NCBI GenBank assembly: GCA_026016205.1
Contig: CP061209.1
Span: forward strand, 181,469 to 245,468
Direction of reading: 5' to 3'
DNA: 64,000 bases
From: Methanosarcinales archaeon
GTDB taxonomy: Archaea > Halobacteriota > UBA148 > JAUWXC01
Below are positions 1 to 64,000 of this stretch, in pieces (the stretch's first letter is position 1; every line of letters begins with the position of its first letter). Both the position numbers and the translations under genes were made by a program. The notes beneath the pieces are model-generated. The model worked only from the letters and a program-made list of their open reading frames with translations. It was not told the DNA's origin and did no database searches.

Positions 1-160
1 CAGGGCATCCCTGTGTACAGCTTGGCTTGGTGCACTGCAGGCATCTCTTCGCTTCGGTTATCGCCTGTTCTGGCGTATAACCCAATGCCACCTCGTCAAA
101 ATTATGGATGCGCTTATCGACCTCCTGCTCCGACATCGGCTGCTTCTTCAATGACGGCAT
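1..160 (-). CDS. NfnB/GltA-type flavoprotein oxidoreductase, N-terminal part (cut by window edge)
   Basis: Only the first 53 or so codons are present. The reading from the ATG at 158-160 gives MPSLKKQPMSEQ followed by a stretch with E-A-K-R-C-L-Q-C-T-K-P-S-C, the cysteine-rich [4Fe-4S] entry of the glutamate synthase small subunit / NfnB / sulfide dehydrogenase large subunit family. The start lies 13 bases inside the end of the upstream gene (148-975), so the two are translationally coupled. The pair is the usual arrangement of NfnAB (NADH-dependent ferredoxin:NADP oxidoreductase) or SudBA; which reaction it performs cannot be told from this fragment. The rest of the gene continues left of the window. 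Confidence 0.85.
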   Translation of the reverse strand, partial: MPSLKKQPMSEQEVDKRIHNFDEVALGYTPEQAITEAKRCLQCTKPSCTQGCP

Positions 161-975
161 CTTCCACACCTCTCCAGTGCCACCTTCTCCTCCGTGATAT
201 ACGTTCGCTGCCTGTTCATCAGTTCTTCGAAGTCAACGAGATGAGCATCGAATTCAGGCCCATCTACGCATGTGAATTTCGTTTCACCGCCAACTGTAAC
301 CCTGCAGGCGCCGCACATCCCGGTCCCATCTACCATGAGCGGATTCAGGCTGACGACGGTCTTTATGTTGTGATTTTTTGTCACCTTTGCGACTGCCCTC
401 ATCATCACGGTAGGTCCTACTGCTAGGACCCTGTCAATCTTTTGTTTCGCGATTAACTCCTGCAAAACATCCGTAACAAAGCCGTGATGCCCTTTGGAAC
501 CATCATCTGTCGCGATATATAGTTCATCGCTTGCTTGCTGCATCTCATCCTCAAAAATCAGCAATTCTTTAGTTCGGGCCCCTATAATGGAAATAACTTC
601 ATTGCCAGCGTCTTTTAATGCCTTGGCTACTAAATATAGTGGGGCTACTCCCACACCACCACCAACGCAGACCACCCTGCCATAGTTTTTAATCTCAGTT
701 GGATTTCCCAGTGGACCTGCCAAATCAGATATCGCATCTCCTTCGTTTAAGCGACCTAATTGCTCGGTGGTCTTGCCGACTTCCAGAAAAATGGTCGTTA
801 TCGTTCCCTGCTGAACATCCAATCCAGCGATTGTCAGTGGTATTCTCTCTCCCTTCTCGTCTATCCTGACAATTATGAACTGTCCTGGTCTGGCATTCTT
901 GGCGACCAAGGGGGCATCTATCGTGAGCGATTTAACGGCTGGAGCAAGCTCTTTTTTGGCAACTATCCTATACAT
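148..975 (-). CDS. Sulfide dehydrogenase/NfnA-like FAD/NAD-binding subunit
   Basis: A 275-residue protein of the ferredoxin-NADP reductase / dihydroorotate dehydrogenase electron-transfer fold. An N-terminal FAD domain carries ERIPLTIAG (about residues 43-51). The nucleotide-binding domain contains VGGGVGVAPLY (about 105-115), and a C-terminal loop MCGACRV with a later FTC supplies cysteines for a [2Fe-2S] cluster. Length and domain order fit NfnA/SudB. It overlaps the start of the large subunit at 1-160, so the two probably form a heterodimer moving electrons between NAD(P)H and ferredoxin or sulfide. A second, distinct relative (PyrK, 48589-49359) sits beside pyrD, so this one is not expected to serve pyrimidine synthesis. 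Confidence 0.85.
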   Translation of the reverse strand: MYRIVAKKELAPAVKSLTIDAPLVAKNARPGQFIIVRIDEKGERIPLTIAGLDVQQGTITTIFLEVGKTTEQLGRLNEGDAISDLAGPLGNPTEIKNYGRVVCVGGGVGVAPLYLVAKALKDAGNEVISIIGARTKELLIFEDEMQQASDELYIATDDGSKGHHGFVTDVLQELIAKQKIDRVLAVGPTVMMRAVAKVTKNHNIKTVVSLNPLMVDGTGMCGACRVTVGGETKFTCVDGPEFDAHLVDFEELMNRQRTYITEEKVALERCGRCRH

Positions 976-1019
976 AATTTATTGGTCTGATGCGCTGACA
1001 AACTATAAATGCTTCTAAA

Positions 1020-1700
1020 ATGGTTTTAGACGTTGATAGCATGCTTGAATCCTTTTACCCGATAATCGGACAAATTGTCGTCTACTTGTTTGCGATACTC
1101 TTGATTGCAACCATCATCATCGCGATTTTGGTTGTCTACTCCTTCAAGACAGAGACTTTCCCGTTTCCAAACATGATGCTCTCTGGCATACTGTTTTTAG
1201 AAGGTTCCATCAAGGCGTTTTTCCGGCTACTAAACGTAGACGACTCGATAGCAGACAACGTCGTCATTCAGCTAAAGAATAAAATCTCGTTGAAACAATT
1301 TGAGAATTTACCCTTCAACAAGAAAGCGATATTTTTGCCCCAGTGTTTGCGTTCAACAAACTGCCCAGCCAAGCTCTCCCCTGAGGGCATTCAGTGTATA
1401 AATTGCGGTCAGTGCAACATCGGCGTGGCGAAGAGAATGTTAGAAGAGATGGGGTACATGGTTTTCATCGTCCCAGGCTCGAGTTTCATCAAGCGAATGT
1501 TCAGGAAATATAAACCAGAAGCGATTTTGGGCGTGGGGTGCGTTCCCGAGGTTAAAGGCGGATTGGATTTATGCCATCGGTTTGGTGTACCGGCTATTGG
1601 TCTAGTATTGGATAGGGATGGATGCGTCTCTACCTCCTTAAACTGGGAGGCCTTTTGCGATTTGACAAAAGCAGACATCACGCGCTTATCACGTTCGTGA
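1020..1700 (+). CDS. DUF116 family membrane-anchored cysteine-rich protein
   Basis: 226 residues. An N-terminal hydrophobic segment (about residues 15-42) is followed by a soluble domain with LPQCLRSTNCPAK and CINCGQCNIG, then GVGCVPEVKGGLDLC and DRDGCV, a pattern of conserved cysteines typical of DUF116 proteins of methanogens and anaerobic bacteria. Function is not established; a metal or Fe-S centre is likely from the cysteines. A TATA-like CTATAAAT at 1002-1009 is very close to the ATG at 1020, so the ATG at 1041 (MLESFYP) may be the real start of a leaderless message. The 3' end overlaps the convergent gene 1678-2655 by 23 bases. Confidence 0.8.
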   Translation: MVLDVDSMLESFYPIIGQIVVYLFAILLIATIIIAILVVYSFKTETFPFPNMMLSGILFLEGSIKAFFRLLNVDDSIADNVVIQLKNKISLKQFENLPFNKKAIFLPQCLRSTNCPAKLSPEGIQCINCGQCNIGVAKRMLEEMGYMVFIVPGSSFIKRMFRKYKPEAILGVGCVPEVKGGLDLCHRFGVPAIGLVLDRDGCVSTSLNWEAFCDLTKADITRLSRS

Positions 1701-2655
1701 TATCGCCTACAGTCATTGCTGAAAATCCATTTTCATTCAGATACTGGGCAAACTTCGCGGACATGTCTCCTGTTGGGTGGTATACAATTGTCATCTCTGG
1801 GCTGCACTGTTTCACCATTTTCCTCAGTCCAATAAAATCTAGATGGTCGCTTATCCTGATTCGCTTATGTGGGTAATCTTCTCGTCCGGTCAGAACGAAT
1901 TTGTCAAGGCGATCCGGTAAGCGGCACAATTCCCAGGGCGGAACAACACTCATTTTGCTCCCGTTCTCTCCCAAGCCAACCAATGGCTCAGCACCTTCCA
2001 TTAACTGTTTGCTCAGTTCCAGAGATTTACGCTCCATCTCAATCTCATCACGATACCCAAAACCTCTGAGCAATTCGACAGCTCTCTGCGCTTTGCCAAA
2101 TGCATATGCGCCGAACGCTACACCCTCTCCAATAGCAGCCTTGAATCCCTCTATATCATCTTCAAATCTGCATCCTGGGTCCAACGGGTCGCCGTAGTTT
2201 GCTTCTGTGATTAAAACATCGCATTTTGGAAGCTGAGTTGCATCCTTCACGTCTCCTGTTATAAGAATACGCGTTCCAACCTCATTTTTCCAGGAAAAAG
2301 CCATCGCGCCAATGGTATGTTCAGTTGGATGGGTGCTGACCTTAACGCCATCTATATCTATAACCTCGCCAGCCTTGAACGTTCTTCCCATAAACCTGTG
2401 ACCGTGCCTGATCTCAAGCGCTTTAGCAGTCTTTTCAGATGCTATGGACTTGGGCGATAGCATTGCCGAGTTGCCATAATGGTCCGAATGCGCGTGCGTG
2501 ATTAGGAGGTTTTGCTCTACATTAGGCGAATAAGAAGTATCAATCCCGAATATGCGCTGGCACTCAAATCTAAACAAAATCGACAAATGTGGTTTATAGC
2601 CTCTGGCACTTTTCATTCTTATGGGCAATACGCCGAGGTCTATCAATCTCTCCAA
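1678..2655 (-). CDS. MBL-fold exonuclease/mRNA 3'-end processing-like hydrolase
   Basis: 325 residues, TTG start at 2653-2655 with a TATATATA element about 40 bases upstream. The metallo-beta-lactamase signature THAHSDH is clear, followed by HPTEHTIGA, TGDVKD (metal-bridging Asp), ITEANYGDP and a C-terminal ISDHLDF histidine. This is the motif order of the beta-CASP-like/COG1236 exonuclease group that includes ligase-associated nucleases, though the short insert (GAYAFGKAQRAVELL) suggests a reduced cap. It is predicted to be a zinc-dependent nuclease on RNA or DNA. No ligase or helicase partner is adjacent. The convergent overlap with the DUF116 gene is 23 bases. Confidence 0.75.
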   Translation of the reverse strand: MERLIDLGVLPIRMKSARGYKPHLSILFRFECQRIFGIDTSYSPNVEQNLLITHAHSDHYGNSAMLSPKSIASEKTAKALEIRHGHRFMGRTFKAGEVIDIDGVKVSTHPTEHTIGAMAFSWKNEVGTRILITGDVKDATQLPKCDVLITEANYGDPLDPGCRFEDDIEGFKAAIGEGVAFGAYAFGKAQRAVELLRGFGYRDEIEMERKSLELSKQLMEGAEPLVGLGENGSKMSVVPPWELCRLPDRLDKFVLTGREDYPHKRIRISDHLDFIGLRKMVKQCSPEMTIVYHPTGDMSAKFAQYLNENGFSAMTVGDITNVISA

Positions 2656-2714
2656 AAGTCTCCCATCCCTCTAAGTTGGAGTTGTATTTCAAGGTATATA
2701 TAGGTGCATCAAAT

Positions 2715-2996
2715 TTATTTAGGCGCTGATAAAGCCTCATTAAGTGCCGCCTCTATTGTATCAGCCTGTGTGAGTCCGACAAATTGTTTGACTATCTTGC
2801 TATCAACTTCAATGGCCAGTGTTGGAATGCTGCGCACGCCGTATTTTGTTGCCATCTGCCTGTTTTCGTCCACGTTTACCTTTCTAAACTCGACCCTATC
2901 ACCGAACTTTTTTTCTAATTTCTCTATAATTGGCGTTTGTGTTCTGCACGGACCGCACCAGTCTGCATAGAAATCAATTAATACAGGATTGCCCAA
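2715..2996 (-). CDS. Thioredoxin
   Basis: 93 residues containing FYADWCGPCRTQTPI (active-site CGPC, about residues 13-16) and the cis-proline loop RSIPTLAI. It is a little shorter than bacterial thioredoxins because strand beta-1 is absent, which is usual for small archaeal thioredoxins/glutaredoxin-like proteins. The start is a TTG (2994-2996) preceded by AGGAAGGGA, a good ribosome-binding site; no upstream in-frame ATG exists. It probably serves as a cytoplasmic dithiol reductant. It is on its own between an MBL-fold gene and a tRNA. Confidence 0.85.
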   Translation of the reverse strand: MGNPVLIDFYADWCGPCRTQTPIIEKLEKKFGDRVEFRKVNVDENRQMATKYGVRSIPTLAIEVDSKIVKQFVGLTQADTIEAALNEALSAPK

Positions 2997-3085
2997 TAGT
3001 ATCCCTTCCTATGGGAATCACATTGCTACAATATAAAAATTTTGAGACGAAAGACTAATTATTACCTAGTGACTTTTGTGTTATT

Positions 3086-3160
3086 GCTCCGGTAGTGTAG
3101 CTCGGCCAATCATTTGGGACTCTCACTCCCAAGACTGGGGTTCAAATCCCCACCGGAGCA
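3086..3160 (+). tRNA. tRNA-Glu (anticodon CTC), no intron
   Basis: The 75 bases fold as a standard cloverleaf. The acceptor is GCTCCGG/CCGGAGC with discriminator A, the anticodon arm TGGGA-CTCTCAC-TCCCA gives anticodon CTC, and the T arm is GGGG-TTCAAAT-CCCC. CCA is not encoded. An AT-rich CTAATTATTA lies about 25-30 bases upstream as a TATA-like element. The next gene starts only 13 bases downstream, so the tRNA and the following coding gene may share a transcript. Confidence 0.95.
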
Positions 3161-3173
3161 TTGGGGAAAAAAG

Positions 3174-4523
3174 ATGGACCTTGAAGGCTATGCAAGAAGG
3201 GCTCTGCGCAGGGGCGAAAGTTATGATACAGTTCTTAAAAAACTGACAGAGTGCATCATTGAGGTTAAGGATATATCCCCCAACGAAGCTCAAGCCTTGG
3301 CCAAAGCCATCCTAGGGGAAGTGGAGGCGACATCTCATCTGGAAGATGATTTGATGTCATTCACCCCATCCGGCGTTACAATGGGTGAATTCGGTGTTGG
3401 TTCAAGGGGTGCAGGTGATTTTTATACACATGAAAAAATCGCTGAGATCATAGGGGATACTGGTGCGTTCATCGACTCGAGTCAGCTGGATGATTCTGGC
3501 GCGGTCTCCGCGAATGGAAAATACGTGGTTGTAACGGTCGACGGGATGCACTCGCGGCTGAGCGACTTCCCCTTCCTGGCTGGATTTCACGTTACGAGGG
3601 CGGCGCTACGCGATATCTATGTCATGGGTGCCTGCCCGGTTGCGCTTTTCTCAGACATCCACCTGGCAGATGACGGCGATGTTGCCAAGATATTCAATTA
3701 TACTGCTGGTATCGCTGCCGTCTCTGAATTGGTCAACGTACCGCTGATCACGGGGAGTACGCTCCGCATTGGAGGAGATATGGTGATCGGTGACAGGATG
3801 ACCGGTTGCGTTGGCGCGGTCGGCATCGCTGATGATTTAACGCCTCGCAAAGAAGCACGACCCGGTGACCTAATTTTGATGACCGAAGGTGCTGGCGGAG
3901 GAACGATTTCCACCGCGGCCCTATACTTTGGACGACCTCACATCGTGCGCGAAACGCTAAACGTGAGATTTTTGAGAGCATGTCAGGTGCTGTTGAGTGC
4001 AGGATTTATCCCAAAAATACACGCGATGACCGACGTTACCAATGGTGGGATTAGAGGGGATGCAGCCGAAATCTCAAAGGTCAGCGGAACAAAACTCGTT
4101 TTTGAGGAGGAGAAGCTCCGCTCGCTTGTCAATCCCGCTGTGCTGGGGATGCTGGACGAGCTGGACATCGATTATCTGGGCGTTTCGCTGGATGCGCTTC
4201 TGATTATCCCCCCACCTGAGGTGGCGGCTGATGTGTTGCAATTATTGCGAGAGCATGGTATCGCAGCTGGCATAGTGGGGCGCGTTGAAAAAGGGTCTGG
4301 CGCTCAGCTTACCAAAGGCAACAAGCGCATCGATTTAACTCCGAAATTCAGGGAGTCGGCATATACGCCTATTAAGAAGGTCGTTGGCGAATCTACAAAA
4401 CTCGATGTTCCAGGGATGTGCACCAAGGTGGACACGGCAGCTAAAAATGCGACGAAAAAGAAGGCAGATATAATTAGATTTGTTCTTGGGCAGGACAAAT
4501 TACATCAACCTCGCTTGCGTTGA
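3174..4523 (+). CDS. AIR synthase/selenophosphate synthetase-related protein (PurM-like)
   Basis: 449 residues from the ATG at 3174. The frame is open further upstream only because it reads through the tRNA-Glu gene, so that extension is rejected. An N-terminal helical region of about 90 residues is followed by a PurM-like ATP-binding core: VTVDGMHSRL, VMGACPVALFSDIHLADDGD, GDRMTGCVG, TEGAGGGTIST and the C-terminal half with MTDVTNGGIRGDAAEIS. This matches the archaeal AIR synthase-related/COG2144 group. The substrate is unknown; homologues occur in methanogens. True PurM and SelD differ in N-terminal motifs, so neither name is used. Confidence 0.75.
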   Translation: MDLEGYARRALRRGESYDTVLKKLTECIIEVKDISPNEAQALAKAILGEVEATSHLEDDLMSFTPSGVTMGEFGVGSRGAGDFYTHEKIAEIIGDTGAFIDSSQLDDSGAVSANGKYVVVTVDGMHSRLSDFPFLAGFHVTRAALRDIYVMGACPVALFSDIHLADDGDVAKIFNYTAGIAAVSELVNVPLITGSTLRIGGDMVIGDRMTGCVGAVGIADDLTPRKEARPGDLILMTEGAGGGTISTAALYFGRPHIVRETLNVRFLRACQVLLSAGFIPKIHAMTDVTNGGIRGDAAEISKVSGTKLVFEEEKLRSLVNPAVLGMLDELDIDYLGVSLDALLIIPPPEVAADVLQLLREHGIAAGIVGRVEKGSGAQLTKGNKRIDLTPKFRESAYTPIKKVVGESTKLDVPGMCTKVDTAAKNATKKKADIIRFVLGQDKLHQPRLR

Positions 4524-4598
4524 AGCTAATATCGGTGAATAATTGGGAAATGTTTTTAATGGGGGGCGACATTCTCAAAAGCAAAAAGGAGGCATTAA

Positions 4599-4739
4599 AT
4601 GGTAGAAGCATATTGTGTGAAGTGTAAGAAGAAGGTAACAGTACAGAACCCGCAGCAGGTAATCATGAAAAACAAACGGAAGGCAACTAAGGGAACCTGT
4701 CCTAACTGCGGCACCAAGGTATTTAGAATTGGTGGATAG
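4599..4739 (+). CDS. Small zinc-ribbon protein, DUF5679-like (46 aa)
   Basis: Too short for routine gene calls but convincing. It starts at an ATG with AAGGAGG six bases upstream (4587-4593) and encodes 46 residues with two CxxC pairs, AYCVKCKKK near the N-terminus and GTCPNCGTK near the C-terminus, ending FRIGG. This layout is that of the short archaeal DUF5679 zinc-ribbon proteins. The role is unknown; nucleic-acid or ribosome association is only a guess. It is followed by a strong terminator hairpin at 4773. Confidence 0.8.
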   Translation: MVEAYCVKCKKKVTVQNPQQVIMKNKRKATKGTCPNCGTKVFRIGG

Positions 4740-4772
4740 GCGCTCTGCTTTAGGCACATATCCTATTGTTTT

Positions 4773-4812
4773 AGCGGCGGAGCAATACATTCCGCCGCTT
4801 GTTATTTTTTAT
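4773..4812 (+). terminator. Hairpin with T-run after the DUF5679-like gene
   Basis: AGCGGCGGA (4773-4781) pairs perfectly with TCCGCCGCT (4791-4799) across a nine-base loop and is followed by TTGTTATTTTTT. This resembles an intrinsic terminator and separates the zinc-ribbon gene from the tatA genes. Confidence 0.7.
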
Positions 4813-4853
4813 CCAAATCTTTAAGTTAACGTTAGGCAGAAAGAGTGATTTTG

Positions 4854-5162
4854 ATGATAGGGCCAACGGAAACGATACTGATATTCGCAATAATACTCTT
4901 GCTGTTTGGTGCGGATAAACTCCCGGAGATGGCAAGGTCGCTGGGCAAGGCGATGGGTGAGTTCAAGAAGGCGCAGAAAGAGGCAGAGTACGAGTTAAGC
5001 AAGCGTCATTACCCCAAGAAGGTGGCCGAAAAAGGAAAAGCTGACAGGATAAAGAGGATGGCAGAGGAATTGAAAATTAAAACAGACGGCAAGACCGAGG
5101 ACGAGCTGCTGGACGAGATTCAAAAAAAGTTGAGCAAACAAGCCAAGGAACAGAACGTTTAA
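4854..5162 (+). CDS. tatA: Twin-arginine translocase TatA-like protein 1
   Basis: 102 residues from ATG 4854 (MIGPTETI). A GTG at 4845 is possible, but the ATG has the better-placed AGAGTG and aligns with the paralogue next door. It has a short N-terminal membrane helix (about 5-21), the hinge FGADKLPEMARSLGKAMGEFKKAQ and an amphipathic helix, the classic TatA/E plan. A charged tail ends with KTEDELLDEIQKKL, shared with the second copy. TatA forms the size-variable pore for export of folded proteins; no tatC is in the window. Confidence 0.9.
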   Translation: MIGPTETILIFAIILLLFGADKLPEMARSLGKAMGEFKKAQKEAEYELSKRHYPKKVAEKGKADRIKRMAEELKIKTDGKTEDELLDEIQKKLSKQAKEQNV

Positions 5163-5199
5163 TATTGTTGACAGGATATTAAAATGAGGTGAAAAATCA

Positions 5200-5508
5200 A
5201 TGATTGGTCCAAACGAGATAATGATTATAGGCGCAATCATCGTGCTCCTCTTCGGAGCGTCGAAGTTGCCAGAGCTGGCACACTCAGTCGGTAAATCCAT
5301 GGGTGAGTTCAAGAAGGCGCAGAAAGAAGCTGAAAAAGAATTGAGCGAGTTTGAACGGTCTCTGGAGGCAGCGCCAAAGGAAACGAAGAAAAGCAAGGTG
5401 GTAAAGATGGCCGAGGAACTTGGCATCGCCACCAAGGGCAAGACCGAGGACGAGCTGCTGGACGAGATTCAGAAAACGCTGAACAAACGAGAGAGCGTCA
5501 AGACATAG
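5200..5508 (+). CDS. tatA: Twin-arginine translocase TatA-like protein 2
   Basis: 102 residues, ATG at 5200 with GAGGTGA at 5186-5192. It has the same plan as its upstream neighbour: N-terminal helix, FGASKLPELAHSVGKSMGEFKKAQKEAEKEL and a tail with the identical KTEDELLDEIQK block. Two DNA stretches (around GGTGAGTTCAAGAAGGCGC and GGCAAGACCGAGGACGAGC) are identical between the two genes, pointing to recent duplication or gene conversion. Having two adjacent TatA paralogues may reflect TatA/TatE-like specialisation. The initiator tRNA-Met begins 17 bases after the stop. Confidence 0.9.
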   Translation: MIGPNEIMIIGAIIVLLFGASKLPELAHSVGKSMGEFKKAQKEAEKELSEFERSLEAAPKETKKSKVVKMAEELGIATKGKTEDELLDEIQKTLNKRESVKT

Positions 5509-5525
5509 AGGCCTATACAACACAT

Positions 5526-5627
5526 AGCGGGGTGGGGTAGTCAGGAGATCCCGACGGGCTCATAACCAACTTTTTAAGAAAAGGGCGAGAGACCCGTAGA
5601 TCAGTGGTTCAAATCCACTCCCCGCTA
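5526..5627 (+). tRNA. Initiator tRNA-Met (CAT) with a 27-base intron
   Basis: The acceptor stem AGCGGGG/CCCCGCT gives the A1-U72 pair typical of archaeal initiator tRNA. The anticodon stem ACGGG/CCCGT contains the three G-C pairs that mark initiators. The loop CTCATA(37) is interrupted by an intron at 5565-5591 before A38, the canonical archaeal position. T arm GTGG-TTCAAAT-CCAC, discriminator A. The intron bases next to the junctions can form a bulge-helix-bulge site for EndA splicing endonuclease. The elongator identity is excluded by the A1-U72 pair. Confidence 0.93.
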
Positions 5628-5695
5628 TTCCTATCTCTGTGGCGTGGTTACGAAAGTCGATAGTTATATATAGAGTTCATATAAAACCAAATAAC

Positions 5696-6058
5696 ATGGT
5701 TAATCTCGGATTAACCTTTGATTTAATATGTTTCTTCTTAGGTATCGCTACGTTGTATTTGATTATAGATATATTGCGGATAATAAAACGTTCACCTCCA
5801 GGCTTGTTGCATGCAAGAACTTTTTTAAAGGGCCTAGCAGGAACATATCCACAAAAACTCCTTCTGGTATTGGGGGCCGTAATCGCTATTAACCAATCAA
5901 CAAGACTCGTCGTACATAGTATCTTGCCGTCATTGCCCCCTAACATGCCCTGCCCGAACAGGATCGTCGACACGATATGCATCGGCATCGGTTTCATAAT
6001 CATCGTTGCAGCGCACAGGGACATCAAAAATCTTGCCAGAACAACCTGGCGTTGCTAA
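5696..6058 (+). CDS. Small integral membrane protein, unknown function
   Basis: 120 residues from ATG 5696. Upstream TTATATATA (about 5663-5671) sits at the right distance for a leaderless or near-leaderless message starting here, which favours this ATG over an in-frame GTG at 5639. Three to four hydrophobic segments are visible (LGLTFDLICFFLGIATLYLII, LLLVLGAVIAI, CIGIGFIIIVAAHR) separated by short basic loops. No family was recognised. It lies between the initiator tRNA and a broken roadblock gene. Confidence 0.6.
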   Translation: MVNLGLTFDLICFFLGIATLYLIIDILRIIKRSPPGLLHARTFLKGLAGTYPQKLLLVLGAVIAINQSTRLVVHSILPSLPPNMPCPNRIVDTICIGIGFIIIVAAHRDIKNLARTTWRC

Positions 6059-6071
6059 AAGTCTGAACAAA

Positions 6072-6239
6072 AAAAATTATCCTGATAGATTAATAATTGA
6101 ATTCCAACCATCAAAGATGATAGTCAAAAGGGCAGGTCCGAAGGCTCTGCTATCTGTGTTGATCGATGCAGAAGCCGATTTAGGTTTGATTCTTTTAAAG
6201 GTCGATACAGCTGCTGAAAAAGTCGCGAAACTTCTTTGA
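6072..6239 (+). pseudogene. Roadblock/LC7-family protein, C-terminal remnant
   Basis: The frame reads RLIIEFQPSKMIVKRAGPKALL, then SVLIDAEADLGLILLKVDTAAEKVAKLL, which matches the last two strands and helix of Roadblock/LC7 regulators of Ras-like GTPases (pattern of a hydrophobic strand, R-A-G-x-K-A-L-L, D-x-x-A-x-L-G-L). The N-terminal half of the domain is missing: upstream sequence in this frame overlaps the membrane-protein gene and shows no similarity. An ATG at 6117 could still give a short peptide. It is best read as the decayed end of an mglB-like gene. Confidence 0.5.
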
Positions 6240-6262
6240 TCACAAAGGATAAAGTGGGGACT

Positions 6263-6769
6263 TCACTCTACCTTAATGGGTGCCTTCTTCTCTTTTGGCT
6301 CAACTCGCTTGAGGGTTACCTCAAGCACGCCGTTCTTGTAGTTAGCCTTTGCCGAATTGGAGTCCACTCTTGCCGGAAGGGCGACGCGCTCAGAATACTC
6401 CCTGTCTCTCGTTTTGGCGCTGATGTCCAGCGAAGTCTCGCTTGTATCTAACTTGATGTCATCTTTATCGATGCCAGGCATTTCCACAACCACTTTTACC
6501 TCGTCATCAGATTCAAACACGTCAACGATGGGGCGGCGCTCGCTTACCTCAACATCATCCGCATGCGGGTGTATGTTCCCGAATTCCCTAATTTCCGGTT
6601 CCTCTCCTGGCCGGTTCGTCATCGAGAACCCATAGACGCACGGCTTTTCCCATTCCCCTGACATCATTCTCTCTCTCAAACGCTCGAAGATTTCGTAAAT
6701 GTCATCGCCAAATATCTCTGACCAGTCATCGCCGAATATGTCAAATGGGCTTCTCCTTCTCTTCTTCAT
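6263..6769 (-). CDS. hsp20: Small heat shock protein Hsp20
   Basis: 168 residues. A polar/acidic N-terminal arm ([17 protein letters not shown]) is followed by an alpha-crystallin domain from about residue 80 ([27 protein letters not shown], through [18 protein letters not shown]). The C-terminal KAPIKVE supplies the I-x-V/I tail motif used for oligomer assembly. This ATP-independent chaperone binds unfolding proteins. It is the last gene of the operon HSR1-like regulator, CDC48, Hsp20, the order known from Archaeoglobus, and only 18 bases separate it from the CDC48 gene, so it should be heat-inducible from the promoter at 9.66 kb. Confidence 0.93.
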
Positions 6770-6787
6770 TTTATTCCTCCTCTCATT

Positions 6788-8977
<2,190 letters not shown>

Positions 8978-8984
8978 TCATCAC

Positions 8985-9620
8985 CTAATTAATATACCAT
9001 CTCTCTCGTTCTTTTTTGACTACTCCATTTTCTTCCAGTCGATATAACCATCTTTCAATCTCATACGGGGGTACGCCCAACTCCGTAGAGAGCATTTCTG
9101 TGGTTTGTGCCCCCTTCATCAAAGACTGGAGTATCTCAGTCTCTAAATAATCTGATGCAATGTGCTCGATGGCCTTAGCGCACATATCCCTCAACTCTTC
9201 AATCATCGCTTGGGCAGACTGCTGTGCAAGTGCCAGTTCTTGGCGCAATGACCTCAGTCGCTGCAGTTCATCGCTAAAACTTGACAATGTACTGGTAGAG
9301 CCATATTCTCGGCGCAATCGCTTCCGCTCCTTTGCGTCAATCATCACCGGCTCGCTTTTAACCTCGTATGAATGTGGAGATACGAATACCTCCAGCCTGA
9401 TGTTATGGGCGATATGGCAGTACTTGCGCCGCTGATTATTGGTATAAAATTCAACGAGACCAGCTCTTGAGAGCAAATCCAGATGTTCGATAACAGCTTT
9501 TGGACCGACCTCTAACTGCTCTGAAATCTCAGATACGTAGTACGGTCTGCGTGAAAGTAACTGGAGTATTCTTCTCCTATTCTCGTTGCCCAGAATGTTC
9601 AATAATTGCGCTGAATCCAT
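8985..9620 (-). CDS. HSR1-like ArsR-family heat-shock regulator
   Basis: 211 residues with an N-terminal winged helix (ILGNENRRRILQLLSRRPYYVSEISEQLEVGPKAVIEHLDLLSRAG..., about residues 7-55), a coiled segment (about 95-135) and a second winged-helix-like end (EILQSLMKGAQTTEMLSTEL). It is first in an operon with cdc48 and hsp20, the same order as the Archaeoglobus fulgidus HSR1 operon (AF1298-AF1296). The promoter carries the HSR1-type palindrome CTAAC-N5-GTTAG. It is therefore predicted to repress its own operon until heat shock. Orthology is inferred from context and operator. Confidence 0.88.
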   Translation of the reverse strand: MDSAQLLNILGNENRRRILQLLSRRPYYVSEISEQLEVGPKAVIEHLDLLSRAGLVEFYTNNQRRKYCHIAHNIRLEVFVSPHSYEVKSEPVMIDAKERKRLRREYGSTSTLSSFSDELQRLRSLRQELALAQQSAQAMIEELRDMCAKAIEHIASDYLETEILQSLMKGAQTTEMLSTELGVPPYEIERWLYRLEENGVVKKERERWYIN

Positions 9621-9623
9621 TCT

Positions 9624-9660
9624 ATCACTAACTTTAGGTTACTAACCCTAGGTTAGTGAT
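9624..9660 (-). promoter_or_regulatory. Heat-shock operator, nested CTAAC-N5-GTTAG palindromes
   Basis: CTAAC-CCTAG-GTTAG at 9642-9656 exactly fits the CTAAC-N5-GTTAG site described for A. fulgidus HSR1. A second near-copy, CTAAC-TTTAG-GTTAC, lies at 9628-9642. The outer arms ATCACTAAC (9624-9632) and GTTAGTGAT (9652-9660) enclose both. On the minus strand a TATA-like TTTTATATGG (about 9666-9675) lies just upstream, so the sites cover the transcription start of the regulator-cdc48-hsp20 operon, suiting autorepression. Confidence 0.85.
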
Positions 9661-9674
9661 ATTCCCATATAAAA

Positions 9675-11150
9675 TTAATCCTTTATGGGATAGTTTGGCG
9701 CTTCATCCGTAATCAAAACATCATGCGGGTGCCCTTCCACATGTCCAGATGACGTGATTCTAATGAATTTCGCCCTTTTATGCATTTCTGCGATATTCTG
9801 CGCTCCGACATAGCCCATCGCAGACCGCAATCCACCGACCAATTGGTATAGCGTATCCTTGACGCTTCCCGAATATGGTATCGCTCCTTCGATTCCTTCT
9901 GGCACGAACTTCGTTGCTTCAACCCCCTCTTCCCTCCTCCAGAGATATCGGTCTGCACTCTCACCACCGGTCATTGCTCCGAGAGACCCCATCCCTCTAT
10001 ATTGTTTGTATCGCCGCCCTTTGATTGTAATCGGCTTGCCAGGCGCTTCATCTGTGCCGGCGAGCAAATTGCCAAGCATGACAACGTTAGCTCCAGTAGC
10101 AATCGCCTTTGCGATATCTCCAGAATACCTAACACCACCATCTGCGATTACCGGAATGCCGTATTTGCTCGCAACGTCTGCTACTGACGCAACAGCAGTA
10201 ATCTGTGGCACGCCAACTCCTGCGACAACTCTCGTTGTACAAATCGAACCAGGGCCTACTCCGACCTTTACGCCGTCTACGAAGTCAACCAGTTCCTTTG
10301 CCGCCTCTGCCGTTGCGATATTCCCCACTATCACATCTGCATCGACTTTTTTCTTGATCTTCCTGGCACCATCTACGACGTTCATATTATGTGCATGGGC
10401 GCAATCTACCACGAGTGCATCCGCTCCGGCTTCGTCCAAGGCAACTGCCCTTCCTACATCGAATGGGCTTACTGCAGCCGCGACCATGAGCAACCCATCA
10501 TTATCTCTAATTGCCAGAGGATGACTGCGCCGCTGGAGTAGGTCTTGCATCGATATTATGCCTTTAAGGCTGCCCTTTTTGTCTACAATCGGCAACCGCT
10601 CTATCTTGTGCTCATACATTTTGTCCAGCGCACTCTCCAAGGATACGCTCTCATACGCTGTAACCACATCTTTTGTCATCACCTTTCTCACGCTTTTTGT
10701 CGATTCAGGCTTTACTATGGGCCTTAGGTCTCTCCGGCTGATAATTCCAACCAATTTGCCAGCGCTATCAACAACTGGAATGCCACTGACTTCTTCCTCG
10801 GTCATGAGGCGCCATACCGCTTGAATTGGGGCATCGGGCTTGACGGTAACTACTTCTCTTACCAATAATTCATCCGCTTTTTTGACTTCCTTAATCTGCG
10901 CCAATTGCTGCTCTTTGCTCATGTTCCTGTGAATTACGCCTATGCCGCCCTCTCTGGCAATGGCAATTGCCATATCTGCCTCCGTCACCGTGTCCATGGC
11001 AGCACTCACAATCGGGATGTTAAGCGAGATATTTTTTGAAAATCGTGACGTAACATCTGCCTGTTTTGGCTCGACCCTTGATTTGCCAGGCAGAAGCAGC
11101 ACATCATCAAAAGTAATTCCTACGGGGGCGTCCAGTTTCTTCGTAAACAC
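9675..11150 (-). CDS. guaB: IMP dehydrogenase
   Basis: 491 residues, full length for the family. The TIM-barrel catalytic core is interrupted by two CBS domains (about residues 95-205). The active-site loop GPGSICTTR places the catalytic cysteine at residue 304, and the flap motif [10 protein letters not shown] with the C-terminal YSGSVKD are intact. It converts IMP to XMP with NAD+, the first committed step to GMP. Its 3' end abuts the heat-shock promoter. The long open frame antisense to its 5' part is a shadow. Confidence 0.96.
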
Positions 11151-11247
11151 CTTTTACACCTGTACCCTTTTTAGTCTAATAGCACTTTTTCTTAATGAAG
11201 CTTTTGTTTTAGAAACCTTAAAGCACTTGGGTGTGAAAAGGTGTTGC

Positions 11248-11874
11248 ATGGGTCAGTTGCAAAAAGGCATCCTCATAACCTTTGAGGGCATCGACGGCTC
11301 CGGGAAAAGTACCGTAGCCAAGACGGTCGCGGAACGCCTGAGAAACGATTACGACGTCTTACTAACTACTGAGCCAACATCGAGCTGGATAGGGGATCTT
11401 GTTCGTAAAGCCATTGCGTCTGATGTGGATTCATTGGCGGAGTTATTCCTTTTTGTGGCAGACCATACAGAGCACATCGCCCGGGTAATTAAGCCTGCGC
11501 TTGATGAAGGCAAAATTATCATATCAGACCGTTACTCCGACAGCAGATATGCGTATCAGGGTGCAACGCTTGCCGGCCGTTTTGAAGACCCCGTCGGCTG
11601 GGTTAAAAGAATACATGCAGGATGGACTATTCCGCCTGATTTAACGTTTCTGCTGCTTGTCTCTCCAAGTGTGGCGCTGAGCAGGTGCAATACTAGACAA
11701 AAAACGACAAAGTTTGAAGACATCGAATTCATGAAGAAGGTGCAGACTAACTTTCTCAAGTTGGTGAGTGAGGAACCAGCTCGATTTGTCAAGATAGACG
11801 CCGAAAAGGACCTGCATGTGATAGAAGAAAAAGTGATGAGTAAGATTCAGGAATATATCAGGGCAAAGATTTAG
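11248..11874 (+). CDS. tmk: Thymidylate kinase
   Basis: 208 residues from ATG 11248, with AAAGGTG upstream. The frame stays open far to the left only across the antisense of guaB. P-loop FEGIDGSGKST (residues 12-22), TTEPTSSWIGD (the dTMP-binding E-P motif), ISDRYSDSRYAYQG (the DRY motif) and FLLLVSP are all present. It phosphorylates dTMP to dTDP. Its stop codon is 58 bases before the integrase start, so tmk marks the left edge of the accessory island. Confidence 0.93.
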   Translation: MGQLQKGILITFEGIDGSGKSTVAKTVAERLRNDYDVLLTTEPTSSWIGDLVRKAIASDVDSLAELFLFVADHTEHIARVIKPALDEGKIIISDRYSDSRYAYQGATLAGRFEDPVGWVKRIHAGWTIPPDLTFLLLVSPSVALSRCNTRQKTTKFEDIEFMKKVQTNFLKLVSEEPARFVKIDAEKDLHVIEEKVMSKIQEYIRAKI

Positions 11875-11932
11875 TCTACCGTCATAGCAAAATGGTTAAG
11901 TATATGAACTATTAGCCATCAAATATACTATC

Positions 11933-13207
11933 ATGAATCAAAGCGAGCTAGAAAACAACGAGCTGATAAAAGAGTGGTTTTCAATTATGGAGGCGGCGCC
12001 CAATACCCGGCGCAATTATCTCAAAGGCATGGCGCTTTATACGGACTTCACGGGCAAGACGCCAGAGCAACTTTTAGAGGAGGCCGAGAGCGAGATTAAG
12101 AGCGGCCTGCTCATGAGGAAGCGGAGCATACGGAAGTATCTCTTAGATTTTAGGGAGGCACTCAAGGCAAAGGAGTATGCACCAAAGACGATAATCAACT
12201 ACGTTGGCACGATAAAGAGTTTTTACAAGGCTTTTGACATTGACCTGCCCGTGCTCAACAGGCGCAAGACATTCCAGGCAAAGCCCACAGAGAAAAATAT
12301 GTTTGAGTTGAAAAAGGAGCACATACAGGAAGCGCTCAAGCACGCCGATGTGAGGAATAGAGCCATAATCCTGTCGATAGTGTCATCTGGATTGGGGCAA
12401 AGCGATATCCTCAATCTCAGGGTTGGGAAGTTTAAGGAAGGATATGACGAGAAGACGGGCATTACCACGTTGAAGATACGGCGCATAAAGACGAGATATG
12501 ACTTTTACACCTTCTTTTCTCCAGAGGCATCACAGGCGATATGGGACTACATCGAGTGGAGAACCAGGGAGCCAAAGAGGACGTGGCACCCTGACATCAT
12601 GGAGGCATATGAGAAGAGAAGGATACGCTCCGATGATGATTATCTATTCATCAAACACGCCATCGGTGATGAGTATCTCAAGACGTTGGACGACGAGGAT
12701 AGACGATTCAAAACATCCGGCTTGATGGAGATGTTCAGGGAGGTAGCCAAGCGCATGGGCATGGAATCCGATAAAGGACAGTGGCAGTATTTCAGGGCGC
12801 ACAACCTGCGCAAGTTCTTCAACAGCACGCTGCTAAACAACGGGGCGGACATATTCTTTACAGACTATCTCATGGGGCACGTGATTGATCAAACACACGA
12901 GGCATACTTCCAGGCAAGCCCAGAGAAGCTTAAAGAGAGGTATATGCGCTTCGTGCCTTACCTTTCTATCGAATCTGTCGAGACCAGGGTTTTGGAGTCG
13001 GAGGCATACGAGAAGCTACACACGGAGTATGCGGGGCTCAAAAAGCGTCTAGCTGAATTAGAGGAGAAGGAGAAATACAGGGCTGAAGCGTTACCAAAAG
13101 ATATCTTAAATGAACTGTTCAGCGATAATGAATTTAAGACGGTCTTGGAGAGAAAGCTTTCGAAGATAGCGCAAGCCAAGAAGATGGGGACCACTTCCCA
13201 AAGTTAA
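11933..13207 (+). CDS. Tyrosine recombinase (integrase), archaeal type
   Basis: 424 residues. An N-terminal SAM-like core-binding domain (about 10-110, MEAAPNTRRNYLKGMALY) is followed by the catalytic domain with HNLRKFF (H-x-x-R), DYLMGH and the nucleophile in EAYFQ. The usual box-I arginine is not visible: the region reads SSGLGQSDILNLRVG where G-L-R-x-S-E is expected, as in a group of methanogen integrases with S-S-G-M-A-Q. The end (about 355-405) is a predicted coiled coil. It has its own TATA-like AAGTATATGA about 35 bases upstream. It probably mobilised some or all of the following island. Confidence 0.9.
   Translation: MNQSELENNELIKEWFSIMEAAPNTRRNYLKGMALYTDFTGKTPEQLLEEAESEIKSGLLMRKRSIRKYLLDFREALKAKEYAPKTIINYVGTIKSFYKAFDIDLPVLNRRKTFQAKPTEKNMFELKKEHIQEALKHADVRNRAIILSIVSSGLGQSDILNLRVGKFKEGYDEKTGITTLKIRRIKTRYDFYTFFSPEASQAIWDYIEWRTREPKRTWHPDIMEAYEKRRIRSDDDYLFIKHAIGDEYLKTLDDEDRRFKTSGLMEMFREVAKRMGMESDKGQWQYFRAHNLRKFFNSTLLNNGADIFFTDYLMGHVIDQTHEAYFQASPEKLKERYMRFVPYLSIESVETRVLESEAYEKLHTEYAGLKKRLAELEEKEKYRAEALPKDILNELFSDNEFKTVLERKLSKIAQAKKMGTTSQS
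13174..13189 (+). repeat. 16-base repeat, copy 1 (inside the integrase 3' end)
   Basis: AGCCAAGAAGATGGGG occurs here in the last codons of the integrase and again, exactly, at 28884-28899 and 29265-29280. All three are in the same orientation. The 13.2 and 28.9 kb copies bracket about 15.7 kb. It could be a recombination core or a remnant of related 3' gene ends. Confidence 0.6.
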
Positions 13208-13268
13208 ACTTAATTTTGGAAAGTTATATAAACTTGAGTTGTAAATAACAACCATTGGCGGGGTGAAA

Positions 13269-13610
13269 ATGTCATTTTTCTCTAAAAAAATGAAGGAGCC
13301 AAAGAGAACTCAAATTATATCAAAAGGACTGGCATTAGACGAACTAATTAAGGAAGATATTGTTAAAGAGTTAAAAGATACATTTTCAAAAGAGGGGGAA
13401 CTAGTTACAACTTTTATACGATTTCATATTATACCAAAAGAGAGACCACCAGAAGTTAAAGTAAAAAAGGCAAAAGAGGGGGAGATTGTTATTGGGATAA
13501 AATCTGTGGATCATATTGCACTAGATCACCCCACCCCTGATCATGTTAAGGACAAGGTAGTAGTAATCACATCAAATAGAAATAAAATATTAGAAAAATT
13601 TCTAAAATAG
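13269..13610 (+). CDS. Hypothetical protein (113 aa), island gene
   Basis: ATG at 13269 with GGGGTG just upstream; an in-frame GTG at 13263 is part of that site. The protein is lysine/glutamate-rich: a helical N-terminal half (ALDELIKEDIVKELKDTFSKEG) is followed by strand-like sequence (VTTFIRFHII, GEIVIGIKSVDHIAL, DKVVVITSNRNKI). No family was recognised. A clear TATA box, TTATATAAAC, lies near 13224-13233 together with a short inverted repeat GTTGTaaataACAAC. It is first of three closely packed genes (13269-14202). Confidence 0.55.
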   Translation: MSFFSKKMKEPKRTQIISKGLALDELIKEDIVKELKDTFSKEGELVTTFIRFHIIPKERPPEVKVKKAKEGEIVIGIKSVDHIALDHPTPDHVKDKVVVITSNRNKILEKFLK

Positions 13611-13619
13611 GTGGTTTAT

Positions 13620-14006
13620 ATGTCAATTAATTTAAAAACAATTTCAACGACTGAGGAATTGGGGGAACTTGGTTTTGAGCCAGTAACTGGCGTGCTTTAT
13701 AGGGAAGGATTTAGGGAATTTGTAACAATAGACGGAGAAATGTTAGAGAGAATTTTGGGTAAATTAATCAAAGAAAAAGTAGAGGAGCTCTTCGAAGAGA
13801 AAGAAATATTGTTAGAATTTAGAAAAGTTAATGACGATTTAGCACAAGAAGAAATAGAGCATTTTATAATGGAAATAAAAGAGAGTAACATTTCCAAAAT
13901 AAGTATTTTTGATATAGTTCGTGGCTTGCATCTGCCGTCAGAACAAGTTGAAAGAATATTGGAAAAATACGAAAAAGAAGGAAGAGTGAGTGAAATAAGT
14001 GAATAA
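13620..14006 (+). CDS. Hypothetical protein (128 aa) with C-terminal winged-helix-like end
   Basis: ATG 13620 preceded by AGGTGG; nine bases after the previous stop, so cotranscribed. The N-terminal part is strand-rich (FEPVTGVLYREGFREFVTIDGEMLERILG), the middle is a charged helix (KEKVEELFEEKEILLEF), and the end (SKISIFDIVRGLHLPSEQVERILEKYEKEGRVSEI) looks like a small winged helix-turn-helix. DNA binding is a weak inference. Codon use is AT-rich relative to the core genes on the left. Confidence 0.55.
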   Translation: MSINLKTISTTEELGELGFEPVTGVLYREGFREFVTIDGEMLERILGKLIKEKVEELFEEKEILLEFRKVNDDLAQEEIEHFIMEIKESNISKISIFDIVRGLHLPSEQVERILEKYEKEGRVSEISE

Positions 14007-14202
14007 GGTATTCTCTGGCCCTATTGATAGATATGGTTGGGTATCATTACATTCCTTAGGAAAAAAAGTGACTATAAGAGCAGTTAGCATAAAAAAGAGA
14101 AAACAGCGAGTTACGGACACAGATGGTCACCAGGTAGATGAGGCCGTGGCAGAAGGCGGCGCAAAGGTCAGATCAAAACGTTATGACATAAGTAAATTCT
14201 AA
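13999..14202 (+). CDS. Small hypothetical protein (67 aa)
   Basis: A GTG start at 13999 overlaps the upstream stop by eight bases. The 67 residues begin MNKVFSGPIDRYGWVSLHSLGKKV and continue with a strongly basic centre (SIKKRKQRVTDTDGH) and end GGAKVRSKRYDISKF. It may be a small nucleic-acid-binding protein. Coupling to the upstream gene supports translation, but no homologous family was recognised. Confidence 0.45.
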   Translation: MNKVFSGPIDRYGWVSLHSLGKKVTIRAVSIKKRKQRVTDTDGHQVDEAVAEGGAKVRSKRYDISKF

Positions 14203-14615
14203 AAAACCATTTTGATGCCCCCCTCATCTGCATTTTCGCTTTTTCAATTACTCAGAATCTGCCAAAATCCGATTCAACGGAAATGCTCGTAGCGAGTTTT
14301 TCTTGTTTAACTTCCAGCGGGAGATGGTGGTTCCACACCTTCAAGGTAGCTTTTTGTAAGAGGGCAAACATCCTATCAACTGCGCAGTCATAACTACATT
14401 CAGCGCCTCCCTCTGCTCCATAGCGTCATTCTCCTGGCTTCTTTTCAAGGCGCTGCGCTTTAACCTCCCCCCCGTGAAGGGTAGAATAGGGGATTGTTAT
14501 ATGTGATTCTTTCCGCATTCTTTCCATATGGCTATCTCTATTTTGCCAAATCCAATATAAGCTACGACTTAATAGCGATTGTTTTTTATAGACGTTCTTT
14601 CCATCTTCTCTTCAT
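14203..14615. other. Intergenic stretch, no gene seen; promoter of the terminase genes
   Basis: No frame here shows convincing coding sequence. The minus strand has only a 26-codon frame starting MEQREALNVVMT. Near the right end two related pieces occur (TTCTTTCCATATGGCTATCTC and TTCTCTTCATATGACTATCTC), as if the start region of the next gene were duplicated. TTTTTTATAGA at 14583-14593 is a TATA box at the right distance for a leaderless start at 14616. Confidence 0.5.
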
Positions 14616-15116
14616 ATGACTATCTCAAAAATCGTCCAGTTCGGTCTGGAGGATCTGGCGCTGCAGCTCAAAGAGAAAGGTGCATCTTCTCGTGAAATTG
14701 CGCAGATTCTGTCTGCTGAGTCCGGGAAGAATATCAATCATACCAATGTTTTAAATTTTTTCAACAGGCGCACCCAAGATTTAAGAGAGATTGCTAAGAA
14801 GCAGGTGAAGCTTAAGTCCCAAATCGTCCAGCAGGAGATCAATGTCATTGATGAGCTTCGTTATATCAATCAGAAAGTCAAGGTCGCAATCGAGGAGCTG
14901 GAGAAAGATGGGAGTGATCCCTCTCGCAGAGCTCCACTCCTTGCAGTACTCCAGCGCCAAACCGAGTTCATATCTAAGCGCTTAGGTGAGGTCTCGGATG
15001 CGCCCCAGATCACGATACTCAATCAGGAGTTCGACAAGTTCCAGGAGAGCGTGCTTTCTATCGTAGAGGAGGAGGGTGGACGTGAACTCAGAGAGCGCAT
15101 ACTCCGAAGAGTGTAG
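14616..15116 (+). CDS. Putative terminase small subunit
   Basis: 166 residues. The N-terminus is helix-turn-helix-like (EDLALQLKEKGASSREIAQILSAESGKNINHTNVLNFFNRRT), then a long coiled-coil-like region (about 65-110) and a short C-terminal tail. A small HTH protein ending a few bases inside the start of a terminase large subunit is the standard position for TerS, which recognises packaging sites on viral DNA. Assignment rests on position and the HTH. Leaderless transcription is likely from the TATA at 14583. Confidence 0.7.
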   Translation: MTISKIVQFGLEDLALQLKEKGASSREIAQILSAESGKNINHTNVLNFFNRRTQDLREIAKKQVKLKSQIVQQEINVIDELRYINQKVKVAIEELEKDGSDPSRRAPLLAVLQRQTEFISKRLGEVSDAPQITILNQEFDKFQESVLSIVEEEGGRELRERILRRV

Positions 15117-16746
15117 GGAGAGATTCCGCAGACGATTCAAAAGTGCAGATCTAATCCCCTGGACCGAGATCAACCGTCTCATCAAAGGTCAGCCCTGGTC
15201 CTGGTCCATCGATAATAGAGACTTCTCTTATATGTTGCCCATTTACAGTGACAGCTCTCCAGAGATCATCATCAAGAAGTCACGTCAGATGGCGGTCAGT
15301 GAATACGCCATCAACTGGCTATTCTGGAACCTATCGCGCAATCCCCATACTACAGGCATCCATGTGTTCCCCAATGCCTCACAGAGCCAGAAGTTCTCCA
15401 AGCTGCGCATCCTCCCGGATAATTTTAGAGAGCGCATCTTTCTCCCTGAATCTCCCAAGTATCGATATGCTGATAATGTCATGCACAAGCATTTGGTCAA
15501 CGATTCTCACTATATCCTTTCCTTCATAGGTGGCATCCATTCTAAAAGCACGGATGCGCGCTCGATAAGCGCGGACTTTCTGGTCCTAGATGAGACCAAG
15601 GATTTACCACAGGAAGATATCGCTGATGTGGAGGAATGCCTTGCTCTCTCCAAGTTCAAGATGAAGCGCACCATCGGCACACCCGACTTCTTTGGGACTG
15701 AGTTCTCCAAGAGATGGGAGCGCTCAGACCAGCATGAATGGGTCCTACAGTGCAAACACTGCGGCCACGCAGCGCCCCTCACATTTGATTTCATCCGGAA
15801 GGCTGACCTATTCTATTATGGCTGCCCTAAATGTGGTGCATTCCTGGATACGCTTGAAGGATCTTGGCAGCCACAGAATCCGGATGGAGCCACCAGGGGT
15901 TATCATGTAACGCAACTCATGGCCTCATGGATAAGCGCAGACGAGATCATGAAGAAGAAGGCTGATTACCCGCCGTCCAAGTTCGCCAATGAAGTTCTGG
16001 GTATCGAGTTCGAGGGAGGGAAGCGCCCTATCTCTCCAACCAAATTGCTTAAGTGCTGCGTCACAGACGTTGCAGGGTGGCGCTCATCTTTCGAGCGCAT
16101 CGCAATCGGCGTTGACTGGGGCAACGTCTCTCATTACGTTATCCTCGGTATGTCCGAAGGGACCTACTATCTCATGGACTTCGGCATCTGGAATGATCCA
16201 GACGTTGCAGCTCATGCGAATCATTTGATTGCGCTTGTGCGCGCCAAGTATTTCGCCCCGCGACCTGCGCCAATCATTATGGACTCCGGATACGGCAAGG
16301 TGCAGAATCAGATCGTATTCAGGGCTTTCCCGCAGCTGGCATGGGCCTGTTTCTATGGCAGCGATAAATTGCTGCAGCCACAATATGAGACAATCAGAAG
16401 CGTCAGTGGAACCCCGCTAAACCCCGCCAATTACCAATACCACGTCAACATTCATCACGGTTCCGTCTGCGAGGAAGTTACAGCTCTCCTGGATGAAGGC
16501 AAGATAAAGTTCTGGAGAGGAGCGGATGCCCTCGATAGCACGTCAGCGCTAAGGTCGTTCATCGACAACCTATCACTCATTGATGTAGATGTCGTTGATA
16601 CCTCCATGGGCACCAGGCGCAAGTGGGTTACGACACCGGCCCATTATTTCATGGCGCTTCTGTTCGCCTATGTAGGGTTGCAGAGGGTGGAGGATTATGT
16701 CCGGGTCCATTCCAGGCTGAACCGTAGCAGTAGGCGGGTAATGTAG
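15082..16746 (+). CDS. Phage/virus terminase large subunit
   Basis: 554 residues from GTG 15082, with GGAGGAGG six bases upstream; the GTG at 15076 directly abuts that site. The ATPase domain has a deviant Walker A KKSRQMAVSE (about residue 65) and Walker B FLVLDETKD (about 170). A treble-clef zinc pair CKHCGHAAP / YGCPKCGAF follows, and the RNase H-like nuclease has IAIGVDWGN (metal Asp) and IIMDSGYG. Together these make a packaging motor. Only the small subunit is adjacent; no portal, protease or capsid gene follows, so this is a remnant or satellite. Confidence 0.88.
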   Translation: MNSESAYSEECRERFRRRFKSADLIPWTEINRLIKGQPWSWSIDNRDFSYMLPIYSDSSPEIIIKKSRQMAVSEYAINWLFWNLSRNPHTTGIHVFPNASQSQKFSKLRILPDNFRERIFLPESPKYRYADNVMHKHLVNDSHYILSFIGGIHSKSTDARSISADFLVLDETKDLPQEDIADVEECLALSKFKMKRTIGTPDFFGTEFSKRWERSDQHEWVLQCKHCGHAAPLTFDFIRKADLFYYGCPKCGAFLDTLEGSWQPQNPDGATRGYHVTQLMASWISADEIMKKKADYPPSKFANEVLGIEFEGGKRPISPTKLLKCCVTDVAGWRSSFERIAIGVDWGNVSHYVILGMSEGTYYLMDFGIWNDPDVAAHANHLIALVRAKYFAPRPAPIIMDSGYGKVQNQIVFRAFPQLAWACFYGSDKLLQPQYETIRSVSGTPLNPANYQYHVNIHHGSVCEEVTALLDEGKIKFWRGADALDSTSALRSFIDNLSLIDVDVVDTSMGTRRKWVTTPAHYFMALLFAYVGLQRVEDYVRVHSRLNRSSRRVM

Positions 16747-17098
16747 AAAATACGGTTGTCAGCCGGAGGATTCTACACTACTCCATACTATCCATTCCCG
16801 ATAAGTGGTTTAGACCGCTCGCGCCTACCTGCGACAGGAGCAACTTTCTCGGTTATCCCTACTCGCCTACTTCGTAGGCTCGCCTCGACTGCTACGCAGT
16901 CTCAGTTCCGCAGCGCCTATGGCGGTCCCTTTCAGGACTTGCGGTCCTCGTCAGGCAGTCACGGACGCGCAACTGCGGGGGATACCAGGCGCGCTCTCCA
17001 GTGATTTTATTTTAGGACTAATCCAGCGCCGAGCTAGTATCAAGTGGAGCTCGGCGCAAGGTTGTGCCGTGCTACTAAAAATATTGGAGGTTAAGAAA
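16747..17098. other. Non-coding stretch with tandem short hairpins
   Basis: No credible gene. Four perfect small hairpins follow each other: GCCTAC-TTC-GTAGGC (16866-16880), GACTGC-TAC-GCAGTC (16887-16901), CGCC-TAT-GGCG (16914-16924) and AGGAC-TTGCG-GTCCT (16934-16948). The open frame across them (SRLPATGATFSVIP...) is compositionally odd and unlike a protein. A structured RNA, recombination-related sequence or packaging signal next to the terminase is possible. Confidence 0.55.
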
Positions 17099-17497
17099 TT
17101 GATAAGTAATAGAGAACTCTATGAAAGAGTCTTCTGCAGGTACATCGAAAAGGGATACGATGAAGAGCGTGCAGACTACATAGCAGCCAGAGTCGTCAGC
17201 AGACAGAAGAAACATCTACGCGGCCAGCAGGAATTGGTCAGTGCAGGGTGGGCACCAGGCAACATGGACCTGGGCCCGCTCATGCCAGACGGAGGAGAAA
17301 GCATCCGCCAAGCAGTGAATGAAGTCGCCATGAATCTTAGAAGCCACCCACTCGTTCATATCAATCAAGCAGAGACAGAGCAATGTCCGCGCTGTAACCG
17401 TGAGATGAAAGTATCACCGGTAGCAGCGCAGGTATGGTCCCAACTCCCATGGTACGAAAAATTATGTGGCATCTGTGTCAGTGAGGTGGAGCTGTGA
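17099..17497 (+). CDS. Hypothetical protein with C-terminal zinc ribbon (132 aa)
   Basis: The best start is TTG 17099, with TTGGAGG at 17084-17090; the open frame to its left covers the hairpin array and is not coding. The N-terminal region is helical (SNRELYERVFCRYIEKGYDEERADYIAARVVSRQKK). The C-terminus holds CPRCNREMK and, 27 residues later, CGICVSEVEL, a zinc-ribbon-like pair. It probably belongs to the virus remnant with the terminase. The next gene overlaps its stop codon, showing an operon. Confidence 0.6.
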   Translation: MISNRELYERVFCRYIEKGYDEERADYIAARVVSRQKKHLRGQQELVSAGWAPGNMDLGPLMPDGGESIRQAVNEVAMNLRSHPLVHINQAETEQCPRCNREMKVSPVAAQVWSQLPWYEKLCGICVSEVEL

Positions 17498-17691
17498 AAG
17501 AAGAGGTAGAGGATCTGATCAAGCAAGGTTTGGTGCCCGCCAACTATGATGAGATCGGGCGCTCGAAGTTCCCGCTTACCTGGAAAAAGTTAGACAGGGT
17601 TGAGCGTCATATAGATTGTTGGCCCCAGATCACCATCTTGTTATTCGTGCTCTGGGCAGAGCTGATGCTATTTTTGTATATACATGTATAG
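17494..17691 (+). CDS. Small membrane protein (65 aa), virus-remnant operon
   Basis: GTG start at 17494 overlaps the TGA of the upstream gene, with GAGGTGG as ribosome-binding site. A charged N-terminal half (KEEVEDLIKQGLVPANYDEIGRSKFPLTWKKLDRVERH) precedes one C-terminal hydrophobic helix (ITILLFVLWAELMLFLYIHV), so it is a tail-anchored single-pass protein. Function unknown. Small tail-anchored proteins are common in archaeal virus genomes, but that is context only. Confidence 0.55.
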   Translation: MKEEVEDLIKQGLVPANYDEIGRSKFPLTWKKLDRVERHIDCWPQITILLFVLWAELMLFLYIHV

Positions 17692-17783
17692 ACGCGCCAG
17701 CCTTAATCCACGTCCGTCTGCACATTTATCCATATCCACATATTTACATTTGTGGGCATTCATCCATGCATTCATCGATATAG

Positions 17784-17893
17784 GTACCAATAGATCGGTA
17801 CCAATGTCTTGGTGGTCGCGCAGGGTGCAACCTATACCGTGAGGGATATATACTGTACAGCATATACGCAGCATTTCCACAGCATCTACGCAG
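17784..17893. repeat. Short direct repeats between virus remnant and AbrB gene
   Basis: GGTACCAAT occurs twice within about 25 bases near 17784-17806, and CAGCATATACGCAG (17858-17871) is repeated as CAGCATCTACGCAG (17880-17893). A GCGCGC-bounded imperfect hairpin follows up to 17931. The stretch 17692-17941 otherwise has no gene that I can support. Protein-binding sites or an element end are possible. Confidence 0.4.
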
Positions 17894-17941
17894 GATGCGC
17901 GCCTAGCGCATTCGTAGATTGAGCGCGCGAAAAAGCGGTGA

Positions 17942-18097
17942 TTAACCCTTCTCGATGTATATTCTGCCATTCTCCCTTTTAAAAATGATGAAGTCGCCCC
18001 GTTTGACGCCAAGGCGTTGGGCCACGCTTTTAATTAAACTGATCTTCATTCCGATCGCGATCTTGGAGGAGCCCAACATCTCATTACTCATGCTCAT
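17942..18097 (-). CDS. AbrB/SpoVT-like DNA-binding protein (51 aa)
   Basis: A short gene read directly: ATG at 18095-18097 (a second in-frame ATG at 18091), stop at 17942. The 51 residues contain SSKIAIGMKISLIKSVAQRL, then GVKRGDFIIFKRENGRIYIEKG, the swapped-hairpin AbrB pattern (strand, helix of about eight residues, L-G-V-K-x-G-D, two strands). The last strand closely resembles that of the AbrB protein at 21930-22103. A TATA box (TATAAATA, about 18113-18121 on the minus strand) places a leaderless start here, and an inverted repeat at 18134-18155 may be its operator. Confidence 0.75.
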   Translation of the reverse strand: MSMSNEMLGSSKIAIGMKISLIKSVAQRLGVKRGDFIIFKRENGRIYIEKG

Positions 18098-18133
18098 CGT
18101 ATTACTTGAAAAAGATATTTATACTATCCGTGT

Positions 18134-18155
18134 TATACGAGTGGTAAGTGTCGTA
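18134..18155. promoter_or_regulatory. Inverted repeat upstream of the AbrB-like gene
   Basis: ATACGA (18134-18139) and TCGTAT (18150-18155) are separated by ten bases, placing the arms about 1.5 helical turns apart. The site lies just upstream of the minus-strand TATA box of the abrB-like gene and also upstream of the plus-strand leader peptide at 18197, so it could control either direction. Confidence 0.5.
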
Positions 18156-18196
18156 TCACTTGTAGGAGTAATTCACGAAAAAAGGAGGTGAAAAAA

Positions 18197-18256
18197 TTGA
18201 GGAGTGCTAGCATTTTGGGGAAGATGGTTCGAGAAGTAGTCGGTCCCCCTCAGTAG
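18197..18256 (+). CDS. Possible 19-residue leader peptide
   Basis: A very strong ribosome-binding site, AAAGGAGGTG (18181-18190), precedes TTG 18197. The frame reads MRSASILGKMVREVVGPPQ and stops at 18254-18256. The peptide is followed by about 130 bases of hairpin-rich sequence before the exported protein at 18398. The strength of the site in front of so short a frame suggests a translated leader with regulatory meaning, but this is inference. Confidence 0.45.
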   Translation: MRSASILGKMVREVVGPPQ

Positions 18257-18385
18257 CCGGACTGTTCGTACTTCCATAGTCTTTTTTCGTGGCCCGGCGA
18301 TGGCAAAGCCCGGAATAGCTTTTGCAAGGGTCAAACCTGCAGGGGCATTGCCCGCCCCAAGGGGGGAGAGGCGGAGTAACAAAAC
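18257..18385 (+). promoter_or_regulatory. Structured leader region before the exported protein
   Basis: The sequence holds a duplicated GCCCGG around GATGGCAAAGCC, a palindrome CCTGCAGG, and short hairpins GGGC-ATT-GCCC and CCCC-AA-GGGG in succession, ending at GGAGG in front of the GTG at 18398. It may be a cis-regulatory RNA. No known riboswitch could be matched; the GCAAAGCC element recalls GEMM but the required order of elements is absent. Confidence 0.4.
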
Positions 18386-18397
18386 GGAGGAAAAATA

Positions 18398-19336
18398 GTG
18401 AAACTAAGAGAGAAGAAAATAAACGCATTCGGCAAGTCAATTCCAGTGATAGCCGTCATTCTGATGGTGCTCACGGCGGGGATCGCTGGGGCGGCCCTTG
18501 TGAGCTACCTGAGCAATACGGTCACGACAACGGCGACGGTTGAATCCCCGATTAAACTTGAACTATACGCATCTGATGGAGCTCTCATTGACGGTGACTT
18601 TGACCTAGAAATTTTAGAGGGCGGAGAGTCGTTCAACCTCTACAAGGTGGCACAGAACCAAGGGGATGCTGCCGTACCCTTCGCAATAGCGATGGTTTTC
18701 AAGGGCAAAGACGTTGGCATGGGAGTAATGGTAGAGTGTGCTGCACCCCTCGCTGGCCAAAAAGTGGCAATAGGGCACCATCTAACTAGTGGGGCAAGTG
18801 AGATCATATGGGATAGGGATGACTATTGGTACGAGGTGGACGGTGTAGAATCGTGTCTACTTGGAGCACACGATCCAGAGAAAGTAGCTGACTACATTTT
18901 CTGGGCTGACCACAACTCAATACCAACATTTTCTGTAGATCCCGATGCTAAACTTAACACGAATTACGTTGATGCGGTGATAGTATCAGACATTGAAGGT
19001 AACGAGTACTACGTCGTCATATTCGGCGGAACCATTGGTGACACACTCATTGCAGACGAGGACCCACGAACTTTGGAATCGGAAATAACGAGCTGGGGCT
19101 GGTGGAGTTCAGACGAATACCATCTTAGAGGTGCAGATGAACCATGTGTAATGCCAGGAATAAACGATCTAGACACAAAGGGCTACGACCTCGGTAAAAT
19201 CAGAATCATTTTCAGATCGAACTTTGTTTCAGATGACCCAGAAACCCCTGATATCGTTGAGACCGTTAATATTGGCATGCGAGTGGTAACGCCAGGGTGC
19301 ACGATTGGAGAAATAATAGAAGATATGGCATTATAG
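18398..19336 (+). CDS. Exported protein, TasA/camelysin-like (312 aa)
   Basis: GTG start with GGAGG eight bases upstream. A basic N-terminus (KLREKKINAFGKS) and hydrophobic signal segment IPVIAVILMVLTAGIAGAAL (residues 15-34) precede VSYLSNTVTTTATVESPI, a beginning typical of archaeal TasA/camelysin-like surface proteins. The mature part is acidic, rich in W, Y and G, with four or more cysteines (VECAAPL, ESCLLG, EPCVMPG, PGCTIGE) that could form disulfides. It has no C-terminal anchor, so it is probably secreted or part of a surface fibre. It ends before a good terminator and lies inside the mobile island as probable cargo. Confidence 0.7.
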   Translation: MKLREKKINAFGKSIPVIAVILMVLTAGIAGAALVSYLSNTVTTTATVESPIKLELYASDGALIDGDFDLEILEGGESFNLYKVAQNQGDAAVPFAIAMVFKGKDVGMGVMVECAAPLAGQKVAIGHHLTSGASEIIWDRDDYWYEVDGVESCLLGAHDPEKVADYIFWADHNSIPTFSVDPDAKLNTNYVDAVIVSDIEGNEYYVVIFGGTIGDTLIADEDPRTLESEITSWGWWSSDEYHLRGADEPCVMPGINDLDTKGYDLGKIRIIFRSNFVSDDPETPDIVETVNIGMRVVTPGCTIGEIIEDMAL

Positions 19337-19367
19337 ACCAGAAAATTCGTGGACTAGATAAAAAATT

Positions 19368-19400
19368 GGGGCTTAACACCAAAGCCCCTCATTTTATTTG
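19368..19400 (+). terminator. Hairpin terminator after the exported protein gene
   Basis: GGGGCTT (19368-19374) pairs with AAGCCCC (19382-19388) across a seven-base loop, followed by TCATTTTATTT. This is a plausible intrinsic terminator before the next gene. Confidence 0.7.
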
Positions 19401-19442
19401 TCCCCTGCCTCGGTTGAAGTCCAAGAGGAGACAGGAAAGAAA

Positions 19443-20135
19443 ATGAAAGAAATAATTATCATTGGAGTCGTGTCACTGTTACTGCTGAGCGGAATTGCCT
19501 CAGCAGCAGAGATCGAGCCGATACATGACTTCCAGGTCATAGCAGACTTTCCAGACCAGATGACCGCTGGCTCGACCTATGAAGCCCACTATCGATTCAA
19601 GAACGTTGCAGATGAGAGCGTTCCGATCCAAGTTCACCTAAACATATCCCATCCTCTGATAGAGAGTGGGGAGTGGTTCGTCAGCGTCACGTTGGACGGC
19701 GACGAGGTCAACTGCACCGAGGTCAGTGCGGGGAACTTCAGCACGGACGAGTGCCAGATCGGGACGGGGGAGCACGACCTCAGGATAGGCGTGTCGTCGC
19801 TGCCCAACATCCTGCCGGATGCATACGGCATCACCGTTGAGGTGTGGTCGTCGAAGGTCATGGTCTATCCGCCACCGCCAGTCGGGGGAGGTCGTAGAGC
19901 GATACCCACGCCGAGCCCAACTCCAACGCCCACGGTAACTCCAACGGTTACACCCACGCCGACAGTGACACCTACTGTAACACCTACGCCAACGGTTACG
20001 CCTACGCCGACACCAACGCCAGTGTCGTTCATCGAGTCCATCCTTGGAAGGCCAGGGGCAAGGGCAATACCCGGGTTCGAAGCCGTATTTGCGATCCTCG
20101 GACTGTTGACGATGGCATATTGGAGACGAAGATAG
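19443..20135 (+). CDS. Surface protein with signal peptide and PGF-CTERM sorting tail
   Basis: 230 residues from ATG 19443. The signal peptide is KEIIIIGVVSLLLLSGIASAAE. The mature domain (about 22-145) looks like a beta-sandwich (Ig-like) with two cysteines. A Pro/Thr/Val linker of about 45 residues (PTPTVTPTVTPTPT repeated) leads to the tripartite C-terminus PGFEAVFAILGLLTMAYWRRR: PGF motif, membrane helix and basic cluster. That tail is the substrate signal for archaeosortase A, which cleaves and lipid-anchors surface proteins. The linker is probably O-glycosylated. No archaeosortase gene is in the window. Confidence 0.85.
   Translation: MKEIIIIGVVSLLLLSGIASAAEIEPIHDFQVIADFPDQMTAGSTYEAHYRFKNVADESVPIQVHLNISHPLIESGEWFVSVTLDGDEVNCTEVSAGNFSTDECQIGTGEHDLRIGVSSLPNILPDAYGITVEVWSSKVMVYPPPPVGGGRRAIPTPSPTPTPTVTPTVTPTPTVTPTVTPTPTVTPTPTPTPVSFIESILGRPGARAIPGFEAVFAILGLLTMAYWRRR
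19906..20028 (+). repeat. Thr-Pro linker coding repeats
   Basis: Degenerate tandem units built on CCNACNCC and ACGGTNACNCC encode the PTPTVTP linker of the surface protein. Copy number of such units commonly varies between strains. Confidence 0.7.
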
Positions 20136-20137
20136 TG

Positions 20138-20242
20138 ATGAGCATGAACAAGGAAGAGTTCTGGGGCACATACTCACAGCAGGACGAGGCAAACAGGCGG
20201 AAAATGCTGATGGAGGACCTGAATAAAGTAATAGCCAAATGA
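20138..20242 (+). CDS. Small charged protein (34 aa), possible
   Basis: ATG two bases after the stop of the surface-protein gene. It encodes MSMNKEEFWGTYSQQDEANR followed by RKMLMEDLNKVIAK, a plausible amphipathic helical peptide. Close spacing suggests translational coupling. No known family; real only if the short frame is conserved in relatives. Confidence 0.35.
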   Translation: MSMNKEEFWGTYSQQDEANRRKMLMEDLNKVIAK

Positions 20243-20249
20243 GCCAGCA

Positions 20250-20328
20250 GAGCGCCCAGCGCATTTTCCGTTGCTTGCGGACACCGAAAATGCGTTCATG
20301 CTGGACGCTCGTTAGCAAGCGTGCTAAC
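20250..20328. repeat. Long imperfect stem-loop plus adjacent hairpin
   Basis: GAGCG (20250-20254) pairs with CGCTC (20306-20310), CAGC (20057 offset: 20257-20260) with GCTG (20300-20303), and CGCATTTTC (20260-20268) with GAAAATGCG (20286-20294). GTTAGC/GCTAAC (20311-20328) adds a second hairpin. It may terminate the surface-protein transcript or be a structured RNA or element end. The GC-rich stretch that follows to about 20480 holds no gene I can support. Confidence 0.5.
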
Positions 20329-20512
20329 CAGCGCGTCTGTTTCGTCATAACATTTCAAGGCTCATTCTTTGAACTCTGCGCCTCCTCGCCTTGACTCGTC
20401 GGCGCAGGACTCGCGGAGCTCGCTGTTGCTCGCTCCACTCGGGCTTAGACTTGCGCACCTTTCCTGGCGCGCCGAGTAAGAGAACAGTACAGTAATGCCT
20501 CCCTTTGTTTAA

Positions 20513-21025
20513 TCAATTGGTGGGTAAATGCCCTTTATCTCTGTGTTTATGTGCTATGACTACAACAGGTTTTGGCACCGACAGGACAATATCAAAACTA
20601 ATTCTTGGCTCTGTATTCTTTTGAGTCGTAAACTTTACATACGTTTTTGATAGGTGTTTTTCATTTAACATGCGGCTTATTTTACCAAAATCCTCCGTTT
20701 TTTCTGTATTAATTTTCCCCCAATTGATTTTTGTAACAGTTCCAACGTTAGCTGGACCACCTTCTTTGTGAAAAACATCTATCTCCTCTTTTATGATGAA
20801 TAAAGGGAAAAGAGGTAATTTCCTTATTTTGACTTTTAGGTTGCCTTCAACTATTGATTTTAATTCGCCTGTGCCTTTACATCGTGTGCACTCACGTTTA
20901 GAACTTGTATATACAACTACCCCCTTATCGGGGTACCAACCTGACCTTACTAAACCCTCACCGTCACAATAAGGGCATAGGAGTATTCTTTCCTCACATT
21001 TTGAGATTTCTTTAATCGTCTCCAC
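20513..21025 (-). CDS. Hypothetical protein with DnaJ-type CxxCxGxG zinc motif (170 aa)
   Basis: GTG start at 21023-21025. The N-terminus contains LCPYCDGEGLV and, about 30 residues later, CTRCKGTGEL: two CxxCxGxG repeats as in the DnaJ zinc finger, but only one pair and without J domain. The rest (about 60-170) is strand-rich, with no recognised family. It probably binds one zinc and may be a small chaperone-like or nucleic-acid factor. It is transcribed against the surface-protein gene and is AT-richer than the sequence on its left. Confidence 0.55.
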   Translation of the reverse strand: METIKEISKCEERILLCPYCDGEGLVRSGWYPDKGVVVYTSSKRECTRCKGTGELKSIVEGNLKVKIRKLPLFPLFIIKEEIDVFHKEGGPANVGTVTKINWGKINTEKTEDFGKISRMLNEKHLSKTYVKFTTQKNTEPRISFDIVLSVPKPVVVIAHKHRDKGHLPTN

Positions 21026-21132
21026 TTTTATACGCCCGTGAAACTAGTTAGACTGAATTACTAAAAACGTTTTCTTTGAAGAGAGGATCCACAAATCACA
21101 CCTAACAACTTTTTGACGCAATAATGCTTCTG

Positions 21133-21348
21133 CTACAGCGCCTGATAATAATACTCCCCTTTCGTCTTCTGCGCTCTGTCCAGGCGCGAGTCGGGCTTGT
21201 TCACCCTGGGCTCTTTGTATCCTCGTCTCTCCCGAATGTGATACCAGCGCTCCTTAAAAACCAATTCAGGCGCTCCAGTGCGCTTCGTTATCAGGATATG
21301 CCCCTGATTGTATCGGAGTTCTATTGCAATTGAATGCGAAGTGTCCAC
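21133..21348 (-). CDS. Hypothetical basic protein (71 aa)
   Basis: GTG start at 21346-21348; sequence MDTSHSIAIELRYNQGHIL, then ITKRTGAPELVFKERWYHIRERRGYKEPRVNKP. It is strongly basic with no recognised domain. The frame extends a further 12 codons upstream without a start codon. It lies downstream of the zinc-ribbon and membrane-protein pair on the same strand. Real-gene status is moderate. Confidence 0.4.
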   Translation of the reverse strand: MDTSHSIAIELRYNQGHILITKRTGAPELVFKERWYHIRERRGYKEPRVNKPDSRLDRAQKTKGEYYYQAL

Positions 21349-21393
21349 AGCGTGAATGGCTGCTTGGAACAGCTCCTATAAGTCATTCTCCTG

Positions 21394-21426
21394 CCCCCCT
21401 CGTGCGATGAGAGAAGGAGAGGGGGG
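21394..21426. terminator. C-run/G-run hairpin
   Basis: CCCCCCTC (21394-21401) pairs with GAGGGGGG (21419-21426). It lies between the small membrane-protein gene (21442-21645) and the 71-residue gene on the minus strand, where it could end the first transcript; no clear T-run follows, so a protein-independent terminator is uncertain. Confidence 0.4.
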
Positions 21427-21441
21427 GGAGGACAATCGGTG

Positions 21442-21645
21442 TTATGCCCGGGAATGTACTTCCTCTTTCAATGTTATTCTTATTATCTGGAGGGTCAGTG
21501 TTATGAGAATCACAAGTTGGATTGGGTAAATGATCGTTGCTCCTGTCGTCTGGCTTACTGGCAAAGAGCACCCTATGACGGCGGCCAGGGTTGCTATCAG
21601 CATTATCATTCCGATCTTGATTTCGACTGGCGCTAACATCTTCAT
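21442..21645 (-). CDS. Small two-helix membrane protein (67 aa)
   Basis: ATG 21643-21645 overlaps the TGA of the upstream zinc-ribbon gene (ATGA), so translation is coupled. Two hydrophobic helices are visible, MIMLIATLAAVIGCSL and IIYPIQLVILITLTLQIIRI, with a short polar turn containing PVSQTTGA and a charged tail KEEVHSRA. This could be a viral or plasmid membrane protein or a holin-like protein; the latter is only a topological resemblance. Confidence 0.5.
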   Translation of the reverse strand: MKMLAPVEIKIGMIMLIATLAAVIGCSLPVSQTTGATIIYPIQLVILITLTLQIIRITLKEEVHSRA

Positions 21646-21806
21646 TTCAACCTGAGCCCTACCTCTTCGCTAGGGTCAACCATCAGGAATTCCTTCATCT
21701 TTCCGCAACTGGGACAGAACGCCACGATGAGGCCATCTATAAAATCCTGGGTAGTCTCAAATTCGTGCTTGGTTGCGCAGCCGTTGCAGATGTAGTATCG
21801 TTTCAC
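21642..21806 (-). CDS. Small zinc-ribbon protein (54 aa)
   Basis: Read directly from sequence: GTG 21804-21806, stop within the ATGA overlap at 21642-21644. It encodes MKRYYICNGCATKHEFETTQ and later VAFCPSCGKMKEFLMV: two CxxC pairs in a classic rubredoxin-like zinc ribbon. TTTAGGTG precedes the start. It forms a two-gene unit with the membrane protein that follows. Similar one-domain zinc ribbons abound on archaeal mobile elements. Confidence 0.65.
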   Translation of the reverse strand: MKRYYICNGCATKHEFETTQDFIDGLIVAFCPSCGKMKEFLMVDPSEEVGLRLK

Positions 21807-21929
21807 CTAAACCTCATGCATCTTTAGACCAAAATTAGCCCTATCCTCTTCATGCCGTCTCTCCTTGTTATCTTGATACAAGATTTAAGTGTATATTGCT
21901 TTTAATGTTTTCGCTTGAACACGCTATCC

Positions 21930-22103
21930 ATGAAACATGATTATTTTGCTCAAGCAAAGGTGACGGTGAGAAGACAGATCGCGATTCCAAAGAAGGTGCA
22001 AGAGAGAATGGGCGGGCTTAAAGAGGGCGACTATCTTCTTTTCTACGAAGAGAGTGGAAAAATTTACGTTGAAAAGGGCATGCTCGTCCCAGAGCGAAGA
22101 TGA
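21930..22103 (+). CDS. AbrB/SpoVT-like DNA-binding protein (57 aa)
   Basis: ATG 21930 with a TATA-like GTATATT about 37 bases upstream; an in-frame TTG at 21915 is less likely. The sequence AQAKVTVRRQIAIPKKVQER, then MGGLKEGDYLLFYEESGKIYVEKG, is a textbook AbrB swapped-hairpin, ending in VPERR. It may act as an antitoxin-like or transition-state regulator; no toxin is adjacent. Its position 145 bases before the methylase operon makes it a candidate regulator of that operon. Confidence 0.75.
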   Translation: MKHDYFAQAKVTVRRQIAIPKKVQERMGGLKEGDYLLFYEESGKIYVEKGMLVPERR

Positions 22104-22174
22104 ATCTTGAGCTTAACTAGACGAGGCTGTTGCCAAATGACAAAATACAAAAGTTTTTCTTGATTAAGATGTAG

Positions 22175-22186
22175 TTTATAAAAGGA
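22175..22186 (+). promoter_or_regulatory. TATA box of the methylase-ParB-SNF2-DUF3883 operon
   Basis: GTTTATAAAAGG fits the archaeal BRE/TATA pattern. It lies about 65-75 bases before ATG 22249, leaving a short 5' leader. A second A/T element, CTTTTAAGAA, is nearer the gene but too close to act as TATA for the ATG. Confidence 0.5.
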
Positions 22187-22248
22187 GATGTTGCAATATA
22201 ACTGTAAAGGGGCGTTGTGAAACTTTTAAGAATCCCTTGGTGTTTTAA

Positions 22249-24336
22249 ATGGAGAGGAATATACCTGAATTAGCACGTATTGAACGAGATTGTCCTATAG
22301 AAGAAATGTATCACATTGCCCTTCGTGAAGGCAACAAAAAACGGCCCATTTATGAGGTCCACAAGTGGTGGGCAAGGAGATTGGGAAGTAACTTCCGCAT
22401 GCTTTTAAAATCAGCTCAGCATAAGTCCGGGACCCGAATTGAAACGTTGTGGAAATCGTTCTATGAAAACAGTGGACAACAAAATCTAACTTTGTTGGAT
22501 CCGTTCATGGGTGGTGGAACTTCGATAATCGAAGCAACAAAGTGTGGATTTAGAACCGTTGGTGTTGATATAGACCCTGTGGCCTGGTTTATTACTAAGA
22601 AGGAGTTGGATGCCTGCGATATAGGACTTATAAAAAGAGAATTCGATAGAATAAAAGGAGAATTAGAAGAAACAATAAAAAGTAATTATAAGACCAAATT
22701 AAAAGATGGCGAATTTGCAGATGTAATTTACTACTTTTGGGTCGATGTTATCAAATGTCGTGAATGTGGTGATATTTTTGAAGCTCATCCCCACTTTCGG
22801 TTATACGAATCACGCAAAAATAAATATCAAGTTGTGTTTTGTCCGGACTGTCATACAATCAAAAAGATCCCGATAAACCAAAATAGGTTTCTATGTAAAA
22901 TATGTCGAACTTATGTCAAAGTTAATAAGGGGACTGTCAAAAATGCGATTTATAGGTGCCCAAGCTGCCAATCTCAGGGTTCGATGCGAAATCTGGGAAA
23001 GCCAGGTAAGCCAATTTCAAAAAAAATCTTTGCTTTAGAGTATTTACATCCTGTTTCAAATAGTCGCGAATTTAAAATGGCTTCTGATTTTGATTATGAA
23101 CTTTTTCATAAAGCATGTGAGGTGTTTGATAGGAGAGAGAAAGATTTATTATTCCCTCGGGACGCCATCCCCACGGAAAATAGAAAAGACAAAAGACCCA
23201 TAAGTCACGGATATACTCACTACTACCAACTTTTCAACAAAAGGCAACTTCTTAGTCTTTCATTAATTTATGGAGAAATTTTAAAAATAAGGGATGCAAA
23301 TATTCGCGAGTTTTTATTATTAGCATTTTCTGATTCACTGGCTAACAATAATATGCTGTGTTATTATGCTTTTGCTTACAGAAAATTAACACCTCTATTC
23401 GGACTACATGCATATAGGATGATAACAAGACCCGTAGAGGGGAACGTTTGGGGTATTAAATTTGGTAGAGGTAGTTTTACGTCATGTGTTTTTAAAATGT
23501 TAAGAGGCAAAGACTACTGTGTCAATCCTTATGAGCTTTCATACAGCAATGGAAAATTGAAGAAGGTATATACAAATGAAAGCTTGAATGTGACGGTTAC
23601 ATCAGATCCGCAAAGATGGTACGAAAGAGAGGGGCAATGCTTACTTATAAACAAATCTTCAGAGGATTTATCTTACCTTCAAGACGCGACCATAGATTTC
23701 ATTTTAACTGACCCCCCTTACTATGATAATCTTTCATATTCTGAATTGGCCGATTTTTATTATGTATGGTTAAAAGACCAACTAATAAAATACAAGATAT
23801 GGAATCAGCCTTCTACGCCTTATAAAGAAGCCCTTTTTGTATCAAGAAGAAATAAAGAGGAGCACGAACGATTTGTCAATGGACTTATAAAAGTATTCCG
23901 AGAATGTAGGCGAGTATTAAAACCAGAGGGATTAATGATTCTCACGTATCATCATAAAGATATAAGAGCTTGGATCTCATTAGCAACCGCCTTTTTAGAA
24001 AGCGGTTTTGAGGTGACAAATGTATTTCCAATACGTTCAGAGGGGCGGAGTGGCTTTCACAGTGCAAGTGGGAATATTAAATGGGATTCTGTATTCTGTT
24101 GCCGCCCTACGGGGTTAAAGAAGAAAAGAGTTATAAAACAGCACTATCTTAGAAGATGGACAAATACACGCATGCATAGATGGACAAAGAGACTTAATGA
24201 TGCCGGAACTGAATTTAGTGAGGCGGATGCAAAAAGTCTTTTGTTCTCACTAGCAGTTGCCCGCCTTACACAATATCCAGTTACAACTGAAGATGCAATA
24301 AAACTGCTTAATGGATTAAATTCAAAACGTTGGTGA
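22249..24336 (+). CDS. DUF1156/COG1743-type adenine-specific DNA methylase with zinc ribbons
   Basis: 695 residues. It begins with the DUF1156-like EEMYHIALREGNKKRPIYEVHKWWARRLGS. The SAM-binding motif LLDPFMGGGTSIIEA (about 84-97) comes before the catalytic TDPPYYDNLSY (about 485-494), so this is a beta-like N6-adenine or N4-cytosine amino-methylase order. Between them lie CRECGD, FCPDCHT, LCKICRT and RCPSCQS (about 165-245), two zinc ribbons. It is the first gene of a tight four-gene operon with ParB-like, SNF2 and DUF3883 proteins. Methylation probably marks self DNA. It is clearly AT-rich compared with the core. Confidence 0.85.
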   Translation: MERNIPELARIERDCPIEEMYHIALREGNKKRPIYEVHKWWARRLGSNFRMLLKSAQHKSGTRIETLWKSFYENSGQQNLTLLDPFMGGGTSIIEATKCGFRTVGVDIDPVAWFITKKELDACDIGLIKREFDRIKGELEETIKSNYKTKLKDGEFADVIYYFWVDVIKCRECGDIFEAHPHFRLYESRKNKYQVVFCPDCHTIKKIPINQNRFLCKICRTYVKVNKGTVKNAIYRCPSCQSQGSMRNLGKPGKPISKKIFALEYLHPVSNSREFKMASDFDYELFHKACEVFDRREKDLLFPRDAIPTENRKDKRPISHGYTHYYQLFNKRQLLSLSLIYGEILKIRDANIREFLLLAFSDSLANNNMLCYYAFAYRKLTPLFGLHAYRMITRPVEGNVWGIKFGRGSFTSCVFKMLRGKDYCVNPYELSYSNGKLKKVYTNESLNVTVTSDPQRWYEREGQCLLINKSSEDLSYLQDATIDFILTDPPYYDNLSYSELADFYYVWLKDQLIKYKIWNQPSTPYKEALFVSRRNKEEHERFVNGLIKVFRECRRVLKPEGLMILTYHHKDIRAWISLATAFLESGFEVTNVFPIRSEGRSGFHSASGNIKWDSVFCCRPTGLKKKRVIKQHYLRRWTNTRMHRWTKRLNDAGTEFSEADAKSLLFSLAVARLTQYPVTTEDAIKLLNGLNSKRW

Positions 24337-24372
24337 TATAAAAATTTCCACATTTGGATAGAGGTGAGATAT

Positions 24373-25584
24373 ATGGAAATAAACTCGGTAAAAGCAAATG
24401 AGATCAGCTCTTACATTAAAGATGATGGGGGCTGTTTACAACATAATAAATTACTGGTTCAGTTAAAGGGTCAACCTGAGCCGTTACATGTTTTTCGGCT
24501 CCCAATTGAATTGTTGATTTATAACAAGCGAAATGGACGATTTGCAGCGGAGATAACGCAAAAACAAAAAGAGCTTGGAAGAGAATTAGACCCACTGGAG
24601 GAAGAGGATAGAAAAATAATAAAGGAGCTGCTTTTAGAGGAGGATGAAAATGCCACACAACTTTTGAGAGAGAACTTGATAAAAGTTGGGCAGTTATATT
24701 CTGGAATAATAACTTTTGATGGCGTTGTCATTAATGGCAACAGAAGAATGGCTATTTTTGAAGATTTATTCGAAGAAAAATCGGATCCTAAATATAGTTT
24801 TCTGACAGCAGCAAGACTTCCCCCAAATGTAGACGAAAAAGATATATACAGATTAGAAATTGGCCTCCAGTTATCTAGAGCATACCGAGAAGACTATGGC
24901 CCTATCAATGATTTACTTAAGGTAAAAGAGGGCGTAAAAATCGGTTTCACATCTAAAGAAATTGCCAATTCGATATTTGGAGGTTCTGAGTCAAAGATTA
25001 AGGAGAAATTAGAACGTTTGAAGTTGATCGAGGATTATTTAGAGTATATTGGAAAACCCAAACAATATGAAGAAGTAAAAGGATGGCATGAACATTTTAT
25101 AGATTTGCAAAAGGGCATTTCAACTTTAAAAAATAAAAAAATGGGTGCAGAAGAAATTTATAGTGCCACTATAGCAGGATTCGAACTTATTATTGCCAGA
25201 GTACCACATATGGATATTCGCAAGATTAGAGATCTTATGAGTGAAAAGAAGACTAAAGAAGGCCTAATGGAATCAGTTGAGAAAGTTATTGAAGACAAGA
25301 CAAGTATCGAGGAAAAAATTAAAAAAGAACCAAAAAAACTTATCAAAAAGAAGAAGACCAAGAGTCCAACCAAGATAGCCAAGGAGTTTAAAGAAGATTT
25401 TGAAAGTCTCAAGGATGCCCATAGGGCCCGAAAAGAAGCTGATAAACCTAAAACACTTCTTAAAAGAGCTTTGGGTAGTTTAGAAAGCATTAATCCAAAG
25501 CACTCAAAGCTGAAAGATCCGGAGATAATCGATATTTTAAAAAATATTACCGTGATAGTCAAAAAACTATTGGGGACTAAATAG
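24373..25584 (+). CDS. ParB/Srx-fold protein of the methylase operon
   Basis: 403 residues from ATG 24373, with GAGGTGAG at 24361. The segment FRLPIELLIYNKRNGRFAAE (about 41-60) and, after an insert, FDGVVINGNRRMAIFEDL (about 118-135) form a ParB-type nucleotide-binding/nuclease core (the G-N-R-R loop). A helical part follows with a possible HTH (FTSKEIANSIFGGSESKIKEKLERL). The C-terminal third is lysine-rich coiled coil. ParB-fold proteins occur in DNA-modification systems (DndB, DpdB) as DNA sensors or CTP/ATP-dependent clamps. It probably reads DNA for this system. Confidence 0.75.
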   Translation: MEINSVKANEISSYIKDDGGCLQHNKLLVQLKGQPEPLHVFRLPIELLIYNKRNGRFAAEITQKQKELGRELDPLEEEDRKIIKELLLEEDENATQLLRENLIKVGQLYSGIITFDGVVINGNRRMAIFEDLFEEKSDPKYSFLTAARLPPNVDEKDIYRLEIGLQLSRAYREDYGPINDLLKVKEGVKIGFTSKEIANSIFGGSESKIKEKLERLKLIEDYLEYIGKPKQYEEVKGWHEHFIDLQKGISTLKNKKMGAEEIYSATIAGFELIIARVPHMDIRKIRDLMSEKKTKEGLMESVEKVIEDKTSIEEKIKKEPKKLIKKKKTKSPTKIAKEFKEDFESLKDAHRARKEADKPKTLLKRALGSLESINPKHSKLKDPEIIDILKNITVIVKKLLGTK

Positions 25585-25591
25585 GGTTTTA

Positions 25592-27505
25592 ATGCCTGAA
25601 ATAAAAATAATTTCAAAGAAGATAATTTTGGACATTATTGATAATCCCATTCTATCTAAGGGCGTACATAGAGTATATTTCAGTTCTGTTTTGAACTTTG
25701 ATTACAATCCTGAAAATCAAGAGTATTCTATTGACTTGGATTATTCTACTGCGCCTCAAACTATTTTAGATACAATTTCATATCTAAACTCTAAAAACAT
25801 AGATATTAGAACCGATGCTGAGATCAAAAAAATTATTCAATGGTTGTCAGAGGGGGAAAAAAGATTTAAAAAAGCTGTCGAAAAAGGCAAACAAGTCCGT
25901 GAAAATCCTCCGAAAAGACTACAAATTCCTAATTTTATACGAAAGTTAAAACCTTATCAAAAAGAATCTGTCAAACATCTAGTTGAAGTGGAAAACGCAG
26001 CAAACTTTTCAGTTCCGGGTAGTGGTAAAACTACTATTGTATATGCTGCATATTCGATTCTAAAATCTAAAGGCATAGTCGATAAATTATTCGTAATTGG
26101 CCCAAGGAGCTCCTTCATGCCTTGGGAAGAAGAATATGTCGGCTGTTTTGGTAGGGCTCCAGATGTTCTTAGAATTACTGGGTCAAAACTGCAAAGAGAG
26201 AGAAAATATCACTTTGCAGATGACTATGAACTATTTCTAGCTACATATCAAATGCTCCATAACGATCTAAATGAAATTATTAATTTATTAAAAAAATATA
26301 AAGGGATGGTAGTGCTCGATGAGTCTCATAATATTAAAAGATTTGAGGGTGGTCGTTGGGCTGATGCAATTCTTAAGTTAGCTCCATTTGCAAAAAGGAG
26401 GGTCGTCCTAACTGGAACACCGATGCCACATAGCGTCTTTGACATGTGGACACAGATGACCTTTTTATGGCCGCAAAAAAATTTATTTTTCGAACGAGAA
26501 CAATTTAAATCATACGTTGAAAGTGAAAAAGATCTTTTGAAAATACGGAAAAAACTCTTTCCACTATATTGTAGAATTAAAAAAAGTGATTTGGATCTAC
26601 CTATCCCTAATTTTATTCGAGTTAGGATTCCTCTAAGTCCAATCCAAAAAACAATTTATGATGCTATTGCCATCAAAATTTTACGTGAATTGGTAAAAAT
26701 CCCAGAAGATAGAATGAGCCTTCGCCAATGGAGACGTGCAAAGTTAATCCGTCTTTTACAAGCTGCATCAAATCCAGCCTTGTTAACCAAATACTCTTCT
26801 GAGTTTGATACGCCTCCAATGGACTGCTCTGATTTACAAATAAGCCAACTAATCGAGAAGTATCCTAAGTATGAAATTCCAGCCAAATTTAAATTAACAG
26901 AAAAACTTGTTAGAGAACGGGTATCAAATAAACAAAAAGTAATAATTTGGACTTCTTTTGTTCACAATATCGAAATGTTAAGAAAAAAATTGAAAGATTT
27001 ATCTCCAATTTGTATATATGGGGATGTGCCTCGTGATGAAGATGAAAATGCTGAGTATAATCGTGAACGGCTCATAAGAGAATTTAAGACTAGTTCAAAA
27101 AAATATGTCTTGATTGCAAATCCTGGTGCAACTGCAGAATCGATATCATTGCAAAGAACATGCCGTAATGCAATATATTTCGATAGGACATTTAACGGCG
27201 CCCAATATTTGCAATCGCTAGATCGAATTCATCGAATCGGGCTCAAACCCGATGAAAAAGTCGTCTATACTATACTAATATCTGAGAATACTATAGAAGA
27301 AGTCGTTAATTCCAGACTTGAGGAAAAATTACAAAGAATGTTGAATTTCTTGGACGACGATTTAAACGTCTCAAATATCGAAATTTCAACTAATGAGATC
27401 AGTGGAGGGGAGAAAGAAGAAATTGTTGATTTTAATGTAGTGATTAATTCATTAAAGAAATATTTTGGTCCAAAACATGAGAAGCATGATACAGAATATA
27501 AATGA
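25592..27505 (+). CDS. SNF2-family helicase/translocase of the methylase operon
   Basis: 637 residues, 7 bases after the ParB-like gene. RecA-like domain 1 carries LKPYQKESV (Q motif-like), FSVPGSGKTTIV (motif I, about 144-154), VVLDESHNIKR (motif II DESH) and VLTGTPMP (motif III). Domain 2 has VIIWTSFVHNI, ANPGATAESISLQ and YLQSLDRIHRIG (motif VI). This is the SNF2 rather than HsdR type. It should move along duplex DNA and drive a nuclease or check methylation. The last 20 bases overlap the DUF3883 gene. Confidence 0.88.
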   Translation: MPEIKIISKKIILDIIDNPILSKGVHRVYFSSVLNFDYNPENQEYSIDLDYSTAPQTILDTISYLNSKNIDIRTDAEIKKIIQWLSEGEKRFKKAVEKGKQVRENPPKRLQIPNFIRKLKPYQKESVKHLVEVENAANFSVPGSGKTTIVYAAYSILKSKGIVDKLFVIGPRSSFMPWEEEYVGCFGRAPDVLRITGSKLQRERKYHFADDYELFLATYQMLHNDLNEIINLLKKYKGMVVLDESHNIKRFEGGRWADAILKLAPFAKRRVVLTGTPMPHSVFDMWTQMTFLWPQKNLFFEREQFKSYVESEKDLLKIRKKLFPLYCRIKKSDLDLPIPNFIRVRIPLSPIQKTIYDAIAIKILRELVKIPEDRMSLRQWRRAKLIRLLQAASNPALLTKYSSEFDTPPMDCSDLQISQLIEKYPKYEIPAKFKLTEKLVRERVSNKQKVIIWTSFVHNIEMLRKKLKDLSPICIYGDVPRDEDENAEYNRERLIREFKTSSKKYVLIANPGATAESISLQRTCRNAIYFDRTFNGAQYLQSLDRIHRIGLKPDEKVVYTILISENTIEEVVNSRLEEKLQRMLNFLDDDLNVSNIEISTNEISGGEKEEIVDFNVVINSLKKYFGPKHEKHDTEYK

Positions 27506-28481
27506 AATCAATAGATTATTGCTTGCAATTTTAGAGCTTGCAGGGGGGAGAAACAGAGCAGTTCCTGAATCTACCGTTATTCGTCAGTGTAAAAGCATAG
27601 TTCTAATGGGTTCTTTGCCTAACCATGAAGATACTATTGATTTTTGTGTCACATTGGAAATTATTAGACGAAAGAACAATAGATTGAAAGTTGAATATTT
27701 AGGGAATAAGCTCCTTGACGCAAATCCCGGTAGATATTATGAGTTCACAGAAGATCAAAAAAAGCTTGTTGCTAGAGAATTTATTCTCAATAAGGAACTC
27801 CTTAAAGATATTCACAAAATTGTAGCCTCGTTCAATCCCAATGATGAACTTGGTACATTTGTATGGTCCCCTGCTGGTGAGATTCCAATTGAAGGAAACA
27901 GAGACATTCTAAATTTAATGCTGCAACTCGGGATTTTGGAAAAAGATGATTCTATGCTTTTTGTGAATCAAAACTATGTTTCCGTGATAGCCAATTTAAA
28001 AGGATTTGGTATCCTATCTCTTAAAAAATTGCGTAAAATAATGGAGAAAAAGATAGAAGTCGGAGATATTGCAGAGGATTTGATTATGTTATATGAACAA
28101 AAACGCTTAAAGTCATTGGGAGCTACAAAGGAATCAGAATTAGTAAATAGAATTAGTAAGTTAAACGTTTCCGCTGGATATGATATACTATCTTTCGATA
28201 CCAAATCTTCTGATTTGAAATATGATAGATTCATAGAAGTCAAAGGCTCAAGTAATAATTTAATAAATTTCGAATGGTCAAGCAATGAGGTGAAAGTTGC
28301 AGAAAAATTAGGTCCAAAATATTGGATTTATTTTTTAGGGGGAATTGACATAACAAACAAGTCATCGAAAGAGGAGCCGGTTTTGTTTCCAGATCCAATT
28401 AAAAGTGTAATTGGAAACCCAGATTTCGATTTAGGTTATTCGGGGTTTAAAGTTAGATATAAACCTTCGACTAGGGATTGA
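27486..28481 (+). CDS. DUF3883-domain protein, putative nuclease of the operon
   Basis: 331 residues from ATG 27486; other possible starts are ATG 27477 and TTG 27465. The start lies inside the SNF2 gene. The N-terminal part is helical, with a winged-helix-like section (NRLLLAILELAGG..., KVEYLGNKLLDANPGRYYEFTEDQKKLV). The C-terminal DUF3883 domain (about 225-330) has E-S-E near its start, GYDILSFDTKSSDLKYDRFIEVKGS and FEWSSNEVKVAEKLGPKYWIYFL, a PD-(D/E)xK-like arrangement (D...E-V-K). DUF3883 recurs in restriction and defence genes. It is probably the effector of the four-gene system. Confidence 0.75.
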   Translation: MIQNINEINRLLLAILELAGGRNRAVPESTVIRQCKSIVLMGSLPNHEDTIDFCVTLEIIRRKNNRLKVEYLGNKLLDANPGRYYEFTEDQKKLVAREFILNKELLKDIHKIVASFNPNDELGTFVWSPAGEIPIEGNRDILNLMLQLGILEKDDSMLFVNQNYVSVIANLKGFGILSLKKLRKIMEKKIEVGDIAEDLIMLYEQKRLKSLGATKESELVNRISKLNVSAGYDILSFDTKSSDLKYDRFIEVKGSSNNLINFEWSSNEVKVAEKLGPKYWIYFLGGIDITNKSSKEEPVLFPDPIKSVIGNPDFDLGYSGFKVRYKPSTRD

Positions 28482-28542
28482 ATTTATACCGTCTAAAATA
28501 GCGCTCGAATTTTTAAAGCAAGCCAACGTTGACGTTGTGAAG

Positions 28543-28550
28543 TTTTAAAT
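28543..28550 (+). promoter_or_regulatory. TATA box for the 69-residue gene
   Basis: TTTAAATA about 30 bases before ATG 28579 suits a leaderless transcript, so the following small gene probably has its own promoter and is not part of the methylase operon. Confidence 0.45.
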
Positions 28551-28578
28551 AGAGGCTGTCCAAAAGAAATTAATAAAC

Positions 28579-28788
28579 ATGGCAACCTATAAAGAAATTC
28601 AAGAATACGTTAAGAAAAAATACGGCTTTAGCGTAAAAACGTGCTGGATTGCACACGTTAAAGAAATGTGCGGTCTTAGCCCTAGGATTGCACCAAACAG
28701 ACACTCACGTAATAGTAGAAAGAATCCCTGCCCAGTAGAAAAAATTGGTCCAATCAAAGATACGTTTAACCATTTTGGGATGATATGA
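28579..28788 (+). CDS. Conserved small defence-island protein (69 aa)
   Basis: MATYKEIQEYVKKKYGFSVK, followed by TCWIAHVKEMCGL and a tail ending NPCPVEKIGPIKDTFNHFGM, is a widespread short protein seen near restriction-modification genes and on mobile DNA in bacteria and archaea, sometimes labelled RNA methyltransferase without support. The fold is probably helical with an HTH-like first half. It has its own TATA box. Function unknown; DNA binding is likely from the HTH-like pattern. Confidence 0.7.
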   Translation: MATYKEIQEYVKKKYGFSVKTCWIAHVKEMCGLSPRIAPNRHSRNSRKNPCPVEKIGPIKDTFNHFGMI

Positions 28789-28802
28789 TATTCCTCACCT
28801 AA

Positions 28803-28899
28803 CACCGTGTTTGTGACTCGCTTCACTCGTAAATCAGATAAGATTTGGCGTGTTTTTACCATACTTCCAAAGGTCATTCTGATAGCCAAGAAGATGGGG
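28803..28899 (+). repeat. Dispersed repeat R1 with the 16-base motif (copy 2)
   Basis: The stretch CACCGTGTTTGTGACTCGC... to ...AGCCAAGAAGATGGGG is open in one frame (T-V-F-V-T-R-F-T-R-K-S-D-K-I-W-R..., ending I-A-K-K-M-G-A-stop), so it looks like the 3' end of a lost gene. Related copies follow genes at 31198 (R2) and 31945 (R3). The last 16 bases (28884-28899) are identical to the integrase tail at 13174. Confidence 0.6.
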
Positions 28900-28906
28900 G
28901 CGTAAA

Positions 28907-29158
28907 ATGCCTAGAGCAAAACCAATTAAATGTCCAATAGAATTAGGTGGTTGTAACACCGTTTGTATAGAGATTCGTTGGCATTACCCTAAACCCATTT
29001 GTGAGCCAAATGTGAAAAGGCTTTACAATGAATATCGTTATGTGTGCCCCAAATGTGGAAAAGAATGGGTTTACGATACTCTTTGGCGTGAAATTGCAGA
29101 AGTACCAGAAGATGCAAATTTTCATTTTGATAAACATAGTGATTTAATCAAGGTCTAA
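28907..29158 (+). CDS. Small cysteine-containing protein (83 aa)
   Basis: ATG 28907 with GGGGG upstream. Residues include IKCPIELGGCNTVCIEIRW and YRYVCPKCGKEWVYDTLW; the CPKCGKEW knuckle paired with CxxxxxxC forms a zinc ribbon. The end is acidic (PEDANFHFDKHSDLIKV). It sits alone between two copies of the 16-base repeat. Function unknown. Confidence 0.55.
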   Translation: MPRAKPIKCPIELGGCNTVCIEIRWHYPKPICEPNVKRLYNEYRYVCPKCGKEWVYDTLWREIAEVPEDANFHFDKHSDLIKV

Positions 29159-29384
29159 AACATACTCACAAAAACCGAAAAACATCGAATACGTTTTTGA
29201 ATCACCCCCGATCTAGAAGATAGTTTCAAGCACTCCTAGAAAAGAAGATATCAGAGATGACATAAGCCAAGAAGATGGGGGTGTGAAGTGGGGCTTTTTG
29301 GGAGGGCGTAGAATTTTTCCAAAGGAATTAAATAGGGCATATTAAGACACCTGGTAACATATTATATTCATCTAACAGGCGATA
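29159..29384 (+). other. Intergenic stretch with third copy of the 16-base repeat
   Basis: No gene seen. AGCCAAGAAGATGGGG is present at 29265-29280, in the same orientation as the copies at 13174 and 28884, and followed by GTGTGAAG. The zinc-ribbon gene 28907-29158 is thus bracketed by two copies about 380 bases apart. A possible promoter for the nuclease genes (CATATTATATTC) lies near 29356-29367. Confidence 0.5.
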
Positions 29385-29897
29385 ATGATGGTCGAATATG
29401 ATCCTCTCGAAACATTTGCTAGATTATATTTTGAAAGAAACGGTTATTTTGTTCGAACAAATGTTTACTATGGCAAAGATGAAGTAGATATTGTTGCTAT
29501 TCCACCAGATAAGAGTGATGTCATCGCGTGTTATTGTACAACATCAACGACGAAACAAAAGATAGAAGGATTTAGTAGAGAGTATTTAAACAAAATAAAA
29601 AAGAAAATAACAGAGGAGTTAGAGATTGAAAACGTAAAGTTTTGGTTTTTCACCCTTTGGCTTGGAGAGGGGGACGGTGCTATATCAAGGTGCGAACCAA
29701 AGCTCAAAGAAAGAGGATTTGATGAAATTATTGGACCAAGTGAAGTGATCTCTTTTGTTGATGATATAGTCCAAGAATATAATGAGCTTTGGGAAAGGAA
29801 GGGGAGGGAAGGACCGAGAGAATTCGAACCAATTTTATGGACAATTAAAATGCTATGGAGAATTGAATATTTCAAAAGAAATGATCTGCATGGTTAG
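29385..29897 (+). CDS. PD-(D/E)xK-like restriction endonuclease-fold protein (170 aa)
   Basis: The start MMVEYDPLETFARLYFERNG, then YFVRTNVYYGKDEVDIVAIPP and VIACYCTTSTTKQKIEGF, gives the pattern E...(D/E)-V-D-I-V-A...hydrophobic strand, with the lysine displaced, typical of the endonuclease-fold Mrr/VRR-like group. The C-terminal half is helical (EVISFVDDIVQEYNELWERKGREGP). It is the first of three nuclease-like genes on one strand with 11 and 22 base gaps. It may act on modified or invading DNA; no methylase is coupled directly. Confidence 0.6.
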   Translation: MMVEYDPLETFARLYFERNGYFVRTNVYYGKDEVDIVAIPPDKSDVIACYCTTSTTKQKIEGFSREYLNKIKKKITEELEIENVKFWFFTLWLGEGDGAISRCEPKLKERGFDEIIGPSEVISFVDDIVQEYNELWERKGREGPREFEPILWTIKMLWRIEYFKRNDLHG

Positions 29898-29908
29898 AGC
29901 AGGATGAG

Positions 29909-30631
29909 TTGATAGAAGTGTCGAGAATTGATGATATTCATACATTCTATGAACATCTTTCAATATTAGAGCAGAAAGTAAAGGGAAAGAGGTTGCTTTC
30001 GAATTGTAATGGTAGAATGGGGTGGCCAAACAAAGGCGTATATTTCTTCTTCAAGAATGGAGAATTTCGAAGATCAGGAAATGGTATGAGAGTTGTTAGA
30101 GTAGGTACGCACGCAGTTTCAGCAAATTCAAAAACGACATTATGGGACCGATTAAGAATGCATAGAGGAAACTTATCGGGAGAATATAAATATGGAGGAA
30201 ATCATCGGGGCTCGATATTCCGTTTGCATGTTGGAACGGCAATAATCAGAAAAGAGTGCTTTCATGTTCCGACATGGGGAGTTGGCTCCTCTGCAAAAAG
30301 AGAGATTTCCGAGTTGGAGTATTTAATAGAGAAAAAAGTTAGCGATCATATTTGCTCTATGCCCTTCTTATGGTTAGAGGTGGATGATTGTGTAGGTATT
30401 AACAGCATGAGGAAATACATAGAAAAGAATTCAATAGGACTCTTAAGTAACTATGGTGTTTCTGATTTAATTGATCCGCCCTCTAAGAATTGGTTAGGTA
30501 ATTATTGTCCAAATGATTATATTCGAAGGTCTGGTTTATGGAATGTCGATCATGTGGATAAAAGCTATGATCACAACTTTCTTGTTACTATTTCCAATTA
30601 TATCGATAATATTTGTATATCAAGGACGTAG
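29909..30631 (+). CDS. GIY-YIG-like nuclease (240 aa)
   Basis: TTG start 29909 with AGGATGAG before it. The sequence NKGVYFFFKNGEFRRSGNGM, then RVVRVGTHAVSANSKTTLWDRLRMHRG and GGNHRGSIFRLHVG, follows the GIY-YIG plan: G-V-Y strand, V-R-V-G-T strand, catalytic R in the helix D-R-L-R-x-H-R. The N-terminal part and the C-terminal helical part (about 130-240) are extra. Proteins of this subgroup are usually found in restriction or defence contexts. It is placed in the middle of the three-gene nuclease unit. Confidence 0.65.
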   Translation: MIEVSRIDDIHTFYEHLSILEQKVKGKRLLSNCNGRMGWPNKGVYFFFKNGEFRRSGNGMRVVRVGTHAVSANSKTTLWDRLRMHRGNLSGEYKYGGNHRGSIFRLHVGTAIIRKECFHVPTWGVGSSAKREISELEYLIEKKVSDHICSMPFLWLEVDDCVGINSMRKYIEKNSIGLLSNYGVSDLIDPPSKNWLGNYCPNDYIRRSGLWNVDHVDKSYDHNFLVTISNYIDNICISRT

Positions 30632-30653
30632 CTTACCAAATGGAGAAATTGAA

Positions 30654-31184
30654 ATGCCCCATCCGTTGCATAAAATTATTGGGGACTTTATCAATGATAG
30701 CACACTTCCTAGCTGTAAAATAATAAAAGATACTGCATGTGGTGGAAATCAACATATACCATTATTTTGTTCAAAGGACAAATCAAATCAAACTAAATAC
30801 TGCGAAGTTGACTTATTGATACTGAAAGATAACAAAATTAGAGTGATTATTGAAATTGAAGAAGCAGATGTCAAACCAAGACAAATATGCGGAAAATTCC
30901 TTGCTTCGGCTTTATCAGCGTATTTTATCCATTATAAACACGGTAAACAAGGTTTTGAGATGGATGAGTCGGTATCGTTTATACAGATTTTAGATACATC
31001 TAAATTGAAAAATGATGAACCAGCCAAAATTGAACAGTGGAAAAATATAGAAAAGTCCATAAAAAACATAATGCCGATTAAAGGTAGCAAAATTAAAGAG
31101 TATAAACTCTTTTTTTGTGATGCCTCTGGTTTTAGAGGAATAAGAAATGAAATTGTCAATTACATTAAAGAAGCCTTAAAATAA
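30654..31184 (+). CDS. Second PD-(D/E)xK-like nuclease (176 aa)
   Basis: ATG 30654 with GGAGAAAT upstream. The frame is open further to the left, but that part overlaps the GIY-YIG gene. The core reads CEVDLLILKDNKIRVIIEIEEADVKPRQICGKFLASALS: E-V-D-x-L-I-L followed by I-I-E-I-E-E-A, an endonuclease-fold D...E-x-E active site with K replaced by E, as in several restriction families. The end is helical. The gene completes the trio of nuclease-like genes and is followed by repeat R2. Confidence 0.6.
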   Translation: MPHPLHKIIGDFINDSTLPSCKIIKDTACGGNQHIPLFCSKDKSNQTKYCEVDLLILKDNKIRVIIEIEEADVKPRQICGKFLASALSAYFIHYKHGKQGFEMDESVSFIQILDTSKLKNDEPAKIEQWKNIEKSIKNIMPIKGSKIKEYKLFFCDASGFRGIRNEIVNYIKEALK

Positions 31185-31197
31185 ATTCAACTGATAA

Positions 31198-31285
31198 CAG
31201 TATATTCGCGACCCATCCAATCGTAATTAGATAAGATTTGTTGTGTTTTCAATAGTCTCGAAGGTCAAATTCTACCAACCAAGTC
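31198..31285 (+). repeat. Dispersed repeat R2
   Basis: The stretch ...TCGTAATTAGATAAGATTTG then TTGTGTTTTC...CGAAGGTCAAATTCT aligns base by base with much of R1 (28803-28899: TCGTAAATCAGATAAGATTTGG, GTGTTTTTAC, CAAAGGTCATTCT). It begins directly after the stop codon of the third nuclease gene. The frame is broken here, so this is an older copy. Confidence 0.55.
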
Positions 31286-31387
31286 GGTGATTGGGCAGTA
31301 AGACGAATCTAGCTTTAAAATTGGGTAAGAATCTTTTTATGGCAGAGTTCGTATATGTAGTTATTTGCCATTCAATGAGGTGAATAA

Positions 31388-31942
31388 ATGGATCCTAATC
31401 GTATCATCAAGATGAGGTTGGTGTTCGAGGGTGAAAAGAAGCCATATCTTTTGGATGTTTCATCGTTGTTTTATGATCTTGAGCTGCTACACGATTTTTC
31501 TTTGCTGCTTTATGCAGAGGGATATCATGATTATCGGTTCTCACGATTTTTTTGGTACAGGCGGGGACGGCCACTAAAAGATGAGCATAGACTTCGTGCA
31601 GTAAAGATAATCAAGGAATCTCCGCTTACAATAGAACTAATATTACATATTGTTGCTGTTTCTTCTGGGGCCATTTGGGCAATAGCACAAGCAATTGAAA
31701 AAGTAGGTAATTGGAAACTAAGCAGAGAGAAACTAAAATTAGAAGTTGAAAAACTCAGATATGAGAAAAATATTCGACCTTACGATGAACAAAAAGCGAG
31801 AATTGAAATGGAGAAGAAACTCCTCGAAAGAGAATGTTGGTGGATTTTTAATTCATTGATTAAGAAACTTGAAGCTAACTCCATTAAGCTTAAAGACATA
31901 GACTTGTCTTTAGAGAAAACAAACGATGAAAATGACAGATAA
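31388..31942 (+). CDS. Hypothetical membrane-associated protein (184 aa)
   Basis: ATG 31388 follows AATGAGGTGA. An N-terminal strand/helix region (KMRLVFEGEKKPYLLDVSSLFYDLELLHDFSLLLYAEG) precedes KESPLTIELILHIVAVSSGAIWAIAQAIEKVGNW, a hydrophobic segment that may insert in a membrane (about 78-105). A long charged coiled coil follows. Proteins with this order (S-P-L-x-I-E-L then a hydrophobic helix) are scattered on mobile elements, with no known role. A TATA-like TTTTTATGG lies at 31333-31341. Confidence 0.55.
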   Translation: MDPNRIIKMRLVFEGEKKPYLLDVSSLFYDLELLHDFSLLLYAEGYHDYRFSRFFWYRRGRPLKDEHRLRAVKIIKESPLTIELILHIVAVSSGAIWAIAQAIEKVGNWKLSREKLKLEVEKLRYEKNIRPYDEQKARIEMEKKLLERECWWIFNSLIKKLEANSIKLKDIDLSLEKTNDENDR

Positions 31943-31944
31943 AA

Positions 31945-32020
31945 CCGTGTTTGCGGCTCGCCTCACTCGTAACCAAGATAAAAACAATTTGGCCCCTGTT
32001 TAGCCATTCTAAGTATGTAT
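31945..32020 (+). repeat. Dispersed repeat R3
   Basis: ACCGTGTTTGCGGCTCGCCT and CACTCGTAACCAAGATAA match the first 38 bases of R1 (ACCGTGTTTGTGACTCGCTT, CACTCGTAAATCAGATAA) with few changes. As with R1 and R2 it begins just after a stop codon (gene 31388-31942). It separates that gene from the convergent type I restriction operon. Confidence 0.6.
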
Positions 32021-32061
32021 CGATTTTTTGTAGGCCACATAGCTACTAGATTTTACTTCTT

Positions 32062-35000
32062 TTACGCTGCCACACTTTCAGTCCAATCTTTGCAAATTAC
32101 GTGTGCTTGCTCTAAGACCAGTTCGGTTGCTTTCTTTTGTTTATCGGGTGGATAGCCATATTTCTTTAGGATACGCTTTACCATAACTCTGAGTTTTGCC
32201 TGAACACTTTCTCTCAATGTCCAGTCAATAGTCACGTTTTTACGTATCGTTTCTGTTAGCTCGATTGCTATCTTCCGTAAAGTCTCATCCCCTAAGACTT
32301 TTACTGCACTATCGTTGACCTCTAAAGCGTCATAAAAGGCAAGTTCTGCATCGCTTAAGTTTAAATTTGCACCCCTCCCGCTCTCCTCGCGCATCTTTTT
32401 TGCCAGTTCGATTAATTCTTCTATTACTTCCGCGGTTTCAATAGTCCTATTGGTGTATTTCCTAATCGTTTTTTCCAGCATTTCTCTAAACGAACGTGCT
32501 TGTACGATGTTTTTCTGCATTTTTATTCTTATCTCGTCATTGAGTAGTTTTTTGAGTGCTTCCAATGCGAGATTTTTCTGTGGTATTTCTTGTATCTCTG
32601 CCAAGAATTCATCGGAAAGAATCGAGATATCAGGCTTTTTCAGTCCTGCGGCTGCAAAGATGTCAACAACCCTATCTGATATAATGGCCTTTGAGATGAT
32701 TTGTTTAATTGCGGAATCTAAATCCTCCTTGCCTTCTCTTTTGGTTGTCGTGGTTTTGACAATGGCTGATTTTATTGCCTGAAAGAAACCTACTTCGTCT
32801 TTGATTTCCATGGCTTTTTCATGTGGAACTGCAATGGAGAAAGCACGGAGTAATGCCGTCACATGCTGGAGGTATCTCTCTTTTCCTCCTTCTTGCTGGA
32901 GGATGTGTTCGATAGCCTGAGGTATAATGGAGATCCGTTTCTTTGGATCGAGCGTGAAGAATTTTTTGTAATCGAAGCCGTGGAACATTGCTGCTATTAT
33001 CTCGTATTTTTCAAGCATTATGGCTACCGCTTCTTCCTGCTCAAAAGCGGGTTTTCCTTTTCCGCCGCTTTCTGTGTAATCAGCCAGTGCTTTTTTCAGT
33101 TCAGTAGCAATGCCAATATAATCAACAATTAACCCGCCCTCTTTGTCCTTGTAAACACGATTTACACGTGCTATTGCTTGCATTAATCCGTGATCTTGCA
33201 TTGGTTTATCGACATACATAGTGTGTAAGCTTGGAGCATCAAAACCGGTCAGCCACATATCTCTAACAATTGCCAATTTAAGAGAATCATCGGGATCCTT
33301 CAGTCTATTTCCAATTGCTCTTCTTCGTGTTTTGTTGCGTATGTGCTCTTGCCAGCCTGTGGGGTCGGCTGCGGAACCTGTCATAACTACCTTAATGGCA
33401 CCTTTATCATCGTCCTTATGATGCCATTCAGGTCTTAATTTAATGATTTCATTATAAAGGTCTACGCAGATTCTCCTGCTCATACAAACGATCATTCCTT
33501 TGCCCTCAAGGATGTCAAGACGTTCTTCAAAATGGTGAACAATATCGTTTGCGATTCTTTCTATCCGCTTTTGACTGCCAACAACTTTTTCTAATCGCGC
33601 CCATTTGCTTTTGAGCTGTTCTTTTCTTGCGACTTCTTCTCCTTCAGTAACTTCCTCGAATTCCGGATCTATTCGGGGTCTTTCTTCTGGCTTGAGCTCT
33701 AATTTAGCCAATCGGCTTTCATAATAGATTCCTACCGTTGCACCGTCATTTATTGCTTGTTTAATGTCGTACACGTCAACGTATTTACCGAATACTGCGG
33801 GCGTGCTCTTATCTGCCTTTTCTATGGGTGTGCCAGTAAATCCAATAAACGAAGCGTTGGGTAAAGCGTCCCGGATATATTTGGCAAAGCCGTAGGTGAC
33901 CAACGCCGTGTCTTCTTTCGTCATCACCTTTGCTTTAAACCCGTACTGGCTTCTGTGTGCTTCGTCTGCAATAACAATGATATTCTCTCTTTCTGAGAGT
34001 AAGGGGTATTCTTCCCGTGTCTCTTCAGGGAAGAACTTCTGGACGGTGGTAAAGACTATACCTCCCGAAGCAACCGAAAGCAGTTCTTTTAATTTCTCGC
34101 GTGAATCTGCTTGTACAGGTTTTTGTCGTAAGAGATCCTGGCATCTACTGAATGTGCCGAATAATTGGTCGTCTAAGTCATTTCTATCGGTCAATATGAC
34201 TACCGTTGGATTGTCCAATTCAAGCACGAGTTTCCCGGTATAAAAAGCCATAATTAAACTTTTCCCAGAGCCTTGAGTATGCCAAACCACGCCGGCTTTT
34301 CTGTGCGTTCTTGTTGCTTTGAGAGTGGATTGCAGCGCTTTATTAACGGCATGATACTGATGATATGCTGCAACTTTTTTCTGTACTTCTTTTTCCTTTT
34401 CAAAGACGATAAAATGCCGTACTAAATCCAGAAAGCGTTCTTTATCAAACATCCCTCGTAACAGAACTTCAAGCTGTGTCATGTTTGCTGGCGACTTTGA
34501 TCCGTCAATGGTTTTCCAGTGCATGAACCGGTCCGTGTTTGTAGTTATTGTTCCCGCTCGCGCTTCCAAGCCGTCACTGATAACTAACAGCTCATTAAAT
34601 TGAAACAACGATGGGATTCGCTCTTTATACGTTTGGAATTGATGGTATGCGGACCATATCGTTGCTTCTTCGTCAGCAGGATTTTTCAATTCAATAACCG
34701 CTAACGGAAGACCATTAACGAACAGAACGAGATCCGGTCTTCTGTTGTTATTCTCCTCGATGACGGTGAATTGATTAACTGCGAGAAATTCGTTATTCTG
34801 TGTGTTCTGGAAATCAAAGAGCCAGACTTTATCGCCAACTATTCTTCCTTCCGTTCTGTATTCAATGTCAACGCCGTTAACGAGCATCCGATGGAACGCT
34901 TGATTATTAGCAACAAGCTTTGGACTGTCGGTTCTAAGGACTTTCTTGAGCGCTTCTTCCCTTACCTCTTGAGGTATGTGAGGATTGAAATTGTCAATAG

Positions 35001-35163
35001 CTGCACGTAATCGGTCAACCAGTACTACGTCAGAATATCTCTTCCTTTCTGGATTCACTCCATCTGGGGCAATATCCGGGCCATAAATTCTTTCGTAACC
35101 TAAATCCCTAAAGACGTCCAAGGCAAAATTTTCTATATCCTCTTCGGTAATGAATCTGCTCAT
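32062..35163 (-). CDS. hsdR: Type I restriction endonuclease subunit R
   Basis: 1033 residues, complete. The N-terminal nuclease domain has [27 protein letters not shown] (PD-(D/E)xK: D...E-L-K, about 135-165). The helicase has [16 protein letters not shown] (Walker A, about 290), [12 protein letters not shown] (DEAH) and IGFTGTP. A C-terminal helical domain contacts the methylase. The enzyme translocates and cuts unmodified DNA far from the recognition site. The start overlaps the hsdS stop by four bases; gene order is hsdM-hsdS-hsdR on the minus strand. Confidence 0.95.
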
Positions 35164-36317
35164 GCAGACATCTCCGTTTCTGGAACGTTTACTCGTATTT
35201 CTCCTGACATCAGTTTTGGAAGAAGAGAGTCGCGGATTTTGGCAAGTGTGCTGTTTTCATAATCATTTATCCGGCATTGCTCAAATAACGTATGACACGT
35301 GGAACTGAAATTACTAATAATATTAGTAGGAGGTAACGCAACCTTTTGTCGCTTTATATCGCCTTGCGTTATCAAAGGATTACTTGTCCCCCTATTTAGA
35401 GATTCTAGCTTGATTCGTTGCAAAAAGAAATATACAAACTCAAAGTAAAATTTATCTTTGACGATCACTACTAATGTATTATCCGATGGCCAAGACGGTG
35501 GGTTTGCCCTATATAATTTCCCGAGTGTGCCAACTCGCCCAGTAACGAGAATTGGGACTATAAACAGCGGCTCAGATGTATAACCCATTATACCAGAGCC
35601 CCCATAGACAGGAACTGGGGAATCTTGGGATTGGTTCCCCTGAACGATAGACGGTCTCTTACCGCTTGTAACCTTTGCAATATCTGATATCTGAACCACA
35701 TCCCACCCCTTCGGAATCTCCTTGTCCAACTCCTCGCTATATTCAAACTCCCCATCCTTGAAGGGCTCGAAATCCACGAACCACGACCTGAATATCGCTT
35801 GTGCCATTTCTTCAAGCGTGCGGTTCATCTCGTGATTGAGTTCGATTTTGTCGTCGATGGCACCGAGGATGGAGGCGATGCGACGCTGTTCGGATAAAGA
35901 AGGAAGTGTGATCTCAAGGTTTTTAACATCTCGCTGAACGATTAGAGGGTTGCTAGTACCTCGATTAAGAGAAATTAACTTTTGAACTTTGAGCTTTAGA
36001 TTGTAGTAGATGAAATCATAAAGCGCCTCACCATCTTTGGGAATAATCACCAAAGTGTTATCAGAAGGCCACGATGGATGCTTGACCTTATGCAACAATC
36101 CCAACGTCCCAACACGGCCAGTCACAATTACAGATTCTTTAAATAGCGGTTTCTTAGTGTAGCCTGTGATACCTGCGCCGCCATAGATAGGAATTCTTGC
36201 GTCTTCTTCTGGTCGCTCAGAAAAGATAACGGGTCTTTTACCACTGGTAATCCGTGCTATATCTCCAATCCTTACACGGTCTCCTTTTTTACAATTACTA
36301 CGAATTTCACCAGTCAT
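35160..36317 (-). CDS. hsdS: Type I restriction specificity subunit with two near-identical target domains
   Basis: 385 residues. Target domain 1 (about 10-150) contains [44 protein letters not shown] and [18 protein letters not shown]. Target domain 2 (about 205-345) repeats these as [45 protein letters not shown] and [18 protein letters not shown]. Conserved spacer helices ([25 protein letters not shown] and its end copy) separate them. The two halves therefore should recognise the same or almost the same half-site, giving a symmetric split target. It overlaps hsdM by 11 bases. Confidence 0.93.
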
Positions 36318-37842
36318 GCCCCAGTTCCCCCAAATTCATCTTTATCCTTTCCTCGAGCACCCTCGACTTCTCAAATTGCTCCGCCAACTCTACCGTCAGC
36401 CTTTCCATCTTCTCCTCGAAAGGCTCCCCATCGTCCTCTTCCTCTTCAAAGCCAACGTACCGTCCAGGCGTCAATATGTGACCATGTTTTCTAATCTCAT
36501 CCAGTGTGGCGGATTTACAGAATCCCGGAACGTCTTCATACTCACCACCTTCACCGCGCCACGCATGATACGCGTCTGCAATTTTCTTAATATCTTCATC
36601 AGTGAGCTCTCTGTGTCTTCGATCTACCATTTCACCCATCTTACGAGCATCAATGAACAGAACCTGGCCACTTCTGTCTCTGAACTTATGATTTGATTTA
36701 TCACGAGCAACAAACCATAAGCACGCCGGAATCATGGTGTTGTAAAACAATTGAGGAGGGAGTGCAATCATACAATCAACCAGGTCTGCTTCCACGATGT
36801 TCTTCCTGATTTTTCCTTCGCCACCGATATTTGAACTCATTGAGCCGTTGGCCAAGACAAAACCTGCCGTTCCTGTTGGTGCTAAATGATGAATGAAATG
36901 CTGAATCCATGCGAAATTCGCATTTCCGGCTGGTGGTGTACCAAATTTCCATCGTACATCTTCTCGTAGTCGTTCTCCGCCCCAATCACTGTCATTAAAC
37001 GGAGGATTAGCAAGTATGAAATCAGCTTTCAGGTCTCGGTGTAAATCATTATGGAAACTATCGCCCCATTGAACGTTAGCATCAATACCTCTGATGGCAA
37101 GGTTCATTTTACACAGCTGCCCGGTTGTCGAATTTGATTCCTGCCCGTAAATGGCGATGTCGCTGATTCTTCCGCCATGGGCTTCAATGAATTTTTCACT
37201 TTGTACGAACATCCCACCTGAGCCACAGCAGGGGTCGAATATTCTGCCCCTGTACGGTTCGATCATCGCAACAAGGAGTTTGACAATACTCCTGGGCGTA
37301 TAGAATTGACCGCCTTTTTTGCCTTCGGCATCTGCAAACTGACCTAAGAAGTATTCATAAACGCGTCCTAAAAGGTCTTTGCTTCGATTTTCTGAATCAC
37401 CCAATCTTATTGAGCCCACTAAGTCGATAATTTCTCCTAATCGCTGTTTATTCAATGCAGGCCGTGCATAATCCTTGGAAAGAACACCTTTAAGTGCGGG
37501 GTTATCTCGCTCTATGGCAAACATCGCATCATCAATAAGATTGCCAATCGTTGGCTGTTTCGCGTTGTTCTGTAAATACTCCCATCTTGCCTCTGGCGGA
37601 ACCCAGAAAACGTTTCTCATTCTGTATTCATCAACGTCTTCGGGGTCAGAAAGCCCATCAGGGTCATTTTTCAGTTCGTTATAAACCTCCGTAAAAGTAT
37701 CCGAGATATATTTGAGGAAGATTAAACCAAGGACAACGTGCTTATATTCAGCAGCGTCCATATTGCTCCTTAACTTGTCCGCAGCCTGCCAGAGTTTCTT
37801 CTCAAACCCGAGATTTGCACCAGTTGATTTGTTTTTTGGCAT
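36307..37842 (-). CDS. hsdM: Type I restriction-modification methylase subunit M
   Basis: 511 residues from ATG 37842, with AAGGTG six bases upstream; a GTG two codons earlier is less likely. An N-terminal helical domain ([32 protein letters not shown]) is followed by the methyltransferase with [13 protein letters not shown] (SAM site) and [10 protein letters not shown] (catalytic N-P-P-F). It methylates adenine at the HsdS-defined site and protects host DNA. It is the promoter-proximal gene; a tandem repeat lies at its expected start site (37869-37889). Confidence 0.95.
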
Positions 37843-37868
37843 TTTCACACCTTCACTATTCTCACCTG

Positions 37869-37889
37869 ACGATAATCTAACGATAATCT
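37869..37889 (-). promoter_or_regulatory. Tandem ACGATAATCT repeat in the hsdM promoter
   Basis: ACGATAATCT occurs at 37869-37878 and again at 37880-37889, one helical turn apart. On the minus strand a TATA-like ATAAATTA (about 37897-37904) lies just upstream, so the repeats cover the probable transcription start. They may be an operator holding R-M expression in check; no controller gene is recognised beside it. Confidence 0.5.
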
Positions 37890-38010
37890 GGCAGTTCTTA
37901 ATTTATGCCAGTTCATAGTATGCCGCCTTCCCTTTTCCACGCTATCCACTTATTACTCCAGCACCTCTTAAATATACATTGCCAAAATGTTGCCCAGCAC
38001 CAACAAGACA

Positions 38011-38691
38011 TCAAGTAAGCGAGAACAGAATTACATTCAAACCTAGATGTGCAACGTATCCAGGAACTATGCTTCTGGATTTATACATTAACAATCCAAA
38101 TACAACACCTGTAAATGCTATATAATAAAGTATCCTTTCAGGTGGGTGGAGAACAACAAATAAAATAGTTTGAACTATAATGGCCCGTACATCGCCTAAT
38201 TGTATCTTCAACAGATTTTGCAAACAACTCCTAAAGATAACTTCTTCATAGAAAGTACCGAATAAAAGGCCGAAGATGATGTAAATGTTAGGTTCGAATG
38301 CCCGTGGTATCTCACCACCTCTAACGAATTTGTAGACTACAATCCCCATGGCTGCGAGGATTATAGCAGATATCAACCCATATAAAACACTTTTTTTATA
38401 GCTCCACGAATCGGGTCGTCTAGCTATACAAAGGTCTTTCAGATTTTTGTTATACATCTTGATAGCTGCGATGACTAAAAAGAGGGCGGGTAAAGAACTG
38501 GTTGCCAATATGTGATCGAGAGATAAGGCAAGACCTCCTGTCAAATATTTTTGTAAAACTCCTCTGGCCGTAGGTATAGTCAGAAAAGATATGGTATAAA
38601 AAAATCCAAACAAAATGAAAATGCTATATAGTGGATTATGTAAAATAAAGTCGATAATTTTTTGATCAAGCTTTACTCTGGGAAAGGGCAT
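38011..38691 (-). CDS. CPBP-family intramembrane metalloprotease
   Basis: 226 residues with about seven hydrophobic helices. The family motifs are present: FYEEVIFRSCLQNLL (EExxxR, about 143-157), FVVLHPPERILYYIAFTGVVFGLLMY (second motif, F-x-x-x-H) and PGYVAHLGLNVILF (third, H...N). These are the presumed zinc ligands of the CAAX protease/Abi group, which cut within the membrane and are often linked to bacteriocin self-immunity or signalling. The start is adjacent to the HTH gene upstream (4-base gap), suggesting joint expression. Confidence 0.8.
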   Translation of the reverse strand: MPFPRVKLDQKIIDFILHNPLYSIFILFGFFYTISFLTIPTARGVLQKYLTGGLALSLDHILATSSLPALFLVIAAIKMYNKNLKDLCIARRPDSWSYKKSVLYGLISAIILAAMGIVVYKFVRGGEIPRAFEPNIYIIFGLLFGTFYEEVIFRSCLQNLLKIQLGDVRAIIVQTILFVVLHPPERILYYIAFTGVVFGLLMYKSRSIVPGYVAHLGLNVILFSLT

Positions 38692-38695
38692 ATCA

Positions 38696-39109
38696 TCATC
38701 TGGTACTTTTAAGCCTATTAATATGCTGTTTCCTCTTGTTCACCCAATACCAGATCGTCTGCGCGGAGATGTTCTTGTTCGTCTTCTCTGAAATGTGCCT
38801 GGCGATCTTTTCGTATCTCCATCCCTTCTGGCGGAGCTGTCGCGCTTTGCTTACGAGCTTTGAGTCGTAGCGGTCTGCGTATCCCACCAACCTTTTAATG
38901 CCGTGCATTCCCAACATGGTGTGCACGAATGGGTGCAGGCTGTCAACGATGCTGGGTGGAAATCGTAGCGCTTTCACATTTTTTCTCGTTCGTATGATCT
39001 CACCGATGTCCTGCAAGCTCATCTTGTAGCCGATGTGAACCACAGTGGCATCCTTGGGAATCTTCTTGATATCTCCTTTTCGATAAACGACAAAATCAAC
39101 TTTTTTCAT
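38696..39109 (-). CDS. DUF1699-like protein with C-terminal HTH (137 aa)
   Basis: The N-terminal half (DATVVHIGYKMSLQDIGEIIRTRKNVKALRFPPSIVDSLHPFVHTMLGMHGIKRLVGY) has the leucine-rich-like strand/helix pattern of archaeal DUF1699 proteins, which are mostly found in methanogens. The C-terminal half (ARQLRQKGWRYEKIARHISEKTNKNISAQTIWYWVNKRK) is a clear helix-turn-helix of recombinase or resolvase type. It is presumably a DNA-binding regulator of the module. It is cotranscribed with the CPBP protease gene. Confidence 0.6.
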   Translation of the reverse strand: MKKVDFVVYRKGDIKKIPKDATVVHIGYKMSLQDIGEIIRTRKNVKALRFPPSIVDSLHPFVHTMLGMHGIKRLVGYADRYDSKLVSKARQLRQKGWRYEKIARHISEKTNKNISAQTIWYWVNKRKQHINRLKSTR

Positions 39110-39254
39110 TCGACAATCTCCTTAGACAAAATACGAATTCTTGCTTTAAATATATTTGTCTTTTTATTGAGTTTTGATGTGTAGTAATTTTATCGCAGGA
39201 GTACAATCTCCAAGAATCACGGAGTTGATCATTGTTGGTCCTCCTTTCCAGATT

Positions 39255-39614
39255 TCATTTTGCATCACACTCCCTTACCTTGTTTTGCTCAATTATCTCC
39301 AGAATCTTCCTCTCGCAGAATTTGGTGTCGAACTTACCCCTTGCAGATTGGAACACGATTGGACGGAAGAGCTCGACCAATCTGGCTGTTCCGGGGTTGA
39401 AGTCAACCTTGCAGATGCTTTCGAGCTCGTCGTATGTTTTGATGAGTTTATCCCCTGGCATCTCAACGCTCTTCGTCAGTTCGCCTATAATATCCGTGTA
39501 GCTGCGTCTTCCGTTTGATGATTCGTGGATGTCTTCGAGTATGTCGAGCGGCTTGCCTGTGACTCTGATGAGCTTTCCTTTTCTATTTCCCCTTTCCCCC
39601 CCTTTCCTTTTCAT
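39255..39614 (-). CDS. Hypothetical protein (119 aa), plasmid/virus-like module
   Basis: ATG 39614 with TTGGAG seven bases before it; an in-frame ATG 12 bases earlier lacks such spacing. The N-terminus is basic (KRKGGERGNRKGKLIRV) and the segment KPLDILEDIHESSNGRRSYTDIIGELTKS resembles a ribbon-helix-helix/antitoxin-like pair of helices (compare the AbrB/RHH antitoxin VapB-like pattern). The C-terminal half is unassigned. It lies immediately downstream of the repeat-dense region 39627-39795, in the same direction as the small-gene operon. Confidence 0.5.
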   Translation of the reverse strand: MKRKGGERGNRKGKLIRVTGKPLDILEDIHESSNGRRSYTDIIGELTKSVEMPGDKLIKTYDELESICKVDFNPGTARLVELFRPIVFQSARGKFDTKFCERKILEIIEQNKVRECDAK

Positions 39615-39626
39615 ATAATACTCCAA

Positions 39627-39795
39627 TTATAATGAAGGTGTTAACACGGTGTTTACTGTTAACACCCTTGCGTTTACATGCCCTATTTTACAGATATTTC
39701 TTTACAGATTGCTATAACGCCTCAACTAACACGACACGCCTCAACTAACACCCAACTGATATGATATATCAGTTCTATCCTTCGTTCAATATGTA
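39627..39795. repeat. Repeat-dense intergenic region (possible origin or operator array)
   Basis: GGTGTTAACA (39637-39646) and TGTTAACACC (39657-39666) form a perfect inverted repeat. The same core GGTGTTAACACC recurs at 39838-39849, inside the next gene. TTTACAGAT occurs twice near 39687-39710. A 16-base direct repeat, ACGCCTCAACTAACAC, is at 39717-39732 and 39736-39751. Arms AACTGATAT/ATATCAGTT at 39754-39774 form a perfect palindrome with a three-base centre. This density of short repeats in 170 bases looks like iterons or an operator array. Confidence 0.6.
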
Positions 39796-40050
39796 TTATG
39801 CTTGACCAATCTTTTTCGATCCCCCTTCTTCCGAGATGGTGTTAACACCTTTCTCCACATTTTCAATAATTTTCAGAAGTTCAATCTCCCAAAACTCGAA
39901 TTTATCCAAAATTTCGGGGGGTATATATCGGAGCGAGGTTTTTGCATTGCGAATATCAATGGCCCCCCTGCTCACACACCCAGCACCTGCAGATCGCATG
40001 ATTCTTTTTATGGGCTTATAGGGAATTTGGGGTGCAAGCTGATGATTCAT
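39796..40050 (-). CDS. Histone-fold-like small protein (84 aa)
   Basis: ATG at 40048-40050 overlaps the TGA of the upstream gene (ATGA), with GGGGG upstream. The sequence QIPYKPIKRIMRSAGAGCVS, continuing RGAIDIRNAKTSL, resembles the first helix and loop of archaeal histones (L-P-I-A-P-I-x-R-I-I-x-x-A-G-A-x-x-V-S-x-x-A). The remaining helices (IPPEILDKFEFWEIELLKIIENVEKGVN) are divergent. It could be a mobile-element chromatin protein or histone-fold partner. Histone identity is an inference from motif and needs a fold search. Confidence 0.5.
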   Translation of the reverse strand: MNHQLAPQIPYKPIKRIMRSAGAGCVSRGAIDIRNAKTSLRYIPPEILDKFEFWEIELLKIIENVEKGVNTISEEGGSKKIGQA

Positions 40051-40196
40051 AACAACCCCCATCTGTCCTTTTTCGCTGCTCGCCATTTCCACCAAGCGCG
40101 CTTCCGCTCCAGCAAGCGAGCTAGGATATCTTCAGAGGGGATAGAGGGAGGCGAGGCGATCCCCCCTCTCTTCTCGATATGAGCGCTTTCGGTCAT
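40047..40196 (-). CDS. Small basic protein (49 aa)
   Basis: Read directly: ATG at 40194-40196 within the ATGA overlap of the upstream ribbon-helix-helix gene, stop at 40047-40049 within the ATGA overlap of the downstream gene. The peptide starts MTESAHIEKRGGIASPPSIP and ends in a basic, tryptophan-rich helix (SEDILARLLERKRAWWKWRA...). Chained overlaps on both sides are strong evidence that it is translated. Function unknown. Confidence 0.6.
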   Translation of the reverse strand: MTESAHIEKRGGIASPPSIPSEDILARLLERKRAWWKWRAAKKDRWGLL

Positions 40197-40318
40197 ATGT
40201 CCTCCACGATTCTCTTTAACTTGTCATTGATCCATGTGGACCTAGGGATTAGACCACGCTCTTTGTCTATTCTCTCAAGCACATCGTGGTCGATTGTAAT
40301 GTGTATCCATTTTTTCAT
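40193..40318 (-). CDS. Ribbon-helix-helix DNA-binding protein (41 aa)
   Basis: ATG at 40316-40318 gives MKKWIHITIDHDVLERIDKE and then RGLIPRSTWINDKLKRIVEDI. This is a minimal RHH/CopG fold: a beta-strand W-I-H-I-T-I, helix A, turn R-S-T-W, helix B. Proteins of this size often regulate plasmid copy number or viral genes. It is first of three genes chained by ATGA overlaps (40318 to 39796), and the repeats at 39.63-39.77 kb could include its operators. Nothing else precedes it for 120 bases. Confidence 0.75.
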   Translation of the reverse strand: MKKWIHITIDHDVLERIDKERGLIPRSTWINDKLKRIVEDI

Positions 40319-40447
40319 CCGGCATCACACCCCCGCATATGACCATAAGTATTATATATGGTTTTTTTACATATATTGTAACATAGGAATATAGAGAATT
40401 GATATCCCAAGGAACGTATATTCCAAAGATTGTTTAGGGGGTATAAA

Positions 40448-41203
40448 ATGCCAAGAAAAATTGAAAATCCTATATTAGATGGCTTACCATCAAAGATTTA
40501 TTGCCTAGCATACGGCGCGCCGATAAGTGGTTACGAGATAGGACAGAAAATACAAAGAGTGAAAAATCCACGGACAGATCAGATCTACAAGATTGTATCG
40601 AAGGAGTATGAGCACCTCTTTAAGAGGACAGAAAGAAAAGGAAAAAGGGGATTAGCAAAGCCAATTCTATCGAGAGCAGAGCCATTACTCAAGCTGACCG
40701 AAGAGGACTTAGCACGCGTGAACAAGGAGCTAGACGACAAAGAAAGAGGAGTATTGTTAAAATTCTTGAAGACCAGCTTTAGAAAGTACATGAAAGAATA
40801 TGCCAATGTTGGTTTTGTGACTGATCGCCCATATTTCAATATTTATGATGAATTGGTGTCGTGTTTGGTGTTGCCATACGCTATAAGAGATTTTCTGAGA
40901 GATGCCGTAGGCAAGTCTGATGAACATGAAAACACAACAACCTTTATTGAAAATATGATTAACACGATGCATGATAGAAACCTGGATATTTTGAAGATAT
41001 GTCCTCCAGTATTTGCAAAGTTTGGTATTTCGCCGATTGATTTTAAGCCTGGACTGAATATATTCATTTTATCAAAAGAGATACCCCCTTCTCTCTCTCA
41101 AAAGGTTGCCGCAACAAAGCGCGGAATTGTGGAATGTAAAAAAGTAAAACAGCACCTTATTACCGGATTTATGGCAAGCGTAATATCAAAGAAACTCGCC
41201 TAA
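40448..41203 (+). CDS. Hypothetical protein with possible N-terminal winged helix (251 aa)
   Basis: ATG 40448 with GGGGGG upstream. The beginning (ENPILDGLPSKIYCLAYGAPISGYEIGQKIQRVKNPRTDQIYKIVSKEYEHLFKR) has the spacing of a PadR-like winged helix. The rest is helical with no recognised family; AT-rich codons. It lies alone between the divergent RHH operon and the abrB-tail remnant E. It may be an orphan effector or regulator. Confidence 0.5.
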   Translation: MPRKIENPILDGLPSKIYCLAYGAPISGYEIGQKIQRVKNPRTDQIYKIVSKEYEHLFKRTERKGKRGLAKPILSRAEPLLKLTEEDLARVNKELDDKERGVLLKFLKTSFRKYMKEYANVGFVTDRPYFNIYDELVSCLVLPYAIRDFLRDAVGKSDEHENTTTFIENMINTMHDRNLDILKICPPVFAKFGISPIDFKPGLNIFILSKEIPPSLSQKVAATKRGIVECKKVKQHLITGFMASVISKKLA

Positions 41204-41232
41204 CTAGGTTCTATTCCTCTGCCTCTGCAGCT

Positions 41233-41256
41233 TCACGCCTCACATATCTTAAAGGT
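41233..41256 (-). repeat. abrB 3'-end remnant E (most degenerate)
   Basis: TCACGCCTCACATATCTTAAAGGT matches the end of remnant A (TCAAGCTTCCGATATCTCCAAGGT) at 18 of 24 positions. On the minus strand it reads T-F-K-I-C-E-A-stop, corresponding to T-L-E-I-S-E-A-stop of the complete gene at 45287. It lies just downstream of gene 41285-42001. Confidence 0.55.
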
Positions 41257-41284
41257 CAAAGAGTGAACGAGGGAGTGGTAGAGC

Positions 41285-42001
41285 TCAATATCCTGGAAAT
41301 GATGGCGAAAGAATTCTAGCTTTTTCATCATCGGACAGTTTTCCCTTCAAAGCAAAGACATAGCCAAACACATCGGTTTTGGCGTAGGCGTCTGCTAAAC
41401 CATCGAGCGCCCCCCTGTTTGATAACATGCCTTTCACGAATTCTTTGGCGTAATCTCCTGCTCGAATTATATCCAAATCTACTAATAATGGGCGCGTTTC
41501 GAGATGCAGAACGTTCAGAAGAAACAGTCCCGCAAGGGCGGTCAATGTAGCCCCTAGGGTGGCTTCTTTCATATTCGAAAATCTATCGTGCTTAATATTG
41601 TTGTATGCTCCCCACCAATTAGGAGACTTCCCAGATGCGAATTTAGAGAATGGCTGAACATTATCCTTAGTTCGTAGTACATGAACACTTTCGCTCGACA
41701 ACTGATAAAAAGGCTCGAAGATCGTTCGATAATCGCTAATATTTATATTATCAGGATGCTTTTTTCGAATTTCTTGAATTTCTTTGATGTTATCAGCCGA
41801 ATCCATGATTGGACTGTACAAAGCATTCCTAAAAAAAGAATCTACAGTACTTCCTACTCGAAGCATAAGATCGCCCAAATATAAGGACCAAACATCGAAA
41901 TGCTCCCTCTCCAGAGGTACGTAATAAATAAATTTACGAAAATCCTCTTCGATAGAAACGTATGCTTCCCATGCTAGATGGGGGTTAAATTGATTGGTCA
42001 T
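41285..42001 (-). CDS. Hypothetical protein (238 aa), cassette gene 1
   Basis: Mostly helical. The motif NWWGAYNNIKHDRF (about 128-141) resembles the R-x-x-x-x-H region of HEPN-like families, which include RNases of defence systems; it is only suggestive. A hydrophobic helix (ATLGATLTALAGLFLLNVLHL) is part of the core. It lies between abrB-tail remnants A (upstream) and E (downstream). No known product. Confidence 0.5.
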   Translation of the reverse strand: MTNQFNPHLAWEAYVSIEEDFRKFIYYVPLEREHFDVWSLYLGDLMLRVGSTVDSFFRNALYSPIMDSADNIKEIQEIRKKHPDNINISDYRTIFEPFYQLSSESVHVLRTKDNVQPFSKFASGKSPNWWGAYNNIKHDRFSNMKEATLGATLTALAGLFLLNVLHLETRPLLVDLDIIRAGDYAKEFVKGMLSNRGALDGLADAYAKTDVFGYVFALKGKLSDDEKARILSPSFPGY

Positions 42002-42046
42002 AAGTTCATCACCTTCTCGACTGCAACTGTGCTTCTTTGATGAATA

Positions 42047-42100
42047 TCAAGCTTCCGATATCTCCAAGGTCTTGCGTCCCGTAATCCTCAAATACTTCAC
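42047..42100 (-). repeat. abrB 3'-end remnant A
   Basis: On the minus strand the bases encode V-K-Y-L-R-I-T-G-R-K-T-L-E-I-S-E-A-stop, matching the end of the intact AbrB protein at 45287-45430 (I-K-V-R-I-T-G-R-N-T-L-E-I-S-E-A-stop). The first 12 plus-strand bases (TCAAGCTTCCGA) are identical. The upstream half of the gene is absent. Confidence 0.75.
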
Positions 42101-42133
42101 TCCCAGTATTCTAAGTGTAAGAAGCTGATTGAT

Positions 42134-42952
42134 GTGTTAATCCAACTTGGCCCTACTTATTTAGAAGGTATGTCTATTTTAGAATTCGTGTCTGCTCCAG
42201 GCGTTGAAGCTCTTATCAACATAGTCTTGATTCTCGCATTGGTTTCTATAACGGCATACTACGCACACCAGGTAAGGAAGCAAACCGAGATTATGAGGGA
42301 GGATAGGGAGCGCCCCCAAATCGTAGAGTTGATGAAAGGTATTGTTACACCGTTTATACACCAACTAGAGGTGGAAATAAGATCACTTGAAAAGGGAGAG
42401 TATGAGTGGGATCACAGAGGAAAGCGTGCAAAAAATGTCAATAAGTTAATTGGACCAGAAAGGATTTTAAATGATCTCAAAAGGAAATCTCCCCCTCTTA
42501 AAGAGAAGATAGAAAATCATAACGAGAGATGCTCGATTTTAAGAGAAAAATTAGAAAATCTAGATAAAGCGATATATACCCGTGAATTTGAAGAGAAATG
42601 TCGTGATCGAGTTGCAGAACACAATAAAAAATACCGTGCAGGAAATCCTGAATTTTTATCAGACGGTCTCATAAAAAATTCGCCAGAAGTATTTGTAGGA
42701 CATATAATCGACAATAGAAAGGAGCTCTTCAGCGCCACTCGCTTTCATGATTTTTGGAGAGGACATGGAGCAGAATTCCTTGAGATGAGAAATAGGGGCG
42801 ATATAAAGGATAAAATAGATGAAATAGGTAGTATCGCTGAAGAACTTAAAAGTTTGTCACAAGAAATCAAAGACGACCTAGAGCAGCTTAGAGAGAAGTA
42901 CAGTCAAAAGTACCATTTATTGATGGGAGAGATTGGATTTAAGGAAATCTGA
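42134..42952 (+). CDS. Membrane-anchored coiled-coil protein (272 aa), cassette gene 2
   Basis: GTG 42134; an ATG at 42170 (MSILEF) could also be used. One N-terminal transmembrane helix (ALINIVLILALVSITAYYAH, about 26-45) is followed by a long, highly charged, mostly helical cytoplasmic part with two coiled-coil stretches. The HQVRKQTEIMREDRERPQIV region after the helix is common in small bacterial and archaeal membrane proteins of defence islands. Function unknown. It lies on the opposite strand to the other cassette genes, between remnants A and B. Confidence 0.55.
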   Translation: MLIQLGPTYLEGMSILEFVSAPGVEALINIVLILALVSITAYYAHQVRKQTEIMREDRERPQIVELMKGIVTPFIHQLEVEIRSLEKGEYEWDHRGKRAKNVNKLIGPERILNDLKRKSPPLKEKIENHNERCSILREKLENLDKAIYTREFEEKCRDRVAEHNKKYRAGNPEFLSDGLIKNSPEVFVGHIIDNRKELFSATRFHDFWRGHGAEFLEMRNRGDIKDKIDEIGSIAEELKSLSQEIKDDLEQLREKYSQKYHLLMGEIGFKEI

Positions 42953-43047
42953 CGAATGGCACCCCGCTTTTCGATGGAGAAATTAAACTCCTGGATAACA
43001 TAGCATTCATCCTTCTAATCTCTTCAAAATTCACAGTCTACTTAGCA

Positions 43048-43077
43048 TTCTGATATCTCTAGTGTTTTTAGCCCCGT
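43048..43077 (-). repeat. abrB 3'-end remnant B
   Basis: The minus strand reads T-G-L-K-T-L-E-I-S-E, matching T-G-R-N-T-L-E-I-S-E of the complete AbrB gene. The stop has been lost (the next codon is TGC). It lies immediately downstream of the gene 43105-43479. Confidence 0.6.
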
Positions 43078-43104
43078 TTCATCGCGCGGCGGCGGTCATG
43101 TGCC

Positions 43105-43479
43105 TCATCGGAAAAACACCGTGATGGTGATGAGAATCAAAATGATCGTGAGAACCACAAGCAAGATTGTGTAAAAGCGTAGAGACTGCGTATGGTCAAG
43201 CATCTCCTTGCTGATTTTCCCACTTTTTTCACTGAAATCCTCGATAGCATCTTTTAGGGCGAGGGTGCCTGCGCTGATTCTGTGCGGCAGAAGCTCATTA
43301 TACCCTTTTTCAGTTAGGCGGTAATCCGAGCCACTCCACTTGATTAATCCAAGACTCATCGCTGCTGTAAAGTCGCTACTATTGAACCCGTCTTTTTTTG
43401 CCGTCTCTTCATCAACCAATCTGCTCTTTGCATCTTCCCTGTCGATGTAGTCGATAAGTTTAAAGACTTTAGATCTCAT
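43105..43479 (-). CDS. Winged-helix-like protein with C-terminal membrane anchor (124 aa), cassette gene 3
   Basis: The first 70 residues (RSKVFKLIDYIDREDAKSRLVDEETAKKDGFNSSDFTAAMSLGLIKWSGSDYRLTEKGYNELLP) look like a winged helix with a wing strand at the end. The C-terminus is a transmembrane helix (FYTILLVVLTIILILITITVFF). A DNA-binding or protein-binding domain tethered to the membrane is suggested. It is flanked by remnant C at its 5' side and remnant B at its 3' side. Confidence 0.55.
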   Translation of the reverse strand: MRSKVFKLIDYIDREDAKSRLVDEETAKKDGFNSSDFTAAMSLGLIKWSGSDYRLTEKGYNELLPHRISAGTLALKDAIEDFSEKSGKISKEMLDHTQSLRFYTILLVVLTIILILITITVFFR

Positions 43480-43525
43480 CTGCGTTACAACCTCACAAGC
43501 ATGATTGTACTGCTTTATTATCTCT

Positions 43526-43560
43526 CTTCCGATATTTCTAACATCTTGCGCCCGGTTAAT
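43526..43560 (-). repeat. abrB 3'-end remnant C
   Basis: The minus strand encodes L-T-G-R-K-M-L-E-I-S-E-E-R-stop, a further copy of the AbrB tail. CTTCCGATAT and CTTGCG-CCCG match remnants A and D at the same spacing. It lies just upstream of the gene 43105-43479 and just downstream of the ATPase gene 43633-45156. Confidence 0.7.
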
Positions 43561-43632
43561 GCCCAGTTAATAAAAGACTATCATCGACAGGATGTTTGAA
43601 TAAGATTGAGGTAGAATTGAGATTGGAATTAA

Positions 43633-45156
43633 TCATAGGTTCTTATCAGACCGTTTCAAAGCAACCAGCACAGCAGAAATAGGAGCAAATAAAAAGTTAT
43701 TCTTGGACTCAAAGATATCTCTTGTTAGGATCAAGTAATTTTGAATTTGATCTATTTTCGCTATTTCCCTTGGTGAAATGGCATGTTGATACTTTACCTC
43801 GACCCCCAAGTACCCTTCATCACTTCTTGTCACGAAATCTATTTCATTTCTCGCATCGTAATAAAACCACAAGAAAGTATCAGGCTCCTTTATGTAGGGC
43901 TCCTCTTTTACCCTACTCAGATGAGAAGCCACTACCCCCTCTATCAACTTACCCTTGTTTCTTTCGTCCATTAAAAACTCTTTCGAAAAAGCGAAGCTAT
44001 CCATGCCCTCAATCCGAGATTTAACGGAGTAGAAAAGGAAGGGGTCTATGAAATAGACCTTTTTGTTAGCCTTAGGTCTTATTTTTCGCTTCTCGAAATC
44101 ATAAGAGTGGATAACTTGTAGTAGAACGGATTTTTCCAAAGTTTCAAGGTAATCAGCTATTGTAGGGTGTGTTACTCCATCCAGTCTACCCGCCAAACTC
44201 GAAAAACTAATCCTTGCGCCAATACTGCTGGAAACGCTTTGGAGTATTTGTAGACCTATGTCCTCCGTTTTCCTATGCTTTGATAGATCCCCCAGGATAG
44301 TTCGAATAAACGTCTCGGATAGCTCCGCATCTATTCCCTCCTCTCCCTTGTGAAATCTGTTTTTAAAATAGTTGTTCGCAACTTTTGGAAACCCCCCCGT
44401 GATGAGGTAAATGTCGAAAAGGAAATCAAGTTCCCTTTTGAATGGAAGGAGTTTCTTTACGCCGTCTTCTATCTCATTGAGATTGTCTAAACCTACAGGA
44501 GAGCTCTCCACTAACGTCTCACCTAGCTTACTTAGAGAGCTTTTTAGTTCCCGGTCTTCAACATGCCTAGAGATGGGTCCAGCTAGTTGTAGTGAAAAAT
44601 CTCTGAATGACAAAGGTTTTAGGAAATATTCATTTCTCTCTGCTCCCCTCCCCGGGAGGAATTCCATCTCCTTTTTTAGTACCATGGGACTGGACCCTGT
44701 AACCACCAAAGCAGTTTTTGAGAGCAAGCCACTGTCAACTAAGTGTTTCAACTCGTAGCTCCAATCCGGAACGTAGGTTATCTCGTCCAAAAAGATATAG
44801 GTCTTATCGAATTCTATCGCCATATCTAGAAAGAAGGAGAGGACTCTTCTCAGCTCTCTTCTTGTTCTTGAAACTAAAGAGTCACATGCAAAGTAAAATA
44901 TACTTCGTGGGGGGTTATTCTTCTTGAGAAGTTCTAGTATGGTCTTTTTCAGCAAAACAGTCTTTCCACTCTGCCTAGGTCCTTTTATAACGTAAATATT
45001 CCCTGGCTTGAGTTCTATCTTCTGTCTAGAGAATTCGAACCACTCGTCTCTAACTCTAGATAGATCTCTATCATGAACGTTAAAGTTTTTTGCGTGCTTC
45101 CACCAAAGGTTCTGGTAATTGATCGTGCTTATTTCTACCATTTTTTGTAAATTCAT
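43633..45156 (-). CDS. AAA+ ATPase with DUF4143-type nuclease-like C-terminus (COG1373), cassette gene 4
   Basis: 507 residues from ATG 45156. The frame extends to 45219, but the extra part consists of the AT-rich promoter repeats. It has INYQNLWWKH, Walker A YVIKGPRQSGKTVLLKK, Walker B TYIFLDEITYVPDW and sensor TGSSPMVLKKEMEFLPGRG (S-S/L-P-G-R). The C-terminal DUF4143 domain contains FYYDARNEIDFVTRSDEGYLGVEVKY, a PD-(D/E)xK arrangement (E-I-D-F...E-V-K). These ATPases are common in archaea and often duplicated; function is uncertain. It is located between remnant C and the intact abrB gene. Confidence 0.82.
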   Translation of the reverse strand: MNLQKMVEISTINYQNLWWKHAKNFNVHDRDLSRVRDEWFEFSRQKIELKPGNIYVIKGPRQSGKTVLLKKTILELLKKNNPPRSIFYFACDSLVSRTRRELRRVLSFFLDMAIEFDKTYIFLDEITYVPDWSYELKHLVDSGLLSKTALVVTGSSPMVLKKEMEFLPGRGAERNEYFLKPLSFRDFSLQLAGPISRHVEDRELKSSLSKLGETLVESSPVGLDNLNEIEDGVKKLLPFKRELDFLFDIYLITGGFPKVANNYFKNRFHKGEEGIDAELSETFIRTILGDLSKHRKTEDIGLQILQSVSSSIGARISFSSLAGRLDGVTHPTIADYLETLEKSVLLQVIHSYDFEKRKIRPKANKKVYFIDPFLFYSVKSRIEGMDSFAFSKEFLMDERNKGKLIEGVVASHLSRVKEEPYIKEPDTFLWFYYDARNEIDFVTRSDEGYLGVEVKYQHAISPREIAKIDQIQNYLILTRDIFESKNNFLFAPISAVLVALKRSDKNL

Positions 45157-45210
45157 TTTCAATATATTTAAATTTTTTGTAAATACACTTTCAATATATT
45201 TAAATTTTTG
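45140..45210. promoter_or_regulatory. Direct repeats over the ATPase gene start
   Basis: TTTTGTAAATTCATTTTCAA plus TATATTTAAAT and a second copy TTTTGTAAATACACTTTCAA plus TATATTTAAAT lie about 31 bases apart, roughly three helical turns, each containing a TATA-like ATATTTAAA. They cover the expected promoter and start codon of the ATPase gene. They may be regulator sites or a local duplication of the promoter. Confidence 0.5.
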
Positions 45211-45286
45211 AAAATCCACGTTTAAAAATTTAAACTTAAAAGAATCTCAGATAATTAAGAGATATACAACTCATTATCTTTTAACA

Positions 45287-45430
45287 TCAAGCTTCCGAAA
45301 TTTCCAGCGTATTGCGCCCTGTGATCCTGACCTTTATCTTGGTGTTTTCGTCCCATCCGAAGCCTCGGACTATATCCATGGGGACAGTTATCATGTAGGA
45401 CGATCCGACCTTCATGATTTTCCTGGCCAA
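45287..45430 (-). CDS. AbrB-family DNA-binding protein (47 aa), intact copy D
   Basis: TTG start at 45428-45430; an ATG at 45415 is the alternative. The protein reads MARKIMKVGSSYMITVPMDI, then VRGFGWDENTKIKVRITGRNTLEISEA, a standard AbrB/MazE swapped hairpin. A TATA-like CTATATAAC lies at about 45471-45479 on the minus strand. The last codons are repeated as remnants C, B, A and E to the left. It may be the source gene of those remnants or the last surviving member of a series of duplicated abrB genes. Confidence 0.75.
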   Translation of the reverse strand: MARKIMKVGSSYMITVPMDIVRGFGWDENTKIKVRITGRNTLEISEA

Positions 45431-45481
45431 AAAGATGGCAAATCCCCCTTTTTGTTTGTGATTTCGTTGTTATATAGTCTA

Positions 45482-45835
45482 TTATTTTCGCTTGGAGATA
45501 TCTTCTTTTATCACTTCCAGCGCCTTTCTCGCTTTGGTCTCTTCATCCGCCACCAGGATGACGACATCATTTCCCTTAACACCGAACCCGCTCTCTATCG
45601 CCTCTTTTTCCTCTTTGGAGATTCCATAGGCAGGTAACTCGTCCGTCGAAATGTAGCCTTTTACGCCGGTTTGCTCTTCCACCTTCTTTTGGAGAGCATC
45701 CGCGTATGCCTTATCCCCTACCAGAACGCCGGCAAAACCCTCGATTTTTTCTCCTAAAACGACGCCACCCCTCTCTATGATTCCTTTTATCAGGCCGGAG
45801 CCCGTATTTCCAAATATGTTGGTTACGTCCTCCAT
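45482..45835 (-). CDS. Stand-alone GAD-domain protein (117 aa)
   Basis: ATG 45835 with GGAGGAATGAA in front. The sequence GLIKGIIERGGVVLGEKIEGFAGVLVGDKAYADALQKKVEEQTGVKGYISTDELPAYGISKEEKEAIESGFGVKG matches the GAD insert domain of GatE (archaeal Glu-tRNA-Gln amidotransferase; typical S-D-E-L-P-x-Y-G-I-T motif), which is also found in bacterial AspRS. Here the domain stands alone, without the amidase or tRNA-binding parts. It could regulate amidotransferase or have its own ligand-binding role. Divergent from PC4 at 45966. Confidence 0.7.
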   Translation of the reverse strand: MEDVTNIFGNTGSGLIKGIIERGGVVLGEKIEGFAGVLVGDKAYADALQKKVEEQTGVKGYISTDELPAYGISKEEKEAIESGFGVKGNDVVILVADEETKARKALEVIKEDISKRK

Positions 45836-45965
45836 TTCATTCCTCCATGCGATATTGTGATTTACCGCTATTAATTGTTTGGTCGCCTTTAATACACACG
45901 AAATCCCCTGGCTATTAAAGGTTAAATATTTAAAAGGATGTACGATGAATGATGGAGTGATAAAT

Positions 45966-46178
45966 ATGGTCGATGAGGAAATTGGAAAAATTGAACTGGA
46001 CAAATCCACTAAGATCATAGTCAGGCTAACCGAATGGAAGAGTGAGCAGCGCGTAGACATTCGCAAGTTTGTGGATACTGAGCGCTACACCGGATATACA
46101 AAGCAAGGCATTAGTGTGCCTGTAGCAAAAATAGATGAACTCAAGGCATTGCTTGATGCGGCTGTGACGCCTCAATAG
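45966..46178 (+). CDS. Transcriptional coactivator PC4/p15-like protein (70 aa)
   Basis: ATG 45966 with GGAGTGATA in front; an in-frame ATG at 45945 is less well placed. KIELDKSTKIIVRLTEWKSEQRVDIRKFVDTERYTGYTKQGISVPVAKIDELKALLDA is a PC4 domain: a beta-sheet with R-x-x-D/x-I-R-K-F and the G-I-S-x-P helix end. PC4 proteins bind single-stranded DNA and, in eukaryotes, act as coactivators. A TATA-like TTAAATATTTAAAAGG lies near 45922-45937. Convergent with valS (7-base overlap). Confidence 0.85.
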   Translation: MVDEEIGKIELDKSTKIIVRLTEWKSEQRVDIRKFVDTERYTGYTKQGISVPVAKIDELKALLDAAVTPQ

Positions 46179-48592
46179 ATCTCGCAAATTAGAACCGCTA
46201 TATCCCCAACCTGGAGAACATCCCCTTTCTTCTCTGGTGCGCCTCTCACAACTTCCACGCTCTTTGCCCAGGTCGTGCCCTTGATGTCGTTAATACCTTG
46301 CTTAATCCATTTTTCGTCAGGAGCGTTGGCGTATATCTTGATTTTTTCCAGCTCCGCGTTGAGCGCCATACCTTTTTCCGATTTATATCTCCTTATGGCG
46401 CCTATGACCTCTTTGATAACCTCGCCACCCTTTTCTGCCTCATCATCTATCAGCGACTCATCCGCCTCTGGCCACTTGCACCTATGAATGCCCCGCTCTC
46501 CTGTGTATGAATAACACTCCTCCGCAAAGTGAGGAATAAATGGCACCAGTAACAGAAGAACGGTCTCAACGACCCTGCTTAGCGTGTACCTTGCCGCATT
46601 CTTTGCATTGGTATCATCACCGTACAATCGATATTTTGTCATCTCAATATAGTTATCAGCTAGCTCGCTCCAGGCAAAACTCCTGATTTTTTGTAATGTC
46701 TTGAACTCATACCCCTCCAGATCGGCGGTGACTTCTTTGATCAATCTATTCAGTTTGCTCAGAATCCACCGGTCAATGATGTTCAACTCTCCCGGGGCAC
46801 TGGAACGATGGGGTATGCTGAATTTAACGACATTCCACATCTTGGTCAAAAAACGCTTTCCGTGAACGATTTCCTTCAATTCGAATGGGTAGTCTTCTCC
46901 CAATGATGCAATAGCAGCCCACTGCCTGACAGGGTCAACTCCATACTCGTCGATGATTTCATCTGGCGCAACGACATTGCCAAGACTCTTGGACATCTTT
47001 TTGCCATCTTCTCCGAGCACCATTCCATTGACTAAAACATCCTTGAATGGCGCCTCTCCGGTTAGGATAAGGCAGCGAAAGATAGTGTAAAATAGCCAGG
47101 TCCGGATGATCTCGTATCCCTGTGGCCTGATGGACGCGGGGTAGAGTTTTTCGAACTCATCGCTCAGCCAGTTGCTTGCCATAAGAGGGCTTATCGAGCT
47201 GTCAACCCAGCAATCGCACACGTCAAGGTTGCCTTTGATATTTTTCGAATTGCACCGCGGACACGAATCTACTGGTGCACCATCTACTGCAGGATTAACA
47301 GGCAGGTCGTCTTGCAAGGGCGCGATTATCTCATCACAATCTTCACAGTACCAGAAAGGTATCGGCGTTCCAAAGACTCTTTGACGCGAGATGACCCAGT
47401 CCCAGTCCAGGGAGTTTGCCCAGTCTGTTAGTCTCTGAAACATATACTCTGGATACCAGTTCATCTTTTCAGCGGCGTTAATCACGTCTTTTGACTTATC
47501 CTTAACCTTGATGAACCACTGGGGCATTGGGATAAATTCAATCGGCCTCTGGCAGCTACTTCGCTCTGAGTGAATTAGGACCCTGTGCGTTATAGGCTCC
47601 TGCTTGGTGATTGCACCACTAGATTTCAAATCTTCTATAATCTGCTTTTGACACTCTTCTATAGTCGTGCCTTTGTACTTGCCAGCATATTCCGTCATAT
47701 GCCCATTTTCATCAATGGCGACAATCGCCGGCAGCGAATATTTCTGCTGCCACACCAGATCCTGCTCATCACCGTACGTGCAGACGTAAACCGCGCCCGT
47801 TCCGAACGTCATGTCTACGTCCTCATCTGCGATGATGGGAACCTCTCTCTTATAAAGGGGTAATCGCGCCGTCTTTCCGACATAGTTGCCGTATCTTTCA
47901 TCGTCAGGATGCACCATGACCGCAACGCATGCGCACATCAATTCGGGGCGGGTTGTGGCAATGGTTATGTGGCCATTGTCAACTCCATCAACACATAATC
48001 GTATGTGACTCAGAATGCCATCCCGCTCGATATATCCAAGTTCAGCTTTGGCAAGCGCGGTTCCACAGTTGCAGCAGTAGTGTATTGGATAGCGTTTTCT
48101 ATAAACCCGCCCAAGGTCATTGAACTTGAGCAGCGATAACTGGACCTTGGTGATGTGGTCTTTGGACATGGTCCTGTATTCCCTGGACCAATCCGCCGAA
48201 TACCCCAGTCTTTTAAACTGGGCCTTCATCTTCTCTATGCTCTTCTCTGTCCAGTCTATGCACGCTTCCCTGAATCTCTCCCTGTCTTCCTTGGAGATGC
48301 CGAGTTTCTCCACCTGTAATTCTGTGGGCAGGCCATGGCAATCAAAACCTTGCGGCAGCAGAACATTATACCCTCTCATCCTCTTGTATCGCGCAGCAAT
48401 ATCAATCCACGTATGATTCAATATATGTCCCATGTGAAGGGTGCCCGAGGTGAAGGGGGGCGGCGTGTCGATGACATATACTGGACCCTCTACGTCAAAA
48501 TCAAATCTATAAAACTCCTCCTTTTCCCACCGCTCCTGCCATTTTGGCTCGATTTTATCGGGTTCGTATGTCTTTGGCAATTTGTTCGTCAT
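46172..48592 (-). CDS. valS: Valyl-tRNA synthetase
   Basis: 806 residues, class Ia. The HIGH-type motif is PPFTSGTLHMGHILNH (about 41-56), followed by the zinc-ribbon/CP1 editing region (FTGG-type TATTRPELMCACVAVMVHPDD), and the KMSKS loop is GKKMSKSLGNV. The C-terminal anticodon-binding helices are present and the tail is short, as in archaeal enzymes. It is the third gene of pyrD-pyrK-valS on the minus strand, overlapping pyrK by four bases. Confidence 0.96.
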   Translation of the reverse strand: MTNKLPKTYEPDKIEPKWQERWEKEEFYRFDFDVEGPVYVIDTPPPFTSGTLHMGHILNHTWIDIAARYKRMRGYNVLLPQGFDCHGLPTELQVEKLGISKEDRERFREACIDWTEKSIEKMKAQFKRLGYSADWSREYRTMSKDHITKVQLSLLKFNDLGRVYRKRYPIHYCCNCGTALAKAELGYIERDGILSHIRLCVDGVDNGHITIATTRPELMCACVAVMVHPDDERYGNYVGKTARLPLYKREVPIIADEDVDMTFGTGAVYVCTYGDEQDLVWQQKYSLPAIVAIDENGHMTEYAGKYKGTTIEECQKQIIEDLKSSGAITKQEPITHRVLIHSERSSCQRPIEFIPMPQWFIKVKDKSKDVINAAEKMNWYPEYMFQRLTDWANSLDWDWVISRQRVFGTPIPFWYCEDCDEIIAPLQDDLPVNPAVDGAPVDSCPRCNSKNIKGNLDVCDCWVDSSISPLMASNWLSDEFEKLYPASIRPQGYEIIRTWLFYTIFRCLILTGEAPFKDVLVNGMVLGEDGKKMSKSLGNVVAPDEIIDEYGVDPVRQWAAIASLGEDYPFELKEIVHGKRFLTKMWNVVKFSIPHRSSAPGELNIIDRWILSKLNRLIKEVTADLEGYEFKTLQKIRSFAWSELADNYIEMTKYRLYGDDTNAKNAARYTLSRVVETVLLLLVPFIPHFAEECYSYTGERGIHRCKWPEADESLIDDEAEKGGEVIKEVIGAIRRYKSEKGMALNAELEKIKIYANAPDEKWIKQGINDIKGTTWAKSVEVVRGAPEKKGDVLQVGDIAVLICEIY

Positions 48593-49359
48593 AGTTTCAT
48601 TTTCCTTCCACTTGCATCTCTGGCATATCGTCCGAATTCTGAATCGACCAATATGTCCCCACTAAATACTGGGCCATCTACACAGACTCTCAGCCCCGAC
48701 GGGTCGATGCAGCAGGTGCCACAGATGCCCATTCCACACTTGATGTAACGCTGGAGGCTGAGCTGCGTTTTAGGTGTCATGTTCGCATTTTTCGCCGCAT
48801 TCAGCACCTTATGCATCATCTTTTCGGGTCCGCAGGAGTATATTTGGTCATAGTCTTGCAGGTTTAATTCAGCTACTAATTCAGTTACAGGTCCCTTGTG
48901 CCCTTTAGACCCGTCATCTGTTGCTGTCTGTATCTCTCCTGCCCCCCTAAATCGCTTTACGAATAACAGTTCATCGCCTATTTTAGCGCCCAGGAGCGTT
49001 TTTACCTTTATTTTTTCATCTCTAGCCGCTTCTGCCAGAGGCGCCAGTGGCGCAGCACCGACACCGCCACCGATTAACAGGATCGACTTTCCGCTCAGCG
49101 TAAAACCATTTCCAATAGGGCCTCTTACTCCAATCGAATCGCCTATTTTTAGTTTGAATAAAGCAGAGGTAGCGTCACCCACTCTCTGGACCGTAATCGC
49201 ATTGGGGCATGATAGGCTCATTGGAATTTCATCAACACCTCTAATCCAGACCATCACGAACTGTCCGGGCTTGCTATCCAGCGTTAAATCCAGAAAGAAC
49301 GTCTTGGTGGATGGCGTTTCATCCACAATTTTCGTTATTCTGGCATTCATGGGCATCAT
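48589..49359 (-). CDS. pyrK: Dihydroorotate dehydrogenase electron transfer subunit PyrK
   Basis: 256 residues. The FAD domain has VDEIPMSLS (in place of R-x-P-x-S), the NAD site is LLIGGGVGAAPLAPLAEAA, and the C-terminus carries a [2Fe-2S] loop CGMGICGTCCIDPSGLRVCVDGP. It lets the class 1B PyrD use NAD+. Overlaps pyrD by four bases and valS by four, so the three are translationally linked. A related protein at 148-975 belongs to a different enzyme. Confidence 0.93.
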   Translation of the reverse strand: MMPMNARITKIVDETPSTKTFFLDLTLDSKPGQFVMVWIRGVDEIPMSLSCPNAITVQRVGDATSALFKLKIGDSIGVRGPIGNGFTLSGKSILLIGGGVGAAPLAPLAEAARDEKIKVKTLLGAKIGDELLFVKRFRGAGEIQTATDDGSKGHKGPVTELVAELNLQDYDQIYSCGPEKMMHKVLNAAKNANMTPKTQLSLQRYIKCGMGICGTCCIDPSGLRVCVDGPVFSGDILVDSEFGRYARDASGRKMKL

Positions 49360-50249
49360 TTCTGTGCCACGCCCCTAATATCATCTAGGGTGCATTGCCT
49401 CTTCTCGAGAAATTGTGCGATTCCCTTGGAGATGTTCCTGAAGACATTTATGTCATCGTGCACTGCGGATCCAATTTCAATGGCAGAGGCGCCTGCCATG
49501 ATGAATTCGACAGCATCTTTCCAAGTGAATATACCACCCACACCGATCACATCGATGCTCAATGTAGCGCACAACTCATACACACATCTAAGCGCCACCG
49601 GCTTTATCGCTGCCCCGGACAGTCCACCGACCTTATTGCCCAGGATTGGACGACCAGATTCTATATCGATGCCCATCGCTGGTATGGTATTAATCGCGAC
49701 TGCGGCATCTGCCCCCCCTTCTTGGGCAGCCAGTCCCACTTCTGCAATATTCGCTAGCGGTGGGAGTTTTACCCATACCGGCACGTCTACTACACTCTTG
49801 ACACTCTTTGTAATCTCCTTGACTTTCAATGGGTCCGTGCCCAGGGTCGCACCGTATCCTTTAGCATGGGGGCAGCTCAGGTTCAACTCGAAGGCATCAG
49901 GCCTTGCTTTACTCAGTCCTAAGGCAACTTCCTCAAACTCTTTCGCATTAGAGCCGAATATGCTTGCGATTACTGGCACATCTCCTTTTACCGTCTCTAA
50001 CTCGCGTACAAATTCACGATAAGATGGGTTGGGCAACCCCATTGCGTTCAAAAAGCCATGCTCTGTTTTGACCAGTACGGGCCCAGGATGCCCCTTTCGT
50101 GGCAAGGCACCTATCGACTTCGTTACGACTGCGCCTGCACCGTGCTGTGCCATCCTTCTCAGCGATGCAGCACTGGTTCCAAGAATCCCGGCAGCTAATA
50201 TAGTGGGATTTTTCAATTTCAGGCCACTCAAATCAATCGTCAGGTCCAT
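49356..50249 (-). CDS. pyrD: Dihydroorotate dehydrogenase, class 1B
   Basis: 297 residues from ATG 50249; an in-frame GTG 18 bases earlier is possible, but the TATA-like GATATTTAAAG lies about 30 bases before the ATG, suiting a leaderless start. The TIM barrel has AAGILGTSAASL, the active-site ELNLSCPHAKGYG with the class 1B cysteine, VKLPP and NTIPAMGIDIE. It oxidises dihydroorotate to orotate; with PyrK it transfers electrons to NAD+. Confidence 0.95.
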   Translation of the reverse strand: MDLTIDLSGLKLKNPTILAAGILGTSAASLRRMAQHGAGAVVTKSIGALPRKGHPGPVLVKTEHGFLNAMGLPNPSYREFVRELETVKGDVPVIASIFGSNAKEFEEVALGLSKARPDAFELNLSCPHAKGYGATLGTDPLKVKEITKSVKSVVDVPVWVKLPPLANIAEVGLAAQEGGADAAVAINTIPAMGIDIESGRPILGNKVGGLSGAAIKPVALRCVYELCATLSIDVIGVGGIFTWKDAVEFIMAGASAIEIGSAVHDDINVFRNISKGIAQFLEKRQCTLDDIRGVAQK

Positions 50250-50346
50250 CTGGCTCACGTCTCGCACTTTAAATATCGTGTTGAGAAATATATCTTTCTG
50301 TAGCGCTCAGAAAATTTATGCCATATTGGATTAAAGGTAAAGGAGC

Positions 50347-51288
50347 ATGTTAAGAATTACGACGCCCTCACGCCTGCACATCGCTTTGATTGATTTAAAC
50401 GGAGCCCTTGGCAGGATTGACGGCGGCATCGGTCTTGCGCTGGACACGCCATCGATAATCCTCTCAGCGGAAAAGGCAGACGAAATCATCGTGGAGGGAA
50501 ACAATGCACTACAAGCGCGTGTGAAGAAGAGCGCAGAGGCAGTAGCAAGAGGGCATGGTGGCGTTCATATCGTGATTGAAGAGGGCTACCCATCGCACGT
50601 AGGGCTCGGCTCTGGTACACAAGCCTCGCTTGCGGCAGGGATGGCAGTAAACGCGCTATATAACCTTGAACTATCGGTCCAGGATATTGCAAGGATTGTG
50701 CAACGGGGTGGGACATCCGGCATCGGCGTAGCCGCATTTGAGAAAGGAGGTTTTATCCTCGATGGTGGACACCGGTTTGATGAAAAAGGGGGATTCGAAC
50801 CATCCTCGGTGAGTCGGGCACCGCCACCTCCTGTGCTGATGCGCCATGACTTTCCAAATTGGGACATTGTGCTGGCTCTTCCAGCTCTTAAGGGTGCGTT
50901 TAGCACGAAGGAAGTTAACATATTCCAAGAGGAGTGTCCAATTCCTTTAGCAGAAGTGCAAGCAACATCGCACATAATCCTCATGGGGTTGCTGCCAGCA
51001 CTTTTAGAGGGGGATTTGGAGGCGTTTGGCTCAGCCATCAATACCCTCCAAGATACGGGCTTCAAGAAGAGGGAAGTCAAACATCAACCAATTGCGAGAG
51101 CGCTTATGGGCGTGATGCTGGAGAGCGGTGCAGCAGGTGCGGGAATGAGTTCATTTGGCCCTCTTATATACGGCATCACGGACTCTCCGCACGAGGTCCA
51201 AGAAGCGGTTAAAGACTATATGGGCGATAAAGGAAACGTTATGTTATCGCGGGCAAGAAATACAGGGGCGCATATTCAATATCAATAA
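50347..51288 (+). CDS. Beta-ribofuranosylaminobenzene 5'-phosphate synthase
   Basis: 313 residues of the GHMP kinase fold. TTPSRLHIALIDLNGALGRIDGGIG at the N-terminus and EEGYPSHVGLGSGTQASLAAG (the G-L-G-S-G-T loop) are typical of beta-RFAP synthase. The enzyme condenses PRPP and 4-hydroxybenzoate, the first step of methanopterin synthesis, and is confined to methanopterin-using organisms. It supports methanogen- or ANME-type C1 metabolism. It is divergent from pyrD with an 80-base shared promoter region. Confidence 0.9.
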   Translation: MLRITTPSRLHIALIDLNGALGRIDGGIGLALDTPSIILSAEKADEIIVEGNNALQARVKKSAEAVARGHGGVHIVIEEGYPSHVGLGSGTQASLAAGMAVNALYNLELSVQDIARIVQRGGTSGIGVAAFEKGGFILDGGHRFDEKGGFEPSSVSRAPPPPVLMRHDFPNWDIVLALPALKGAFSTKEVNIFQEECPIPLAEVQATSHIILMGLLPALLEGDLEAFGSAINTLQDTGFKKREVKHQPIARALMGVMLESGAAGAGMSSFGPLIYGITDSPHEVQEAVKDYMGDKGNVMLSRARNTGAHIQYQ

Positions 51289-51340
51289 GATTTATTATGG
51301 TGTAGACTAATTGGAGTGAACCTCTTATAAGGATGATAAA

Positions 51341-51859
51341 ATGGCGAGAAAACCAGCGAGCATGTATAGGGCGCTAAAAGACAGGGCCTATACGCGCAGA
51401 AAATATATGGGTGGAATACCAGGGAGTAAGATTGTCCAGTTTGACATGGGTAATTTAACTGAAGAGTTCCCGGTGTCGCTGACGTTAGTCGCGAAGGAGG
51501 CGTGCCAGATCAGGCATAGTGCCCTCGAGTCGGCACGTATCGCTTCCAACCGTTTTCTACTTAGGGATGTGGGGCGTTTGAACTATCATCTCAAACTGTT
51601 GGTTTACCCGCATAATGTTCTCAGGGAAAATAAACAGGCGACTGGTGCTGGTGCTGACAGGGTATCAGATGGCATGAGGAGGGCATTTGGCAAGGCAGTT
51701 GGGACCGCTGCCAGGGTACATGCAGGACAAAATGTCATATCTCTTGGGGTGCGCCCACAGCATTTCTCCCAGGCGAAGGATGCATTGAGGCGGGCTGGCA
51801 GTAAACTTCCAACACCATATAAAATAGTAGTGAATAAGGGCGCAGAACTGCTTACATGA
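51341..51859 (+). CDS. rpl10e: 50S ribosomal protein L16/L10e
   Basis: 172 residues beginning [20 protein letters not shown] and with the conserved [32 protein letters not shown]. Archaeal/eukaryal L10e of the usual length. It sits near the tRNA-binding region of the large subunit. It is followed after 6 bases by aIF2-beta, so translation genes are cotranscribed. Confidence 0.97.
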
Positions 51860-51865
51860 GGCATT

Positions 51866-52486
51866 ATGGATGATTATGAGGCTTTTTTGGATAGGGCACT
51901 TAAACAGGCGCCTGCAGTAAAAACCGATGATACGCGTTTTGTGGTCCCTATTCCAAAAGTATTCTCAGAGGGCAGGGCAACGGTTTTAGAGAACTTCGGG
52001 GATATCATTGATGTATTGCGCAGGGACTCCGCGCATTTTATGAAATACATGCTCCGCGAACTTGGAACTGCTGGCAAAATAGAGGGGAGAAGAGCGACAT
52101 TTCAGGGGCGCTTCTCTAGTGATGCGATTAAGTCGCATGTAGACAATTATGTAAGGGAATACGTGATTTGCTCAGAGTGCGGAAGGCCGGATACACACCT
52201 GATAAAATCCGACCGCGTTTTGATACTAAAATGCGATGCCTGTGGAGGTCACAGGCCAATTGCAAAGAGAAAGGTTCAGAAGGAAGCGCCAAAAGAAGCA
52301 GTTCAGGAAGGCAATGTTTACGAACTCAAGATTGAAGCCGTCGGTAGGAAAGGGGATGGAATTGCGAAACTTGACAGATACACAATTTTCATTCCCAACG
52401 TCAACAAAGGCGATATAGTCAAAGCCAAGGTTAAAAAAGTCTCAGGCACTCTCGCATTTGCCGATTTAGTGGAGCGCATCTCATAG
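51866..52486 (+). CDS. Translation initiation factor aIF2 subunit beta with TRAM domain
   Basis: 206 residues. The core aIF2-beta (about 1-135) ends in a zinc ribbon CSECGRPDTHL...LKCDACGG. A C-terminal TRAM domain (about 148-206: GNVYELKIEAVGRKGDGIAKLDRYTIFIPNVNKGDIVKAKVKKV) is fused, as known in some Euryarchaea. TRAM adds RNA binding. aIF2 brings Met-tRNAi to the ribosome. The 3' end overlaps the convergent serA by six bases. Confidence 0.95.
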   Translation: MDDYEAFLDRALKQAPAVKTDDTRFVVPIPKVFSEGRATVLENFGDIIDVLRRDSAHFMKYMLRELGTAGKIEGRRATFQGRFSSDAIKSHVDNYVREYVICSECGRPDTHLIKSDRVLILKCDACGGHRPIAKRKVQKEAPKEAVQEGNVYELKIEAVGRKGDGIAKLDRYTIFIPNVNKGDIVKAKVKKVSGTLAFADLVERIS

Positions 52487-54055
52487 CACTACTGGTTTTA
52501 TATCAAAAATACCATCTATCTTTTCGATTTGCTTGAGTATTTTATCTGGAACTGCACTATCGACGTTTAGCACCATCACTGCTTTGCCCCTTATCTTTTC
52601 ACGTCCGACCTGCATTCCCGCTATGTTAATATCATTCTCACCCAGAATTGTGCCGACCCTGCCAATGATGCCCGGCTTGTCGAAGTGCGCTGACACAAGC
52701 ATGTGTCCAGAGGGCACTGCATCTACATGGTATCTGTCGATTCGCACGATTCTCGCATCCTTCTTCCCAAATAGCGTTCCAGCAACGCTTTTTTCACCTT
52801 TCGGAGTTTTTACTGTAACGGTTATCAGGTCAGCAAAATCCTCGGTTGCACCAATCTTACTCTCTACAACCTTGATTCCTCTGCTTTTAGCAATCCCGGG
52901 TGCATTCACGAAGTTGACCGGCTCGGAAAGCATTCTATTTAAAATCCCCTTCAGCACCGCAATTGTCAATGGTCCTGTATCTATAGATGCAACGTCACCG
53001 CTGTATGAAACCTCCACGGCGTCTATGCGCCCTTCTATTAATTGAATGCATAGACTCCCTAACTTCTCAGCCAGCATCAAATAGGGTTTGATCACGGCTA
53101 GCGTTTCGGGTTTAATGGACGGCATATTCACAGCATTTCTGACTGGCCCCCCTTTCAGAGCCTCCAGTACACCTTCTGCGGCGGTGACGGCGACGTTGAC
53201 TTGTGCCTCTCTGGTTGAAGCTCCGAGGTGTGGCGTCACTATCACGTTATCCAAGTGCAATAAAGGACTATCCTTGGGCGGCTCGTTCTCAAAAACGTCC
53301 AGGGCGGCGCCTGCAACCTTTCCACTTTTAATGGCTCTGGCCAGCACATCCTCCTCAATAATGCCACCCCTGGCGCAGTTTATGATTCTTGCCCCATCTT
53401 TCATCTTTTTGAACTGTTCCTCGCTAATTAAGTGGCGTGTATCTTTATTTAACGGGGTATGTATTGTTATATAATCGGACTTTTTGAGTATTTCATCAAT
53501 ATCAGCGAGTTGAATCCCCAGTTCTTCTGCCCTTTCGGCGGATATAAATGGGTCATATGCGAGAACCTGCATGCCCAGTCCTTGTGCCCTTTTTACGACC
53601 TCTGTGCCCACGCGTCCCAACCCAATGATTCCTAGAGTCTTGTTGTTAACTTCCACGCCAACGAACTTGCTTCTGCTCCACTCTCCTCTTTTCAGTGAAG
53701 CGTTGGCCTGTGGTATGTTTCTCGACAGCGCCAACATCATTGCGATTGTATGCTCCGCTGCCGATATCGTATTTCCTTCTGGAGCGTTTATGACGATGAT
53801 ACCCCTTTCAGTCGCTGCATCTACATCTATATTATCCACGCCTACGCCTGCGCGCCCTATAACTTTTAGCTTAGTAGCGGCGTTTATGACCTTTCGCGTG
53901 ACTTGCGTCCCGCTCCTAACTATCAATGCATCGTAATCTTTGATTTGTTCGACCAGTTCGCTCTCGCTCAGATTAGTCGCTACCTCTACGGTTGCCTCTT
54001 TTTTAAGTCTCTTTACCCCCTCTTCAGATATAGGGTCGGTTACGATAACCTTCAA
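52481..54055 (-). CDS. serA: D-3-phosphoglycerate dehydrogenase
   Basis: 524 residues. The catalytic/NAD domains (about 1-310) contain GLGRVGTEV, NCARGGIIEEDVL (Arg), FENEPPKD (Glu) and VTPHLGAST (His). An intervening domain (about 320-450) and a C-terminal ACT domain (DKPGIIGRVGTILGENDINIAGMQVGR) follow, the long form of the enzyme with a serine-sensing site. First step of serine synthesis. Transcribed alone towards aIF2-beta. Confidence 0.96.
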   Translation of the reverse strand: MKVIVTDPISEEGVKRLKKEATVEVATNLSESELVEQIKDYDALIVRSGTQVTRKVINAATKLKVIGRAGVGVDNIDVDAATERGIIVINAPEGNTISAAEHTIAMMLALSRNIPQANASLKRGEWSRSKFVGVEVNNKTLGIIGLGRVGTEVVKRAQGLGMQVLAYDPFISAERAEELGIQLADIDEILKKSDYITIHTPLNKDTRHLISEEQFKKMKDGARIINCARGGIIEEDVLARAIKSGKVAGAALDVFENEPPKDSPLLHLDNVIVTPHLGASTREAQVNVAVTAAEGVLEALKGGPVRNAVNMPSIKPETLAVIKPYLMLAEKLGSLCIQLIEGRIDAVEVSYSGDVASIDTGPLTIAVLKGILNRMLSEPVNFVNAPGIAKSRGIKVVESKIGATEDFADLITVTVKTPKGEKSVAGTLFGKKDARIVRIDRYHVDAVPSGHMLVSAHFDKPGIIGRVGTILGENDINIAGMQVGREKIRGKAVMVLNVDSAVPDKILKQIEKIDGIFDIKPVVL

Positions 54056-54158
54056 TTCAACTCCTCAAATGATAATTAGATTACTTCCTTTTTATCTTTT
54101 CGTTGGATGCTTTCCACCTGATGTGTTGCATGGTGTGACTTAATATATCACAATAATT

Positions 54159-54225
54159 AGAAAGATTTAAATACTTTCTAATACTTTCTGAGTTTGGCAT
54201 AATTATGTTACATAATATGTAACAT
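54159..54225 (+). promoter_or_regulatory. Promoter and operator of the regulator-ppsA operon
   Basis: ATTTAAATA (about 54165-54173) is a TATA box lying inside an inverted repeat AGAAAG (54159-54164)/CTTTCT (54174-54179). A perfect palindrome ATGTTAC (54205-54211)/GTAACAT (54219-54225) with a seven-base spacer follows near the expected transcription start and only ten bases before the ATG. It is probably bound by the HTH protein encoded next. Confidence 0.65.
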
Positions 54226-54235
54226 TGGAGTAGTT

Positions 54236-54607
54236 ATGTATGCGCCCGAATGGTTGATTAAATTTGCACAGGATATTGCAGGTTCTATAGTGATTTCGTC
54301 AACGCACGGAGATGTAATCCGTAGGTACAGAAAAAAATACGGGATGACACAAAAGCAGTTAAGCGAGTTGATGGGGCTTAGGCGTGAAACAATATCGCGC
54401 ATTGAATGCGGCACGGTAAATCCTACAATTCACTTTATCCATAACTTTTCTTGCATGCTATCTATAACCGAGGCTGTGAGAGCATACAGGGCGCAGGGCA
54501 AGGAAATTGAGTTTCCTTTCTTTGATAGAATTGCGAAGGAACTTGAAATTCCACGTGATAAACTTGACCAAATTTTGGGTATTGCACTTGAGGAGGCTAA
54601 AATATGA
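54236..54607 (+). CDS. XRE-type regulator upstream of ppsA
   Basis: 123 residues. An HTH of the Xre/COG1476 type (GDVIRRYRKKYGMTQKQLSELMGLRRETISRIECGTVNPTI, about 27-66) follows a short N-terminal strand/helix region, and the C-terminal part (SITEAVRAYRAQ..., IPRDKLDQILGIALEEAKI) is helical. The stop overlaps the ppsA start by four bases, so it is almost certainly the local regulator of gluconeogenic phosphoenolpyruvate synthesis. The operator at 54205 is in its own promoter. Confidence 0.85.
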   Translation: MYAPEWLIKFAQDIAGSIVISSTHGDVIRRYRKKYGMTQKQLSELMGLRRETISRIECGTVNPTIHFIHNFSCMLSITEAVRAYRAQGKEIEFPFFDRIAKELEIPRDKLDQILGIALEEAKI

Positions 54608-56865
54608 TAATTGCATGGTTGGAGGAAGTAAGGTCTGGCGACATACCTTTAGTAGGGGGCAAAGGCGCAAGTCTTGGTGAAATGATAAACGCAGAGCTAC
54701 CAGTTCCAAGGGGATTTGCAGTGACAGCACCCACCTTTAAGCGATTCATAGAGGATACCAAGATAGCTAATAGATTATTCAAGTTGCTGGAAGTAGATGT
54801 CAACGACCATGAGGCATTGAAGAATGCTGAGAAATCCGCCAAGGAATTGATTCTGAATACTGATATACCATCCGACATCGAGAAGGCGATACTGGATGCC
54901 TATGAAGAGTTGTGCAGGAGGGAGGGCAAAAACGTATTTGTTGCCGTCAGGTCCAGCGCAACTGCAGAAGATTTGCCAGATGCATCCTTTGCAGGTCAGC
55001 AGGATACCTTTCTGAACATCTCTGGAGGAAAAGCCGTTGTTGATGCGGTCAAACAGTGCTGGGCATCGCTATATGGTGCGAGGGCGATATTCTATAGAGT
55101 TAAGCAGGGTTTTGACCACAGGCACGTTTACATTTCCGTCGTCATTCAGAAAATGGTAGATGCCGAGAAGGCAGGTGTCATGTTCACTTCCCACCCTACA
55201 TCTGGCGAGCCGCTATGCATTGTAGAGGCAAGTTGGGGATTGGGCGAGACCATTGTCTCCGGAGCCGTTTCTCCAGATAACTATGTGGTTGATAGGCAGA
55301 CGGGGAACATCATCCAGCGCAAGATTTCGAGCAAGAAGATCATGCATATTAAAGATCCTAAGACCGGGTGCACCATTCAGCAGGAGACGCCAAAGGACTT
55401 GGTGGATAAGCCCGTTCTAAGCGATGAAGAAGTGCTGAAGTTAACCGAGTTTGGAGAACTGGTTGAGAAGCATTACGGTTCTCCGCAGGACGTCGAATGG
55501 GCGATAGAGAACGAAAAAATCCATATGCTGCAGTCTAGGCCAATCACGACGATTCAGAAGATGCCGGTTAAAGAGGCGGCGAAGGCCACTGGAAAAGCAA
55601 TCTTAGAAGGCCTCGGCGCCTCACCAGGTATTGCATCCGGGAAAGTAAGAATCGTGATGCAACTCGATGAACTGGACAAAGTCAATGAGGGGGACATTCT
55701 GGTCACTGCTATGACTACCCCTGACATGGTCCCAGCCATGAAGAGGGCGGCAGCGATCATAACCGATGAAGGGGGTTTAACCTGCCATGCCGCCATCGTA
55801 TCGCGTGAGCTTGGAACACCCGCCATCGTGGGCACTAAAGAGGCTACAAAGGTGCTGAAAGATGACATGATGGTGACAGTAGATGGGGAGAAGGGGCATG
55901 TGTATGAAGGAGTGCTGGAACTGGTCGAGGAGAAGCTAACGGACACTCCCGCGGTTACAAAAGTGAAGCCCATTACGGTGACAGAGGTGAAGGTGAATAT
56001 ATCCATCCCAGAGGCCGCACAGAAAGCAGCGGCAACAGGGGCTGATGGAGTAGGGTTGCTCAGAATCGAGCACATGATTTTGGGATTGAACAAACACCCT
56101 ATGCTGTACATCAGAGAGGGCAAATCAGACGAATACGTAGCTGAATTGGTCAAGGGAATTCAAGCCGTCGCTGACGCATTTTATCCAAAGCCAGTGTGGG
56201 TCAGGACGCTCGATGCTCCAACGGATGAGTTCAGGAGCACGAAAGGCGGCGAGGATGAACCAGAGGAACCAAACCCCATGCTGGGCTGGAGAGGTATTCG
56301 GCGGGACTTGACCGAGGCAGAGCATTTCAAGCTTGAGTTACAGGCATTCAAGAAGTTGTATGAGATGGGGTATAACAACGTTGGAATTATGTTACCGCTG
56401 GTACAGCATCCGGAAGAGTTGAGCAGGGCTAAAACCATCATGAGAGAGGTTGGATTGAACCTGGATAAAATCGAGATAGGCATAATGGTCGAAACCCCTG
56501 CATCTGCGTTGACCATCGACCAATTCATTAAAGAAGGCCTGGATTTCGTGTCATTCGGCACCAATGACCTGACACAGTATACGCTGGCAGTAGACCGAAA
56601 CAATGAGAACGTGGCCTATTTGTATGACGAGCAACATCCTGCGGTTCTAAAACTTATCGAATACGTGATTGCCGAGTGCAATAAGGCGGGTGTGAAAACA
56701 TCCATCTGCGGGCAGGCCGGGTCATATCCCAAGATGGCGCAGAAGTTGGTGGAGATGGGCATTTCCAGCATCTCTGCAAATATCGATGCCGTCGAGTCGG
56801 TTCGGGAGATGGTTGCCAGGACTGAGCAGCGAATAATCCTCGATACAGCAAGGAAATCATTGTAG
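54604..56865 (+). CDS. ppsA: Phosphoenolpyruvate synthase
   Basis: 753 residues. The N-terminal ATP-grasp domain has GGKGASLGEM and RSSATAEDLPDASFAGQQDT. The phosphohistidine swivel TDEGGLTCHAAIVSRELG carries the catalytic His. The C-terminal TIM barrel has GFGTNDLTQYTLAVDRNN-like FGTNDLTQ and CGQAGS. It makes PEP from pyruvate and ATP for gluconeogenesis in autotrophic or acetate-using archaea. Coupled to the HTH regulator at its 5' end. Confidence 0.97.
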   Translation: MIIAWLEEVRSGDIPLVGGKGASLGEMINAELPVPRGFAVTAPTFKRFIEDTKIANRLFKLLEVDVNDHEALKNAEKSAKELILNTDIPSDIEKAILDAYEELCRREGKNVFVAVRSSATAEDLPDASFAGQQDTFLNISGGKAVVDAVKQCWASLYGARAIFYRVKQGFDHRHVYISVVIQKMVDAEKAGVMFTSHPTSGEPLCIVEASWGLGETIVSGAVSPDNYVVDRQTGNIIQRKISSKKIMHIKDPKTGCTIQQETPKDLVDKPVLSDEEVLKLTEFGELVEKHYGSPQDVEWAIENEKIHMLQSRPITTIQKMPVKEAAKATGKAILEGLGASPGIASGKVRIVMQLDELDKVNEGDILVTAMTTPDMVPAMKRAAAIITDEGGLTCHAAIVSRELGTPAIVGTKEATKVLKDDMMVTVDGEKGHVYEGVLELVEEKLTDTPAVTKVKPITVTEVKVNISIPEAAQKAAATGADGVGLLRIEHMILGLNKHPMLYIREGKSDEYVAELVKGIQAVADAFYPKPVWVRTLDAPTDEFRSTKGGEDEPEEPNPMLGWRGIRRDLTEAEHFKLELQAFKKLYEMGYNNVGIMLPLVQHPEELSRAKTIMREVGLNLDKIEIGIMVETPASALTIDQFIKEGLDFVSFGTNDLTQYTLAVDRNNENVAYLYDEQHPAVLKLIEYVIAECNKAGVKTSICGQAGSYPKMAQKLVEMGISSISANIDAVESVREMVARTEQRIILDTARKSL

Positions 56866-56874
56866 GGGTAGGCG

Positions 56875-58011
56875 ATGGATGAAACCGGGACCGCGGAAAG
56901 CAAAGTCCTTGACATTCTACACAGAATCAAAGAAAAGGATGTACCATTTGAACGGGTACTCAGCTCGATGTGCACCATGCCCCATCCTTTGGCAGTCAAA
57001 GCGCATACGGAGTTCATAGAAACGAATCTGGGTGACCCCACTATTTTTTCTGGCACTAAGGAATTAGAAGAGCGTGTAATAACAATGCTTGGTTCCCTAC
57101 TACACGCGCCAAATGCCCATGGTTATGTCACGGCCGGCGGTACCGAGTCAAATATTCAGGCTCTCAGGGCAGCAAGAAATCTAAGTGGAAAGGCGCATCC
57201 CAACGTTGTCATTCCCGAATCAGCGCACTTCTCATTTGACAAGGCTGCAGATGTTCTAGGGATGGAGCTCAGGAAGGCATCGCTGGATGAAGAGTTCAGA
57301 GTGGATCCAGCGTCTGTGGAAGTGTTGACTGATAAAAATACCATTGCCCTTGTAGGAATAGCGGGTACCACGGGACTCGGACAGATTGACCCAATAGATG
57401 AGTTAGCAGAGATAGCGCTGTCTCATGACTTATTCCTGCATGTAGATGCCGCATTTGGAGGCCTAGTAATACCTTTTTTAGACAAAAAGTATTCATTCGA
57501 TTTCAAGGTGCAGGGAGTGTCATCGATGACGGTTGACCCGCACAAGATGGGTGCCAGCACCATACCCTCCAGTGCTCTACTCTTCAGGGATAGGGCGTGC
57601 TTGGATGCTCTCACCACCACAACGCCATACTTGGCCTCGAGAGCGCAGCACACGCTTGCAGGGACAAGAACCGGCGCATCCATAGCGGCAACGTATGCTG
57701 TTTTCAAATATCTTGGGCGAAGCGGCTATAAACGCATCGTAACGCGCTGTATGAAGTTAGTTTCAATGATTGAACAAGAGGCAGCTGTTATGGCCATTCC
57801 TCTCGCTATTCAGCCGGTAACTAACGTTATCGCGTTGCGCGTTAATTCTCCAGAAGAGGTTGCATTCAGGCTCAAAGAGCGAAACTGGTATGTGTCTACT
57901 ATATTTGAACCAAAAGCCCTGCGCCTGGTTGTCATGCCTCACCTAACAGAGGAAATCTTGAATACATTCCTCGACGATTTAAAAGATGTATTGGGTGTGG
58001 TAAAATGTTAG
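56875..58011 (+). CDS. mfnA: L-tyrosine decarboxylase MfnA
   Basis: 378 residues, group II PLP decarboxylase. [30 protein letters not shown] and the Schiff-base lysine in VDPHKMG are clear. In methanogens this enzyme makes tyramine for methanofuran; in some it also decarboxylates aspartate for CoA. Nine bases follow ppsA and the stop overlaps hpt by seven bases, so this starts a long collinear operon-like run. Confidence 0.93.
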
Positions 58012-58571
58012 ATATATTAAAGGCATCGCTGAAAGGTGTACCCATCGTTAAAAAGGGCGATTACCATTATTTCGTTCACCCTATAACAGATGGCGTACCG
58101 GAGTTGCAGCCAAGTCTTATTGAAGAGATAACCTCCTATATCGCTAAAAATGCGGAGACAAACGTGGACAAGATCGTAACAATAGAGGCAATGGGGATTC
58201 ATATCGGGACCGCCCTCTCGTTAAAGACTGGCATTCCTATGGTAATCATCAGGAAAAGGATGTATGGCTTGCCTGGAGAAATCGCCGTGCATCAGGCGAC
58301 TGGGTATTCAAAGGGCGAGTTATACCTGAACGGCATTCATAAAGGGGACAAAGTGTTGATAGTCGATGATGTCATCTCTACTGGTGGCACGATGCGGGCG
58401 ACGATTGAAGCACTCAAAATCGCTGGCGCTGAGATTAAAGATATCTTTGTCGTGTTCAGCAGGGGCAATGGCATTGAGGAACTCATGAAAATGGGCTACA
58501 ACGCAAGGGCATTGATTGACGTTGACGTTTCTGAGGGCAAGGTCATCATCAAGCGGAGTGCAGATGAATAG
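58005..58571 (+). CDS. hpt: Hypoxanthine/guanine phosphoribosyltransferase, archaeal type
   Basis: 188 residues. The PRPP-binding motif [13 protein letters not shown] (about 116-128) and the N-terminal [27 protein letters not shown] fit the archaeal adenine-/hypoxanthine PRTase group usually named Hpt. It salvages purine bases with PRPP. Start overlaps mfnA and stop overlaps dph2 by eight bases. Confidence 0.92.
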
Positions 58572-59559
58572 TTTTGATTTAGATATAGGGCGCGTCATAT
58601 CCATTATAGAAAAAAGGGGCGCCAAAAGAGTTGGATTGCAGTTTCCGGAAGGGCTTAAGCTGCGTGGATTAACAGTCGCCAATGACATTCAAGAGAAGAC
58701 CGGCGCCGTTGTATATATTTCAGGGAATCCATGCTATGGCGCTTGTGACGTGGACTATGCACTGCGTGATTGTGTCGACATCTTATTTCATTTTGGGCAT
58801 GCAGAGATAGAGCCACTTGAGAAAGTGGTGTTTATCGAGGCCAGGTCGAACGCAGAAGTTATTCCTGCATTGGAGCAAGCGCTCAAGATGCTCAAAGGCA
58901 ATAGCATCGGATTAGTTGCAACGGTTCAGCATGTCCACAAGTTGGATGAAGCAAGGGATTTTCTTACCAAGTATGGGAAGAGATGCGTTATCGGAAAGGG
59001 TGACTCGCGGATTAAGTACGATGGGCAGGTGCTTGGATGCAATTTTTCTGCTGCGCGTGTAAATGTGGATGAATTCATCTATGTCGGTAGCGGTGATTTT
59101 CATCCTTTGGGTGTAGCGCTTGCCACTGGAAAACGAGTCATAGTCGCAGACCCAACACTCAATGAGGCACGGGAGGCTAGCCCTGAGACAATCCTTCGAC
59201 AGAGGCATGCTGTTATTGCTAAAGCGCTGGATGCCAACTCCTTTGGAATACTAGTCGGTACCAAAAAGCTCCAGATGAGGTTGAGCTTGGCAGAAAAATT
59301 ATGTCAAAAGGCAAAAAAAAAGCATCTCGATGCGCACATAATTTTTATGAATGAAATCACATCTGGGCAGCTAACTCAATTTAGAGTGGATGCATTTGTC
59401 GATACCGCATGTCCGAGAATCGCAACCGACGATGTCGCGTTGTTTAAGAAGCCAGTGCTCAGCCCCATCGAGTTTGAGATAGTTCTGGGTGAGCGGGACT
59501 GGAGCAAAATTAAGTTTGATGAGATTCTGGGCGGATGCAATGAAGAAAAAACAACTTGA
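58564..59559 (+). CDS. dph2: Diphthamide biosynthesis enzyme Dph2
   Basis: 331 residues from ATG 58564. The three cysteines that hold the unusual [4Fe-4S] cluster are visible: [17 protein letters not shown] and [11 protein letters not shown]. It is a radical 3-amino-3-carboxypropyl transferase acting on a histidine of aEF2, the first step to diphthamide. The start overlaps hpt; the end overlaps the methyltransferase gene by 20 bases. Confidence 0.94.
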
Positions 59560-60172
59560 GATACTCTTGGAAAAGGTTCAGGGTTTTTCCAAGCCGAATA
59601 TACACAGGGAGCAGTATTTGACGCCTGCGACCATTGTTGCCGAACTGCTTTATTTTGCCTATATGCGCGGTGATCTTAATGGCGTTGTGTACGACCTTGG
59701 ATGCGGCACTGGTATTCTTGCCATAGGTGCGAAGCTACTGGGAGCAGAAAGAGTTATAGGTGTTGACAGCGATGTAGGGGCGCTACGCATTGCAAGGGCC
59801 AATGCCAAAAATCTTGGAGTTGATGTCGAATTCATCTGTTGTGATGTGAGAAATGTTACAATCCATGCGCATCGGAGTACCAGTCCCACGGTGGTAATGA
59901 ATCCGCCATTCGGGGCACAGATAAAAGCGAGTGACCGGCCATTCTTGCAAAAGGCGCTGGAAATTGGAAAAGTCGTTTACTCACTTCATAATGCTGGCAG
60001 TATGGGGTTCATCAGCAAGTATATCCAGCCATATGGCATTATAACTGACTGTGCTGGAATAGAATTTCCGATGAAGCGAACGTTTGGATTCCACAAAAAA
60101 GATATAAAACTTGTGAACGTAGAATTATACAGATTTGAGCGGAGAGAGAAAGATGCAAGAAACAAAGAGTGA
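59540..60172 (+). CDS. METTL5-like rRNA/DNA adenine-N6 methyltransferase
   Basis: 210 residues from ATG 59540. [18 protein letters not shown] is the SAM motif I, and [10 protein letters not shown] the N-P-P-F catalytic motif, as in METTL5/COG2263. The eukaryotic homologue methylates A1832 of 18S rRNA; the archaeal proteins likely act on 16S rRNA. It is placed between dph2 and csl4, all translation or RNA genes, in an overlapping series. Confidence 0.88.
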
Positions 60173-60722
60173 ACTTGTTCTGCCTGGTGATTTTATCGGA
60201 ACTTCCGAGGAGTTTCTTCCAGGTCCAGGCACTTACGAGGCTGATGGGAATATCTGTGCGGCAAATGTTGGTACTGTTCAGGTCAATTCAAAGGAGAGAA
60301 GTGTCTCTGTCTTGCCCAGGACCGATGTGCCCCCTATCCCACATGAAGGGAATATTGTTATAGGGCGCATCTTGGACCTTAAAGGTTCAGTTGCCCTTGT
60401 GGATATCGCATGTATTAAGGGCCAAGAAGACAGAGCGATTGCCATTCCCGAGCAGGGGGCGATTCATATCTCTAATGTGAAAAATGCGTATGTCAAGGAC
60501 CTTTCCTATGAATTCGGCTACCAGGATATCGTAAGGGCGAAGGTAATTGATGCCAAGACCTTGCGACTCAGCACTGATGGCAGGGACTTGGGCGTCATCA
60601 AGGCATTTTGCTCTAAATGCACGACTGCATTGAAAAGAAAGGGCGATAAACTTGAGTGCCCGAAGTGCAAGCGTACCGAAACGCGAAAAATTACAGAGGA
60701 TTACGGCTCAGGGATTGTTTAG
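60153..60722 (+). CDS. csl4: Exosome subunit Csl4
   Basis: 189 residues from ATG 60153. N-terminal LVLPGDFIGTSEEFLPGPGTYE, an S1-like domain (about 60-150: EGNIVIGRILDLKGSVALVDI...), and a C-terminal zinc ribbon CSKCTTALKRKG...LECPKCKR. It forms the RNA-binding cap of the archaeal exosome. It overlaps the methyltransferase gene by 20 bases and precedes rpoL by 8. Confidence 0.95.
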   Translation: MQETKSELVLPGDFIGTSEEFLPGPGTYEADGNICAANVGTVQVNSKERSVSVLPRTDVPPIPHEGNIVIGRILDLKGSVALVDIACIKGQEDRAIAIPEQGAIHISNVKNAYVKDLSYEFGYQDIVRAKVIDAKTLRLSTDGRDLGVIKAFCSKCTTALKRKGDKLECPKCKRTETRKITEDYGSGIV

Positions 60723-60730
60723 GTGAAAAT

Positions 60731-61009
60731 ATGAATGGGATAAAAGTCTTGAGGAAAACTAAGCACGAGCTCGAGCTGGAGATCAAGGGCGAGGACCATA
60801 CCTTTTTAAATGCGCTGAAGTCAGCACTTCTCCAAAATGAAGATGTGAAAATCGCCACCTATGACATTGAGTTCCCTGGCATCAGCGATCCTATATTATA
60901 TCTGCGGACGAAGGACAGCGACCCAATTGAGGCGCTGAAGGATGCATCTGCCCTGCTGAGCAAACAATGCGACGAGTTCAAGAGAAAGTTCAAGAAGAAG
61001 GCGCAATAA
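60731..61009 (+). CDS. rpoL: DNA-directed RNA polymerase subunit L
   Basis: 92 residues from ATG 60731. LEIKGEDHTFLNALKSALLQNEDVKIATYDIEFPG is the dimerisation region shared with bacterial alpha and eukaryotic Rpb11. With RpoD it initiates assembly of RNA polymerase. The csl4-rpoL pairing is common in Euryarchaea. Usual length. Confidence 0.95.
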   Translation: MNGIKVLRKTKHELELEIKGEDHTFLNALKSALLQNEDVKIATYDIEFPGISDPILYLRTKDSDPIEALKDASALLSKQCDEFKRKFKKKAQ

Positions 61010-61011
61010 GG

Positions 61012-62738
<1,727 letters not shown>

Positions 62739-62912
62739 GCATTGTCCTTCACCAGATGGGATTTTGTGTGCTTGGTAGCCGATTTTATAAAGGGTCCTGC
62801 GATGTGACTGAACGCCTGAGTCGATAATACTGCGACCTTTAGTGGGCCATATGTCATTGTAAGTTTAATATGGGGGTTCCTCCTACATAGTGTAGCCCTT
62901 CGACAACAATCA
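62739..62912. other. Short intergenic region before tRNA-Gly
   Basis: No gene seen. AAGTTTAATATGGGGG (about 62860-62875) may be the TATA region for the following tRNA. Confidence 0.35.
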
Positions 62913-63038
62913 GCGGCTGTAGTCTAGTGGTTAGGACTTAAGCTTCCCAACAACCTCTTTAAAAAAGAGCTTGACCAGAAACCTCTTTTTGGGTTGTGGA
63001 AACAGCTTGAAGCCCGGGTTCGAATCCCGGCAGCCGCA
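62913..63038 (+). tRNA. tRNA-Gly (anticodon CCC) with a 54-base intron
   Basis: Acceptor GCGGCTG/CAGCCGC with discriminator A; T arm CCGGG-TTCGAAT-CCCGG. The anticodon stem TAAGC/GCTTG with loop TTCCCA-A gives CCC. The intron occupies 62950-63003, between positions 37 and 38, and contains ACAACC...GGTTGT which pairs to build the central helix of the splice structure. A further internal hairpin (AGAGCTTG... ) is possible. If the loop is read one base earlier the anticodon would be TCC, also Gly. Confidence 0.9.
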
Positions 63039-63106
63039 TGATGAGTGGAGCGAGGAATGCGCTGTCGGCTAAGAAAATCTGAAGATTTTCGACTGGCAGC
63101 CGCATA
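63029..63106 (+). repeat. Duplicated tRNA-Gly 3' end
   Basis: GGCAGCCGCAT at 63029-63039 (end of tRNA) recurs at 63096-63106. Between them is a short segment with a perfect AAAATCT-GA-AGATTTT hairpin. A repeat of a tRNA 3' end close to the tRNA is the usual footprint of an integration/excision event. Confidence 0.55.
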
Positions 63107-63123
63107 TGGTTGCACTTTTGACT

Positions 63124-63912
63124 TCATTTGGTAAAAAGTTCTCCGAAATGGGCGCCTTTTAATGCATCCTTGCACGAACACTTTCGATCTTCTGGAATTA
63201 ACGCTATACTCTTCGTCAGAAGACTCTTTAGTGTCTCTCCTCCGGATTTGGTCATCTCAACGATATCTTGGTAACTGATTTTGTCTGTAAAGCCAGCTGC
63301 GGGATTTGCAACTAACGCAATTGCTCCATAACAAATCTCAGCCTCCCTTGCGAGAATGCACTCCGGTACATTCGTCATCCCAATGACATCGCCTCCAAGA
63401 GATGCGAACATCTTGATTTCTGCGCTTGTTTCAAGTCTGGGCCCTTCGGTGCAGACATACGTGCCCTTCTCATGCACCTTTACCTTCAGCATCTCCGCTG
63501 CCATCATGACAGTTTTCCTAATCTCCGGGCAATAGGGGCGAGTCATGTCCACATGCATGGCATCGTCATAGAATGTGTAGGTCCTATTCTTGGTGAAATC
63601 GATGAACTGGTCCAGTAGAACGAAATCTCCCGGCCTCAGCTTTGCGCTTATGCCTCCAACAGATGTGGTTCCGATAATCCTTTCCACGCCCAACTTCTTC
63701 AGCGCAGCGATGTTAGCCCTGTAATTGATTTTGTGTGGCGGCAGTGCATGCCCTTTCCCATGCCTTGCCAGGAAAACGACCTCTTGACCTTCATATAATC
63801 CCATTTTTACTTTTGCTGTCCCATATTCCGTCTCGATGACATCATCATGGGGATTATTCAATATGTCAAGGTCGTAAATCCCGCTTCCGCCTATAATTGC
63901 AATTCTTTTCAT
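63124..63912 (-). CDS. mtnP: S-methyl-5'-thioadenosine/thioinosine phosphorylase
   Basis: 262 residues: IAIIGGSGIYDL at the N-terminus (phosphate-binding G-G-S-G), LARHGKGHALPPHKINYRANI, GTTSVGGIS and EGPRLETSAEIKMFASLGGDVIGMTNVPE are complete family motifs. It cleaves MTA (or MTI) to free base and methylthioribose-1-phosphate. In several methanogens the substrate is methylthioinosine; specificity is not decidable by eye. Promoter lies right of the ATG 63912. Confidence 0.93.
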   Translation of the reverse strand: MKRIAIIGGSGIYDLDILNNPHDDVIETEYGTAKVKMGLYEGQEVVFLARHGKGHALPPHKINYRANIAALKKLGVERIIGTTSVGGISAKLRPGDFVLLDQFIDFTKNRTYTFYDDAMHVDMTRPYCPEIRKTVMMAAEMLKVKVHEKGTYVCTEGPRLETSAEIKMFASLGGDVIGMTNVPECILAREAEICYGAIALVANPAAGFTDKISYQDIVEMTKSGGETLKSLLTKSIALIPEDRKCSCKDALKGAHFGELFTK

Positions 63913-64000
63913 ACAGCGTACCTCTTTCTATTCTCATATTCTTCCTGTTTCCCAGGATTCCAGTGGCTTGTGCGGCCATAATAACCTGTAACCCTAGATA
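63913..64000. other. Window end, no feature seen
   Basis: 88 bases upstream of mtnP; no start codon with a good frame and no tRNA-like fold. A neighbouring gene may begin outside the window. Confidence 0.4.

Follow-up and report, generated by a model that had tools for sequence, protein, structure and literature searches.

In Dehalococcoides, tandem ssrA islands lie downstream of one gene and are bounded by 20-bp repeats of its 3' end. Some of them have no integration genes, and it was suggested that these are cis-mobilizable elements moved by accretion (PMC3146451). In Streptomyces PAISt, three copies of the bacA 3' end (a 141-bp duplication) bound modules that excise separately as circles (PMC4057263). 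In integrons, including archaeal ones, recombination sites lie between the single-gene cassettes of an array, and the integrase may act in trans (PMC9668308). For Thaumarchaeota, the part of a survey drawn on here places 14 of 68 integrated elements in 3'-distal parts of protein genes, with direct repeats (PMC6563490). How small toxin-antitoxin and defence genes that have no transposon or integrase of their own enter genomes singly is addressed here with an array found in the window, the whole 64-kb stretch of DNA that was analysed, from an archaeal genome of 987,146 bp (G000). Sequence comparison indicates that the array was probably built up as gene-sized cassettes lacking an integrase inserted, one after another, at the 3' end of a resident gene.

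Copies of the abrB 3' end between single-gene cassettes

The array consists of the following features:

45287-45430, minus strand: abrB, the AbrB/MazE-type recipient gene, 47 aa, TTG start (Pfam PF04014, 33.7 bits)
45287-45322, minus strand: foreign (cassette-borne) abrB 3' end, last ~12 codons (22/36 against G001)
43633-45219, minus strand: cassette 1, AAA_14/DUF4143 ATPase of candidate defence family PDC-S01 (Pfam, PADLOC), true start probably 45156 or 45138
43522-43560, minus strand: displaced abrB 3' end, TGRKMLEISEER, perfect pattern match at 43528-43553
43105-43479, minus strand: cassette 2, ORF for a 124-aa winged-helix-like protein with a C-terminal TM helix (labels by eye)
43042-43080, minus strand: displaced abrB 3' end, TGLKTLEISEC, pattern match at 43049-43074, post-stop flank common to the G002 abrB locus
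42134-42952, plus strand: cassette 3, ORF for a 272-aa protein with N-terminal TM (by eye) and coiled coil, true start probably 42173
42047-42110, minus strand: displaced abrB 3' end, RITGRKTLEISEA, 5' extension with +4 frameshift (nhmmer)
41285-42001, minus strand: cassette 4, ORF for a 238-aa HEPN-like protein (by eye)
41233-41256, minus strand: resident (original) abrB 3' end, TFKICEA and stop, ~4.05 kb from its gene (G001 alignment)
41204-41232, minus strand: resident abrB 3' flank; the G001 alignment runs on into the 257-aa gene
40430-41203, plus strand: 257-aa gene, resident neighbour, adjoining abrB directly in G001

The first-pass annotation had reported that the abrB tail recurs on the same strand. 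All five tails were found again on the minus strand, four of them as genome-unique perfect pattern matches. The pattern GGNNNNNNNNNNYTNGARATHTCNGA has 4 perfect matches in 987,146 bp, all within a 3.3-kb cluster on one strand, and its reversed control has none across the same length. This genome count is the proper test, because a search of the window tolerating 2 mismatches gave 10 matches against 6 expected and was uninformative. The in-frame 30-nt cores read TGRNTLEISE in the intact gene and TGRKTLEISE, TGLKTLEISE and TGRKMLEISE in the tails at 42047, 43048 and 43526, respectively. In local alignment at the DNA level, tails 42047 and 43526 (scores 28 and 21) stand above the window background of at most 16, whereas tail 43048 scores only 12 and cannot be separated from background by plain identity. 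It was recovered by its codon pattern together with alignment of tail and post-stop flank with the G002 abrB 3' end; the flank score of 16 was reached in 0 of 2000 shuffles. The tail at 41233, previously noted as weak, was confirmed by comparison with the abrB end of the same-genus relative G001, to which tail plus flank are identical at 47/53 positions and the coding part alone at 19/24.

Tail lengths at gene ends vary from 24 nt to more than 100 nt, and the older abrB tails are degenerating. At 42047 (nhmmer E = 1e-4, 7-kb region searched), a degraded copy reaches ~33 nt 5' beyond the core with a +4 shift, scoring 13 against a null maximum of 8.3; for tails 43526 and 43048, a search for such degraded abrB sequence further 5' stayed within the null. 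Between tails and intact 3' end, 18 of 22 differences fall at third codon positions (p = 4e-6, in comparisons that share one reference sequence). This bias shows that the tails formerly evolved as coding sequence and diverged as functional gene ends. No Rfam match for an RNA element at the tails was obtained in window positions 28000-46000, and no viral carriers of this abrB family were found in IMG/VR.

The ORFs bear out that each interval holds exactly one gene, with the correction that the 272-aa gene lies on the strand opposite to the other three. A 174-bp fragment of cassette 1 is 97% identical in G003, in another context and with no abrB tail. Cassette 2 has no homolog in the order and one very weak match (E = 7e-4) among 99 relatives. 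Homologs of cassette 3 (27-54% identity) occur in 7 of the 99, and at the loci of three homologs from the order an abrB tail was sought and not found. Cassette 4 has no Pfam match and no homolog in the 99 relatives. The cassette ORFs scanned matched no integrase and included no transposase or casposase gene.

The cassette-free site and the exchanged gene ends

All compared genomes are MAGs or of unstated origin. G001 carries an ortholog of abrB in the same position (85% aa identity), free of all cassettes: abrB directly adjoins the 40430-41203 gene, and ~4.05 kb are missing relative to the window. That gene is 95% identical in G001 and missing from the other nine genomes of the order. The alignment with G001 breaks inside abrB into blocks 45300-52146 (93.5%) and 39854-41249 (96.6%), which meet at the same 4 bases of G001. 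Compared with G001, the window's abrB matches at 94/107 positions in its 5' part and at 22/36 in its 3' part (Fisher p = 0.001). A G001-like abrB 3' end with its flank (47/53) has been displaced to the opposite end of the array. Because the gene bears a foreign 3' end and the resident end is displaced, the incoming units would have supplied new gene endings. The swap pattern also suggests that the window gained the cassettes and that G001 did not lose them; G002 and G003 have no abrB at this position, so they provide no outgroup for the direction of change. The C4 abrB of G002 was considered as the syntenic copy and rejected, as it is located elsewhere.

Displaced ends at dcd, cas6 and other genes

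For dcd (dCMP deaminase), displaced ends were found in four genomes (G001 to G004), whereas the site is unoccupied in G000, where dcd adjoins DUF1699. The insert in G001 consists of VapBC/HTH genes, that in G003 of HicB/HicA and ParE-type genes and that in G002 of a HicB-type gene; the cargo in G004 has no assigned identity. The intact dcd of G001 matches G000 at 367/381 positions and then at only 39/54 in its 3' part (p = 8e-8). The flank of the displaced tail matches G000 at 58/60 positions, that of the intact gene at only 23/62. For G001 and G003, the displaced tail does not resemble G000 significantly more than the intact end does (45/54 vs 39/54, p = 0.25); here the evidence is the drop along the gene, which is weak in G003 (p = 0.03), together with the flanks. 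In G001, a 30-nt post-stop flank is common to G004 at 93%. The three dcd ends of G002 differ hardly at all (70/70 and 95/100 positions identical).

The cas6 3' end is present four times in G004, its copies bounding MNT/HepT, HEPN/MNT and other genes. Further likely target genes are gyrA, an alanyl-tRNA-synthetase-like gene and a PD-(D/E)XK-like gene. Cassette-free relatives are G001 for abrB and G000 for dcd; most additional loci were compared without one. The shortest abrB and dcd tails start, by eye only, at a similar stretch (ACGYTGGARAT / GCGCTSGARTT); no recognition core shared across the target genes was demonstrated.

In 20-kb samples, ~11 loci in 600 kb of the order carry direct repeats (identity 80% or higher) that enclose 300 bp or more; 600 kb from three genomes of other orders yielded none. 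Genome-wide statements, apart from those based on single searches, are likewise drawn from sampled stretches. The count is supportive and no count of 3'-end cassettes, because some of the repeats are intergenic.

Proposed routes of insertion and described relatives

The alignments show a cassette-free relative and swapped 3' ends, with dcd and cas6 built in the same way. Under serial integration, each incoming unit would bring a single gene (at other loci, toxin-antitoxin pairs are frequent) together with a recipient 3' end of its own. One crossover, or some event of like effect, within the last ~10 codons would fuse the incoming 3' end to the resident 5' part; the recipient gene would remain whole, and its former end would be pushed downstream to decay. 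After repeated rounds, the gene, still intact, would head a series of cassettes with old endings between them, the most distant ending being the original one, and the direct repeats could recombine to take cassettes out cleanly. The units would be circular or otherwise single-crossover substrates, mobile between strains. Against this account stand the missing recombinase in the cassettes, the lack of a demonstrated common recognition core across target genes and the variable tail lengths, which a fixed crossover site does not by itself predict. The first-pass annotation had proposed capture with the tail renewed as an attachment site. The cassette-free G001, the foreign and displaced ends and the independent dcd and cas6 cases uphold repeated capture with tail renewal; with tail lengths that vary and no recombinase identified, they do not establish that the tail acts as a site-specific attachment site.

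Two routes have about equal standing: a recombinase could act in trans, or host recombination could capture cassettes anchored by homology. The first draws on the surroundings of the array:

11872-45481, no strand: accessory island between tmk and a GAD-domain gene, TAGTCTA direct repeats at both ends (G002 and G003 comparison)
11933-13207, plus strand: tyrosine recombinase at the island's left edge (PF00589, E = 3.8e-14)

The tmk and GAD genes adjoin each other in G002 and G003, the island, bounded by the TAGTCTA repeats, has the tmk 3' end as its own insertion site, and abrB lies at its right edge. The tyrosine recombinase at its other edge is a possible trans-acting enzyme for the cassettes. 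A recombinase in trans, for example this enzyme or a host Xer, might recombine circular cassettes at att sites, a proposal that is credible while falling short of an even chance. As with cis-mobilizable elements, these att sites would coincide with the 3' ends of genes. The anatomy of attL (rebuilt gene) and attR (displaced end) fits islands at bacA and ssrA, and the by-eye likeness of the tail starts is in line with it. However, at least three well-documented unrelated targets (abrB, dcd and cas6) and several likely ones have no proven common core, and the recombinase-free cassettes with their variable tails speak against it as well.

Alternatively, a donor 3' end with its cassette could recombine inside the resident gene by host recombination, which we regard as a tenable, still minority view. 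The other side would be joined at a short similarity near the resident 3' end, duplicating that end; this is homology-facilitated illegitimate recombination. It accounts for any gene as target, for variable tail lengths, for foreign 3' ends and for donor post-stop flanks (tail 43048 with G002 abrB; G001 dcd with G004). Alone, however, it does not explain a gene-end duplication at every array junction, and resident and donor ends differed by 20-35%, poor homology over 30-60 nt unless the anchor lies further 5'.

The second earlier proposal, in which each tail is left over from an abrB gene that had been paired with its neighbour and nothing was captured beside a resident gene end, is improbable. 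In the sister family f3, abrB copies are numerous and decaying, and many precede a Tat-lipoprotein gene, the one recurrent partner there; the frameshifted 5' run of the 42047 remnant would also suit it. For the abrB family of this locus, no conserved toxin-gene neighbour was found, and neighbours differ from locus to locus. Plain decay was rejected as the main account: it cannot predict the 3'-end swap, G001 is cassette-free, the remnants are 3'-only at all four places, the ATPase cassette occurs elsewhere with no abrB tail, and dcd and cas6, which show the same anatomy, are not toxin-antitoxin partners. A long target-site duplication, in which a transposition-type insertion copies 30-150 bp of target, is very improbable and in its pure form was rejected: the near-identical dcd ends of G002 resemble a fresh duplication and repeats at several loci are >90% identical, yet it gives no swapped endings and leaves foreign intact ends with displaced resident ends (abrB in G000, dcd in G001) unexplained. 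An integron array was rejected: a search of the abrB junctions for attC cores (GTTRRRY/RYYYAAC) gave one stray match, near 41233, and no other.

Cassette stacking at gene ends points to a little-known archaeal route for acquiring small defence and toxin genes. It is doubtful that the order has an undescribed integron-like capture system, with cassettes behind many host genes, 3' ends as joints and a dedicated trans enzyme; the stored cassettes of such a system would be largely toxin-antitoxin and defence genes. The arrays are a readable record, in which displaced endings mark and order the insertions and the intact gene shows the latest ending. Repeated 3' ends of a neighbouring gene offer a search rule for all genomes, and the arrays give testable substrates for enzyme discovery. 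For annotation, short coding-like remnants of this kind should be taken as scars, not genes.

As in integration of the phage or island type, the gene is rebuilt and the resident end displaced at abrB (G000) and dcd (G001), with a cassette-free site in a close relative in both cases (G001 and G000, respectively). The dif/pdif modules of Acinetobacter plasmids, as far as the source excerpts go, are likewise small, often carry toxin-antitoxin genes and are moved by a host-encoded recombinase, with the difference that they use Xer sites on plasmids; to our knowledge, they do not regenerate gene ends. Integrons differ in their attC core sites, whereas the separators here are the recipient gene's own 3' end. 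Cis-mobilizable elements (CIMEs), for whose accretion streptococcal fda is an example, also lack integrases, have att-like ends and stack at a gene end. They derive from conjugative elements and are kilobases long, whereas each unit here comprises one to a few genes, shows no trace of a parent element and, in the cassette ORFs scanned, has no internal recombinase. The Thaumarchaeota elements are larger, their att sites are generally short, and single-gene arrays are not described in the excerpted part of that survey (PMC6563490). The ssrA islands share tandem units behind one gene, separated by repeats of its 3' end, but they are bacterial, target an RNA gene, contain serine recombinase modules in many cases, carry other cargo and are much larger; one amplicon (part of a module plus cargo) is ~7 kb. 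In PAISt, copies of a protein-gene 3' end separate modules as they do here, but the modules are 105 and 569 kb long, a tyrosine recombinase is encoded inside and recombination takes place at an 8-bp palindrome. The known relatives of the arrays are the tandem islands at ssrA and bacA; new are the size, the cargo, the archaeal host and the number of targets.

Displacement of the abrB ending

Five copies of the abrB 3' end lie on the minus strand of the window:

45287, minus strand, ending of the intact abrB gene
43526, minus strand, inner tail
43048, minus strand, inner tail
42047, minus strand, inner tail
41233, minus strand, weak fifth tail

They are separated by genes for an ATPase (AAA_14/DUF4143), a winged-helix-like/TM protein, a coiled-coil membrane protein and a HEPN-like protein. 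All five had been claimed in the first-pass annotation and were found by direct reading of the sequence. In the single-contig archaeal genome containing the window (G000, 987,146 bp), a degenerate DNA pattern for G-x-x-x-L-E-I-S-E has four perfect matches, all on one strand at window 42054-45319, and its reversed control has none. Independently of this search, the three inner tails are among the top nhmmer matches of an abrB-family DNA profile in the region, each alignment spanning model positions 109-116 to 145-150. On plain identity, tail 43048 alone makes a weak match.

The same-genus relative G001 has the gene order ValS, PC4, GAD, abrB, followed directly by a 257-aa gene. Window 45300-52146 aligns with 6859-1 of its stretch L016 (93.5% identity) and window 39854-41249 with 8251-6856 (96.6%). 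The two blocks meet inside abrB. Therefore, about 4.05 kb with four genes are extra in the window, a difference without outgroup polarity between gain and loss, as the order members G002 and G003 have no abrB there. The key piece is the fifth tail, borne out despite its weakness: ACCTTTAAGATATGTGAGGCGTGA followed by AGCTGCAGAGGCAGAGGAATAGAACCTAG matches the G001 abrB end and flank at 47/53 positions. For the intact abrB of the window, identity to G001 is 94/107 in the 5' part and 22/36 in the last 12 codons (p = 0.001). The gene is completed by a foreign ending, and its resident ending lies 4.05 kb away.

The inner tails show 22 differences from the intact ending, 18 of them at third codon positions, which argues that these tails were working gene endings while diverging. 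Such a bias would be expected if each in turn had formed the end of abrB before a new insertion displaced it. For tail 43048, the alignment to the G002 abrB end includes the post-stop flank; thus, at least this cassette brought donor flank, too.

Decay also acts, as many abrB copies in the sister family f3 are degraded: each genome has 7-13 abrB-like matches, of which many are broken. Frameshifts there recur near codon 34-35, and tail 42047 and G008c have 4 nt inserted at the same place. Four f3 genomes (G005, G010, G008 and G007; stretches L115, L114, L120 and L113) share one 5'-truncated abrB behind the same conserved gene (ending in DYYRKLGYELDGPYMVKGLR-stop), an old remnant.

Repeated endings of dcd, cas6 and other genes

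The ATPase cassette was traced to contig C46 of G003, which carries a 174-bp fragment of its gene (97%) without any abrB tail. This contig also holds repeated 3' ends of dcd (dCMP deaminase), with HicB/HicA and a ParE-type toxin between them. Searching the order revealed displaced dcd endings in G001, G002, G003 and G004. The genomes used for comparison throughout are MAGs or have no stated origin. The G000 site is unoccupied, with a DUF1699 gene directly after dcd. In G001, dcd is separated from its displaced ending by a 1.65-kb insert with VapBC. The flank of the displaced ending matches G000 at 58/60 positions, compared with 23/62 for the flank of the intact gene. Identity of G001 dcd to G000 drops along the gene from 367/381 to 39/54 (p = 8e-8). 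G003 has the same tendency, weakly (p = 0.03). The three dcd endings of G002 are nearly identical. A stray dcd 3' end (ALEFLKQANVDVVKF-stop) follows an unrelated gene at window 28489-28548, far from the dcd locus (G000:C1:269.5 kb).

In G004, the cas6 3' end occurs four times between cas6 and the next gene (L173:12400-16857), with MNT/HepT and HEPN/MNT (toxin-antitoxin-type) and small unknown genes between the copies. The gene after the last copy (L173:10683-12395) has no Pfam match.

Repeated gene endings around inserted genes (gene; location; remarks)
dcd; L131:571-2612 (G003), L153, L154, L155; four genomes; HicBA, ParE-type, VapBC where identified
alanyl-tRNA-synthetase-like gene; G004; VapBC cargo
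PD-(D/E)XK-like gene; G000; label by eye
gyrA; G007; label by eye

Further loci beyond the last three show the same arrangement. Direct repeats (at least 80% identity, at least 300 bp enclosed) occur at about 11 loci in 600 kb sampled from three genomes of the order. An equal length of sequence from three genomes outside it contains none. This count, made on the repeats by themselves, is supportive only, as several of them are intergenic.

Proposed insertion mechanism and the surrounding island

Every unit appears to bring along a copy of the 3' end of the gene that receives it. A single crossover within the ending would keep the gene whole, add the cassette behind it and displace the old ending. 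From this model follow arrays with the resident ending most distant and a preference for gene 3' ends. Homology-anchored capture would fit the variable tail lengths and the many target genes. About equally probable is insertion by a recombinase, to which the attL/attR-like anatomy points. A tyrosine recombinase is encoded at the left edge of the island that also holds the abrB array; nothing links it to the cassettes. Toxin-antitoxin pairs, a Fic protein and the DUF4143 ATPase as cargo suggest selection by addiction or defence.

For the 33-kb island (window 11872-45481), the insertion site is the tmk stop codon (3' end), and TAGTCTA repeats flank the island. Besides the tyrosine recombinase, it contains a terminase-like gene and genes for type I restriction. 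An AT-rich tandem-like repeat (AAATATATTGAAARTGNATTTACAAAAAATTT; window 45140-45219) immediately precedes the ATPase gene and is found in G003, too. A dispersed repeat of about 90 bp (beginning AAATTCTACCAACCAAGTCGATGATTGG) has several copies in the order, 82-87% alike (window 31261-31342; L157:2584-2680; L176, L158, L149, L138, L168). Its window copy has no Rfam match.

Comparison with known systems

No description of such gene-end cassette arrays was found in the literature searched, which does not prove their absence. Gene ends are also repeated in the known tandem islands at ssrA in Dehalococcoides (PMC3146451) and at bacA in Streptomyces (PMC4057263), and Thaumarchaeota have elements in 3'-distal gene regions (PMC6563490). 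In contrast to these, the units described here measure 0.45-1.7 kb, lack any recombinase, use several target genes within one lineage and carry toxin-antitoxin cargo.
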